The translations under genes were made by a program, and so were the position numbers. A stretch of 64,000 nucleotides of DNA from Watersipora subatra. Taxonomy: Eukaryota > Bryozoa > Gymnolaemata > Cheilostomatida > Watersiporidae. The stretch is from positions 56,189,526 to 56,253,525 of the forward strand of contig NC_088717.1 in the NCBI RefSeq assembly GCF_963576615.1. The letters run 5' to 3'. The notes beneath the pieces are model-generated. The model was not told where the DNA came from. It searched no databases and saw only the letters and a program-made list of their open reading frames with translations. Of the stretch, positions 1-64,000 are shown piece by piece (within the stretch, counting starts at the first letter, position 1; each line of letters starts with the position of its first letter).

Positions 1-849
1 AAAGCAAAACAAATATCTGCATCTTACAAAGTTTCACTTTGTAAGATCTTATATTTTTATCACACTTTATTGTTAGCAATGACTAGTCGTGTTAGACGCA
101 TTACAGTTTTTACTAATTTTAGATCTATGGACTTTGGGTGATTGTTATTGAACAATAATACTAATAAAAGTTATTACTCATATTTTATCAGTAATAATAA
201 TGCCACAAACTGTAATAATATTGATAAATCGTCCAACTCGGACACAATCGCAGTTTTTTGAAAATAAGCGAAAAATGGTATGTTCTCATTTTGCAATGCA
301 TTTGTAGTATTTTTCATTACATCAGCTACTGTAAATTTGTATAATAATTAATTTGGTACAAAAATGTTGTTGATAGACCGTGTGGTTCAAAAGTTATGAC
401 GATTTATATGCGCTCCTGACAAATATTAGGTTTTTTCGAAACCATAATTACTTGTAAAAAAATTAATTTGGTAGCGAAAAAGTTAATGAAGCACATACTG
501 ATGACTCATGATGATCTCTCACGATGCACGAGACTGCTTAGTGTACGTGTATAGAAGGAGACGTGATAATGGCAAAGGTTATTGAAATAGGTAAAGGGTA
601 GACAACTTTAATTATATAAAATATAAGTTTTTAACACGGGGATATATATTATGTATCTCCTTATAAATTTGGTATCTATATTATATACATACTCATGTAA
701 AAAGGAAGAAGGCAACATTTTTCTAAAAATTATAATTAATAAAAAAACATGAGCAAACAACTTCCGATCCAATCTTTAGTAAAATCTAGCAGTTACTTTT
801 ATGAAGAAAGTGAAAGTGGTGCAAAGTGAAAGTGAAAGTGGTGCAATGG

Positions 850-1400
850 AGATGGAACAACTCCCAAATTCATGACTGCAAATTGCTTTAATTACATTTT
901 GTATTTCAAGCCAATGTTAAGATTTTTCTACCAGATCTTCCCAATTTAAAGCTACTGGAAGCGATTCATGAGCAACAGTATTGGCATACTCGTCACCTGC
1001 GACTGTTGCTATTAGTGGTGACTCGTCTATCTTGTTTACGATTCGTGAAAATGGATCAGCAATATTTCTTGTACCACGTTGGACACTACACAAAATTTGA
1101 ATGACTGCAAACGCAAAGCATAGTGTTTTATTCTAGGCAGGGATTTAGTTTTCGGAGTGATGAATATGAATTTGGACTGTTATCATTTGAAACTTGGTTC
1201 CAACGAGGTACATCATAAAGTGTTCACAGTTCCAAACCAATGAAAGCGTCTTTCTCTCTGACTACCATTTTTCAATATTGGACAATGACGTATACCCATA
1301 AACAATAACGCAATCAACACCATTTTGAGTTTGTATAAGTACTGTATAAGTACTAAACCAAATAGACCTTTGTCTAAAAGAGTTTTACAGTTTGTCTAAA
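850..1400 (-). mobile_element. Ty3/Gypsy pol fossil in unit A
   Basis: Broken remnant of a Ty3/Gypsy pol gene, minus strand. It shows the RNase H end and the linker before the integrase, recognised by the match to the other units. It is shorter than the copies in units B-D. There are many breaks, so it is old; it was probably amplified as part of the array unit. Confidence 0.75.
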
Positions 1401-2469
1401 ACTGTACCCCAAGAATCAACTAGCGTTCATTACAACCAGCTGTTTTCTGTTTTTTTTGCCATATTAATACTCGGTGAGGTAGCTTCAATAACTTTTGAGA
1501 AGAATAAATGAAATTATTAATTTCACATATAGATGAGTTATCCTCTCTTCAGAAGCTCTGACTGAATGCTTTGCACGTGTGTTTAGTTCTGTTGTTGCTA
1601 TGGCAACTAATGTTTACATAATAATAATCTTATTATTCGCTAGAAGCATCTTATCTGACACAATGTATACTGAAAGACTACTTCTAACTCTCAACCTGAG
1701 GAGGATATATACAGATAGTCTAGTCACTAGTTTAAACATTTTAGCATTTTATATTTTCAAATTTATAAATGCATTTCTTTCTGTTATTAATTCCTAATTT
1801 TTTACAATTGAGTGAAGCTAGCTAATTTCCTTTACAACATTTTCTCTTCAATACTTAAAACATGTTTTTTTTTACAAAACACCATAAAATAACTTAAAAT
1901 ATTTAACTTAAAACCTTTTTTGAAAGAACATAAAATATAATAAAACTTAGTAAAAGTACCTCCTTTGACCTTCTCCACATCGGAATCAAATTACCCGGTT
2001 CTAGAATATCTTTTAAATCTGAGTTATTTGCTTATGATGCAATTTAGCATTGACATTACTTTACATCTACCGAAAATTCCTAAACTAATTAAAATATCAA
2101 GCGCAGCTACCTATACGGATGTTAGTTGTCTACTCCTTCCTACTCTATCCGCTGCTATGTTGATGCTAATGATCATACTAACAGATGCACATAGTGCTTC
2201 CTTATTGTAGTCCAATCGTTGGACAATTATAGTAGAAATTGTTTGAATTATTAATTATTCTTCACACAAAGTAAAGTTAATTACAGAATACTCTTAGCAA
2301 ATGAACTTGATGTTTGAATTATTGGACTGATTTCATGAAATTGCTGAGAAGTAAACAACAACATAGAACTTTCTAGAATAAACAAGCCCTATACATAACA
2401 GTAATGTCAAGAATGCACAGGTTCTACTTAAACTAGTGATGTCACAGATTTTGTTGAGATTACGCATTG

Positions 2470-2638
2470 CTGCTACCTGTGTCAAGTTGTATATCTCCCC
2501 TGCTCTCTAGCCTTCTCCAGCTGTTCGAATACTGAGCAAATACCCGCCGAGCAAGTTTTCTCACTCCTTTTGATAGCTTCCTCTGCTGTTCAACGCTCCG
2601 CCGCTGTGTTTCTCCGCTGCATACTGCCTAAAGTAATC
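2470..2638 (+). promoter_or_regulatory. Probable 5' noncoding exon and promoter region of array gene (copy A)
   Basis: A GC- and pyrimidine-richer block, conserved in all four units, ends in a strong donor (AATC|GTAAGT). An acceptor lies about 170 bp further on, directly before the ATG. A CRE-like TGATGTCACA sits at about 2437-2446. Equivalent donors follow 8374, 14086 and 20365. I infer a 5' untranslated exon; its start is not visible. Confidence 0.4.
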
Positions 2639-2816
2639 GTAAGTATTATCAAGTTACTCTATGATATAAACTGTTTGAAATATTTCGGTTAACAAACTCT
2701 TAACTTTGTTAATGACGATACTGACAAAAAAGAGAAAACTAGAATAGAGCTTGGTTAAGCTTCTTCATGGTCTTTATGTATGTTATAATAATATCATTTT
2801 TAAATTACAGAGCGAT

Positions 2817-3810
2817 ATGAGCATCCAGACATTGTGCCAATCGTGTAACGACAAATGGTGCGAAACATGCAACCTCAAACTTGCAAGAGATTTTGATAGG
2901 ACCAAACGTGAGTGTTATTTACTTATGCTGTTACGCTGATGCTACTTGCAGCTTGTGACTAACTGGGTCATATGTTTGGTCTTGTCAGCTTATTAATCTT
3001 GGTAAAGCTAAGCTTTAACAATGCCAATAAACAGACCTTAAGTTTTTGTAAAATACTGTTCTAGTTTTATTTCACATTAGATTTAAAACAAAACACTATT
3101 GGCTACTGGGAGGTACTGCTGACATATACAATGTCTTTGTATCCTTAGAAAACTAATCCTATAGTCATGTCATAAATGTTTCCATTACCAACACCTCTAA
3201 CAGTTGTGTTGTGATACTTTTATAATTTTAATTCCCGATTTACAGCAAAATAATAATTACAGCAAAATTTAACAGCAACATTTAAAGAAGGCGAGAGCTT
3301 CCACAATGTGTTACACTAAATAATAATCACCTAAAAGAATGTAGAGCAGCGCTGACACGCTATTACCTTCTCTTGATAGGTCCCCTCGAAGATATAAGAC
3401 CAAACGGTTACCACCAACCTTCAACGAGTTACCATCAAACTCCATCAACGTCGACTTCACCTCCTTTATCATCGTCTTTATCTACTTCACTTCCAGCGGC
3501 AGAGCCCAGTCCTATGAAAATCTACCGTGACTACGCTAACGACAACAATTTCAACGCCTATACACTCAGTGCAAGACGACCGATTCAACTTGACAGCTCG
3601 ACTAACACGCGACCTCGACAACTAGACTTGTGGAACGAGACGACTCAAACAATGACAAGAACAACCAATAATTTTACTCAAACGGAAACCAATACTACTG
3701 ACAAGGAGACATTGACTGACAATGTGACTACAGACACACCGACTTTGACGGACTGGGCCCTGCCGCTTTTTCATTTTTGTTTTTCCTCGTTTCTTCATTC
3801 ATTTCTTTAA
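2817..3810 (+). CDS. Array gene, copy A: 173-aa Cys4, Ser/Thr-rich protein of unknown function
   Basis: I do not recognise the family. The coding exons are 2817-2907 and 3380-3810. The first opens after acceptor TTACAG (ends 2810) with ATG at 2817 and ends at an AAAC|GTGAGT donor. The second follows GATAG and ends at TAA 3808-3810. The split codon restores Arg. A 5' noncoding exon probably ends at 2638 (donor GTAAGT), since ATG lies six bases inside the next exon. The protein starts with a CQSCNDKWCETC motif (C-x2-C-x4-C-x2-C, residues ~8-19), which could bind zinc. A Ser/Pro/Thr-rich stretch follows (~40-65), then a conserved block beginning MKIYRDYANDNNFNAY, a Thr/Asn-rich part (~115-145), and a hydrophobic C-terminus with three Phe pairs or singles. 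Copy A has the most private changes (for example MSIQT, LARDFDRTK). A tail anchor or mucin-like role is only a guess. Confidence 0.6.
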
Positions 3811-4156
3811 CAAATACATTTATTCCTTTCCTCTACACCAACTTATTAAGCTTGTTTCTATCCTTTTTTCCTTGTGGAATTCATTATAGCAATGCTAATA
3901 ACATATCACATTACTTCAACACCAAGCAGAAAAAATAACTGACGCATGGTTTGCTAGCAGCAGTTCAAAAACATGATTTAAGCAAGCTCTTTAATTGAAT
4001 TGATTTTTAAGGTGAAAATATTATTAGTATTTTGTGTAAAATATAGCTAATGAAAAATGTAACACTCACTACAGTTTATATGTACAGCTATTGATGTATT
4101 TTCGGAGGAACTGCGCAACACTAAATTATATCACACTCTGTAGTTATGCAATTAAG

Positions 4157-4186
4157 AATTATAAGCTAACTAACTAGCTTATAATT
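4157..4186. repeat. Perfect 12-bp inverted repeat, unit A
   Basis: AATTATAAGCTA and its exact reverse complement are separated by ACTAAC. It sits directly before the SINE. The same palindrome is found at 9891-9920 and 15617-15646, and not in unit D. Confidence 0.9.
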
Positions 4187-4197
4187 AGTTAGCATTA

Positions 4198-4392
4198 GTG
4201 GGAGCAGCTTTGTGGGTTCGGTGGTTAAGGCGCTGTCTTATGATCAGTAGGTTAGTGGTTCGAACCGCAGACGGACCATGAGTAGTGTTAGGAAACGCAA
4301 ACTGGTTCCCCATCCGTGCCCCAGCGTATATAAGAAGGGCAACTGGCACACCCGCGTGACTAAAAACAAAACCTGACAAAAAAAAACAGAGG
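4198..4392 (+). mobile_element. tRNA-derived SINE, unit A
   Basis: The head looks like a tRNA gene. A box A (TGGTTAAGGCG, 4222-4232) and a box B (GGTTCGAACCG, 4257-4267) lie at the spacing of a pol III type-2 promoter, with an anticodon-loop-like CTTATGA between them. A tRNA-unrelated body of about 100 bp follows and ends in an A-rich run near 4378-4387. It is not an intact tRNA: the sequence after box B does not close an acceptor stem with the start. No clear target-site duplication was found. Confidence 0.7.
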
Positions 4393-5929
4393 AGTCCCTC
4401 TATGAGCTAATAGACTGTACATGGTACTTATGAGGTCAGTAGGTCAATTGACCTCTCTGTCTGACATTCTATCACACTGTCACAAGAAACGTATTGTAGA
4501 ATTTGACTAGTAGTTTATGAGATATTTTAATAATCGTAGGTAACCATGGTGATCAATGTGCCTTCTTCCTAACCTTCTTCAAAGATCGGTTGCTAGAAGC
4601 TATAATTAGAGCAGTGTTTGTCTATCCGTCATCCGTTTGTCCAAAGCAAAACAAATATCTGCATGCATTGAGTCCATAAAAAATATATTAGCATCCCATT
4701 TTCAGCGTAGTTTCACTTTGTAAGATCTTATATTTTTATTACACTTTATTGTTAGCAATGACTAGTCGTGTTAGACGCATTACAGTTTTTACTAATTTTA
4801 GATCTATGGACTTTGGGTTATTGTTATTGAACAATAATACTAATAAAAGTTATTGCTCATATTTTATCTGTAATAATAATGCCACAAACTGTAATAATAT
4901 TGATAAATCGTCCAACTCGGACACGCTCGCAGTTCTTTTGAAAATGGTCGAAAAATGGTGTGTTCTCATTTTGCAATGCATTTGTAGTATTTTTCATTAC
5001 ATCAGATACTATAAATTTGTATAATAATTAATTTGGTACAAAATATTGTTGATAGGCCGTGTGGTTCAAAAGTTATGACGATTTATATGCGCCCCTGACA
5101 AATATTAGATTTTATCGAAATCATAATTACGTACTTGTAAAGAAATTAATTTGGTAGCGAAAAAGTTAACGAAGCACATACTGATTACTCATGATGATCT
5201 CTCACCATGCACGAGACTGCTGAGTGTACGTGTATAGAAGGAGAAGTGATAATGGCAAAAGTTATGGAAAAAGGTAAAGGGTAGACAACTTTAATTATAT
5301 AAAAGATAAGTTTTTAACAGGGGGATGTATATTATGTATCTCCCTATAAACTTGGTATATATGTTATATACATACTCATGTAAAAAGGAAGAAGGCAACA
5401 TTTTTCTAAAAATTATAACACTTAATAAAAAACATGAGCAAACAACTTCCTATTCAATATTTAGTAAAATCTAGCAGTTACTTTTATGAAGAAAGTGAAA
5501 GTGGTGCAAAGTAAATCAGGACTGAAATAACTAGAAATGGACAGACTAAAATATTTCAGTAATTACCGATAGAATTCAAAATAACAGTTATGAAAACAGC
5601 AGTATGTAGATAACCGAGTTATATAATTATTTAAATGTTACATAGTTTCTGTTAAACTAGCTTTGTATTTCTAGCTTTTCTATTTCTATTTCAGCTCACG
5701 ACTATTGTAGCGGATCCCTTGGTTCAAAGTTATGTTGTCACATACGGGTGATGAAGCATAGCGTATATTCTATTTATTATTTATGATTGTCAACCCCGTG
5801 AAAATACAATAAAACAATAACTTGATTGTCGATAAAAGGTTATTAAAAGTATGTTAATTATACAGTTGGTCATCTGTGAAGCCATTAGTAACATATAAAA
5901 TAAAACACCTAAAATGAAAGATATAACAT

Positions 5930-7140
5930 TTACCTTAATAACATATCCAGGAGATTGCTAAATAGTATGCGAGTCTCTTTCTGGTTAATGCTTGATTATA
6001 TATGTATATGACATTGGTGTAATGATGAAACATACCAATAAGAGAAACTATCAGCATTAAAAAACGGAGATGTTTTGAGTTACCGCACCCTTTGAGGTAC
6101 TCTTGAAACTCATGCGCAATAAATCGGCCCACTGTTCGTTCTTAAAATAGCACAAAAACCAAACCTGCAAAACACTGTGTTCAGGAATTCAATTTTTTTT
6201 CGCCTCGGAAGTTCAGATCCAAAAAATTCATACTCAAAATAGCGACGATAATAATCAATGACAACAATGACTGATTAACCATTTGGTAGAGGTCTTAAGA
6301 TATCTTGGACCAAGACCAAGGTTTGCCTGAAAACTTTGTCATAGAAACTGTTTGCGGTGGATCAAGTTGTGAAACAGTCATGCAATCTAAACGCTGAAGG
6401 CAATAGTTCTCAGCCTGTTTGTCAATACCTTTACTTCCGAGTCGCTGTTTGGTTTTGACAATTCCTTGATGTTCTTCACGTGGTAACTCTATCACACGCT
6501 CTCTCAAGCTTACAAGAATCATGATACGATTGCCTCTCAACAGCACTCCATTTTTGTCACTGAGCTCACTAGCTATAGATTTGAAAGAGGTGGAACAACT
6601 ACCAAATTCGTGACTGCAAATTGCTTTAATCACATTTTGTATTTCAAGCCAATGTTAAGATTTTTCTACCAGATCTTCCCAATTTAAAGCTACTGGAAGC
6701 GATTCATGAGCAAAAGTATTGGCATACTTGTCACCTTGGACTGTTGCTATCAGTGGTGACTCGTCTATCTTGTTTACGATTCGTGAAAATGGATCAGCAA
6801 TATTTCTTGTACCACGTTGGACACTACACGAAATTTGAATGACTGCAAACGCAAAGCCCAGTGTTTTATTCTAGGCAGGTATTTAGTTTTCGGAGTGATG
6901 AATATGAATTTGGACTGTTATCATTTGAAACTTGGTTCCAATGAGGTACATCATAAAGTGTTCACAGTTCCAAACCAATGAAAGCGTCTTTCTCTCTGAC
7001 TACCAATTTTCAATATTGGACAATGACGTATATCCATAAACAATAACGCGATCAACACCATTTGGAGTTTGTATAAGTACTGTATAAGTACTAAACCAAA
7101 TAGATCTCTGTCTAAAAGAGTTTTACAGTTCATCTAAAAC
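5930..7140 (-). mobile_element. Ty3/Gypsy pol fossil in unit B (RNase H, integrase)
   Basis: Broken pol remnant read on the minus strand. It includes a RNase H-like part, a linker with the family motif NIADPFSR, an integrase zinc-finger segment (HQGIVKTKQRL followed by a CxxRLDC-type pair) and the start of an integrase core. No flanking LTRs were recognised. It is degraded by several breaks and is clearly old. Confidence 0.85.
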
Positions 7141-8549
7141 TGTACCCCAAGAATCAACTAGTGCTCATTACAACAAGCTGTTTTCTGTTTTTTTGCCATA
7201 TTAATACTTGGTGAGGTAGCTTCAATAACTTTTGAGAAAAATAAATGAAATTATTAAATTCACATATAGATGAGTTATCCTCTCTTCAGAAGCTCTGACT
7301 GAATGCTTTCCATGCGTGTTTAGTTCTGTTGTTGCTATGGCAACTAATGTTTACACAATAATAATCTTATTATTCGCTACAAGCATCTTATCTGACACAA
7401 TGAATACTGAAAGACTACTTTTAACTCTCAACCTGAGGATGATATATACAGATAATCTAGCCACCAGTTTAAACATTTTAGCATTTTACATTCTCAAATT
7501 TATAAATGCATTTCTTTCTGTTATTAGTTCCTAATTTTTTACAATTGAGTGAAGCTAGCTAATTTCCTTTACGACATTTTCTCTTCAATACTTAAAACAT
7601 GTTTTTTTTACAAAATACGTTAAAATAACCTAAAATATTTAACTTAAAACCTTTCTTGAAAGAACATAAAATATAATAAAACTTAGTAAAATTACCTCCC
7701 TTGACCTTCTCCACATCGGAATCAAATTACCCGGTTCTAGAATATCTTTTAAATCTAAGTTATTTGCTTATGATGCCATTTAGCCAAGACATTACTTTAC
7801 ATCTACCGAAAATTCCTAAACTAATTAAAATATCAAGCGCAGCTACCTATACGGATGTTAGTTGTCTACTCCTTCCTACTCTATCCGCTGCTGTGTTGAT
7901 GCTAATGATCATACTAACAGATGCACATAGTGCTTCCTTATTGTAGTCCAACCGTTAGACAATTATAGTAGAAATTGTTTGAATTATTAATTATTCTTCA
8001 CACAAAGTAAAGTTAATTACAGAATACTCTTAGCAAATGAACTTGATGTTTAAATTATTGGACTGATTTCATGAAATTGCTGAGAAGTAAAAAACAACAT
8101 AGAACTTTCTAGAATAAACAAGCCCTATACATAACAGTAATGTCAAGAATGCACAGGTTCTACTTAAACTAGTGATGTCACAGAATTTGTTGAGATTACG
8201 TATTGCTGCTACCTGTGTCAAGTTGTATATCTCCCCTGCTCTCTAGCCTTCTCCAGCTGTTCGAATACTGAGCAAATACCCGCTGAGCAAGTTTTCTCAT
8301 TCCTTTTGATAGCTTCCTCTGCTGTTCAACGCTTCGCCGCTGTTTTTCCCCGCTGCATACTGCCTAAAGTAATCGTAAGTATTATCAAGTTACTCTATGA
8401 TATAAACTGTCTGAAATATTTCGGTTAACAAACTCTTAACTTTGTTAACAATACTGACAAGAAAGAGTAAACTAGAATAGAGCTTGGTTAAGCTTATTTA
8501 TGGTCTTTATGTATGTTATAATAGTATCATTTTTAAATTACACAGCGAG

Positions 8550-9543
8550 ATGAGCACCCAGACATTGTGCCAATCGTGTAACGACAAATGGTGCGAAACA
8601 TGCAACCTCAAATTTGCAAGAAATTTTGATGGGACCAAACGTGAGTGTTATTTACTTATGCTGTTACGCTGATGCTACTTGTAGCTTGTGACTAACTTGG
8701 TTATATGTTTGGTCTTGTCAGCTTATTAACCTTGGTAAAGCAAAGCTTTAACAATGCCAATAAACAGACCTTAATTTCTTGTAAAACACTGTTCTAGTTT
8801 TATTTCACATTAGATTTAAGACAAAACACTATTGGCTACTGGGAGGTACTGCTGACATATACAATGTCTTTGTATCCTTAGAGAATTAATCCTATAGTCA
8901 TGTCATAAATGTTTCCATTATCAACACCTCTAACAGTTGTGTTGTGTTACTTTTATAATTTTATTTCCAGATTTACAACAAAATAATAATTACAGCAAAA
9001 TTTAACAGCAAAATTTTAAGAAGGCGAGAGCTTCCGCAATGTGTTACACTAAATAATAATCACCTAAAAGAATGTAGAACAGCGCTGACACGCTATTACC
9101 TTCTCTTGATAGGTCCCCTCGAAGATATAAGACCAAACGGTTACCACCAGCCTTCAACGAGTTACCTTCAAACTCCATCAACCTCGACTTCACCTCCTTT
9201 ATCATCGTCTTTATCTACTTCACCTCCAGCGGCAGAGCCCAGTCCTATGAAAATCTACCGTGACTACGCTAACGACAACAATTTTAACGCCTATATACTC
9301 AGTGCAAGACGACCGATTCAACTTGACAGCTCGACTAACACGCGACCTCGACGACTGGACTTGTGGAATGAGACGACTCAAACAACGACAACAACAACCA
9401 ATAATTTTACTCAAACGGAAACCAATACTACTGACAAGGAGACATTGACTGACAATGTGACTACAGACAGACCGACTTTGACGGACTGGGCCCTGCCGCT
9501 TTTTCATTTTTGTTTTTCTTCGTTTCTTCATTCATTTCTTTAA
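8550..9543 (+). CDS. Array gene, copy B: 173-aa Cys4, Ser/Thr-rich protein
   Basis: Second copy of the array gene, with exons 8550-8640 and 9113-9543 (91 and 431 nt, exactly as in the other copies). The first coding exon sits behind a slightly changed acceptor (TTACACAG). The donor AAAC|GTGAGT and the acceptor GATAG are unchanged. The upstream noncoding exon would end at 8374 (AATC|GTAAGT). The protein keeps the CQSCNDKWCETC motif, the MKIYRDYANDNNFNAY block, the SARRPIQLDSSTNTRPR block and the hydrophobic tail. It differs from copy C mainly at single Ser/Thr-region residues. The function is unknown. The intact frame, conserved splice sites and constant length support a real gene over a chance reading frame. 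Confidence 0.62.
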
Positions 9544-9890
9544 CAAATACATTTATTCCTTTCCTCCACACCAACTTATTAAGCTTGTTTCTATCCTTTT
9601 TTCCTTGTGGAAATCATTATAGCAATGCTAATAACATATCACATTACTTCAACACCAAGCAGAAAAAATAACTGGCGCATGGTTTGCTAGCAACAGTTCA
9701 AAAACATGATTTAAGCAAGCTCTTCAATTGAATTGATTTTTAAAGGTGAAAATATTATTAGTATTTTGTGCAAAATATAGCTAATGAAAAATGTAACACT
9801 CACTACAGTTGATATGAACAGCTATTGATGTATTTTCGGAGGAACTGCGCAACACTAAATTATATCACACTCTGTAGTTATACAGTTAGG

Positions 9891-9920
9891 AATTATAAGC
9901 TAACTAACTAGCTTATAATT
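9891..9920. repeat. Perfect 12-bp inverted repeat, unit B
   Basis: Same palindrome as at 4157-4186, again about a dozen bases before the SINE head. Confidence 0.9.
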
Positions 9921-9931
9921 AGTTAGCATTA

Positions 9932-10126
9932 GTGGGAGCAGCTTTGTGGGTTCGGTGGTTAAGGCGCTGTCTTATGATCAGTAGGTTAGTCGTTCGAACC
10001 GCAGATGGACCATGAGTAGCGTTAGGAAAGGCAAACTGGTTCCCCATTCGTGCCCCAGCGTATATAAGAAGGGCAACTAGCACACCCGTGGGACTGAAAA
10101 CAAAACCTGACAATAAACAGAGGAGT
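9932..10126 (+). mobile_element. tRNA-derived SINE, unit B
   Basis: Counterpart of the unit A SINE, with the same box A and a box B changed by one base (CGTTCGAACC). The body is nearly the same. It sits at the same place in the unit, so it was probably duplicated with the unit and not inserted independently. Confidence 0.7.
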
Positions 10127-11659
10127 CCCTCTGTGAGCTGATAGACTGTACATAGTACTTATGAGGTCAATAGGTCAATTGACCTCTCTGTCTGACATTC
10201 TACAACACTGTCACAAGAAACGTATTGTAGAATTTGACTAGTAGTTTATGAGATATTTTAATAAGCGTCGGTAACCTTGGTGATCAACGTGCCTTCTTCA
10301 TAACCTTCTTCAAAGATCGGTTGCTAGAAGCTATAATTAGAGCAGTGTTTGTCCATCCGTCATCCGTTTGTCCAAAGCAAAACAAATATCTGCATGCGTT
10401 GAGCCCATAAAAATATATTAGCATCCCATTTTCAGCGTAGTTTCACTTTGTAAGATCTTATATTTTTATCACACTTTATTGTTAGCAATAACTAGTCATG
10501 TTAGACGCATTACAGTTTTTACTAATATTAGATCTATGGACTTTGGGTGATTGTTATTGAACAATAATACTAATAAAAGTTATTACTCATATTTTATCAG
10601 TAATAATAATGCCACAAACTGTAATAATATTGATAAATCATCCAACTCAGACACGCTCGCAGTTGTTGTTGAAAATGGTCGAAAAATGGTATGTTCTCAA
10701 TTTGCAATGCATTTGTAGTATTTTTCATTACATCAGCTACTGTAACTTTGTATAATAATTAATCTGGTACAAAAATACTGTTGATAGACCGTGTGGTTCA
10801 AAAGTTATGACGATTTATATGCGCCCCTGACAAATATTAGATTTTATCGAAACCATAATTACTTGTAAAAAAATTAATTTGGTAGCGAAAAAGTTAATGA
10901 ATCACATACTGATAACTCATGACGATCTCTCACGATGCACAAGACTGCTGAGTGTACATGTATAGAAGGAGATTTGATAATGGCAAAAGTTATTGAAATA
11001 GGTAAAGGGTAGACAACTTTAACTATATAAAAGATAAGTTTTTAACAAGGATATGTATATTATCTATCTCCCTATAAATTTGGTACAAATATTATATACA
11101 TACTCATGTAAAAAGGAAGAAGGCAACATTTTTCTAAAAATTATAACAATTAATAAAAAAACATGAGCAAACAACTTCCGATCCAATATTTAGCAAAATC
11201 TAGCAGTTACTTTTATGAAGAAAGTGAAAGTGGTGCAAAGTAAATCAGGACTGAAATAACTAGAAATGGACAGACTAAAATATGTCAGTAATTAACGATA
11301 AAATTCAAAATAACAGTTTTGAAAACAGCAGTATGTAGATAACCGAGTTATATATTAATTTAAATGTTACATAGTTTCTTTTAAACTAGCTTTGTATTTC
11401 TAGCTTTTCTATTTCTATTTCAGCTCACGGGTATTGTAGCGGATCCCCTGGTTCATAGTTATGTTGTCACATACGAGTGATGAGGCATAGCGTATATTCT
11501 ATTCAAATTTATTATTTATGCTTGTCAACCCAGTGAAACTACAATAAAACAATAACTTGATTGTCGATAAAACGTTATTGAAAGTATGTTAATTATACAG
11601 TTGGTCATCTGTGAAGCCATTGGTAACATATAAAATAAAACACATAAAATGAAAGATAT

Positions 11660-12860
11660 ATCATTTACCTTAATAAAACATCCAGGAGATTGCTAAATAG
11701 TATGCAATTCTCTTTCTAGTTAATACTTGGTTATATATGTACGTATATAATATAAGAGAAACTATCAGCATTGAAAAACGGAAATGTTTTGAGTTACCGC
11801 ACCCCTTGAGGTAATCTTGAAACTCATGCGCAATAAATTGGCCCACTGTTCATTCGTAGCATGGCACAAAAACCAAACCTGCAAAACACTGTGTTCAAGA
11901 ATTCAATTTTTTTTCGCTCTAGAAGTTCGGATCCAAAAAATTCATACTCAAAATAGCGATGATAATAATCAATGACAACAATGACTGATTAACCATTTGG
12001 TAGAGGTCTTAAGATATTTTGGACCAAGACCAAGGTTTGCCTGAAAACTTTGTCATAGAAACTGTTTGCAGTGGATCAAGTTGTGAAACAGTCATGCAAT
12101 CTAAACGCTGAAGGCAATAGTTCTCAGCCTGTTTATCAATACCTTTACTTCCGAGTCGCTGTTTGGTTTTGACAATTCCTTGATGTTCTTCACATGCTAA
12201 CTCTATCACACGCTCTCTCAAGCTTACAAGAATCATGATACGATTGCCTCTCAACAGCACTCCATTTTTGTCACTGAGCTCACTAGCTATAGATTTGAAA
12301 GAGGTGGAACAACTCCCAAAGTCATGACTGCAAATTGCTTTAATCACATTTTGTATTTCAAGCCAATGTTAAGATTTTTCTACCAGATCTTCCCAATTTA
12401 AAGCTACTGGAAGCGATTCATGAGCAACAGTATTGGCATACTCGTCACCTACGACTGTTGCTATTAGCGGTGACTCGTCTATCTTGTTCACCATTCGTGA
12501 AAATAGATCAGCAATATTTCTTGTACCACGTTGGACACTACACGAAATTTGAATGACTGCAAACGCAAAGCATAGTGTTCTATTCTAGGCAGGGATTTAG
12601 TTTTCGGAGTGATGAATATGAATTTGTACTGTTATCATTTGAAACTTGGTTCCAACGAGGTACATCGTAAAGTGTTCACAGTTCCAAACCAATGAAAGCG
12701 TCTTTCTCTCTGACTACCATTTTTCAATATTGGACAATGACGTACACCCATAAACAATAACGCGATCAACACCATTTTGAGTTTGTATAAGTACTGTATA
12801 AGTACTAAACCAAATAGACCTCTGTCTAAAAGAGTTTTACAGTTTGTCTAAAACTGTACC
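11660..12860 (-). mobile_element. Ty3/Gypsy pol fossil in unit C
   Basis: Same remnant as in unit B at the same place in the unit, on the minus strand: RNase H part, linker, integrase zinc-finger segment and part of the core. It is broken in several places. Its position inside the repeat unit shows it was present before the array expanded. Confidence 0.85.
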
Positions 12861-14264
12861 CCAAGAATCAACTAGTGTTGATTACAACCAGCTGTTTTCT
12901 GTTTTTTTTTGCCATATTAATACTTGGTGAGGTAGCTTCAATAACTTTTGAGAAGAATAAATGAAATTATTAAATTCACATATAGATGAGTTATCCTCTC
13001 TTCAGAAGCTCTGACTGAATGCTTTGCACGTGTGTTTAGTTCTGTTGTTGCTATGGCAACTAATGTTTACACAGTAATAATCTTATTATTCGCTACAAGC
13101 ATCTTATCTGACACAATGTATACTGAAAGACTACTTCTAACTCTCAACCTAAGGAGGATATACGCAGATAATCTAGCCGCCACGAGTTTAAACATTGTAT
13201 ATTTTCAAATTTATAAAACCATTTCTTTCTGTTATTAATTCCTAATTTTTTACAATTGAGTGGAGCTAGCTAATTTCCTTTACACCATTTTCTCTTCAAT
13301 ACATAAAACGTGTTTTTTTTACAAAATACGTTAAAATAATCTAAAATATTTAACTTAAAACCTTTCTTGAAAGAACATAAAATATAATAAAACTTAGTAA
13401 AATTACTTCCTTTGACCTTCTCCATATCGGAATCAAATCACCCGGTTCTAGAATATCTTTTAAATCTAAGTTATTTGCTTATGATGCCATTTAGCACTGA
13501 CATTACTTTACATCTACCGAAAAATTCCAAAACTAATTAAAATATCAAGCGCAGCTACCTATACGTATGTTAGTTGTCTACTCCTTCCTACTCTATCCGC
13601 TGCTGTGTTGATGCTAATGATCATACTAACAGATTCACATAGCGCTTCCTTATTGTAGTCCAACCGTTAGACAATTATAGTAGAAATTGTTTGAATTATT
13701 TATTATTCTTCACACAAAGTAAAGTTAATTACAGAATACTCTTAGCAAATGAACTTGATGTTTAAATTATTGGACTGATTTCATGAAATTGCTGAGAAGT
13801 AAACAACAACATAGAACTTTCTAGAATAAACAAGCCCTATACATAACAGTAATGTCAAGAATGCACAGGTTCTACTTAAACTAGTGATGTCACAGAATTT
13901 GTTGAGATTACGTATTGCTGCTACCTGTGTCAAGTTGTATATCTCCCCTGCTCTCTAGCCTTCTCCAGCTGTTCGAATACTGAGCAAATACCCGCTGAGC
14001 AAGTTTTCTCACTCCTTTTGATAGCTTCATCCGCTGTTCAACTCTTCGCCGCTGTTTTTCTCCGCTGCATACTGCCTAAAGTAATCGTAAGTATTATCAA
14101 GTTACTCTATGATATAAACTGTTTGAAATGTCTCGGTTAACAAACTCTTAACTTTGTCAATGACGATACTGACAAGAAAGAGTAAACTAGAATAGAGCTT
14201 GGTTAAGCTTCTTCATGGTCTTTATGTATGTTATAATAATATCATTTTTAAATTACAGAGCGAG

Positions 14265-15257
14265 ATGAGCACCCAGACATTGTGCCAATCGTGTAACGAC
14301 AAATGGTGCGAAACATGCAACTACAAATTTGCAAGAAGTTTTGATGGGACCAAACGTGAGTGTTATATACTTATGCTGTTACGCTGATGCTACTTGTAGC
14401 TTGTGACTAACTGGGTTATATGTTTGGTCTTGTCAGCTTATTAACCTTGGTAAAGCTAAGCTTTAACAATGCCAGTAAACAGACTTTATTTTTTGTAAAA
14501 TACTGTTCTAGTTTTATTTCACATTAGATTTAAAACAAAACACTATTGGCTACTGGGAGGTACTGCTGAAATATACAATGTCTTTGTATCCTTAGAAAAT
14601 TAATCCTATAGTCATGTCATAAATGTTGCCATTACCAACACCTCTAACAGTTGTGTTGCGATACTATTATAATTTTAATTCCCGATTTACAGCAGAATAA
14701 TAATTACAGCAAAATTTAACAGCAAAATTTTAAGAAGGCGAGAGCTTGCACAATGTGTTACACTAAATAATAATCACCTAAAAGATTGTAGAGCAGCGCT
14801 GACACACTATTACCTTCTCTCGATAGGTCCCCTTGAAGATATAAGACCAAACGGTTACCACCAACCTTCAACGAGTTACCATCAAACTCCATCAACCTCG
14901 ACTTCACCTCCTTTATCATCGTCTTTATCTACTTCACCTCCAGCGGCAGAGCCCAGTCCTATGAAAATCTACCGTGACTACGCTAACGACAACAACTTCA
15001 ACGCCTATATACTCAGTGCAAGACGACCGATTCAACTTGACAGCTCGACTAACACGCGACCTCGACGACTGGACTTGTGGAACGAGACGACTCAAACGAC
15101 GACAAAAACAACCAATAATTTTACTCAAACGGAAACCAATACTACTGACAAGGAGACATTGACTGACAATGTGACTACAGACAGACCGACTTTGACGGAC
15201 TGGGCCCTGCCGCTTTTTCATTTTTGTTTTTCCTCATTTCTTTATTCATTCCTTTAA
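14265..15257 (+). CDS. Array gene, copy C: 173-aa Cys4, Ser/Thr-rich protein
   Basis: Third copy, with exons 14265-14355 and 14827-15257 (91 and 431 nt). The acceptor before exon 2 is CTCGATAG. The noncoding 5' exon would end at 14086. The N-terminal Cys4 motif is unchanged, followed by NYKFARSFDGTK where B and D have NLKFARNFDGTK. The Thr run carries one Lys, and the tail has LYSFL for LHSFL. The sequence directly after the stop also differs slightly, but the stop falls at the same codon. Surrounding noncoding sequence in this unit has several small indels relative to B and D, whereas this 522-nt coding part has none. Confidence 0.6.
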
Positions 15258-15616
15258 TAAATACATTTATTCCTTTTTTCCACACCAACTTATTGAGCTT
15301 GTTTCTATACTTTTTTCCTTGTGGAATTCATTATAGCAATGCTAATAACATATCACATTACTTCAACACCAAGCAGAAAAAATAACTGGCGCATGGTTTG
15401 CTAGCAGCAGTTCAAAAACATGATTTAAGCAAGCTTTTTAATTGAATTGATTTTTAAAGGTGAAAATATTATTAGTATTTTGTGCAAAATATAGCTAATG
15501 AAAAATGTAACACTCACTACAGTTGATATATACAGCTATTGATGTATCTTCGGAGGAACTGCGCATTGATGTATCTGCGGAGAAACACTAAATTATATCA
15601 CAGTCTGTAGTTATGC

Positions 15617-15646
15617 AATTATAAGCTAACTAACTAGCTTATAATT
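15617..15646. repeat. Perfect 12-bp inverted repeat, unit C
   Basis: Same palindrome as at 4157-4186, before the SINE of unit C. Confidence 0.9.
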
Positions 15647-15654
15647 AGTTAGCA

Positions 15655-15852
15655 TTAGGGGGAGCAGCTTTGTGGGTTCAGTGGTTAAGGCGCTGGCTTA
15701 TGATCAGTAGGTTAGTGGTTCGAACCGCAGACGGACCATGAGTAGTGTTAGGAAAGGCAAACTGGTTCCCCATCCGTGCCCCAGCGTATATAAGAAGGGC
15801 AACTAGCACACCCGCAGGACTGAAAACAAAACCTGACAAAAAACAGAGGAGC
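15655..15852 (+). mobile_element. tRNA-derived SINE, unit C
   Basis: Third array copy, with box A and box B as in unit A. The tail is AAAAAACAGAGG. It stands 125 bp before the segment that is special to unit C. Confidence 0.7.
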
Positions 15853-15977
15853 CCCTCTGTAAGCCAATAGAATGTACATAGTACTTATGAAGTCAGTAGG
15901 TCAGTTGACCTGTCTGTGTGACATTCTACAACACTGTCACAAGAAACGTATTGTAGAATTTGACTAGTAGTTTATGA

Positions 15978-16503
15978 ATGTATTGGGAGAAATTTTTAGT
16001 AATTCAAACATGGACTATGTTGATTTGTTTACTGTAATCTATTACGAAGCGTACGGTCGTCACTACATTAATCGCAACTAATATCTACAATTGACGGAGT
16101 TCTCATCACCTAGCAACACTATTGAGTTGAAGGCTAGCGAACATTCTCATTGGATAAGGACTTCATTGCGTGCAGAACTCAAGCAGACTTGTGAAGCAAC
16201 GCTATGCTAAAGCATGAAGAAAAGCGCGACGTACACACATTGTTCAGTTTTAAAGTATCAAGCCTAAGTCAATAGCTGTGGGTCAGTTTTTTTAATTACA
16301 CGAACATCAAACGCTAAAAGGACCAGTAGTTTTTGTAAGTAGAAACTAACATACTTATTTTATCTAGCTTTGAAATTTATTATAGTTATAACTGTTCTGT
16401 CAATTTACATGTATACTCTACTAATATGATTGACAGCACGATGTGTTAAGATTAATAAAGAACCAGAACATATATCTTACCATCCGTTGATTTTACTGGA
16501 TAG
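15978..16503. other. Unit-C-specific 526-bp segment
   Basis: Between TTTATGA and TTTAATAAGCG, units A and B have only about five bases, whereas unit C has 526 bp of other sequence. I found no gene, terminal repeats or clear target duplication. It could be an insertion in C or ancestral sequence lost from A and B. Unit D ends too early to decide. Confidence 0.7.
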
Positions 16504-17899
16504 TTTAATAAGCGTAGGTAACCTTGGCGATCAACGTGCCTTCTTCATAACCCTCTTCAAAGATCGGTTGCTAGAAGCTATAATTAGAGCAGTGTTTGTC
16601 CATCCGTCGTCCGTTTGTCCAAAGCAAAACAAATATCTGCATGCGTTGAGCCCATAAAAATATATTAGCATCCCATTTTCAGCGTAGTTTCACTTTGTAA
16701 GATCTTATATTTTTATCACACTTTATTGTTAGCAATAACTAGTCGTGTTAGACGCATTACAGTTTTTACTAATATTAGATCTATGGACTTTGGGTGATTG
16801 TTATTGAACAATAATACTAATAAAAGTTATTACTCATATTTTATCAGTAATAATAATGCCACAAACTGTAAGAATATTGATAAAGCATCCAACTCGGACA
16901 CGCTCGCAGTTGTTGTTGAAAATGGTCGAAAAATGGTATGTTCTCAATTTGCAATGCATTTGTAGTATTTTTCATTACATCAGCTACTGTAAATTTGTAT
17001 AATAATTAATTTGGTACAAAAATATTGTTGATAAACCGTGTGGTTCAACAGTTATGACGATTTATATGCGCCCCTGACAAATATTAGGTTTTATCGAAAC
17101 CATAATTACTTTTAAAAAATTTAATTTGGTAGCGAAAGAGTTAATGACGTGCATACTGATGACTCATGATGATCTCTCACGATGCAGGAGTCTGCTGAGT
17201 GTACGTACATGTATATAGAAAGAGACGTGATAATGGCAAAAGTTATTGAAATAGGTAAAGGGTAGACAACTTTAATTATATAAAATATAAGTTTTTAACA
17301 AGGGGATATATATTATGTATCTCCCTATAATTTTGATATATATATTATATACATACTCATGTTAAAAGGAAGAAGGCTACATTTTTCTAAAAATTATAAC
17401 AATTAATAAAAAAACATGAGCAAACAACTTCCGATCCAATATTTAGTAAAATCTAGCAGTTACTTTTATGAAGAAAGTGAAAGTGGTGCAAAGTAAATCA
17501 GGACTGAAATAACTAGAAATGGACAGACTAAAATATCTCAGTAATTAACGATAGAATTCAAAATAACAGTTATGAAAACAGCAGTATGTAGATAACCGAG
17601 TTATATATTAATTTAAATGTTACATAGTTTCTTTTCAACTAGCTTTGTATTTCTAGCTTTTCTATTTCTATTTCAGCTCACGAGTATTGAAGCGAATCCT
17701 TTGGTTCAAAGTTATGTTGTCACATACGGGTGATGAGGCATAGCGTATATTCTATTCAACTTTATTATTTATGCTTGTCAACCCCGTGAGACTACAATGA
17801 AACAATATCTTGATTGTCGATAAAGGGTTATTGAAAGTATGTTAATTATACAGTTGGTCATCTGTGAAGCCATTAGTAACATATAAAATAAAACACCTA

Positions 17900-19120
17900 A
17901 AATTAAAGATATAACATTTACCTTAATAACACATCCAGGAGATTGCTAAATAGTATGCGAGTCTCTTTCTGGTTAATGCTTGATTATATATGTATATGAC
18001 ATTGGTGTAATGATGAAACATACCAATAAGAGAAACTATCAGCATTACAAAACGGAGATGTTTTGAGTTACCGCACCCCTTGAGGTACTCTTGAAACTCA
18101 TGTGAAATAAATTGGCCCACTGTTCGTTCTTAGCATGGCACAAAAACCAAACCTGAAAAACACTGTGTTCAGGAATTCAATTTTTTTTCGCTCTAGAAGT
18201 TCAGATCCAAAAAATTCATACTCAAAATAGCGATGATAATAATCAATGACAACAATGACTGATTAACCATTTGGTAGAGGTCTTAAGATATTTTGGACCA
18301 AGACCAAAGTTTGCCTGAAAACTTTGTCATAGAAACTGTTTGCGGTGGATCAAGTTGTGAAACAGTCATGCAATCTAAACGCTGAAGGCAATAGTTCTCA
18401 GCCTGTTTATCAATACCTTTACTTCCGAGTCGCTGTTTGGTTTTGACAATTCCTTGATGTTCTTCACATGCTAACTCTATCACACGCTCTCTCAAGCTTA
18501 CAAGAATCATGATACGATTGCCTCTCAACAGCACTCCATTTTTGTCACTGAGCTCACTAGCTATAGATTTGAAAGAGGTGGAACAACTCCCAAATTCATG
18601 ACTGCAAATTGCTTTAATTACATTTTGCATTTCAAGCCAATGTTAAGATTTTTCTACCAGATCTTCCCAATTTAAAGCTACTGGAAGCAATTCATGAGCA
18701 ACAGTATTGGCATACTCGTCACCTGCGACTGTTGCTATTAGTGGTGACTCGTCTATCTTGTTTACCATTCGTGAAAATGGATCAGCAATATTTCTTGTAC
18801 CACGTTGGACACTACACGAAATTTGAATGACTGCAAATGCAAAGCCCAGTGTTTTATTCTAGGCAGGTATTTAGTTTTCGGAGTGATGAATATGAATTTG
18901 GACTGTTATCATTTGAAACTTGGTTCCAACGAGGTACATCATAAAGTGTTCACAGTTCCAAACCAATGAAAGCGTCTTTCTCTCTGACTACCATTTTTCA
19001 ATATTGGACAATGACGTACACCCATAAACAATAATGCGATCAACACCATTTTGAGTTTGTATAAGTACTGTATAAGTACTAAACCAAATAGACCTTTGTC
19101 TAAAAGAGTTTTACAGTTTG
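17900..19120 (-). mobile_element. Ty3/Gypsy pol fossil in unit D
   Basis: Fourth copy of the array-borne pol remnant, minus strand, with the same parts as in units B and C and a similar degree of decay. It lies 1.4 kb upstream of the exons of array gene copy D and in the opposite orientation. Confidence 0.85.
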
Positions 19121-20540
19121 TCTAAAACTGTACCCCAAGAATCAACTAGTGTTCATTACAACCAGCTGTTTTCTGTTTTTTTTTGCCATATTAATACTTG
19201 GTGAGGTAGCTTCAATAACTTTTGAGAAGAATAAATGAAATTATTAAATTCACGGATAGATGAGTTATCATCTCTTCAGAAGCTCTGACTGAATGCTTTG
19301 CACGTGTGTTTAGTTCTGTTGTTGCTATGGCAACTAATGTTTACACAGTAATAATCTTATTATTCGCTAGAAGCATCTTATCTGACACAATGTACACTGA
19401 AAGACTACTTCTAACTCTCAACCTGAGGATGATATATACAGATAATCTAGCCACCAGTTTAAACATTTTAGCATTTTATATTTTCAAATTTATAAAACCA
19501 TTTCTTTCTGTTATTAATTCCTAATTTTTTACAATTGAGTGAAGCTAGCTAATTTCCTTTACGACATTTTCTCTTCAATACGTGAAACGTGTTTTTTTTT
19601 ACGAAATACGTTAAAATAACTTAAAGTATTTAACTTAAAACTTTTCTTAAAAGAACATAAAATATAATAAAACTTTGTAAAATTACCTCCTTTGACCTTC
19701 TCCACATCGGAATCAAATTACCCGGTTCTAGAATATCTTTTAAATCTAAGTTATTTGCTTATGATGCTATTTAGCATTGACATTACTTTACATCTACCGA
19801 AAATTCCAAAACTAATTAAAATATCAAGCGCAGCTACCTATACGTATGTTAGTTGTCTACTCCTTCCTACTCTATCCGCTGCTGTGTTGATGCTAATGAT
19901 CATACTAACAGATTCACATAGCGCTTCCTTATTGTAGTCCAACCGTTAGACAATTATAGTAGAAATTGTTTGAATTATTAATTATTCTTCACACAAAGTA
20001 AAGTTAATTACAGAATACTCTTAGCAAATGAACTTGATGTTTAAATTATTGGACTGATTTCATGAAATTGCTGAGAAGTAAACAACAACATAGAACTTTC
20101 TAGAATAAACAAGCCCTATACATAACAGTAATGTCAAGAATGCACAGGTTCTACTTAAACTAGTGATGTCACAGAATTTGTTGAGATTACGTATTGCTGC
20201 TACCTGTGTCAAGTTGTATGTCTCTCTTGCTCTCTAGCCTTCTCCAGCTGTTCGAATACTGAGCAAATATCCGCTGAGCAAGTTTTCTCACTCCTTTTGA
20301 TTGCTTCATCCGCTGTTCAACGCTTCGCCGCTGTTTTTCTCCGCTGCACACTGTCTAAAGTAATCGTAAGTATTATCAAGTTACTCTATGATATAAACTG
20401 TTTGAAATGTCTCGGTTAACAAACTCTTAACTTTGTTAACAATACTGACAAGAAAGAGTGAAAAAGAATTGAGCTTGGTTAAGTTTCTTCATGGTCTTTA
20501 TGTAGGTTAAAATAATATCATTTTTAAATTACAGAGCGAG

Positions 20541-21533
20541 ATGAGCACCCAGACATTGTGCCAATCGTGTAACGACAAATGGTGTGAAACATGCAACCTC
20601 AAATTTGCAAGAAATTTTGATGGGACCAAACGTGAGTGTTATTTACTTATGCTGTTACACTGATGCTACTTGTAGCTTGTGACTAACTGGGTTATATGTT
20701 TGGTCTTGTCAGCTTATTAACCTTGGTAAAGCTAAGCTTTTACAATGCCAACAAACAGACCTTATTTTTTGTAAAATACTGTTCTAGTTTTATTTCACAT
20801 TAGATTTAAAACAAAACGCTATTGGCTACTGGGAGATACTGCTGACATATACAATGTCTTTGTATCCTTAGAAAATTAATCCTATAGTCATGTCATAAAT
20901 GTTTCCATTACCAACACCTCTAACAGTTGTGTTGTGATACTCTTATGATTTTAATTCCCGATTTACAGCAGAATAATAATTACAGCAAAATTTAACAGCA
21001 AAATTTTAAGAAGGCGAGGTCTTCCACAATGTGTTACACTAAATAATAATCACCTAAAAAAATAAAGAGCAGCGCTGACACGCTATTACCTTCTCTTGAT
21101 AGGTCCCCTCGAAGATATAAGACCAAACGGTTACCACCAACCTTCAACGAGTGACCATCAAACTCCATCAACCTCGACTTCACCTCCTTTATCATCGTCT
21201 TTATCTACTTCACCTCCAGCGGCAGAGCCCAGTCCTATGAAAATCTACCGTGACTACGCTAACGACAACAACTTCAACGCCTATATACTCAGTGCAAGAC
21301 GACCGATTCAACTTGACAGCTCGACTAACACGCGACCTCGACGACTGGACTTGTGGAACGAGACGACTCAAACAACGACAACAACAACCAATAATTTTAC
21401 TCAGACGGAAACGACTACGACTGACAAGGAGACTATAACTGACAATGTGACTACAGACAGACCGACTTTGACGGACTGGGCTCTGCCGCTTTTTCATTTT
21501 TGTTTTTCTTCGTTTCTTCATTCATTTCTTTAA
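20541..21533 (+). CDS. Array gene, copy D: 173-aa Cys4, Ser/Thr-rich protein
   Basis: Fourth copy, at the right edge of the array, with exons 20541-20631 and 21103-21533 (91 and 431 nt). The upstream noncoding exon would end at 20365 (TAATC|GTAAG). Exon 1 gives the same 30 residues as copy B. In the Thr-rich part a cluster of changes (TETTTTDKETIT for TETNTTDKETLT) mixes silent and replacement changes. The unit ends about 340 bp after the stop and has no palindrome or SINE, so this copy could differ in its 3' end. No AATAAA directly after the stop is conserved in all four copies, so the polyadenylation site is undecided. Confidence 0.6.
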
Positions 21534-21872
21534 ATAATACATCTATTCCTTTCCTCTACACCAACTTATTAAGCTTGTTTCTATTTTTCTTGTGGAGTTC
21601 ATTATAGCAATGCTAATAACATATCACATTACTTCAACACCAAGCAGAAAAAATAACTGGCGCATGGTTTGCTAGCAACAGTTCAAAAACATGATTTAAG
21701 CAAGCTCTTTAATTGAATTGATTTTTAAAGGTGAAAATATTATTAGTATTTTGTGCAAAATATAGCTAATGAAAAATGTAACACTCACTACAGTTTACAT
21801 GTACAGCTATTGAAATATCTTTGCAGGAACTGCACAACACTTATTTATTTCGCAGCCTGTAGTCATACAGTT

Positions 21873-22059
21873 TAAAACGAAATGAAATTCAATATTCTCC
21901 TTTATAACCTCGTAAAAGTTTTTCTGTTGTTATGATTAAGGCTGTACAGTTACCATGGAAGATTGTGGAGCATCATGACCATCAAATACAACGCTGTTGG
22001 ACCATTTTGTGTTATCATTTGTACAAACCCAGACCTTGTAACCATGGTTAATGTCACCA
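21873..22059. other. Sequence after the end of the array
   Basis: Unit D similarity fades here. I see nothing recognisable before the pol fossil that follows. Confidence 0.5.
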
Positions 22060-23130
22060 AAAGGTCTTGTTATGTTCTTATAATTTTTTTTTGGGCAGCC
22101 GGTCTCGCCAGTAGCTGAGCCGTTAGATCTACTAAAGCCAGACTAAGAGTTTGCGTTGTCACAAAAAGACCACTTTTAATGGCTCCGTTGAACAACATGC
22201 CAGCCGGACTGTATGGGCAGCCACTTACTCGAGTCTCTCCATAGGCTATAAGTGTCTTGTAAACATTTTCACGATTTGCTTCACACTTTGTCAGAAAAGG
22301 TTTCGTTGTTTGCACTTATCTTTCATCTGGTGCATGCCAATATCTGGGATCATAGCTAATCATACCTATTTTCATGAACTTTCGTCTTATAGTATATTTT
22401 AGTAAGATTTGATGAGAAAGCGTAATTTCATGAAATTATAAGTCTCAGGTCCCATATTAGGTATGATCTTGGATCATGTCAAAATATTGTAACACGAGTT
22501 CGGATGTTAGCAGTCTCTTTATAATGTTGGAACTTTCTTGTTGTTTAGCGTCCCCGCACCACAAAACATCATCTTGGAGCAGTTCTCTTAGTGGTTCAGT
22601 AAGTGCTGCCAGTTCTCTTAGTGGTTCAGTAAGTGCTGCCAGTTCTCTTAGTGGTTCAGTAAGTGCTGCCAGTTCTCTTAGTGGTTCAGTAAGTGCTGCC
22701 AGTTCTCTTAGTGGTTCAGTAAGTGCTGCCAGTTCTCTTAGTGGTTCAGTAAGTGCTGCCAGTTCTCTTAGTGGTTCAGTAAGTGCTGCCAGTTCTCTTA
22801 GTGGTTCAGTAAGTGCTGCCATGTTTAGAATGTAAGATTTAAGGAAGTTCAACATGCCTATCAGTCTCTGGATGTGCGCCTTGTCTCTTTAGGTTCAACT
22901 GACTCTCCATGGCTTCAACTCTGGTAGGATCTGGCTTAAAACCACTCTTTATTACTATATGACCTAAAGATTTGAGTTGCACTTTTTAGCTAAAATTTGT
23001 TTAGCTGAATTCTCTGTCTGTTGAATTTGACACTGTTCTTGCACACTCCAACAGCTCTTTCAAATTGTTGTCATGTTCTTCTTGTGTGCTGCGGGTCATC
23101 AAAATACATTGACACTTTAGACAGATGACC
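22060..23130 (-). mobile_element. Ty3/Gypsy pol fossil with internal minisatellite
   Basis: Broken pol remnant on the minus strand. It shows the end of the reverse transcriptase (family motif LGHIVIKSGFKPDP near 22960) and the LTEPLREL stretch between reverse transcriptase and RNase H. At the low-coordinate end it shows a region resembling the part after the integrase core. An eight-copy tandem repeat lies inside it. Several breaks; no LTR seen. It may be a relative of the pol fragment in the array units, but the parts present hardly overlap. Confidence 0.8.
22581..22820. repeat. 30-bp tandem repeat, 8 identical copies
   Basis: Eight exact copies of a 30-bp unit starting AGTTCTCTTAGTGG. The unit length is a multiple of three. 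The repeat is a duplication of a short piece of the surrounding pol fossil, and each unit reads as AALTEPLREL on the minus strand. The lack of differences between units suggests a recent expansion. Confidence 0.95.
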
Positions 23131-23140
23131 AAAAATTGTT

Positions 23141-23733
23141 GGTGCTAATAGTAGATTGTAGGTGATAATAATAGATCGTAGGTGCTAATAGTAGATTGTA
23201 GGTGCTAATAGTAGATTGTAGGTGTTAATAGTAGATTATAGGTGCTAATAGTAGATCGTAGGTGTTAATAGTAGATTATAGGTGCTAATAGTAGATCGTA
23301 GGTGCTAATAGTAGATCGTAGGTGCTAATAGTAGATCGTAGGTGCTAATAGTAGATCGTAGGTGCTAATAGTAGATCATAGGTGCTAATAGTTGATCGTA
23401 GGTGCTAATAGTAGATCGTAGGTGCTAATAGTAGATCGTAGGTGCTAATAGTAGATCGTAGGTGCTAATAGTAGATCGTAGGTGCTAATAGTAGATCGTA
23501 GGTGCTAATAGTAGATCGTAGGTGCTAATAGTAGATCGTAGGTGCTAATAGTAGATCGTAGGTGCTAATAGTAGATCGTAGGTGCTAATAGTAGATCGTA
23601 GGTGCTAATAGTAGATCGTAGGTGCTAATAGTAGATCGTAGGTGCTAGTAGTAGATCGTAGGTGCTAATAGTAGATCGCAGGTGCTAATAGTAGATTGCA
23701 GGTGCTAATAGTAGATTGTAGGTGCTAATAGTA
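23141..23733. repeat. 20-bp minisatellite, about 30 copies
   Basis: The consensus is GGTGCTAATAGTAGATCGTA in perfect 20-bp register over 593 bp. Variant units (GATTGTA, GATTATA) lie mostly toward the ends, and the middle is almost uniform. There is no reading frame of interest. Confidence 0.95.
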
Positions 23734-24281
23734 CTTTCTTAAAAGGTTAAGCTGAAAGCGAGGTAAGGTAAGCAACTCCGGTAAGCAATATGGTCCAAAG
23801 GATGCCTTAAGAGTTGTAAGAATGAAACGTTAAAGCATGAATGAAAGCATTAACCCATTTCAGGAATCATTTCCCCCTGAAAGAAGTCACTGCTACACAC
23901 TAGTAGCCATGCTTTTAATCTAGAATGCTATAGTGTTTCATTTCTGAAAACTTTACTGCTACGCCATTCCTTGTTGGAATTTTGTGATGCTCTCTTTTAA
24001 TCGATTGGTTAAGATTTTTTGGGTCTTAGCGTATTTTGACAGAGCTATCTCGTTGTATCTAGCCATTACCTACAAGGTGGCGAAATCCAAAGAGGTCATG
24101 TGACAAATAACAGCACAACAAATAACAGCAGAATAACAGTGAAATTTGTAACTGTCGGGATAGAATCTCAAATATACTGAAACACTTTGTAAGCGAATTG
24201 TAATACCAACACTTGTAATATACAACTGCATGTTTCGATATGCATAAATTTTATTTTCTAATATAAGATATAAAAGAAAAA
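23734..24281. other. Intergenic sequence, nothing recognised
   Basis: AT-rich sequence between the minisatellite and the 3' end of CCDC39. I see no exon, RNA gene or mobile element in it. Confidence 0.5.
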
Positions 24282-24287
24282 TTTATT
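24282..24287 (-). terminator. Likely polyadenylation signal of CCDC39
   Basis: AATAAA on the minus strand, about 135 nt after the stop codon. A second AATAAA lies at 24250-24255. Confidence 0.55.
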
Positions 24288-24420
24288 TGGACGGAAAAAT
24301 ATACATTTCAGTAACGCACAGGGATGTTGATTTAAAGCAAGAGCTCTGAATACTGGGTAGCCTTCCAAACTAATAAACCAGGAAATCCAAGTGTTCTTTA
24401 CAGACTGTCCCCCATCTGGT

Positions 24421-27400
24421 CTATGGTCTACCACTTCTTCCGGAGGCTGCCGAACCTCTGCTGCCTGAACTTCGACCAGATGCTAAAAAGGAGTTTTAGA
24501 ATTTTAAGAGCTAAAAACTCTATGTTTGCAATCAGTTGCTAAAAGAATTTTAACTGATTGCAAATTTAGCACAAACCATAAAACTTGACATTATTTTTTA
24601 TTTGAATTAAAAACTGATCTTATTGTCAAAATTTCTAGATGACGTTATCTTTTTAATTTAATCGAAGCAAAACTTGATAAGGCGGTACACTGATTATTTA
24701 TTATTATTATTTATTGATAGATTTGATTGGTAGATATTATTGATAAACTAAGGCTGTCTAAAGTCTTTGTCCAAGACAACCTGAATGTATTATCTCATTG
24801 CTAATAATTGCTCACTAGTTGTTACACCAGCCACAAAAAATAATGCACAAACTTTACAAGACGAAATAAGGCCGTGTTCAATTGAAACAGCGAAGCGAAA
24901 GACGACTCGCATTTTAATAATAATTGTGCGTAAGCAGGGAGGTGAACTCACCTGGTATGAATGCACCTGCCATGTTTATTGAAGTAGTACGAATGCTTTC
25001 CCTGCTTCTGACTGAATCGAGGCTCCTATTTGAAGAAGCGGAACTCCTAGCGCTAGACGGTCTTGATCCAAATCTCCCTCCTGCTCCTGCAAAAACGCAA
25101 GCACTTGTCTACAATTTTAACTAACCAAGCACTCAAGGTACATTCATTACAACTGATCAAAAATTCTACAGAGCCTTTGCTTTAAAATGAGAAATCTGTA
25201 AAGTATTTTAGCTTTAAAACATTTGGCTAGGCCCAGTTGAAGTACATCAGCATATTAAGGCATGACCATGTTATAAGCATTAGTTAGACTGAGAAAAGTC
25301 ACATATCTAAGTCGGAAGCGTAGAATTAGCCCATAAACTGATGTACATGTAAGAAGGGACCTATGATTCACAGTAACTGTTGTAAATGCATCATTATAAT
25401 TACTAATCACTACCACTAACTACTATTACTAACCACTGTTACTAAAGAGGCGTGATTTCAGAGAAAAGAATATAACATATTGACATTGACTATGGCATTG
25501 GATAAGAGAAACAAGTAGCATTAGTGCATTTGCTCATACATTTCACCTTGACCTTTTGTTGTGTAAAAGTTAATCTATATATAATTAAACGTGGAGACTA
25601 AATTTACCTTTCGCAGGTATGGAACACAAGTCGACTTTAAGCAACGAGCAAAAGATATTCTGGAGGTATATGAAGGAAGTTGTCAAACCACAAGCTAGAC
25701 AGGTATTAACTTAACTAAACTATGAACTTTGATGTATCATATTCTATGGCCATATAGCTGCCATTTAGTATGACGCAATGCAAAACCATGTAATTTAAGA
25801 TGAAGTTAGATCAGTATGCATAACATTATGCTACTACATATTTCATTTATAATGAGCTGTAAGTAATATAATACATGTGTATTTATTTAATTTTGGTCGT
25901 AGCTGGTATGACAATAACTGATACAAAGAAAACTGCCAAAAAGGAAGACATACCTGGACTAGGCGGAGGAGGTAAGTCTGCTTGTTGAAAGTACATATTT
26001 ACTACTTGTGACATGTCAGGATATTGAGAGACAACTTCTCCAATACTCTTTAGCGCGGTTTTGTTGAACTCGCGCAGCTCCCGCAAGTCCATATCTTTCT
26101 GTAGTAGAATATGATGGGGTTAGGTAAGCAACCGCTATACAATAAGGTAAAATACAGCATATGTCAGGTAAAATACAGCATATGACATACAGTAGCTGGC
26201 ATACAGTAAGTGACCTACAGTAGGTGGCATACAGTAGGAGACACACAATAGGTAACATACACGTAAGTAGGTGACCTACAGTAGATGGCATACAGTATGT
26301 GACACACAGTAGGTAGCATACAGTAAGTAGCATACAGTAGGTATGCTACTTACTGTATGTCTCCTAAGACATATAGTAGGTAGCATACCTACTGTATGCT
26401 ACCTACTGTATGTCTACATACAGTCTAAATAAGATGTGCTACAACCTTCATTCATTTTTCAACAGGTATATGTATAATAATATATTGTCAGCTATTTTGA
26501 AAGGTCGATTGATATACTCTATTTGCAGCCAACAACCGTTATTTTTATAAATAATTAATAATCTTACAGCAACTTAAAGTCAAACAGATTTAAATTCGAC
26601 TCGCCTCTTCAGGAATCTCTGACTTTGTACCGGCTGCACTGCGAATTTCTCTCATTAATTTTGCATTCATTTTCTGTGCTCGATCCAGCTTATGCTTCTG
26701 TTCATCAAGTTCCCTCTGTATCTGAAGCATTTTGTTCTTCTTCTCCTCTAACATTTCTGCATAAGCTTGCTCATCTCTTACTAAAAGACAATATATATAT
26801 AAGTCAGCTGAAAAGACAATAAATATGAGTCAGTTGATAAGACAATAGATATGAGTCAGCTGATAAGACAATAGATATGAGTCAGCTGATAAGACAATAG
26901 ATATGAGTCAGTTGATAAGACAATAAATATGAGTCAGTTGATAAGACAATAAATATGAGTCAGTTGATAAGACAATAAATATGAGTCAGTTGATAAGACA
27001 ATAAATATGAGTCAGTTGATAAGACAATAGATATGAGTCAGCGGATAAGACAATAGATATGAGTCAGCTGATAGGACAATAGATATGAGTCAGTTGATAA
27101 GACAACAGATATGAGTCAGTTGATAAGACATTAGATATGAGTCAGCTGATAAGACCATAGATATGAATCAGCTGATAAGACAATAGATATGAGTCAGCTG
27201 ATAAGACAATAGATATGAGTCAGCTGATAATGCAATAGATATGAGTCAGTTGATAAGACAATAGATATGAGTCAGCCGATAAGACAATAAATATGAGTCA
27301 GCTGATAATACAATAGATATGAGTCAGTTGATAAAACAATAGATATGAGTCAGTTGATAAGACAATAAATATGAGTCAGCTGATAAGACAATAAATATGA

Positions 27401-30400
27401 GTCAGTTGATAAGACAATAAATATGAGTCAGTTGATAAGACAATAGATATGAGTCAGCGGATAAGACAATAGATATGAGTCAGCTGATAGGACAATAGAT
27501 ATGAGTCAGTTGATAAGACAACAGATATGAGTCAGTTGATAAGACATTAGATATGAGTCAGCTGATAAGACCATAGATATGAATCAGCTGATAAGACAAT
27601 AGATATGAGTCAGCTGATAAGACAATAGATATGAGTCAGTTGATAAGACAATAGATATGAGTCAGCTGATAAGACAATAGATATGAGTCAGCTGATAAGA
27701 CAATATATATGAGTCAGTTGATAAGACAACAGATATGAGTCAGTTGATAAGACATTAGATATGAGTCAGCTGATAAGACCATAGATATGAATCAGCTGAT
27801 AAGACAATAGATACGAGTCAGTTGATAAAACAATAGATATAAGTCAGCTGATAAAACAATAGATATGAGTCAGCTGATAAGACAATAGATATGAGTCAGC
27901 TGATAAGACAATATATATGAGTCAACTGATAAGACAATAGACATTCTTTTATCAATTGCAGATAAAACAATATACTAAACAGTTACGCATAGTCAAAGCT
28001 TTTAAAAAAAATCTTTTTGATTCAAAAAGCAAGTCTTTAATATTTGCACAACAGGAATAGGTGTTCATCAGGAACAATATCTGTATATATTTAATTAGTA
28101 TAAATTTGAAAAATACACATTTCCATAATAAAAACTACTAAATTAGCATATCTAAAACTAGGAAGAGAATAAGAGAATGCGTACCGAGATTGTCCATAGT
28201 TCTGCTCATCGTTTTCATATCTTCTTGAAGTTCCCTCGTTTGCCGTCTTTTGTACTTGTACTTATCCATGACAGCCCTAAGTTGTTCCTCTAGCTGTGAC
28301 TTCTCCTCCATCTCCTCACTAGTGTCGGTCACCTACGGAGTGACAAGGTACGACATAGAGCAACAAATAGGTGGGCCTTATCAATCTATAAATGTAGTTT
28401 AACGCTGTTTCTTACTTTAATCAATTATTTTTTTAAATATAATTAATTCGCTTTCAGTAAAACTAAAGGTGCTAGTAAATGCTTATGATATGATAAAGAA
28501 ACCAGAACAGCCAGTTGAGATCATAGCAAATGTTTTTTTTAATTTATTTCATAGATGCCTGTAACACCCTGTTTTAAACTAGCCTTAGCTGCTAGACAAG
28601 CTATAAAAAGAGTTTATAATTTAAGTTATAAAACACGACCCACAACTCTTTAGCATGTTGTTAACATTACATCAACGTAGCAAAGTGCACATTCCACACA
28701 TGCCATAACAGTATGGCTATAAACTTGTTGTATTTCTAATATATACACATGGGTGCGAAGAAAAATTGCCTCCTTCATTTTCTCGTGAATGACAATCATA
28801 TCTATGTAAATATTGCCAATAAAGTAATGTAATGTATATATAAATAAATAGATGTAAATATGCAAAGTATCCTTTATGCAATTGAGTGAGTAAACCGGCA
28901 AATAGATGAATATCTCTTACAAGTGGAAAGCTTTAATATGACGAACATTCATACTTGCCCAGATAATTTACAGCGAAGACTTTAAACTATTTAAGTATTT
29001 TTGTAAAAGTTTATTAGACATAATTATTAAAGTTTATGAATTGTTTATTACTAACACTCTTCCTTTTTTGTATAAAGTTTTATGGTTCCCACGTAATGAG
29101 GTTGCAAGCCCTACAGAATAGAGTCAGTGAGTGGTAGAAGAGCGCGAGCTGTTACCTTGTTAAAGCTCTTCCTGTACGTCTCATTCCTGTTGTTCATCAA
29201 CCTGAGCGTGTTCTCTAGAGCTCGAATCTCCTTCTCCGCCTTTCTGATCTTCGCATCCAATTCATCACCAGTTCTCTGGAGTTCTTCCTTTTCCTGTGCC
29301 GCCTGTCCAAAAGCGAATAACCACAATATGGCATTTAAGCATGAAGTCATAACTCCTAATACTACAAATATATGTGATATAAAATGTTCAAAACGGACAG
29401 GTTTAGCTTGTTGAAGGTGAGTACATTACAGTGAGCTCTCAGAGGAGCACAGCTAAATGTTTAATATCTGTACAGACATCTACATGCTCTAGAAGGCAGA
29501 ATGGGTGTACAGAGAAAACATGTTTTAGTCGGATAGAAAAACAACTTTCGCATAATAGCGAATTTGACTGAAGCTTACCTTTATGACATAATAAGCCTGA
29601 GATTTCTCTTCCTCTCCCTCTGGTGGAGCCATGGCCACCATCAATATCTCATACCTCTTCCTTAGTTTATCGATCTTAGCTATTCTCTCATGCAGCTCAG
29701 AGCTTATCTGCTGCCGTTCATCGTCTGCTGCTCTAGTCTGCGCGCGCAGCATGTCGGTGTGAATATTGATCTCATTCCTCCTCTCCTTCATAGCCTGAGA
29801 TAAGAGAACAAGAAACCTGAATGATGAATTTGTGTAATAGGCTGCAGCATTTTTCTGTACTGATTGCAAGAAAGCTGGAATAAAACTCTAATTATTCACT
29901 AGTGAAGAGAGGACAACTACACAATAAACACATATACGCATTAGTGCCTTATGTGGTCTTGGCTGAAACTTGCGATTAAAATAATTGTAGAGTATATTGA
30001 AATTGTGCATTTCTAAGTCAAAGCATGCAGCATAGTCTGTTTATAATGAAAGGTACGAAGCAATTGTAAATTGAAAATGAAAAGTTGTGGGTTATTTTCC
30101 CACAAAAAGAACACCAATGCCTACCTATTACTCGTTTGAATGTTTATTACAACTATGAACAAATGTTATCACCTAAACACAATGACGTTGTGAAATAAAA
30201 AACAAACAGTAGGAAAATTATTGTTGAAAAACAGCCGGCTTAAAACTTTTAAATTGGGTGAAAAAATTTAGTAGACAATAATTTTAGCTTCGAAAATATT
30301 TCTAGCAAAGTTAATGTGCAGATTCTTTGCTGGATTGTAAGTTACTACAACCAGATTATTCCCAAACCAAAAAGGAAGAAGCCATTGACATGTGGAAATG

Positions 30401-33400
30401 TGTAAATTAACACTCACCGTCTCCAATTGCAACTTTCTCTTTTCAAGAGAAAGCACATCATCAGCCTTAGCATTGAGCATTTCTCGCAAACGCTTGATCT
30501 CCAGCTTAAGAAGGTTGTCGTCGACCATGAGCTCCTGTTTATTACGGGTGATGGTGGCGAGCTCCCTTTGAGAGTTATCATTATACAGCGTCAGCTCATT
30601 GATCTTCACCTGTCCAACAGAATAAACAGTACACTAATTTGAACAGATTGCTATGAAACATACGCATTGATTTGAAACACTTGAAACACAACAGATAAAA
30701 CAAACGTTGCTATCCAGTTCACAAACAGAAATAAAAAAGAAAACTAAAAATATATATAAATTAAAAATAAATATAACGATCAAAAGAGACAAAGTTGTGA
30801 CAAGTTTAAAGATGAAATCAGCTGCTATGAGTACTAAAAATATCTGAGCATAAAATAGAGTAGGTTGAGAGAGCTGTAAGAGGGATACCCATACACACAC
30901 AATAACCTACGACAGAAAGGGTTGACACAGATAGAGTAGGTTGAGAGAGCTGTAAGAGGGATACCCATACACACACAATAACCTACGACAGAAAGGGCTG
31001 ACACAGATAGAGTAGGTTGAGAGAGCTGTAAGAGGGATACCCATACACACACAATAACCTACGACAGAAAGGGCTGACACAGAAAGGGCTGACACAGAAA
31101 GGGCTGACACAGGAAGGGCTGACACAGAAAGAGCTGACACAGAAAGGGCCGACACAGAAAGGGCTGACACAGAAAGGGCTGACACAAAGAGGGCTGACAC
31201 AGAAAGGGCTGACACAGAAAGGGCTGACACAGAAAGGGCTGACACAGAAAGGGCTGACACAGAAAGGGCTGACACAGAAAGGGCTGACACAGAAAGGGCT
31301 GACACAGAAAGGGCTGACACAGAAAGGGCTGACACAGAAAAGGCTGACACAGAAAGGGCTGACACAGAAAGGGCTGACACAGAAAAGGCTGACACAGAAA
31401 GGGCTGACACAGAAAGGGCTGACACAGAAAGGGCTGACACAGAAAGGGCTGACACAGAAAAGGCTGACACAGAAAGGGCTGACACAGAGATCTCACTACA
31501 AGTTCTGTCACTTTTGGAGAATAGAAACTGATGAACAGCTCACCGTTAGATCAGCCATTTCAAGACTTGATTTTTCCAAGTCTCTTTTAGCTCGTCTGAT
31601 ATCATCTTGTAGTCTCTTCAGCTGAGCATTCAACAGTGTGTGGGCTTGTTGTCGCTCCTCCAACTGCTCAGTCAGCTCTTTTATCCTTGCCTCTAAGGCT
31701 ACTTTCTCTTCATTGCTATGCTCTCCTTGCATTCGATTGATCCTCCTTTCCAGTTGTTGAATTGAAAAATCCTAGAAAAGGAGACTGATTAGTCGAGTCC
31801 ATTATACATGTAGATATATTTATATGCATATATTTATAATATACAAAGTTAGTCTGATTGTGGTGAAATCATGCATAAAGTGCTCCACTTAAACAGGAGC
31901 AAAATTAAAACAAGTTAGAGTGACTGAAATTTATTTCACTACAACATAATTTTGTATGGTTCACAGTAAAATCAAAAGCACAGCTTCAAACCTGGTGGTT
32001 GCACAGCTTCAAAATGGGGTTGACTCAAATTTGAAGCTGTGCTCTTGATTTTACTGTAAACCATGCAAAACAATATTGTAGTGCAATAAATTTTCGTCAC
32101 TCTATAACTTGTTCTTATATTTATATATATACATGTATGTACAGTTTATATGTATGTTATATGTATATATATATCCAACTCCTGAAGCATGTACATGCAA
32201 AAAACCAACTGCAGTAGAGCTACATTTTAGTACGATTTATATTGCCTATTTTATAACCGGCTCCATATGAGGCGGCTGATCGCCAGGCCCAGGGCGGAGT
32301 GAGAGATAAAGAGAGAAGAACCGAGACCGATGCAAAAACTGAGCTGAGCCCCGACCCAGCAAATGTCCTCGTTGAAAGGCCATGACATTTGCCGGCCCTA
32401 TGTATATTTGTGAAATATATGTTTATAGCCTCTATACTCAAGTGGTTTGATTCTCATTGAGCGGTAGAGGAACAGGGAGTTTCATTTACACATAGATAGT
32501 GAATACATGTATTATTTTTTCATCGTGGCATCAGCTAATCTGGTCGGAAAACAAACAATATCATGTAGCCTAATACTGCCTATTTATGACTATGCCACTA
32601 GTGAATTAACTGAAACGTTCCCTGTCAGCGTCGACTTATAGCGGAAAAAAGATGTGCGAACGCTGCAAAACTGATCACACAAACTTTCAAAAAGTGAAAG
32701 AGACCACAAAAACTAATGGTCACTTGCGTTGATAAAACCCTTTTATCATTTGCCACTAGACCCTGTCTAGTAATGTTTGTCACTTCTGGAACTGATATGA
32801 AAGGTTTTGAAGGTGAATAGTACAAGATTGTATTGCATGGAGTTGTCTGTTCATGAAACATGCGTTAGGAGGTAACGGTTGACTTACATAGTAAGTGACT
32901 AAAAGCTAGCCTTCAGAGGAAATAATGATGCCAAAAGTCAGAAGTAGAGATATATGAGCACCTGGTTGTAGATAATTTCCAGCTGCTTGAGAGAGTCATG
33001 ATCGAGTTTGTTGATCTTGCTGTCAAGGTTTCTAATAGCAGCCCGAGTTCCCTGAATCTCAGCATTTGTGTCCTTCTCAAGTTTCTTGGATGTAAATAAC
33101 TCTTGACTTTTCTTGAATTTGATGTCTCTTAGGTGCTTGAGGTCTTGTTCAATCAGCTGCAATTGATCAAGTCAAATGCATACCATGCCAAGAAAACAAG
33201 CATCATGAATGATTACCATCCCATTGGTTGGCATGTAACACAGACATGAACCCTTGGTAACTAGCCACTACCATAGCAGAAGATAGTAAATAGTCAATTA
33301 AACAATGAGTTAAACCAACTTGATAGCAAATAAGTATATTATATTAAGAGCAATATATCAACCAAAACAAGGCTTTTTTCTATAATTATAGCGCCGCATG

Positions 33401-36400
33401 ATGATAAACCAAGAATTGAAAAATTTAAAACAATAGAAATAAATGTGAGCAATCGGTAATAATCTTGTAGCTAACATGTAATGTAAAGCTAAAATTAATA
33501 ATTCATCTATGTATATCAAAGAAATTTCCTTTCCAAAAAAAAACCTGTTCTATTGCGTAGTATCACGAATACTCCTACATTGTAATTCAAATAAATGTAA
33601 ATCATACCTTCTGCCTCTTCTCCTCAGCTTCCATCATCTCGTCCATTCGAGTGGCCAACTCCTCAGCACTCAGCTGCGCCTCTGTCGCCACCTTCAATTT
33701 CTCACTCAGACTTTCTCTGATGTCAACGGTCTCTCTAAGCTTGTTCTGTTTGTCCATTATGTCCTTCTTGAGCTGAGACACCTGTGTCCTCGTCGTCTCC
33801 AGGTCTTGGTTTGTTCTATCGACCGTTCTCTTAAGAGCGTCCAACTGCGGAAACACAAGCGTACCAAGTGAATAAATGCGCAGGTTAAATGGTCATTCCA
33901 GAAATTACTAATTGACTAATTTCGGTTTTGTACGACTTTCCGAAATTTTGGTTAAATAAATAATACAGCAGTTCACCATTTGGTCTCGACATGTTTCAAC
34001 AACATTGATGAATGATAATAGCTATGGCAAATCAATTGATAAGATTTGAATTAATTACCAATGCAAAAAGTACTAGCATAAAAATTTGTTTATTTTATAA
34101 AACTATAAATGGCAAAATATTCAACTTTAAAAATAGAAAGCTGCTTGTCTAGGTTTGAAAAAATTTTAAGCCGCCAGCATCTTCACCTCGTCAGCAAACT
34201 TGACTCGTTCCGAGTCAGCGTCCTGATATTCCAGTCTCAGTCTGGCAGCATTTCTTTCTGCTACAGATATTTTCTTCTCCATCTCTTCATTGTTATTCTC
34301 TTGACTCTCTAGAAACTGTCTCTTCTCTCTGATCATCTCCTCTCTCTTGTTCACCTCCACTCTCAGCTTAGATAACTCCTGCATATGCAAAGATCATAGC
34401 TGAAGAAAATCATGAGAAATCTCTACGTTTCATTATTACCAATGCCGCGTTCAATATTAAGAATACAACGATCAATATTAAGAATAGAGTGTTCAATATT
34501 ACTTACAAGTACAGTAGTTAAAAATAATCATGGAGTGGTTAACTGCAGGATGTAGGATTAACAGTAATGAAACAACAATTGACACTAACACGGTAGTGGT
34601 TAACATTAAGCATGCAGCATTGTAAGAATAAAGATTCTTTATTGACTGACACTCTGAATTATCTGAAAACTGAATCTAATTTATCAACTTGAGAACTATG
34701 TAAGTGAACGCAGAATTGTTTCAGTCTGCTGTGCACCAGGCCATCACAGTTAGCATATCTTGTAAACATGACGTATACCATCAACAGGTGCTTATATGAT
34801 CAGCAGGTGCTTATATGCTCAGCAAGTGCTAGCGTGATCAGCGAGTCCTTGCATGGTCAGCAAGTGCTTGCAAGTGCTTGTATAGATGCAACTAATAAAC
34901 TCAAACAAATGCACGAAAAACTTATTTTTATATTGAAGTATTTAGCTTGAGGCGCATAGGCATCAATATACAATGTACATGTGTGCAAAAAAAAGATAGA
35001 ACAACTTTTTGTACTAATTATGGTCAACTGCCATCAGCTTCAAATCTCCTAAATTTATTTGCCGCTTGTCGATTATTGCTGCCTTTTGTTGTTATCAACG
35101 GGTTGCATCTCATGTTATGCTACTCAATCCCTTGTAGAATTGTGTGTCAATAAATGCTCTTAACAAAACACAGTTGTCCTAGCATCTGTCAGGAAAAGCA
35201 CTAAGTACACCGGAGCACATGTCCCCGCACCCACCGTGGCAAGAAAATCCATTTCTCTGTCTCTCCTTTGCATCTGCTCAATTGTATATTCCCACTGCTT
35301 TATCAGCTCCTGTCTCTCGGCATGAGCTGCCCTGAACTCCTCAGCAGCTTTGTCCAATTCAATCTAAGACAGCGGGTGCAGTTGACCAAATAGCAGAAAC
35401 TTAATACAACTTTAAGGCACACTTGAACAGAAATATAAAAATATCAGACTGAATAAACATCTTTGTTGCAGGTGGGTTGCCAATATACATGTCCTGTAAT
35501 TTATTATAGATAAATCTTAGGCTAGATAGCTTTAACAGAAATATACCTATTAATAAACCATACAGGATTGTACTCAAACCATTGGCTTAGCATTAAAGAT
35601 GAGTGTTTACTCCTACTATTTTCAAAGTTTTCACATATCATAGGCAAGCCCTTAAAACAAAAAATTATAACCTCATGGTTTAGGAGACAGATTGTGGAAC
35701 AAATAAAAACATTGGCATTTAGGAAAATCTCCAAAATCATGTTTTTATTTCAGTTTAACTGCAGTAAAAAAGGTTGACACAAAACCCAGGAGTCTCAAAC
35801 ATCTCTATTAAAAAGGCACAATTTTGACAAATTTAAAACCAACCAAGGTTGTTAGTGAAATAGTAATCCACTCTAAATTGCAATTTAGTAGTTTATGTTA
35901 TAAAACAAATAAATAAACAGCGCAGTGATCGACAACAAAATTAAAGCCTGTGGTTAGAGTAGTTGGGAAAATTGATGGTGGCCTCATGTTGCTCACATCT
36001 ATTTAAAGTTAAGGAAGACAGAGTTAAATTTGACAGAAAAATTAATTGGGTTAGCATTTTTTATTGAACCATACTAATGCAGTCAGATGGTGAAAGGATG
36101 TTCTTTTTATATGAGTCAAATACCTGAGTAGTCTGTGTGTCCATCATCTCATTGTTCAACTTCTTCTTTCTATCAGCCGCTTCGTCTGTCAGCCTGCTTA
36201 GTCGTAAAGTCAGTTCCTTAATCTTGCCTTCATCTTCACGAGAATATTTTGCTAGGGTCATAGCATCCTCATCTTTTCTGGCAGATTCTTCTAGCCATAG
36301 TTCTAATGCTTGCTGATCCCAATTCATCTGCTCTCTCAAATCTTCAAGCTTCTTGTTTTGTTTGAAGATGTTGTTCTGCGTAAGTGTAACCACATTTTCT

Positions 36401-36996
36401 TAAATAACTATACTGGCCAGCATAACTATGGCTTCATTATGACAGATAATACAGGTGTGTGTAATTAGATGACCTCATAGCAACTAACCTCATAAATGTT
36501 TTTCTGCTCTTTCAGCTCTTCCATCTCTTTTTGAAGACGAGCTATTTCCTGTTTCAATCTGCCATCTTCGCGATCAGCAATTTTTAGGAGATGGTCTTCT
36601 GTTTCCACTTCTTTTCCTCGAGCAGTGACAATGTTCTACAATTTTTTAAATATAACATGTTTCAAAAATTGTTAAACCTTATTATTTCATTGATAGCACA
36701 ATGATTCAATTAACTAGGGTAAAAGAAAGAGAGAGTACTATAAAAGCTTTGACCATAACATTAAAATTTTACTGACAAACTACCTGTGTGTGTTTGAGCT
36801 CCTGTCTAACATTTCGCAAATGCTCTGAAACATGATGAACTCGGTCTTCATTTTGCCTCAACTCTTGCTGAGCTTTTACAATTGATTTTTCTTTATCAGA
36901 AACAAGCTCTTCAAGATGTCGGTTCTCAGAGTTTGCCACGGGCATTGAAAACCCTTCATCCCACTCAATCTCAGATAATATGCTGCTCGCAGGCAT
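24421..36996 (-). CDS. CCDC39: Coiled-coil domain-containing protein 39 (ciliary axoneme 96-nm ruler)
   Basis: CCDC39 with CCDC40 forms the molecular ruler that sets the 96-nm repeat of motile cilia and places inner dynein arms and the nexin-dynein regulatory complex. Sixteen coding exons, 5' to 3': 36784-36996, 36489-36635, 36124-36375, 35235-35363, 34187-34378, 33608-33844, 32962-33156, 31544-31771, 30418-30609, 29579-29794, 29156-29302, 28185-28332, 26605-26780, 25954-26098, 24952-25086, 24421-24482. Joined they give 937 aa, close to the 941 aa of the human protein, with no frame break. Recognisable stretches are [14 protein letters not shown] at the start, [48 protein letters not shown], and [16 protein letters not shown]. 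The protein is almost all coiled coil, with a Ser/Arg/Gly-rich C-terminus. Introns 1-11 are all phase 0. Intron 13 uses a GC donor. The ATG at 36996 lies just inside an acceptor (ends 37005), so a 5' noncoding exon is likely. Confidence 0.97.
26190..26430. repeat. Imperfect GTAGGTGGCATACA-type repeat in CCDC39 intron
   Basis: Short units around TACAGTAGGTGGCA / TACAGTAGGTGACC recur. After about 26340 they continue in the opposite orientation, so the array can fold back on itself. It lies in the intron between the exons at 26605 and 25954. Confidence 0.75.
26797..27949. repeat. 26-bp minisatellite, about 44 copies, with higher-order structure
   Basis: Units of 26 bp (core GATATGAGTCAGCTGATAAG) fill 1.15 kb of the intron between the exons at 28185 and 26605, starting within 20 bp of the latter. 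A marker run of variant units (GCGGATAAG, then GATAGGACA, AACAGATATG, CATTAGATATG) occurs at about 27041 and again at 27457, exactly 16 units (416 bp) apart. Part of it occurs a third time near 27727. Confidence 0.95.
30856..31065. repeat. 76-bp tandem repeat, three copies
   Basis: The landmark TAGGTTGAGAGAGCTG occurs at 30861, 30937 and 31013. Each unit ends in the piece GACAGAAAGGG(C/T)TGACACAG, which is then amplified in the adjoining 15-bp array. Confidence 0.9.
31066..31485. repeat. 15-bp minisatellite, 28 copies
   Basis: Units of AGAAAGGGCTGACAC in perfect register over 420 bp, with a few single-base variants (AGGCTG, GGGCCG, GAGCTG). It lies in the CCDC39 intron, 58 bp from the donor of the exon at 31544. 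Because the unit is a multiple of three it gives long reading frames, which are not genes. Confidence 0.97.
31912..32112. mobile_element. Long inverted repeat (foldback/MITE-like) in CCDC39 intron
   Basis: Two arms of about 80 bp match in inverted orientation at roughly 85% by eye. The left starts CAAGTTAGAGTGACTGAAAT and the right ends ATAACTTG. Both contain TTTACTGT-like and GCACAGCTTCAAA blocks. A spacer of about 35 bp holds another copy of GCACAGCTTCAAA. No transposase; family not recognised. Confidence 0.75.
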
Positions 36997-37004
36997 TATT
37001 ATTG

Positions 37005-39228
37005 CTAAAACACACAAAAATATCTATTCACCGTAAAGGCTAAAAGAATAACTATAACAAGGCGAGATTTGATTGAGTATAGAGCTTCACAACATGCATA
37101 ATATTTTAAGGTTAGGTGTCTACCTTACGAAGTCACAGAAATATGTTGCAAAATAGCGCGCTGTTTCAATTCAGTTGCAAATATTGTCAACGATGGCTAT
37201 TTAAACTGCAATATTTAGATATTCGATAAAATCAGAATCGAAAAAAATATATTTAATCGGCTTGTAAATTCGCTGTAGATGTTGATTAGTTACAGTTTCC
37301 CGGATGTAGACCCGTTCTTTAACAAAATTATGTGTTTACGGGCGCCAAACACAGCGCTTGTACCGGGATGTGATCTGGTTTCTAAGGTACAATAGACCTC
37401 GAAACGTAAAACGGATTTACGCGTAAATTTGGAAAACTTCGTACCCTTCTACAAATGTAAGTTGGAACATGGAATCGTCTCCCCTTTCTATTCCTCACCG
37501 TAAACTTATCGCGACGAAGTTTGTAACAACGTAGGAAGGAGTTGTCTACAATTATAGGACAACTCTATAGCTAGCTTGTAGCCTGATAGTTTGCGCAGTA
37601 TTATCTTACACTGTTTCAAGTTATTGCAGAATACGAACTTGTTATTAACTTTTTTCAAGTCTCTTTCTGTAGTGGTATCAAATGTACCTTTAATCTTACT
37701 TTTTAATTTGTGCTCAACAAATTAGGTCAACAAGGCTTGCATGTTTCTTTTAATTTTACTTTTCCTATTGTTTACTGTTTATATCATGGCCTAATTTGCG
37801 TTGAACAGCATTGATGGTCGAAAATAAAGTTCATATGTATCTATTTATTTATCTATTTGGGTAGAATACAGCAATAATATGAAGCAGACAATAGAAGCCC
37901 TAAAATTTAGCTTCTCTTATAAAACTATTGAAATACAAATGAGACAGCGATTTGAAAAAGATACAGATCAGCGCAGCTGAGCTGATGAATACAATCAGCT
38001 CTTCTGGCGTTGCCAATGGCAAGCAGGTTGTACAGTTAATCCACACTGACTACATAGTGTCCTAAACAAGGATAGCAACTAAAATTGTTTAGATGTTTAG
38101 GATTGCATCTGAGTACACAAGTTTTAAAGAAGCGTCATTCAAAATTCTGCCAAATGCCTTATGCTTATATTTCATGTTGAATAAACTCATTACATGTACT
38201 TTATTCACGCACATTGGTACATAAATTTCGATAACCATAGAATGTTATTTCTGTTTTATTTGCTCTGGCCTCATGGTTAATGGAGGATTAATCTAAAGAC
38301 ACACAAATCCACTACAGAGGCTTTTCAGTACAATATCAAAAAATGCAACAACATTCAGTATAAGACATATATTAGCTTATATACAGATAACTAATGAAGT
38401 CATGATATTGGACAAATGGAGCAGTTGGCAAGTTTTGTTGTATTTTAAAGCAGCAGTATTAACTATATTTGCAGCCATCAATCACAGCCATCAACACAGC
38501 CATCAATAAAAACGGCAAAAAGCATACAAATATAATTTGTAAAAAGCTGTCACATGAAAGTAAATTCATGAGGTCTGGTTGATTAGTTGCTATTCACATG
38601 TATTACCTAATGTCACCTATTCTAAATGTTTATTTTAGCCTCATTTTTCACTATACAGCTTGAATTTTTTAAATCATTTCAACTTACGTAATGTAAACAA
38701 ATTGTATGCGTCTAATAATTATTTTTAAAATATCATTGCTAGCTGCTTTAACAATCTTCCACCTAATAATCATGCTTTTAGCAATGAAAAGTATTTTAAA
38801 CACTTTCTGTCAAACTTTTTATTTGATTTTAGTGCCTATAGTTATAAAGTTATAACTTAACAATAATAATATTATGGAGTCCAGCAATGTTGCTGGTAAC
38901 ATAGTGGGAAAGCTTAAAACTGGTTTCATGAATAAGAAAGTCTATGAAATACTCAGTTATGCGTGAGTGCCATAACGGTCTTTGCTACTCGATGCGTATC
39001 TTTACTATAATTTATGGTTTCTGTTTTACATTTATCAGAAATGTAGCGTTAAACCACTTGTCTGGTACAGTCAGGTGTACCTATATCATTCAAAGGAATA
39101 GAGGTGACTGAGAATAACATGACTTCTGATTCAGGTACAGCTGATTCCTTTCTGACTCATTCATCGTCTTTCCACTTATTTGCAATGTAATCATGCTTGT
39201 GCCAAGGACCTATTTTGCTCTTCTCATA
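37005..39228. other. Intergenic, upstream of CCDC39
   Basis: The first 450 bp must hold the CCDC39 promoter and 5' leader. I found no convincing RFX X-box by eye. The rest is AT-rich sequence with no exon I can support. Confidence 0.5.
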
Positions 39229-39375
39229 TTTCTTTACATCATCGTAAGAAATGTTTACACTGGTCGATTATATGTAAGCTTTAAATATCACACTTAGTCT
39301 CCAGATTTCTTTATCCTGTTTCTGATAACTAGGACATTTACGTTTTGCTTGTTTCACTGACACAAAAATGTTGGT
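39229..39375. repeat. Dispersed repeat, copy 1
   Basis: About 145 bp (starts TTTCTTTACATCATCGTAAG, ends near GCTTGTTTCACTGA) recur at 41888-42027 in the same orientation, with scattered substitutions. Family unknown. Confidence 0.8.
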
Positions 39376-39420
39376 TGTATTTTAAAATAGTTTGCTTACT
39401 TTAATTTTTGTGATCATAGG

Positions 39421-39672
39421 CAGCAGGTGATACTTAACAGGAGTGTAGTTGCAAGGGGTGATACTTAGCAGGGATGTAGTTGCAACGGGTAACACTTAAC
39501 AAGGATGTAGTTGCAAGGGCTGATTTTTAACAGGAGTGTAATTACAAGGGGTAATATCTAACAGAGATGTAGTTGCAAAGGCTAATTTTTAACAGGAGTG
39601 TAGTTACAAGGAGGTGATACTCAGCAGAGGTGTAGTTGCAAAGTGTAATACTTAACAGGGATAGAGTTGCAA
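39421..39672. repeat. 31-bp tandem repeat, about 8 copies
   Basis: A GTAGTTGCA landmark recurs every 31 bp (39445, 39476, 39507, 39538 and on). The units are imperfect (CAGGAGTGTAG or CAGGGATGTAG). It starts directly after the dispersed repeat. Confidence 0.85.
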
Positions 39673-40477
39673 GAAATATTTAAAGTGATGCCATGTATCT
39701 TTTATTTGAGAAACTAAACACTTGCTGCCACAAATGAGCCTCACACAAACTTGTTGACTCTCTTTTAAAGAAAATTTGAACAAAGCAAAATTTTTCAAGT
39801 ACCAAATTGTGATACGTAGCCCCATTCTGCTTGTTTGTGAGTTTTTAGTGCCAGTCTTTTCTTTCAAAACGCTTTTAAAGATGTAAGCTAAAAAATACAG
39901 CTTCATACCACTTTAATATTTTATGGATTATCTAAGATGATCTCGGAGTATAAATGATTAGGAGGCAAGGTAGGGCGATCACCTCTTACCTCTCACACAC
40001 TAATTAATTCCCTTGCGTCATTAGTAGTCTAGATGACCGAGTGAATTGGATTATGTGTATTAATCTCCCAGCTTCCAATCAGCAAGAGATAAATTCTGGT
40101 ATGGGAGGTATCCAGCAGGTATGGCCTTAGAAAAGGCATTGCGTGTAAATTCTACACTATCAGTCTTTCGTCTGATTTGTGTACATGAAACAACCATCTT
40201 GAACAGAGTAGAACAATTCACAAGGGTGACAAAAGATGGCTTCATCGGAAAAAAAGGCTTTATGCTCAAAAGCTACTATCAGCAAGATGAAAATGTTTTC
40301 ACTCTGAACACTATCCTTTATATTTTCTTTGGCTATTTTGTAAGTGCAAAGTCAGGTTGTTACTAATATTCGACCACGTGCTAGTCATATACTTAAACTC
40401 AAGAAACGGCTGGCTGTAGCAAAGATAATTCGGAGTTGTGCCTCATTGTTTAGCAGCTCATTAAAAATGAGCTTATC

Positions 40478-40912
40478 CAAAATTTTAGTGGATTTTACCA
40501 CAAATTGTCGATACACTTTGCATATCATTTGATTGTTTGTATATCATATATCAATCCGTGTATCATTTGATAATGTTTTTAATGTTTGAGGTGATCTGAC
40601 CACCAGGATGTTTCAAGATAAAAATCAACAAAACTTCATTAGGATTAAAATGCTCAGAAGAAAAATAAGGGCAAAATGATGTCACTAGTTGTTATTGTTG
40701 TTATAGTTGATATCAGCTATTGTGGCCAAGTTACAGCATTACACATCTCTCTATTCTGTTGGTCTCTTTGCAAGTACTAAGGCCGTAATCACACTTTCGC
40801 TTAATCTGAGTGTTATAAATGTAACGAAATTTATCGATTTTACCCTTGAAAAATTCTGGCAATCAGATCACCTCCCTCAAACATCAATAACAATCACAAA
40901 TGATAGTAGAAA
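40478..40912. mobile_element. Foldback MITE family F, copy 1
   Basis: Begins near AAAATTTTAGTGGATTTTAC. It carries GTTTGAGGTGATCTGACC then AGGATGTTTCAAGAT on the left, and the inverted counterparts (TCTGGCAATCAGATCACCTC, then CAAACATCAATAACAATCAC) on the right. It is related to the copy at 46362-46846. No coding capacity, so a nonautonomous element. Confidence 0.75.
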
Positions 40913-41129
40913 AACAACAAATCTTCATGAACAGCATCTTAAATTAGCCAGGATTACTAGATCATGCCTTTCAATTTATTAATTTGTTTTGGTAGGGAAT
41001 ACATTAATATATGACATTTAAAACAGAATTGGCTATTGCTAAAAGAAGGAAAAAATTTGAGAACTTCATTACTTTGGATTCAGCCAATCAGAGCACCTTA
41101 TATTCCTTGCTAAATCATACCTCGTGTCT

Positions 41130-41224
41130 AGCCTGGGCATGGCTCTCTTGGGGGTAGGGGTGGTCTGGGTGGGGGAGAGCTTGGGCATGGATCTCTCCTC
41201 CACCCCCAAGAGAACCATGCCACC
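41130..41224. repeat. GC-rich hairpin
   Basis: GGCATGGCTCTCTTGGGGGT and, about 45 bp on, ACCCCCAAGAGAACCATGCC are near-perfect inverted copies. The spacer is G-rich. The surroundings are AT-rich, so this stands out. Role unknown. Confidence 0.8.
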
Positions 41225-41887
41225 TCGTGTCTGTCTAAGGATAGTTTCAATACATTCAACCGAGGTTGAAAGTATCAGCACTTGTCTGAAAGTGTTAGCC
41301 TTCCCCTATATTCAGACATAGCAAATGAAAAGCAATGGTGGTTTCAAGTAACTTTTGGTTGCACTACATTTAGTGTATTGTAACTAATGCATACAAATCA
41401 GTTTTAGAAAAATTAATTTGAGCATCTTTGTAAGGGTGACCCTTCTGCTTGTACAATCTAATATCAAAACATTCGCTGTGTTTTCCTGATATTTAGAAAT
41501 GATTCATGCCTCATCAACAATCCGTAAGAAGATATGCCCTCAAGGCTTAATGAATAATTAGGGATTGAGTGTGATTGATATTACACTCATATACAGGTAT
41601 GCGACACCACCTGTTGCATGGATTAGCATTAATCTCTAACATGCTACAAGTACTTGGACCAGCAGGACACTCGATGTCACTGCACACCACTTCTCTTGTC
41701 TATAAAAGATAAAACAAGGGCTGAGCAATCAAACTGGGGGTGAGCAAGAAGCGAGAGAAGTCATACAAATCTTAAACTGAATTGTCTCACTTCTGCTGGC
41801 ATGTGTCGCCAGTACCTAGTTTCCTTGGGTAGGTCTGAATATGTGTATCTTTTTCAGTAACTTGTTGTTCGTCTGTGTGCGATTCTC

Positions 41888-42027
41888 TTTACATCATCGT
41901 AAGAAATGTTTACATTGGTCGATTATATATAAGTTTTAAATATTGCACTTATTCGCCAGATTTCTTTATTATGTTTCTGATAATTAAGACATCTACATTT
42001 TGCTTGTTTCACTGATACCAGAGTTGA
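41888..42027. repeat. Dispersed repeat, copy 2
   Basis: Same 145-bp sequence as at 39229-39375. Ends about 235 bp before the ATG of the TSP1-repeat gene, so it could lie in its promoter region. Confidence 0.8.
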
Positions 42028-42261
42028 TATTACAGCTACATTAACTAGTGTTGTAATCTACCAATTACAAACCTTCTCATCTAATCTAGTCAACAGAATT
42101 TTAAGTTGAGTGGAACATGGCGTTAACACGCTATAAGGTTGAGCTATGTAATTAAAGATTAAGATAAATTGTGATACAAAAATAATAAAATTATACTAAT
42201 AATCTCCTACTGTCTATGATGCTACTTATAAATCTAGTAGGTATTTATATTGATATATACG

Positions 42262-45200
42262 ATGAATTTAAAGAATATCATATCTGACTGTTTCATGATA
42301 TTTGTAGGAGTTGTCCTACTCGCCCTAGAATGCTGCTATGGACAAAGTGAGTACTTGCGTTTATTTCTTTAGCTTCCTGATAGAGCCATTTTTGGTTTGA
42401 GATGTTTTTAATTTTATTAGACACTTAATAATTACAACTATCATTCTTGAACAAAACCATGAAGAATATAGGAAATACTAGCTGTGCCTCCCGGCGTTGC
42501 TCGGGTATTAAAAATCAGCTTATGAACCATAAGAAGTGAAGAGATTTGCTTACCACTTTCTGGCAGGCAACTCTCCAGCAAGTGGCAGGCCTGGCACATT
42601 GCCAATAGAAAATTCCACTAACCTATGTAGTTAGTAAGCTTCAAATGCCGTAGGCAATGACATTGCGTCAGCATTGTTGCCCAGCTAGGCTATTCTAATA
42701 ATAGCTACAGCCGGAATGCAGACAGACATACGACATACCGACATAAAACATACTATGAGAAATATATATCTAGATATGTGCTGCATCCAACCATGACCTG
42801 AATATCCTAGACACAGATTTATCCCATTGAATGTACCACCTCATAGAAATAATTGCACTCTGACTTATATGTGCAAATACTACAAACAGCCTTTCCAACT
42901 GCAATATGTTTTAAATAAATGAGTTTTATTCGAAGCAGTTGATGTGTTAAACTATCGTACATGTAGGTACTATTTTTACTAACTATGTTTGACTTGCAGA
43001 CTGGAATGCTTGGGGTAACTGGGCAGCCTGCACAGCATCCTGTGGAACTGGAACCACTAGCAGAACTAGGGAATGCGCTGGACCCGCTATTTGCACTGGT
43101 CACACAGCTGAAACTGGAAGCTGTCATCATGCTGTAAGTAGGAGTTGCCTCCTCTTCTTCCTTAGTTACCACAGTCATATGTAATCAAGCTATGTAAACC
43201 CAGCGTACCACAATACGCTCGTCTTAGAGAGGTGGTATAAACTTAAGTAATTGGTGTTTTATAATACACATTTTTTATTAACTATATTAATTAGAATATA
43301 ATACATCAAATATGTTACAGCGCATTTTATTAAATTTCAGTGTATCTCCGTGTGTTTCGTCAGTTAACACTATGTAATATATACTTGGAAATATTTTAAA
43401 CATAAATTATTGTAATACACATATTGAAAAAATGCAATACATTATATATAGTAGTGTATAGTTATATCACAATATCTTGAGGTGAATGCTTTATCTCCAA
43501 GGAGTCTGCAGTAAACCTAATCTGGAGTTGCGCTACCTTGCAACTTAGGCTAGTGAGTGCTTGTGGGTGGAGAAATGATCTGTCTCTTTTTAATATGATA
43601 GAGTATATATAACTTACATCTTGTAACTCAATAAATCACAGCTTGCATTTCCGGCTGTCACCATACGTATATCCATCACCACGCTAAAAGATATCTTTCC
43701 ACATTTTTATTTATTGAAATGCTTTTTGTTATACCAGGTGCCTTGTGAATGGGGTGAATGGGGTCCATACGGCTCTTGCTCTACTTCCTGCGGTCCTGGA
43801 GTGCTCACGAGATTTCGTAACTGTGAAAATGGAAACATAACAAGTAATACCTGCGTGGGCTCATCCAATTCTACGACGCCGTGTAACGTACGGGTATGTA
43901 CTCGTACTGTGACTTACTTAAACTAATTACAAGAATCTGGTTCTGTTAGCTATTCAATAGCATACATAGCAGCATGCACAACCTGAGATATTGATTATGG
44001 CAGAAGCAGAAAATTAAAATTGTATATTTGCTGAAAGTGTCTTTAGTTTTGTATGTTAGGTTTATGAATGTTTTTTTTATGGCTGGGGCTCTTTCCAACC
44101 ATCTCAAGATGAGATAATAACTCAGTCAGTATCATCTATGCAGTGTATCAATATATAATTTAGTGTGTTCTGAGCCTACCTATAGTTGTAAAGATTTATT
44201 GTTGATTATTTTTTGTATTTTAAATGATAATAATATCGATATGTGCTTACCTGGGATGCAATTCAGCAATTAGAGAGTGTCACTGATTAATTTCAGAACC
44301 ACTATCTTTACATTTTAGGAATGCCCCCAATGGGCTGCTTGGGGTCACTGGAGCGCTTGCTCGGTGTCTTGTGGCCCTGGTGCTGTTATAACTCGGGCCA
44401 GAGTATGCAATGGTAATGGAGAGTGTGCGGGAAACTCAACAGAAACTGGATCTTGCAGTCCAGCTTTCCTTGTATGTAGAATTACTTTAGCTAATACATT
44501 TTCACATATAACAGGCCATGTAGAGCAAACGTAGTAGTTGCCATGGCATAACTCTATGATAGCAATGACATAATTCTATGTAGGTCAGCCTTAAGCTGAC
44601 ATTCATGGTTTAAACCTGTGTTAAGGCCTGGATACACAGCATAGATATTTGCTGTGGCTACACGCCTCAACACCATTAACCATTAACATGTGCCATGTTG
44701 ACACATAGACTGACCAATGAAAATTGGTCTCAGATGTGGGAAGGTAATGACATCCTTGCTGGTTTTTCCAGTACTGCTCAAAAAGCATCATCAGAATATT
44801 TGTATTACTGTGTGGATCATCAACTATTAGTGATAGTGATAGAGTTTGTGTGGCTAGGTCATCTTCCTCTTACTCTATATAAATCTCATTGTCCGGTCAT
44901 TTGGCATGTCCGGCTAAAGCTATTAAAATTTAGGAAAGAAATCTCTGCTTAATGTTGGATTTGATCTCAGAACCTCTCGCTCGCCAAGTGATAATCTAAC
45001 CAATTAAACTACGCAAGATGCAATGATTTCGAAGGCGATATGTGTCGTTATTTTGGTTAAAATACGCATAGAACTCAGCACGTAACATCATTAAAGCATG
45101 CTTTCATGGCTCTTATTAGTGAGTTTAGCCATACGGATTGTAGCATACTCAAATTAGTCGTTGGCAATATGCCAGGCACATGGCGGGTGGCAGGCAACCT

Positions 45201-47074
45201 GGCACTGTTTATGAGATTTTTTTAATATGCGTGCAACGTAGGATATTCGGCTAGTTCTGGATACAAGGTAATTCTTTAAACTAGATTTCCAAATCCACGA
45301 GTATCTGTAAACAGTTGATTCCAATCTCATTGTGTATTAACAATTTTATAGGAATGTCCTGGGGTGTGGACTCAATGGGTTGGCCTACCTTGTTCGAAAA
45401 CCTGCGGACCAGGAACACAGATCAGAACCAGAACTTGCCCAGCACCAGGCAGATGTAACGGAGACTCCCAAGATGCCATTCTCTGTAATGAGCAGGTAGG
45501 CAGGCCATTTTAGTGACCAAAAACATACAAACTACATCTTGCTTAAATATTTACTGCTAACATCAGTCAGTAGAACTGTGGAGCCTTCAAGATCAGAAAT
45601 TTTCTGGTTGAATTATATATGGTTCCAATCACTTATTTCACCAGCCAAGTTCAGCTAGCTTACCTAGCTGCTTTATTAACCACACCATTGGTTTATTAGT
45701 ACCATGGGTTTCCATGGATACCGGCGTATCAATGACCCCACAGTAGTTTGTACATGTACATTCTGAACTGGCCACTACAAGCAACTATAAACATGTAAGT
45801 TTATGGGCCATCCAAGGCATACAGTAATCAGGAGGTACGCACTGTAGAATGAGTCCCAATAATAAAAAGCAGACCTACATTATGATGAAATACAATTTTA
45901 ATATCATGCTAACTGTTTTCCAGTTTTATTCTGATTTATAATAACTGGTGTTTCTTACTCGCAGGTTTGCCCAGGAACAGGTGATGCCGGTCAGTGGAGC
46001 GAGTGGAGCACCTGGAGTGCATGTTCTGAGACCTGTGGCAGGAGAGGCAGAGTGAGCCGTGTCAGGACCTGTAATTCTGAAACATGTGTTGGTGACACAG
46101 TGGAAGAAGCAAGATGTGGCAGGCAACCAGTAAGTACTATTTACATAATGCAGGATGGCAGGAAGTTAATACCCTGCGAGTTGTGCGATCACCAAGTCTC
46201 TGAGTCTTTTAACCGATTGGTAGTAATAGTCAGGAAAATGCAAGGAAGCAGCATTACGAGCTTTCTCTAATCTGTTCCTATTGCGTATATACACCTGGTT
46301 GGTCATAATGTTTATTAGACTTTTATCATGTACATTAACAGTTTCACAGATAAACTTACATAAAATTTTAGTAGATTTTAAAAGAAAATATCAGTTTTTT
46401 AATCGTTTGCGATTGAATTTGATGTTTGAGGTGATCTGACTGCCAGGATGTTTCAAGATTAAAATTGACAAAACTTGATTGCAGTTGAAGCGCTCAGAAG
46501 AAAAAATGCATGCTAAAAATGACATCACTAGTTGCACGGCAGCCTGTCTCTCGTTATTGATACCGGCTAATGCCTGCAAGTGGCAGCGTTACCGTCTCGA
46601 TGCTGTCAGTCTCTTCGACCATTGTGCAACTATAGGTGTCCTAATTGCACTTTCGTTCTGCAATTAGGTGTAGAACACACAAACGCTTAGATCGTGCACT
46701 AATTGCACAATCTGAGCATTTTAACCCCGATCAAGTTTTGCTGATTTTAATATTGACACATCCTGGCAGTCAGATCACCTCAAACATTAAAAGCAATCGC
46801 AAATGATAAACAATACTGATATTTTCTAATAAAATCTACTAAAATGTTTTTGGCAAGATCATCTTTATGTAGTAGCTGTCCACTGCATATGCATGCCTAC
46901 TAGCCAAGGAAACAGTTTTCACCGCTTTGCATACAATGACAAGTAATTTTAAGTAATGTATTATTTATAATGAGTAGCCACTTTAATAAATGCGTCTTAC
47001 AGAGATGTCGGCGCAGACGTAGACGACGGAACTGTCGAAGAGGTCGTAGATGCCGAAATAGAGCGCAGGCATGA
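42262..47074 (+). CDS. Secreted protein with five thrombospondin type-1 repeats and Arg-rich tail
   Basis: Seven exons: 42262-42346, 43000-43133, 43738-43893, 44319-44471, 45352-45495, 45965-46129, 47003-47074; 909 nt, 302 aa. Exon 1 encodes a signal peptide (hydrophobic core MIFVGVVLLAL, then CCYGQ). Exons 2-6 each encode one TSP1 repeat with a Trp motif (WNAWGNW, WGEWGPY, WAAWGHW, VWTQW, WSEWSTW), a CSxSCG/CSKTCG/CSETCG core and paired Arg. The last cysteine of each repeat lies at the start of the next exon. The Trp motifs are typical C-mannosylation sites and CS-T-CG typical O-fucosylation sites. The last exon adds a Cys- and Arg-rich tail (RCRRRRRRRNC and more) and stop TGA. Such repeats bind glycosaminoglycans and matrix proteins; the tail would strengthen binding to acidic partners. 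Orthology is not decided. Confidence 0.9.
42478..42530. repeat. CCCGGCGTTGCTCGGG element end, intron 1 of TSP1 gene
   Basis: TAGCTGTGCCTCCCGGCGTT followed by GCTCGGGTA, an imperfect GC-rich palindrome, stands in AT-rich intron. The inverse (TACTCGGGCAACGCCGGGTA) occurs at 49237-49261. The motif looks like the end of a dispersed element; family not recognised. Confidence 0.6.
44700..45035 (-). mobile_element. Possible tRNA-derived SINE in TSP1-gene intron 4
   Basis: Read on the minus strand from about 45020, GTAGTTTAATTGGTTAGA resembles a tRNA D-arm/box A, and GGTTCTGAGATCAAATCC, about 30 nt further, resembles a box B with a few added bases. The rest toward 44700 would be the body. It differs from the SINE in the array. 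Boundaries are uncertain. Confidence 0.4.
46362..46846. mobile_element. Foldback MITE family F, copy 2 (best copy)
   Basis: About 485 bp with inverted arms of about 130 bp. Left: AAAATTTTAGTAGATTTTA, then GTTTGAGGTGATCTGACTGC, AGGATGTTTCAAGATTAAAA and GCGCTCAGAAGAAA. Right: the same blocks inverted, ending AAAATCTACTAAAATG. It lies in the last intron of the TSP1 gene. No coding capacity; it would depend on an enzyme from elsewhere. Confidence 0.85.
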
Positions 47075-47378
47075 TTTCAACAGGAGCTGCACCATTCAGT
47101 AGGTCTATGATAACATCCACTGGGTTCACCATCAAACTCTGGCCTCATGGCAACTTTGATAACGGAACATTTAACGTGTTATCAACATTTATGGGTATAT
47201 TATGCCTGGTAGTTGCAATGTTAGTCTCATCCCCCATCTCTGTGAAATAACCCCAATGCTTTTATGAATTAACTTTTTTAAACGATAGTTTCAGAGGCTA
47301 GATAACTTGCTCTAATGATTAGTGTTGATGTTGTAGAGATTGAATGGTTGATATGGTTGTGTGATAAGTTATTTTAAT

Positions 47379-47384
47379 AATAAA
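47379..47384 (+). terminator. Likely polyadenylation signal of the TSP1 gene
   Basis: AATAAA about 305 nt after the TGA stop at 47072-47074. Confidence 0.55.
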
Positions 47385-47706
47385 ACAAGTATTGATTTTA
47401 ACAAAACGCTCTGCGCTCACAGCTGATGCAAAAATGGGAGATGTGATATACTGTCTTTCGTAATCACGTTCTCAAAAAGGTTTAATAACACAATAAAGTG
47501 AATAAACAATTATGAAGGTTGTCACCTATAAAATAATGGTGACACGATTCTTGTCAACACCAGGATAGCAAGAGGTCGGGTCAACAGCAGATTACTTGTT
47601 CTAATTAGAATGATTTCACTACATAATATCCCTAATAATACATGGAATAACATATCATTAGATAAAAATATATCAACCAGCTGCCAGTAATCTGTACAGG
47701 TGTTTG

Positions 47707-48040
47707 GGCCAACCATAGAGTTATCTCCCCCTAGAGTGATAACTGTGCATTCAACAACACGAGCCTTTCCGGTGCCAACAAGGAGCGTTTAGGCCACGCC
47801 CCTTTTTTGTGCTAGTCACTCGTAGTGATTGACAGAACAATAACATCAGCCATGAGAATGATCATGAATTTGCACAGTTAAGGTAGTAATTATTGCTCAT
47901 ACTAAAGAGATGATGATTATAGTTTATTACTCTAATATATGCTTATTATTTAAAGCAATTCAATACTTCCATGACTTGCAAAGACACTGAGTAGACAGTG
48001 TTAAGTAAGTGAGTTAATACAATCAGTAGATAGATACTCA
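47707..48040. repeat. Long inverted repeat arm A
   Basis: About 320 bp starting near CCAACCATAGAGTTATCTCC match 49343-49661 in inverted orientation (GGGGGAGATAACTCTATGG at the outer end of the other arm). Together the arms bound an element of about 1.95 kb that encloses the hAT piece at 48571-49150. Confidence 0.85.
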
Positions 48041-48090
48041 GATACTGCATCCCAATAATACATATATATATGTATATATATATATATATA

Positions 48091-48375
48091 TTACTGGTGT
48101 TTATAAATTATCAGCCGTGAGAGAACTGATCTTTCCTTCTCTTTCCTTCTCTTCCCTCCCTCTACAATCAGCCTGTTGTGCTTTGTGATGTGGTGCTTTA
48201 TCCTGATGTCAAGATATTTGCTGGCTACCATTCTCACAAGCTGGAGCCTATGTTCCAACTCCATCTCAACCAGCTCACATTGGTGTGTAAAAAGCCTGGC
48301 TGGTTGATCCTCCATCAGGCTTTCGAACACCAATGCTTCTAGCTTAGCGTCTACACACTTTTGAGTCAAAAACAT
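48091..48375 (-). pseudogene. Transposon-derived open frame, unassigned
   Basis: A 94-residue frame on the minus strand inside the A/A' element. It is rich in Leu, Arg and Lys (LVRMVASKYLDIRIKHHITK, then GGKRRKEKERS). It resembles the C-terminal part of a DNA transposase, but I cannot assign the family. The opposite strand of the same element carries a hAT C-terminus, so it may belong to a different transposon. Confidence 0.4.
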
Positions 48376-48570
48376 AGGGTCCAGGAATGTGAGAATGACC
48401 TGCTCACACCGCTGCAGAATGGTTGTTACTGGCTATGAAGGAATTTTCAAGTTGGAAATTCCAATAACTAATCTATTAGCTACTAGCATTCTACTACTAA
48501 TGTCTCCGTGGTGATTTCGCCAAATGAGTGATCTTGTAAGACTTTGTTAAGACTTATAAACTGAAATTTA

Positions 48571-49150
48571 TTGCTTTTAATTGGGGAGAAAGGGTGTGAA
48601 GACCCCAAACTTGCATTTTCACTAATTTCCAGGCTCACTAATCTAGTATTGGTTTTGACTGCCAGTAATGTAGTGAGTGAGAGATCCTTTTCTGCATTGA
48701 AGCGAATCAAAACATCGACGAGGAGCACCATGGAGCAGGCTCGGCTAAATAATCTTCTAATATTTCACATATATAGAGATGTTGAAAGAGATACAGAATC
48801 AGTTAAGAAATATTTGTGTCATCGACACATTGACAGAACTAGAGCTATTGCAATAAATAAGTAATAGCTCTTGTTCTGTCAATGTCCCTTACAGAAATCT
48901 GTAGTGTCATGAGTTTTATATTGGTCGTTGAATGAAGAAAACGTTTTGCCTACTATGAACCATAAACAATATATTTATATAGATTTTGATGCTTACAATT
49001 GATTGCCTTTATGCATACTTTGAGGGTTGTTGATGCTTAAAAGGTCTAGAGCTTCGGGGTGCTGCCCCGAACCCCGTTGGGGGCTGCCACCCCCTCCCCA
49101 GGTGTTCATAACGAGTTGCCTAACATTTACAGTTCCACTTTGCAACCAGG
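48571..49150 (+). mobile_element. hAT transposase 3' part (dimerisation domain) and 3' flank, copy B
   Basis: The frame 48571-48864 contains VVSERSFSALKRIKT and ARLNNLLIFH, the signature of the C-terminal hAT dimerisation domain. Only this end of the transposase is present. After the stop come a hairpin (48827-48886), then a GC-rich stretch of AT-poor palindromes near 49050-49100. The same sequence recurs inverted at 49690-50260. Confidence 0.8.
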
Positions 49151-49342
49151 GAATACAGTTTAATAGTTAGAATGGTAAATGTTGTATACAGTATGTTATA
49201 ATATGTAAAAATAAATTTTCTGTCCAAAGACTTCTTTATTACTCGGGCAACGCCGGGTAGTACAGCTCATGGTTGATAGCAGTCAATTAGCTTTCCATCA
49301 CACTAATGCAATACAACCCCAGTATGACCATCTATCTTATCT

Positions 49343-49661
49343 ATGAGTAACTGATTGCATTAACTCACTTACTTAACACTGTCTATTCAGTGTCTTTGCA
49401 AGTCATGTAAGTATTGAATTGCTTTAAATAATAAACATATATTAGAGTAATAAGCTACAATCATCATCTCTTTAATATGAGCAATAATTACTATCTTAAC
49501 TGTGCAAATTAATGATCATTCTCATGGCTGATGTTATTGTTCTGTCAATCACTACGAGTGACTAGCACAAAAAATGGGCGTGGCCTAAACGCTCCTTGAT
49601 GGCACCGGAAACGCTAGGGTAGTTATCACTCTAGGGGGAGATAACTCTATGGGGCCACACG
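49343..49661. repeat. Long inverted repeat arm A'
   Basis: Inverted partner of 47707-48040. Ends in AGGGGGAGATAACTCTATGG. Just inside it, at 49237-49261, lies TACTCGGGCAACGCCGGGTA. Confidence 0.85.
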
Positions 49662-49689
49662 CAACTAAACTGTCAACCAATATTCAAAC

Positions 49690-50260
49690 ATTTCAGGCCT
49701 GTATTCCCTTGATGCAAGTTGGGGCTGCAAATGTTAGGCAACTAGTTATGAACACCTGGGGGTTTGGGGGCGAAGTAAGCCCCCTAACGGAGTTCAGGGC
49801 AGCGCCCCGAAGCTCTGGACCATTAAAGCATCAACAACCTTCAAAGTACATATGTATAAATGCAATCAATTGTAGACATCAAATTTACATAAATATAATG
49901 TTTATGGTTCATAGTAGGCAATACTTCTTTTTCATTCAACGAATGATATAAAACTCATGACACTACAGATTTCTGTAGGGGCATTGACAGAACAAGAGCT
50001 ATTACTTCTTTATATCAATAGCTCTTGTTCTGTCAATGTGTCCATGGCAGAAATCTTTCACCGCTGATTCTGTATCTATTTTAACATCTTGATACGGTTT
50101 ATTTGATTATTTAGACGAGCTTGCCTCATAGCGCTCCTCATCGATGTCTTAATTCGCTTCAATGCAAAAAAAGATCTCTTACTGCATTAGTGGCAGGCAC
50201 AACCAATACTAGATTAGTGAGCCTCTCCACTTCATCGCTAGTTGCACTAATTAATTAATT
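49690..50260 (-). mobile_element. hAT 3' part, inverted copy B'
   Basis: Inverted, diverged copy of 48571-49150, including the GC-rich stretch (about 49745-49830), the hairpin (perfect 22-bp arms at 49982-50003 and 50017-50038) and part of the transposase C-terminus. It directly abuts arm A'. It is not an intact coding region. Confidence 0.75.
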
Positions 50261-51656
50261 GTTGGAAGTTCCAAGTGAATGAGCTTAGACTGCAATTCTT
50301 AGTACTTAGCCACCGAAAATCACAAAATTGGAACCAAAGGAATACGGGCCTGAAACATTTAATAGTGAAATATACTACATCTGATAGTTAGAGTGGCTCC
50401 AGATGGTAGGATTGCAAGTAGAAATGGCAAAAAAGAATGTCAAGGACATGTCCAGTCGACAGACCTTCATCTTGTGTTTCCTTAAGATCTACAGTACATC
50501 AACACGTAGATTATGCTGCTCAATGTTTCACATTTTCCCTCAGGGCAACCAGTTTTTGAATGAACTTCCAAAGATATGAAAATCCTGCAAACTACAAATT
50601 AACATTTTCAGGAATTCCAAGATAATTATACCAAAGGCTGATCTAGAAAATCTTTGAGCCAACATACATAAGCTCTATTAGATATTTGACATTTAATGAA
50701 ACAAGCACCTGTATTATTTAAACAAGTGTGATATGCACATTGTACTGTATTCCTAGCTTTTACTTGCCTCAAAATTGGCATGACACAATGCTTTACAAAG
50801 TTTGACAGACAGCGACCAATAGCTAACAATGAATCTAAAGCTTTAATAATATTTACAAAAATGAAATCATAGACGCATACATTGATCTAGCTTATGAAAA
50901 AAAAGTGCTACCAAACGCATATTGCAAAGATAGTTTTTTCCATCAACTAGATGAACAAGGACCGCCACATGAATTTTTTAACATCAGATTATTGCAGAGT
51001 ACACATATTGCAGGCACGATAGGTACAAACTGCTATCATGATGCCGAATTCCATGAGCATTTAAAGAGTTAGCTAATCAAATTATTAGGAAATGTAACAA
51101 GCCAAACCAACATCAGCTACCATCAGGATATACATCGTATTTGAAGATAACATTATGGCAACAGGCTTCTTACAAACACAATACAATTATCAACCTTGCT
51201 TGTGTTTCGAGATAGTTTATAAAACGCAACTCCGTCTGATAGTATGACGACTATTTCAAATTCAAAGCTGCACATAATCCTTTTTGCTAGCTAGCGGAAT
51301 GCACTTTCATCACACGATACCAGGACAAGAACAATGGTTTTAGTCATGATCTGTTAGTTTTTTATGTACTACTATTTGACAGATGGAAAGATGCATTCAT
51401 TATTGAAGATCATATATAATGTAAAAGACAAAATTCAGGACTAGAAAACATATACCTTGGAGGACACAGCGCATAAAAGTCCACAAAAAAAGATGTATTC
51501 AGTTTGTTAAGTGGAATCATTGGGTGATGCGATCAACATAGCTATTTACAAAACGTTGTGTAGATAACTTCACTACTATGTGTAGAGACATGAGCTCGAC
51601 CTAAACAAATGTAGAATAGCTCTATGTACAGAGAGAGTATTAGCAGGTCGAACACC
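50261..51656. other. Intergenic, 3' side of DKC1
   Basis: Holds the unresolved 3' untranslated region of dyskerin at its right end. I see no exon, RNA gene or further element here. Confidence 0.5.
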
Positions 51657-54600
51657 TTAATCGCTATCGCTGCTGTCGCTGCTCTCTTCGCTTGACTCCT
51701 TCTTAGCTTTCTTTTTAGACTTTTTGGAAGGCTTTTCCTTCACCTCTTTTGCCTACAGCGTCAATTCTCATCAATTAGAGGATCACGTTTTATTATTTGG
51801 TCAATACAAACTTGATTCAGAAATAGATCTGAGAATTCATACCTTTTTCTTCTCTTTTTTAATCTTGGGAGGCGGAGTCACTTCAGGCTCCTCCTCAGAG
51901 CTACTGTCACTGCTGGAAGCTGCAGCCGGTCTTTTGACAGTTGCTGGCTTATACTCTGTTGATGTGGTTATTGGGGCATCTCCAACTCCATTGGCTTTGG
52001 AAGATTGAGCCCTGTGAAACAACCAACAAGCATTATTTGCCTCTCGACCTCTCCTATATTCATCCCAATACCGCAATATAGAGTGAAGCTAGTCAAATTT
52101 CCCACCGTTTGTCAATGATCAGTCTTTCAAAAGGATCATACCATTCTGAATACATATTTTCAATAAAGCTACCGCGTCGTATTTATGAAGAAATGAAAGC
52201 ATTACTTTTTTAAATTCAGAGATGATACTGTGAAGAAGGCAGTTAATTAATTCTTTCCAGTACTATCTTAGCACTAGTAACTCTGGCTAGAATGCATTAT
52301 GCCAGGGCGTGTCGAACCGCATCCGCAGACAAAAGTGACAACTGATGTAGAAATGGAACCTACTTGTAGTCGATGTATGAGTTGACCCAATCTGCAGGTG
52401 TCTTCTCATTCACCTTTCCATACTTGTCTAGCAGACCCTCTTTTATCATTTTCTTTTTAAGGGAAGCCTTTGGACCGAGACCCCATTGCCTCGGATATGT
52501 GTCTCGCTCCATCACAACTCTTTTTAGCTTGGCAACGATGCCATGGTCACACGAGGACATGACCGCGGATGTCATCAGAGCAATGGCTATAGAACAAGAG
52601 CCAAAACGAATTATCTCACTCCAACCACTAAACTAGTTGTCTATAGCTGTGAAGTAAGGTGTCATAAGGTATCATTTTTAAATAACTTCTAATTTGGGCC
52701 AATATATTGAATGTGGAACAGCAAACACTTGGATTCATAAAGAATTCCAACTTATTATTACTTCTTACTGTCATCGGCAATTACTTTTATAAACTATGAT
52801 TGTAAAGAGCAGAAGTAAAGTAGTTTTACTTGAAAAGGAAAAGCTTCATACAAGTAAGATATTTTATGCGGTATAGATTATATACAGAAGTTAGTCTAAC
52901 GACAAATTATGAAAATTTAATTTGATTCAAACACAAAAAAGAGGGTAACATTCAGTGTGGTGATTGGCACATACAAACAAGCCGTAACATGACAGCCGTT
53001 TGTCTAAATATAATCTGCTTTCAGTAAACAACTGAACCTAGAACTTATATTTATGTATATTAGGATTGGCGTTCATCTACAACTCCATGTTCGTGACTAA
53101 GTAACTTGCTATTGCAATGGATGTGTTATAATGTACCCAATCTTCTTATGATGGATACATTAAACTTTGAAATGCGCAGCAATCTATCATTGACTTAGAC
53201 AATTTTATAATAAAACCGACACCCACTTACGGTCTACTTACGGTCTATATTAATACAAAATTAGACCTTAGAAAGTGTTAGTAATGGAGGCATTATCACA
53301 GCACTAAAAATTATATCTAGGATTCACGATGATCAATAATATACCTCGATGCTTACATGACATAACTTCAAAAATTGCAAGTAAAATGCACTTTCTAACA
53401 GAATGCAGGACCAACAGTCATAGGTGGAAGCGAGGTTCCTTTCACACATAGCAATGGAAGCTACAACCCAACTAACTTGGGTTGCTGATAATAACAATTA
53501 ACTAAGAAAGTGAATAGATCAGAGGATTGAATAGCATGAAGAAGTTTACAACTCCTGCAAGTGGTGATGAATGTACTGCAGACGATGTGCAGCGGCTGCC
53601 ACTCACCTATAGCGATAGCTTCTCCTTTTGTAGTAATAAGTACAATTTGCTCGTTGTTCTCTATTCCATCCTCAAACCTCAGTACACCGGGCAGCATAAC
53701 CTTAGCCCCATAGCAGATCGCATTCACCTATATATGTAGTACCATCACAAATGATACCAGAAAAGGTGAAAAATGTACGACCATGTAAGAAATATAACAA
53801 GCCAGCTAGAAAACCTTGCATTTAAACGAATAACTAGTTAGACGTAAAACAAAAACATTTCTTTCGATGTCAGCATGAACCTTGACACACTAGCAAAGTG
53901 AGCAAGCTCTTTAAGCGTAGTATAGTAGGCCTACAGCGAGCAGGGTAGTTTCCAATGTCCGGGTACACAGACTCAATACTATAGCGCTCACGTAATAAAA
54001 TCGGAAGTAGAAATTCGAGCCTGTAGTGCTAACCGAGTAGATACGGAGACAGGAAACACAACTAATACATGCAAGAATTAAGTATAAACAAAGACTCACA
54101 GCACTGTCCTTCATGACCACCCTTTTATGGGTGGTGAGCAGACCTTCAACTGGTTGTATGACTCTACGAAGGTATGACTCATCCTTGTGATGATCAAATA
54201 GCCACTGAGCATCCATAACATCATGCATCGTAGAGAGATTGTGCTGAAATTCAAAGTACATCACCGGTCCGTGTTAGTACAGTCAAACCTCTAACCAAGT
54301 TCACCTTTTAACAACAATATTTTTCATTTAATACAGGAAACAAATTTGGGGATATGCGATTCAGTAATATACTAGTGAAAGTCAGTAATATACTAGTACA
54401 AGTAAGTAATATACTAGTACAAGTAAGTAATATACTAGTACAAATAAGTAATATACTAGTAGTAGTCAGTAATACACTAGTACAAGTAATATAATAGTAC
54501 AAGTAAGTAATATACTAGTAGTAGTCAGTAATACACTAGTACAAGTAATATAATAGTACAAGTAAGTAATATACTAGTAGTAGTCAGTAATACACTAGTA

Positions 54601-57600
54601 GTAGTCAGTAATATACTAGTAGTAGTCAGTAATATACTAGTAGTAGTCAGTAAAATACTAGCAGTAGTAAGTAATATACTAGCAGTAGTAAGTAATATAC
54701 TAGTAGTAGTCAGTAATATACTAGTAGTAGTCAGTAAAATACTAGCAGTAGTAAGTAATATACTAGCAGTAGTAAGTAATATACTAGCAGTAGTAAGTAA
54801 TATACTAGTAGTAGTCAGTAATATACTAGTACAAGTCAGTAATACACTAGTACAAGTAAGTAATATACTAGTACAAGTAATATACTAGTACAAGTAAGTA
54901 ATATACTAGTGCCAGTCAGTGATATACTAGTACAAAATAATATACTAGTGCCAGTCAGTAATATACTAGTACGAGCCCCTAACATTCCTAACCTATTTGT
55001 TGTTTGAAATAACTATACCTGCAGCATCTAAAACAAAATTTTAGCACAACAATTTTTGAGAGATAAGTACCCAATTTGAACAACTATAACTACCAGTTAC
55101 ACAGATAAGCATAACAGCTTTATAGATTTGTTGCCCCTTTGTGTTACTTTTTGAGTGGAATCAAATTTTACTTTCTTGAAACGCTAATCTACAATAAAAT
55201 AATTGTTAAATACTATATATGCAAATATCACAAATTTTATTATATACAGTGGAACCTCGCCATACGATTTTAATTCGTTTTAATGTTGGTTTCGAAAGAC
55301 AAAAATTTCGTATAGAGGGGAATAGAAATCCAGTCAATATCTAATGCAAACACTGTCTGGTAAAAATCCTAAAAGTTTTATATACATGCTGTACATATTA
55401 AAAATTAGTAACGAAATAATATGTTAACCTTAGTAGCTATAGTTACCTACAGTAACTTTAGTATGTTCAATGGTTATGATCTGCAATAAAATGTAATATC
55501 ACCATGTAATATGTGCTGTACGTAACGTAAGGAATTCTTAGTCTCGAGGCAGATGTATAACATAGACATTGAATTCAACTCAAAGGGATTTAGCTTACTA
55601 AACACATACATAAAGCTAAGTTTTAGTATGTATTTTTAACTATGTTACTAAACTTCAATTTTTTATGGGTACAATTTTATCACCTATCTGTTTTCGGTTT
55701 CGTTTTCCCAATAACGCCGAACTGAAGGAGATCGAGCATCGTATCTCTTTCAGTCATATTTAGAGGGATTTCGGCAAATAGCATATCGGCATATTTGTTA
55801 TTCCGAACTAATCAGCTACCAAATTTAAATTTTACGAAAATTTTGTTGATTCCGTATGGCGCAAAATATTTCACATGGAGGGCGAAAAATCCTTCATATG
55901 GGAGAGGGCGCAAAAATATATAATATGGAGAGGGCGAAAAATATTTCAAAGGGAAAGGCGAAAACCCAGCATGTTCTACATCGCAGGGCGAAAGAATCGA
56001 ATAACAAGGTCATCGCAACCTGAAGGTGCACTGCATCTAATTTTAGATGACTGTCCATGAAAATACGTACTTTTGGTCAAAGGTAATTTACACTGCTTAG
56101 GGATATTTAATAAAAATATTATAGATCTAGTCATACCGCGACATGCAAGAAAATCGAAATACGAGCAAGTTACTGCCTTGAGATACAAGCATACGAGTCG
56201 GTTTTCGATGGCTGTTAAATGACCAAGTATACCAGAGACTGCTTTCGAAAACTGCATCGATCGGTTTTTCTCGTCGAATCAGTTTGAAAAACGTTTTGTA
56301 GGTCAGCTAAAAGTTATAATAAAGGGGGGAATGCGTGAAGCCGGAAACTGATATTAACAAACTAAGACGATGACAAAATTAAAGTTGAGTTTAGCGAAAT
56401 ATTAAAAAGTGTGTATTTAGTGAGCTAGTAATATAAGTTAAATTCAAAGTTCATGTCATGTTGCAATGCGCTCAAGTCTAGTGCACCGAACACGTTGCCG
56501 TCGAGTCTCTCAAATCACCGTTAGCCACTATGTCTGCATCGAAGGTAAGAACTAAGAAGGCAAGTACCGTATAAACATTATTATTTACAGTCCATACAGC
56601 GCTGTACATAGTAATGTTACATTTTATTGCAGATCATAAACACTAAATAGGTAATCATTTCGCAAGTTTGTGAGAGTAGGTACTGAATTACAACAACTGA
56701 ACACATTTTTCCCATCATATTATTTTGTTTTAACTGGATTTCAGATGGGATCAGATTAATTTGTATTTAGCTACTTTATAAAGGAAATATTGCATTGACA
56801 TACGAGCGAATTGACATAAGAGCGAATTGTTATACGAGCTCAGTCCGAGAACGCATTAACTCGCATGTTGAGGTATGACTGTACTAGAAAATATAAACAG
56901 AAAAGTATTATAACCACTAACCCTATTTATGGCACAGCACAAAGGATGTAACCCCAATGTAAGGTTTAAAAAGATCCAAAACAAGAAACAACAGACATTG
57001 AAAGCTTTTGATGTGTGCGTGAATTCTGCCCAGCCATAACAGTTTAACATAACAAACGAGCTCAGTCCCAGAACGCATTAAAGCACATAAATTACATAAT
57101 TTTTTTATCATATACAGTGAAACATGGATAACTCGCCCTCGGATATAGCGAACACATGGTTAACTCGAATGGATTTGCTTGGTCCGCTCCCACGCAATGA
57201 TAAATGGCTCTATATAACTTGAACTCAACACTGTTAATTCGAACTGTTTTTTGCCCAACGGCTACCGAAACGGTTGCTTTCGCTTTAGAAAATCACTTTA
57301 TTCCAAGCCATAGAGGTAAACCTCAACTTTTCGTAATTCATAAGCGTCGTTATTACCTCCATCGGCAAAATATTTTTGTCAACGACTTTTCTAAAGGTTT
57401 GATGAAATTTGATTTATACTGCTATACGATGAATAGCACAGCACGAGCTAGCCGGGTCACGCGCGCAAGGATTTTCGCCACACACATACAAAACAAAAAC
57501 AGCATGTTGTTTTTGTTTTGTATTTGCGTGGCGAAAATCCTTGAGTGCGTGACCCGGCTAGCCCGTGATGAATAGTTTTCCGACGTTGATTCCGTGTTGA

Positions 57601-60600
57601 ATCAACGTCGGAATGTTGAATGTTTAAAACGTCTTAAAAATTGTTGTAATTAAACGTATACGTTGTCTTAGCTAAAAAAACTATTCATCGTTTGACCTAA
57701 ACACAGAATACGTGTGTAAATTCAATAAGTATCCATGCAAAAAGCGTGAGTGATATACAATGTACCGTAAAACCTCGTAAAACTTTTAATTGAACTGCCT
57801 CGGAGTGTTGCTCTTAACGAATCCCAGGTAAAGTAAGGTAATCTTTGCATAAACTTCAAGAAAAATCGGCAAAATTGATCGTGGGTAAAACGCTCAAAAG
57901 AAAAAGATGTCTTTTCTTTTGAGCATTGCAGCAACGATCAAGTTTTGCCAATGTCAATCTAAAAAACGTCCTGGCAATAACATCATCTCAAACAACAAAC
58001 TAATCTCAAGTGATAGAAAAATCTCTATACTTTTTGATAAAAACGTTTTAAACTTTACATTAGAAGCATTTAATTTGAAACAAGCCATTTGTGCTTTTGA
58101 TTTATATTATAGTTTGTATATGTACATGTATCTACTAATAAATAAGTAAATACATGGACTTGTGACAGCGCTCTGATAACTTGAACGCTCTGATAATTCG
58201 AACACTTTTGCTCGGTCCCTTGAAGTTTGAGTTATCCGAGTTTCACTGTACATGTATTTCAATACATAGAGTCTTGGCTTTCGAATGAACCATTGTTTGA
58301 CATGGTGAGACAGACATTGGTTAGTGTTTATAGGATTTCCCCAGAGCTCTACCGCAGAACTGTTCTAAGGTATAGACTCGAAAATTGTGACGTCACAATT
58401 TTCATATTCGGTGTTGCGTGCTCTTACCGCTTATTTTATTGCTTACTGCTTATATTTATCAACTACAATAACGACGCTAGTGGCAGGCGAAGGTAGGACA
58501 ACTCCAGAGAACCAACGAAAATGACAAAGGAATCAGTGCCATTAGCTCTTGATGTACAGATTATTTCTATGATGAATAACTCAGATTCCAAGCACCATAC
58601 TATGTTTTCCCAATGAGATTATGCTCTGACCCTCTCTGTTTATTGTGATGTTGAGGCGCACGACTGAAACTAATTAATTTCGAGCATTGCGTGATCTCGC
58701 AAAAGTGCGATTGACATATAGTCCTAGGGCCACGCAACTGCAGGTCACAATTTAATCGATGCGATGTCATTACCTTTATCAACGACAGTATATTTATTGA
58801 AGCGTAATTAATTAACCCAGAACATCTGTTTGTATTGGTCGGGCATTAGCACGATCACCAATGACCGGGCATTGTTGATTATCTAGAATCCTAGTTTATT
58901 ATTAGCGCTCCCTGGGTTTAACAGCACCGATTGTCACAGAAAAGCGCAGCCTCAATGGCAGCGAAAGGGATCGACTACCTAAGGCTAAATAATAATTGTG
59001 ACATCACATTGTGGGAACCACAGTCAAGAGTTTTTTTTATTGCAGGACATACTTTTGACACCGTTTTTCATAGTTCTATTATTCTCTGTGTATTGATATA
59101 GGCTCATTCGAGAGCCAATACTCTGATGTATTGAACTATATAATAAAAAAATTATGTAATTTATGTGCTTTAAGCTCATACGTCAAGGTATGACTGTATA
59201 CGTGAACAAATTATGTTGTACATCTGTCAAACACTAAAAAGACTACATTGGGAATGCTATGTAGATTTGGATTCACCAGACGTATAAATACCAACTAGCA
59301 TGAGTTATGTAGAACTTAGTAAATCCAACACAACCTTACCAAAAGTAGAATCGTAACTAGTACAGAGCAATGATTATTTATGACTGCAGTCTCCTACACA
59401 TAGCCTAGAGTAAGTACAAGTGATAAGATGGACTGCACCTTAAACAGCAAAGAGGGTTAAAACATAAGGTAATACCTTCTCAGTGACATGACCAGATCTG
59501 ACTCGTCTCAATTCCTCCATGACACCGCCTGTACCAAGCAGTAGCCCGAGATGCACGCACATCGTACGTATGTATGTACCTGCCTCACAGCTCACCCAAT
59601 ATACACCTGCAGTATAAAGGATAGTGTCTGCGCTACAGGAGCCCACCTTAGACTATTGTACTATAGTACACTAATCACCTGACCAATGAGCACAAAGGTC
59701 AAGGTTATCATCATTTATTCCACACATTCTAACCTTTAGAATGAGTGGTAAGAGAGATTTGTTGGAATGCTTTGGTGTTTTTGCTTGACCAGCCATTTTT
59801 AAATGAATTATCACCAGCTATTAGGTAAATATCTAAATTGATGGAAAAGGAGGAATAGCTTTGACTACCGTAGCTAGTACGTACCCATGTTCTTCTCGCT
59901 GTCGTACTCGAGAAGTTTGCTCTCATACACAGTCCTTACTCTTAGTTGCCGTTTGACAGCTGATATCAATGGAGGTCTCTGGAAGAGTGCACCTGTGTAA
60001 TGATATAAGCCCATATAGATTGTTCATAGATGAAATGTGAATAACCAGACATAGAATAGACAGACAGCGTTTCTATTTAGGTCACTGACCAGTGAGAGTT
60101 TCGAGTTTTTGAGCCACCTGCCTCTCATCTTCAACCGCATTATGCAGCTTAAAAATGCAGACATACTCTTTTCCAGCATTCTGTTGAGACTTGACAAGCC
60201 TGGTAGCTCGAGCGATGCACACGATCAAACAACCAGTAACTTTTGGATCAAGGGTTCCGCTGTGACCTGGAAATAGTTTATCCGACCATGGATTTGGAGT
60301 ATGTGCATCAGGAAGATGAGACACCAACACATGAACTGCACTCAACTAGATGTAAAACAAACAGAAGTTTCTATGATATAAAGAATATAATGCCAAACAC
60401 CTTAATTTTACAACATTTTCGTTGTTCAATTAATTGCATGTAAAGAATTTTGTGATTGCTTGAAAGTTGGCACATTTAAACAACTGTGATTGTAACACAG
60501 AAATAAAAGGCTTTGACAATTCTAACAACGTAACACATTTTCAATGGTACACGTTTATTACCAAGTATGGAAGGTTGTTTGTGCTTTGGAAGAATTAAAC

Positions 60601-61162
60601 GAATTGCAGTACAATCTAATATAAGATAATAATACAGATTTTGAACTATACTATTCCGGTAAACATGTTGAAGACCAAGATACAACTGTAAGCAACCACC
60701 TTATCATACCTGTTTTTTCTACTCTCAGTATGCGCTTGATCCAGGAGACAACCTCATGAGAAGAAGGGTTTGAAGGCTTATCAAGGTTTATATAACCAAT
60801 CTTAACGTATTCCCCGATCGGTCGTTTCAGAGGTGACCAACCGCTTGCGCATGGCACGTAATGACCGGTACGAATGTTCAATTTATCAAAATTCTTTAGC
60901 AAAAGTGGCCAGTCAGCTGTGTTCATCTGTTTAGCTTCATTTGATGGCCCGATCACAAAATCCTCTGATCGTTGTAATTCCTGCAATTTGTAGCGTTTGA
61001 TCAAACTGTCAGTGCACATCAGTAAAATACAACCAACTAATAGTGATCATCAGCAAATTTGTAGAAAATGTAAAACAGCAGACAAAGAAAAAAGATGGAA
61101 ATAGCTTACACCAATGTCCTTTACATCGACTGGCTCATCCTTGATCTTCTTTGACTTTTTAT
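51657..61162 (-). CDS. DKC1: Dyskerin, H/ACA RNP pseudouridine synthase (first exon not found)
   Basis: Catalytic subunit of box H/ACA ribonucleoproteins in nucleolus and Cajal bodies. It converts uridine to pseudouridine in rRNA and snRNA and, in vertebrates, binds telomerase RNA. Exons, 5' to 3': 61110-61162, 60710-60980, 60090-60266, 59885-59992, 59476-59606, 54100-54243, 53607-53727, 52364-52586, 51843-52011, 51657-51752; phases agree throughout. Recognisable parts: [19 protein letters not shown], then [20 protein letters not shown]; the TruB catalytic motif [13 protein letters not shown] with its aspartate; [20 protein letters not shown]; and the PUA domain from [18 protein letters not shown] through STCDHG-like [14 protein letters not shown] to [15 protein letters not shown]. 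The tail is Lys-rich, then Ser/Asp/Glu-rich, with stop TAA at 51657-51659. About 497 codons are seen against 514 residues in the human protein, so only about 15-20 N-terminal residues are missing. Confidence 0.97.
54356..54980. repeat. 21-bp minisatellite in DKC1 intron
   Basis: Units built from AGTAATATACTAGTAGTAG or AGTAATATACTAGTACAAG, period 21 with some shortened units, about 29 copies. Starts 113 bp from the exon at 54100-54243, in the 5.2-kb intron. Confidence 0.9.
55252..55900. mobile_element. pogo/Tigger-like fragment
   Basis: TACAGTGGAACCTCGCCATA at the left resembles pogo/Tigger terminal repeats. Near 55850 CCGTATGGCGCAAA is a partial inverted counterpart. Just after it come short GGAGAGGGCGAAAAATA repeats. 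No transposase. Right border uncertain. Confidence 0.55.
56127..56881. mobile_element. pogo/Tigger-like MITE T2
   Basis: The left end (TAGTCATACCGCGACATGC) and the inverted right end (CAGTCATACCTCAACATGCG) match as terminal repeats, and a TA follows the right end. About 755 bp, no transposase frame. TACGAGCTCAGTCC near the right end recurs at 57053. Confidence 0.7.
57442..57567. repeat. 126-bp near-perfect palindrome inside T1
   Basis: Arms of about 60 bp: the left runs CACGAGCTAGCCGGGTCACG and on through AAGGATTTTCGCCAC, and the right is its inverse ending GTGACCCGGCTAGCCCGTG. The centre is AACAGCATGTTG. Few mismatches by eye. Confidence 0.9.
57580..57611. repeat. Perfect 13-bp inverted repeat
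   Basis: CCGACGTTGATTC, loop CGTGTT, GAATCAACGTCGG, 12 bp after the large palindrome. Confidence 0.9.
57860..58055. mobile_element. Foldback family F, partial copy 3
   Basis: GCTCAAAAGAAAAAGATGTC and its inverse (TTTTCTTTTGAGC) form a hairpin flanked by GATCAAGTTTTGCCAATGTC-like blocks and TCCTGGCAATAACATCATCT, which match the arms at 46362-46846. It lies within T1. Confidence 0.6.
59136..59196. mobile_element. pogo/Tigger-like end
   Basis: Ends CTCATACGTCAAGGTATGAC then TGTA, like the right end of T2. The inner 30 bp are an exact inverted copy of 57077-57107, next to the left end of T1. Confidence 0.65.
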
Positions 61163-62785
61163 CTATAATGTATATTTTTCAGTAAATAAATATCGTTACC
61201 TGGGTAGGCACAAGTAATTCATACATCGACTATTCCTAAGTTTAATAAAGATATGCCTACTATGCCGCCTCCTTGAGTTCATGAAACAATGTTTACAACT
61301 AGGAAACCTTACATTTTGTACATTCAATAATTATTTGGATGGCTTGGAAACGTTTTCTCATGGACTAAAACAGGAGGAACAAAGGAGAATTTTAGTTGAT
61401 ATTTCTTTGACCATCATAGACTTGATTAGCTGATGGGCTCTTTCATTACCAAAAGCTACACATTCAGACAAACATGTTCTTATAATAAACTTTAAAATGC
61501 GTTTATATGTTCTAATTGCTGACTAACATTAAGTGCTACAATTTAAATGCAAGTGTCTACACCTACTGAAGTACCAGATTTTTCACGATTAAAATGTGGT
61601 TGAGAAACACATCAATCTAAATAACAGAATAGTATTCATAATTCAGTTGCCATACATTTTGAAATCCTCTTTAAAATAGAAACAATTTACTATTTTAGAT
61701 ACAACTAATGAAATGCCTAAATTCATCTTGGAACAATTTATAATTACAGTAACCCATCCTCCATCACAGCTTCTATCTTCACTCTCATTTAATAATGATA
61801 ACTTATGCTTAAAAGTTGTAGTCATCTTCTAATTTTGAAATGCAATAAATAAAGAGTCAGTACAGTATACAGCACTACTGTATATTTTATTGCCGCTATG
61901 TGACTCCAGTAAGGTCACTCCATCCGCAGTGGCCTTCATTTGGATATTCATAACAATACACAATCAGTGACAGCATTAAAGCATGAATTGCAGAGCAGTC
62001 TATTGATGCGAAAGTTTTTTTTTTATGTAAAAATATAATCTCTAGCAAGAATAGCTCGGGACCCTTTTCAACTATTGTATAGAATTTGACCATCGCTCCT
62101 TCATCTACAGAGAATTGCCAATAAGAACTTTTCATCATTTGCTATGGTGCGGCTGATAGGCCCAAAATTTAATAAGTTAGCATCGACTTTGATTTTCACC
62201 CCATGTTTCTCTGTTCAGTTTTTGTTAATTTCTTACAGATTTTGGTATAGCATACACAAGATACATGCGGGGGTAGTAATTTGTACTTACGCGGGTAGTA
62301 ATTATGAAAGTTTAGAAAACCATTCATGTTTTCTGATGCATTAAAATATGACTATTATATATTGAGTATTATAGATTACTTTGATAGGATCGATATAACT
62401 ATTGGGACCAATTATACGCGAGAAATTTCTGTTTCAAGAAATCTTTTTCCATTTTGTAAGCGAGTCTGAATCATAGCAACGCAATGTATTGTAGTTGGGA
62501 TTACTGTACTTAAAAATACATTTTTTGTAAAAAGAAGTGTAACAGTGCAGAACCTTTAGGTAACTAATTCAAAGATGTATGTCATTAGTAGCGCGTATAT
62601 ACAAAAATGGCAAATATGCGACAAAGTTGCTCCACACATTTAGCTTTTCACAGCTTGGAATGAGTGCAGAAATTGATCTCACTTACACTAAGCTAGAGTG
62701 TATCAATATTCTTTGTTGCAGGCATCTTCAACTTCATGATTATACATATTTGCTGTAATTTTTTATTACCCTCAAAAAATAAAAA
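61163..62785. other. Sequence upstream of the first DKC1 exon found
   Basis: The short first coding exon and promoter of dyskerin should lie here or further right. I could not pick an ATG exon ending in phase 1 with confidence. One candidate donor is at about 62290, but its short frame does not look like a dyskerin N-terminus. No other feature seen. Confidence 0.4.
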
Positions 62786-63075
62786 TGTTTAAACTCGTTG
62801 GCCAAGAAGTACTTGTGCCCAGCACTACCGTAGACGCATTTATGCGTCCTCTATAGTCAACAGAAATTTTAGACATAAAACCCATATAAACAAACCCAAT
62901 ACCCGAAAAACCCGTTGGTCAAGAAGTACTCTTGCCAAGCACAACCAGCTACTCGATATTCGAAAAACACGAACGGAAGGGAGCGAGTCTAAACTCATTG
63001 GCCAAGAAGTACTTGTGCCCAGCACTACCATAGACGCATTCATGCGTCGTTTATGGTCGACTGTCGTAGACACAT
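62786..63075. repeat. Local duplication with GACGCATTTATGCGTC palindrome
   Basis: About 60 bp (AAACTCGTTGGCCAAGAAGT and on) recur at 62791 and 62991, exactly 200 bp apart, with a weaker third copy near 62909. The first copy ends in the perfect palindrome GACGCAT-TT-ATGCGTC. Confidence 0.8.
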
Positions 63076-63239
63076 TTTGGTGACTCTCCCAGCAATTGCC
63101 GTACTAACATAATTTATTATTCTTTGACAACATAACCAACGATCTTTAAGACTTTTATGGTATTGACAGTGTTGTCCGAAGATTTCTCTATAAAATTAGC
63201 CTAAAATAACGAAGCAATTTTAAATTTTTGTTTGGGAAT

Positions 63240-63722
63240 TTCCAACTTGAAAACAAACATTTTTTTCTTTCTGACTTTCGAACTATTTAGTGTTATAATG
63301 ACTTTTGTAAGTACCTCCCGAGTTAGAAAACAGATAATTACATATGTTGATTACATTATAGCCAATTCAGATTTTGATTTTCGTGGTTACACAGATAATT
63401 AAAGTAGCAGCATTGACTCTGATGGTGGTGAAAGTAATAGTTTTGTAAGAGTAAGGAACATTGTAGAGGATCATTTTAGTTTCGTAGCGATCGTAGCTTC
63501 ACATAGCTGTAGGAATGCACAAAATATAGATATATTGATCTTTTTGCATAGCACTATTTGTCAACACGTTAGCAAAATAAAATATTTAACAAAAGTGTTC
63601 TAGATAAAGTTTGAATTTTTAAAAAATTGTATACATATGAAGCAAAATCGGTTATTTTCGATAAAATGGCTGGCAGTAGACCGATAGCTAAATTTGTACA
63701 TGGATGGCAATCAAAGGGTTAA
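63240..63722 (-). mobile_element. Possible piggyBac-like fragment
   Basis: Read on the minus strand from 63722, the sequence begins TTAACCCTTTGATTGCCATC. TTAA followed by CCCTTTG is typical of piggyBac ends. On the plus strand near 63300-63430 a short Ser/Asp-rich reading stretch would fit a piggyBac N-terminus. The opposite end was not found. Confidence 0.35.
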
Positions 63723-64000
63723 ATAAAACTTAATTATGAAAAATAGTTATCCATTTATATTTGACAGATACGTAATTCGACTGCAAAACCGATTCCAAAC
63801 AGATCTTTTCATGGTTTTTGAACGTCAGTCAGTTTTTTCAATTTACCATGAAATCATAATTTTTTTAGTGCGGAACGAGCTTGGGTCAATTCAAAACCAT
63901 ATCCTGAGGTCAATGGCAAGAACCATTTGCTGCAACAATGGTTGAAACAAGTTTAGAAAAACGAGTGTTGTACACCAACATCATTTGAATTATTGCTAGG
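63723..64000. other. Nothing recognised
   Basis: AT-rich sequence to the window edge, with no supported feature. Confidence 0.5.

What the first reader, a model, noticed from the sequence alone, without database searches (positions are those of the whole stretch)
1..21872. Tandemly amplified spliced gene family of unknown function
Four ~5.7 kb units each carry the same gene with conserved splice sites and a 522-nt coding part that is open and of identical length in all four. Seen directly: units, donors, acceptors, frames. Inference: a lineage-specific expanded gene family. The two conserved blocks (Cys4 motif, KIYRDYANDNNFNAY block) match no family I know.
Basis: partly seen in the sequence, partly recalled or inferred. 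Interest (0 to 1): 0.75.

Follow-up and report, generated by a model that had tools for sequence, protein, structure and literature searches.

The report
Many-copy orphan gene family in bryozoan
Four neighbouring near-identical genes in the red ripple bryozoan belong to a large, real, but undescribed gene family spread over most of its chromosomes, whose small protein may work as an adaptor clamped together by a common cellular hub protein.

Summary
Four tandem copies (start codons 5,733, 5,715 and 6,276 bp apart) each carry a 522-nt spliced reading frame. The window lies on chromosome 10 of Watersipora subatra, a bryozoan. The four are part of a family with 149 or more matching exon-3 stretches on 10 of 11 chromosomes, in arrays with different repeat lengths. 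Between subfamilies, many with near-saturated silent sites, the protein (dN/dS 0.18-0.36), the intron position and, in most members, a promoter element (ACTRGTGATGTCACAGA: 52 exact sites in 784 Mb, all at family loci or relics) are kept. So it is a gene family under selection, not a chance frame; a mobile element is unlikely. No convincing Pfam, NCBIfam, PHROG or PDB relative was found. The protein looks mostly disordered: a cysteine knuckle, a Ser/Thr/Pro linker, a conserved block, two conserved TQT motifs 10-13 residues apart, and a C-terminal hydrophobic helix. The TQT pair matches the anchor of binding sites for the dimeric hub LC8. My best mechanism is an LC8-dimerised zinc-knuckle adaptor. 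LC8 binding, expression and cellular role are untested.

The parts
2432..2448 (+). upstream (promoter-like) element ACTAGTGATGTCACAGA (CRE-like core TGATGTCA, recalled), copy 1
2639..2810 (+). probable intron 1 (5' untranslated exon to coding exon 2), copy 1; donor TAATC|GTAAGT, acceptor TTACAG
   Evidence: inferred, no RNA
2817..2907 (+). exon 2 coding part, cysteine knuckle, copy 1
2908..3379 (+). intron 2 (phase 1), copy 1
3380..3810 (+). exon 3 coding part: S/T/P linker, conserved block, two TQT motifs, C-terminal hydrophobic helix, copy 1
8168..8184 (+). upstream element, copy 2
8550..8640 (+). exon 2 coding part, copy 2
9113..9543 (+). exon 3 coding part, copy 2
   Evidence: structure model of 9115-9540
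13880..13896 (+). upstream element, copy 3
14265..14355 (+). exon 2 coding part, copy 3
14827..15257 (+). exon 3 coding part, copy 3
20159..20175 (+). upstream element, copy 4
20541..20631 (+). exon 2 coding part, copy 4
21103..21533 (+). exon 3 coding part, copy 4

Best explanation
A multigene family of a bryozoan, spread by tandem and segmental DNA duplication and kept by purifying selection. Each gene has its own family-specific upstream element, a probable 5' untranslated exon and two coding exons. SHOWN from sequence: copy number, gene structure, selection, conservation of the cysteine knuckle, TQT pair and tail. INFERRED: the small, largely disordered protein is an adaptor. Its N-terminal cysteine knuckle (probably zinc) and conserved YRDYAND block bind partners; the two TQT motifs are inserted as strands into the LC8 (DYNLL) dimer, pairing two adaptor chains side by side; the C-terminal hydrophobic helix docks on a membrane or in a protein groove. 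Many copies under one type of promoter would give high, coordinated dose.
For: Copy number: 149 matches at E<=0.001 (150 of 245 candidates scored) on C1-C5 and C7-C11. Splicing: GT lies exactly one base past the codon of the conserved Lys in 37 of 37 loci in which an exon-2 match was found. Selection: dN/dS 0.18-0.36 between subfamilies, 31 models; pN/pS for exon 2 alone 0.39, tail 0.32, linker 0.75 (21 pairs of 7 representatives). TQT: TQT1 is intact in 28 of 31, TQT2 in 29 of 31; the two Gln are kept in 30 of 31 each, whereas the other five Gln of copy 2 are kept in at most 18 of 31. Q-to-Q distance 10-13, i.e. 2-5 residues between 8-residue motifs (two rows mis-picked by the script corrected by eye), comparable with the linkers of 1, 3 and 6 residues given for ASCIZ (PMC10046861, passages). 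WSEGTQTD in the C8 subfamily resembles the optimised LC8 ligand VSRGTQTE quoted in PMC6607443 (passages). The genome holds one full-length open match to the dynein light chain family. AlphaFold on exon 3 of copy 2: low confidence except a C-terminal helix (residues 123-141); the TQT region appears as two strands of low confidence. Upstream element: 52 exact sites, 0 for the reversed control; 47 of 52 lie upstream of a listed family exon on the same strand.
Against: No RNA evidence. No LC8 binding test; PMC6607443 reports that many TQT peptides do not bind, that binders often have a larger positive residue at -3 (Glu in site 1 of all 31 models) and that a bulky hydrophobic -2 residue limits binding (Phe, Tyr or Leu in site 2 of most models). 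PMC10046861 links a 3-residue linker with heterogeneous binding. The match was not shown to be LC8 rather than another light chain. The structure model is one sequence deep, mean pLDDT 55.6. The tail is only moderately hydrophobic (best 19-residue Kyte-Doolittle mean 0.98-1.55 in 7 representatives), so a membrane anchor is doubtful. The first Cys of the knuckle shifts place between subfamilies. Among five copies of the window array (U1-U4, L010) coding divergence (0.029-0.050) is about as high as intron divergence (0.023-0.055), so recent copies may be under weak constraint. The upstream element is exact in 15 of 20 aligned members, changed at 1-2 places in three and not recognisable in L045 and L048.
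Confidence: 0.45

Rival explanations
1. The unit is a mobile element or its passenger: a non-autonomous transposon whose cargo gene keeps its frame because the element needs it.
For: High copy number on 10 of 11 chromosomes, many decayed copies; an open frame between the genes (6298-6654 minus strand, repeated at 12012 and 18286) looks, from memory, like a Gypsy integrase (not tested).
Against: Closely related arrays on C11 and C9 share about 90% identity over nearly the whole 4.8-kb stretches fetched, coding and non-coding, as segmental duplication gives. No match of the protein to a transposon protein family in Pfam. No intronless copy among the matches scored. But terminal repeats and target-site duplications were not searched for systematically.
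Confidence: 0.1
2. The TQ sites are not LC8 sites but phosphorylation sites of ATM/ATR-type kinases (an SQ/TQ cluster), and the protein is a damage- or stage-regulated disordered signalling protein.
For: Two conserved TQ sites (three in the window copies that begin MSTQT or MSIQT-like) in a disordered Thr-rich protein; the kinase site is S/T-Q (recalled).
Against: The Thr after Gln is kept as well (29 of 31 in site 1, 31 of 31 in site 2), which a TQ kinase site does not need but the LC8 anchor does.
Confidence: 0.15
3. A fast-turnover family in a genetic conflict or recognition role (germ line, genome defence or colony recognition), in which many copies matter for diversity rather than dose; the biochemistry may be as above or different.
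For: Arrays of different age, frequent pseudogenes (29 of the 105 strongest matches carry stops, counted by eye), high pN/pS (0.75) in the linker. A precedent for TQT-LC8 dimerisation in genome defence is Panoramix (PMC7861614, passages).
Against: No sign of positive selection: all averaged ratios are below 1; no site test was run. No expression or polymorphism data.
Confidence: 0.2
4. Exon 3 alone is translated from the conserved Met76 (98 aa) and exon 2 is not part of the protein.
For: Met76 is among the slowest sites; the exon-3 frame is open upstream of the acceptor in several copies.
Against: Exon 2 is conserved as protein (pN/pS 0.39), keeps ATG, cysteines and donor, and can be joined in phase 1 in 34 of 44 sources tried.
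Confidence: 0.07

Closest known systems
ASCIZ/ATMIN (LC8-regulating transcription factor)
   Same: zinc-binding N-terminal part (recalled) followed by a disordered region with several TQT-type LC8 motifs, some with short linkers (PMC10046861, passages)
   Different: ASCIZ has C2H2 fingers (recalled) and, in Drosophila, seven motifs; here one short cysteine knuckle, two motifs, a C-terminal hydrophobic helix and 173 aa. No direct sequence comparison with ASCIZ was made
Panoramix of the Drosophila piRNA pathway
   Same: two conserved TQT motifs close together, dimerised by LC8/Ctp (PMC7861614, passages)
   Different: no direct sequence comparison made; Panoramix is single-copy and has no such knuckle or tail (recalled)
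BIM (BCL2L11)
   Same: disordered protein with an LC8 TQT motif and a hydrophobic C-terminus (recalled; LC8 affinity of the BCL2L11 peptide 0.16 uM in PMC6607443)
   Different: no BH3 motif seen by eye; BIM has no such cysteine knuckle (recalled)
Lineage-specific gene duplications of bryozoans in general
   Same: thousands of lineage-specific duplications per bryozoan genome are reported (3501-9388; PMC13326412, passages)
   Different: the passages seen name no family of this kind

Membership tests
Multigene family under selection (real genes) | several diverged members with conserved gene structure and dN/dS below 1 | tested here: met
Multigene family under selection (real genes) | expression as spliced mRNA | not testable with these tools
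   no RNA data held; search for a spliced retrocopy found none
LC8 (DYNLL) binding partners | TQT anchor in a disordered region, conserved | tested here: met
   28/31 and 29/31; low-confidence model outside the tail
LC8 (DYNLL) binding partners | favourable flanks: polar -4, positive -3, no bulky -2, P/D/E at +2 | tested here: inconclusive
   polar -4 in site 1 yes; -3 not positive in site 1; Phe/Tyr/Leu at -2 in site 2 of most models; +2 D/E in some
LC8 (DYNLL) binding partners | binding measured | not testable with these tools
   needs calorimetry or pull-down
Cys4 zinc-binding knuckle | four cysteines in paired spacing kept across the family | tested here: inconclusive
   three cysteine columns largely constant, the first one shifts place; 4-7 Cys in the first 31 residues of 7 representatives
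Tail-anchored membrane protein | C-terminal segment hydrophobic enough to span a membrane | tested here: inconclusive
   helix predicted but KD19 only 0.98-1.55
Transposon protein | match to a transposase, integrase, RT or gag family | tested here: not met
   Pfam and PDB
Pfam VG15 (PF25310) | score over the gathering cut-off of 26 bits | tested here: not met
   13.6 bits, E 0.075 for copy 1; best E among the 10 rows of A1 0.029

The most novel reading that the evidence does not exclude
A previously undescribed animal protein family in which a cysteine knuckle, a tandem pair of LC8 sites and a C-terminal hydrophobic helix are fused in one small disordered chain and expressed in concert from dozens of near-identical CRE-like promoters, forming LC8-laced scaffolds with a conflict-driven role (for example transposon silencing by enforced dimerisation, as Panoramix does in flies).
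Probability: 0.1. Interest if true: 0.7.

Novelty: new member of a known kind. Interest (0 to 1): 0.42.

Why it matters
Large orphan families are easily set aside as repeats; in this one, selection, gene structure and a family-wide upstream element can be read from a single genome, and the TQT pair turns 'unknown function' into a peptide-binding test. If true, it would be an independent case of recruitment of LC8 as a dimerisation hub. It also warns of repeat-masking errors: decayed copies have seeded satellites (C7, C1).

Tried and rejected
Sponge origin of the genome: rejected, 49 innexin-family matches. COX1 search for a mitochondrial contig: nothing found. Rfam: no match in the window; tRNA scan: none. 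Viral contigs and bacterial/archaeal genome contigs: no relative of A1 (19 and 9 pattern matches, none confirmed). Retrocopies: no match contiguous over the exon 2/3 junction among 137 listed (150 of 197 candidates scored; the rows covering query 7-97 run into intron sequence). Second gene inside the units: open frames of the fetched C9 spacers (7.1 of about 9.6 kb, 4.2 of about 4.9 kb) are short and unremarkable by eye; the 15-kb units of C11 were read only in part, so a second gene there is not excluded. The three upstream-element sites without a good exon match (C10:13829553, 55445178, 27188797) turned out to be decayed family copies. The script mis-picked the second motif in two rows (U1, L010: distance 4); by eye both are 11. 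Rows dropped: of 44 sources (40 loci L009-L048 and 4 window units) 10 gave no spliced model (L009, L017, L020-L024, L039, L046, L047); of 34 models three were left out of the alignment (L032: the script took a wrong acceptor; L045, L048: degenerate), leaving 31. PADLOC was not searched; PHROGs was searched with exon-3 rows only. Searches for print: searches list no paper on this family; only open-licence PMC papers were searched and listings read.
Full report
What the window is. The window is G000:C10:56189526-56253525 of a 783,720,542-base genome. The lengths of C1, C2, C7, C8, C9, C10 and C11 agree with chromosomes 1, 2, 7, 8, 9, 10 and 11 of Watersipora subatra tzWatSuba1.1 (79.35, 77.13, 66.31, 65.55, 64.04, 61.08, 46.06 Mb; PMC12902671, passages read), a cheilostome bryozoan. 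The species name is thus inferred from the assembly span and seven chromosome lengths.

The observation. Four copies are 94-95% identical. ATG spacings are 5,733, 5,715 and 6,276 bp. Two further copies on the same strand lie upstream of the window at 56157778 and 56183337, and two on the other strand, beyond its end, at 56275025 (partial, with stops) and 56283347.

The family. A translated search with the last 98 residues gave 149 matches at E<=0.001, 150 of 245 candidates being scored, so this is a lower bound for stretches, though some copies give more than one; they lie on C1-C5 and C7-C11. Of the 105 strongest rows (E<=1.2e-16) 76 have no stop inside (counted by eye). Arrays differ in spacing: about 4.9 kb in part of C9:29-30 Mb, about 9.6 kb in two runs at C9:48.0-48.2 Mb, mostly about 15 kb at C11:11.5-11.7 Mb, and irregular, often 10-13 kb, at C10:18 Mb; further clusters at C8:35.8-36.1, C10:55-58, C10:49 and C7:0.5 Mb. 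An exon-2 search found 80 matches at E<=1, the weaker of which may be chance, and a search with the most distant subfamily again reached these clusters (150 matches, 150 of 231 candidates scored).

Gene structure. I fetched 40 loci and with the four window copies tried 44 models; 34 could be spliced, 31 were used (the dropped ones are named under Tried and rejected). In all 37 loci in which an exon-2 match was found a GT lies exactly one base past the codon of the conserved Lys, so the intron is phase 1 and splits an Arg or Cys codon (Ser in the degenerate L048); the script required this phase for a model. Upstream, in an alignment of 20 members, 16 carry a GTAAG donor at the same place after a TAA.. 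stretch, and an acceptor precedes the ATG in most; the C9:29 Mb members do not show this pattern clearly. The element GTGATGTCACAGA is exact in 15 of the 20, changed at 1-2 places in three and not recognisable in L045 and L048; in the window it begins 382-385 bp before the ATG, elsewhere roughly 330-530 bp (worked out by eye). The 17-mer ACTRGTGATGTCACAGA occurs 52 times in the genome, its reversed control 0 times. Forty-seven of the 52 lie before a family exon listed or 40 on the same strand; two lie by family fragments of the opposite strand at C10:49.3 Mb; three (C10:13829553, 27188797, 55445178) are decayed family copies. Its core TGATGTCA resembles a CRE/bZIP site (recalled, not tested).

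Selection. Nei-Gojobori dN/dS is 0.18-0.36 between subfamilies where dS is measurable and 0.21-0.46 within them; for two subfamily pairs dS is saturated throughout and for others in part. By region, pN/pS over 21 pairs of 7 representatives is 0.39 (exon 2), 0.75 (linker), 0.37 (conserved block), 0.42 (TQT region), 0.32 (tail). Against this, among five copies of the window array coding and intron divergence are similar, so constraint on each recent copy may be weak even though dN/dS among them is 0.33.

Mode of spread. C11 and C9:48 Mb arrays share about 90% identity through nearly the whole fetched 4.8 kb, non-coding included, and no spliced retrocopy was found. This fits DNA-level segmental and tandem duplication. 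Copy 2 aligns with the C10:18, C11, C9:48 and C8 subfamilies only in pieces between 8158 and 9791, i.e. from the upstream element to the 3' flank, and with the C9:29 subfamily not at all at the DNA level. Terminal repeats and target-site duplications were not looked for systematically.

The protein. Exon 2 encodes a cysteine knuckle (CX2CX4CX2C in the window; the first Cys shifts in other subfamilies). Exon 3 encodes a linker, the YRDYAND block, STNTR..LDLWNE, TQT twice, and DWALP..HFC..SF...L at the end; Ser, Thr, Pro, Asn and Gln make 47-55% of the middle of 7 representatives. The two TQT glutamines are kept in 30 of 31 models each; no other glutamine of copy 2 exceeds 18 of 31. The spacing is 10-13 residues (two rows corrected by eye). 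AlphaFold on the exon-3 product of copy 2 without relatives gave mean pLDDT 55.6, a C-terminal helix 123-141 (block means 74-90) and two low-confidence strands over the TQT pair. No convincing relative by sequence: Pfam PF25310 best E 0.029 (13.6 bits for copy 1 against a 26-bit cut-off), PDB 36za_qp (phage baseplate) E 0.012, which I take as compositional without a test; nothing better in NCBIfam or PHROGs.

Mechanism. LC8 is a dimer that takes 8-residue, mostly TQT-anchored strands from disordered partners (PMC6607443, passages); multivalent partners form duplex scaffolds, with linkers from 1 residue upward in ASCIZ (PMC10046861, passages), and Panoramix shows that LC8 dimerisation through two TQT motifs can be functionally decisive (PMC7861614, passages). 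The genome has one full-length open dynein-light-chain match and one partial one with a stop. The anchor rule is met; flank rules are met only in part. Hence: adaptor dimerised by LC8, shown up to conservation and likely disorder, inferred beyond. The role in the animal is open.

Novelty. Orphan tandem families are common (general knowledge), and bryozoans are reported to have thousands of lineage-specific duplications (PMC13326412, passages). I found no description of this family (listings of searches). I file it as a new member of a known kind, with an unusual and testable combination of parts.

Noticed in passing
L052 1-1607 (C7:19305000-19306606) and C7:19.23-19.31 Mb: A 192-bp tandem satellite (8.4 copies in the stretch read) is made of the 3' coding end of a decayed member of this gene family.
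   Followed up: partly
L051 (C1:53086000-53088200): Another decayed member whose 3' coding end is repeated in tandem about every 331 bp.
   Followed up: partly
window 6298-6654, 12012-12368, 18286-18642 (minus strand): Open frame that looks, from memory, like a Gypsy-type integrase zinc-binding region, repeated between the genes.
   Followed up: no
window 4205-4270: tRNA-like A-box/B-box sequence (GGTTAAGG...GGTTCGAACC), perhaps a SINE head; its two parts recur singly at 9957 and 15717. ARAGORN calls no tRNA.
   Followed up: no
window 22580-22821, 23141-23733, 26793-27941, 31064-31488, 54361-54971: Long minisatellites with 30-, 20-, 26-, 15- and 21-bp units, 8 to 44 copies.
   Followed up: no
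window 26000-37000 (minus), 43000-46200 (plus), 59400-61050 (minus): Exons that read, from memory, as CCDC39-like coiled coil, thrombospondin type-1 repeats and dyskerin.
   Followed up: no
C10:49.2-49.4 Mb (L023, L024): Decayed copies in which exon 2 and exon 3 matches face opposite strands, some in blocks that look duplicated.
   Followed up: no
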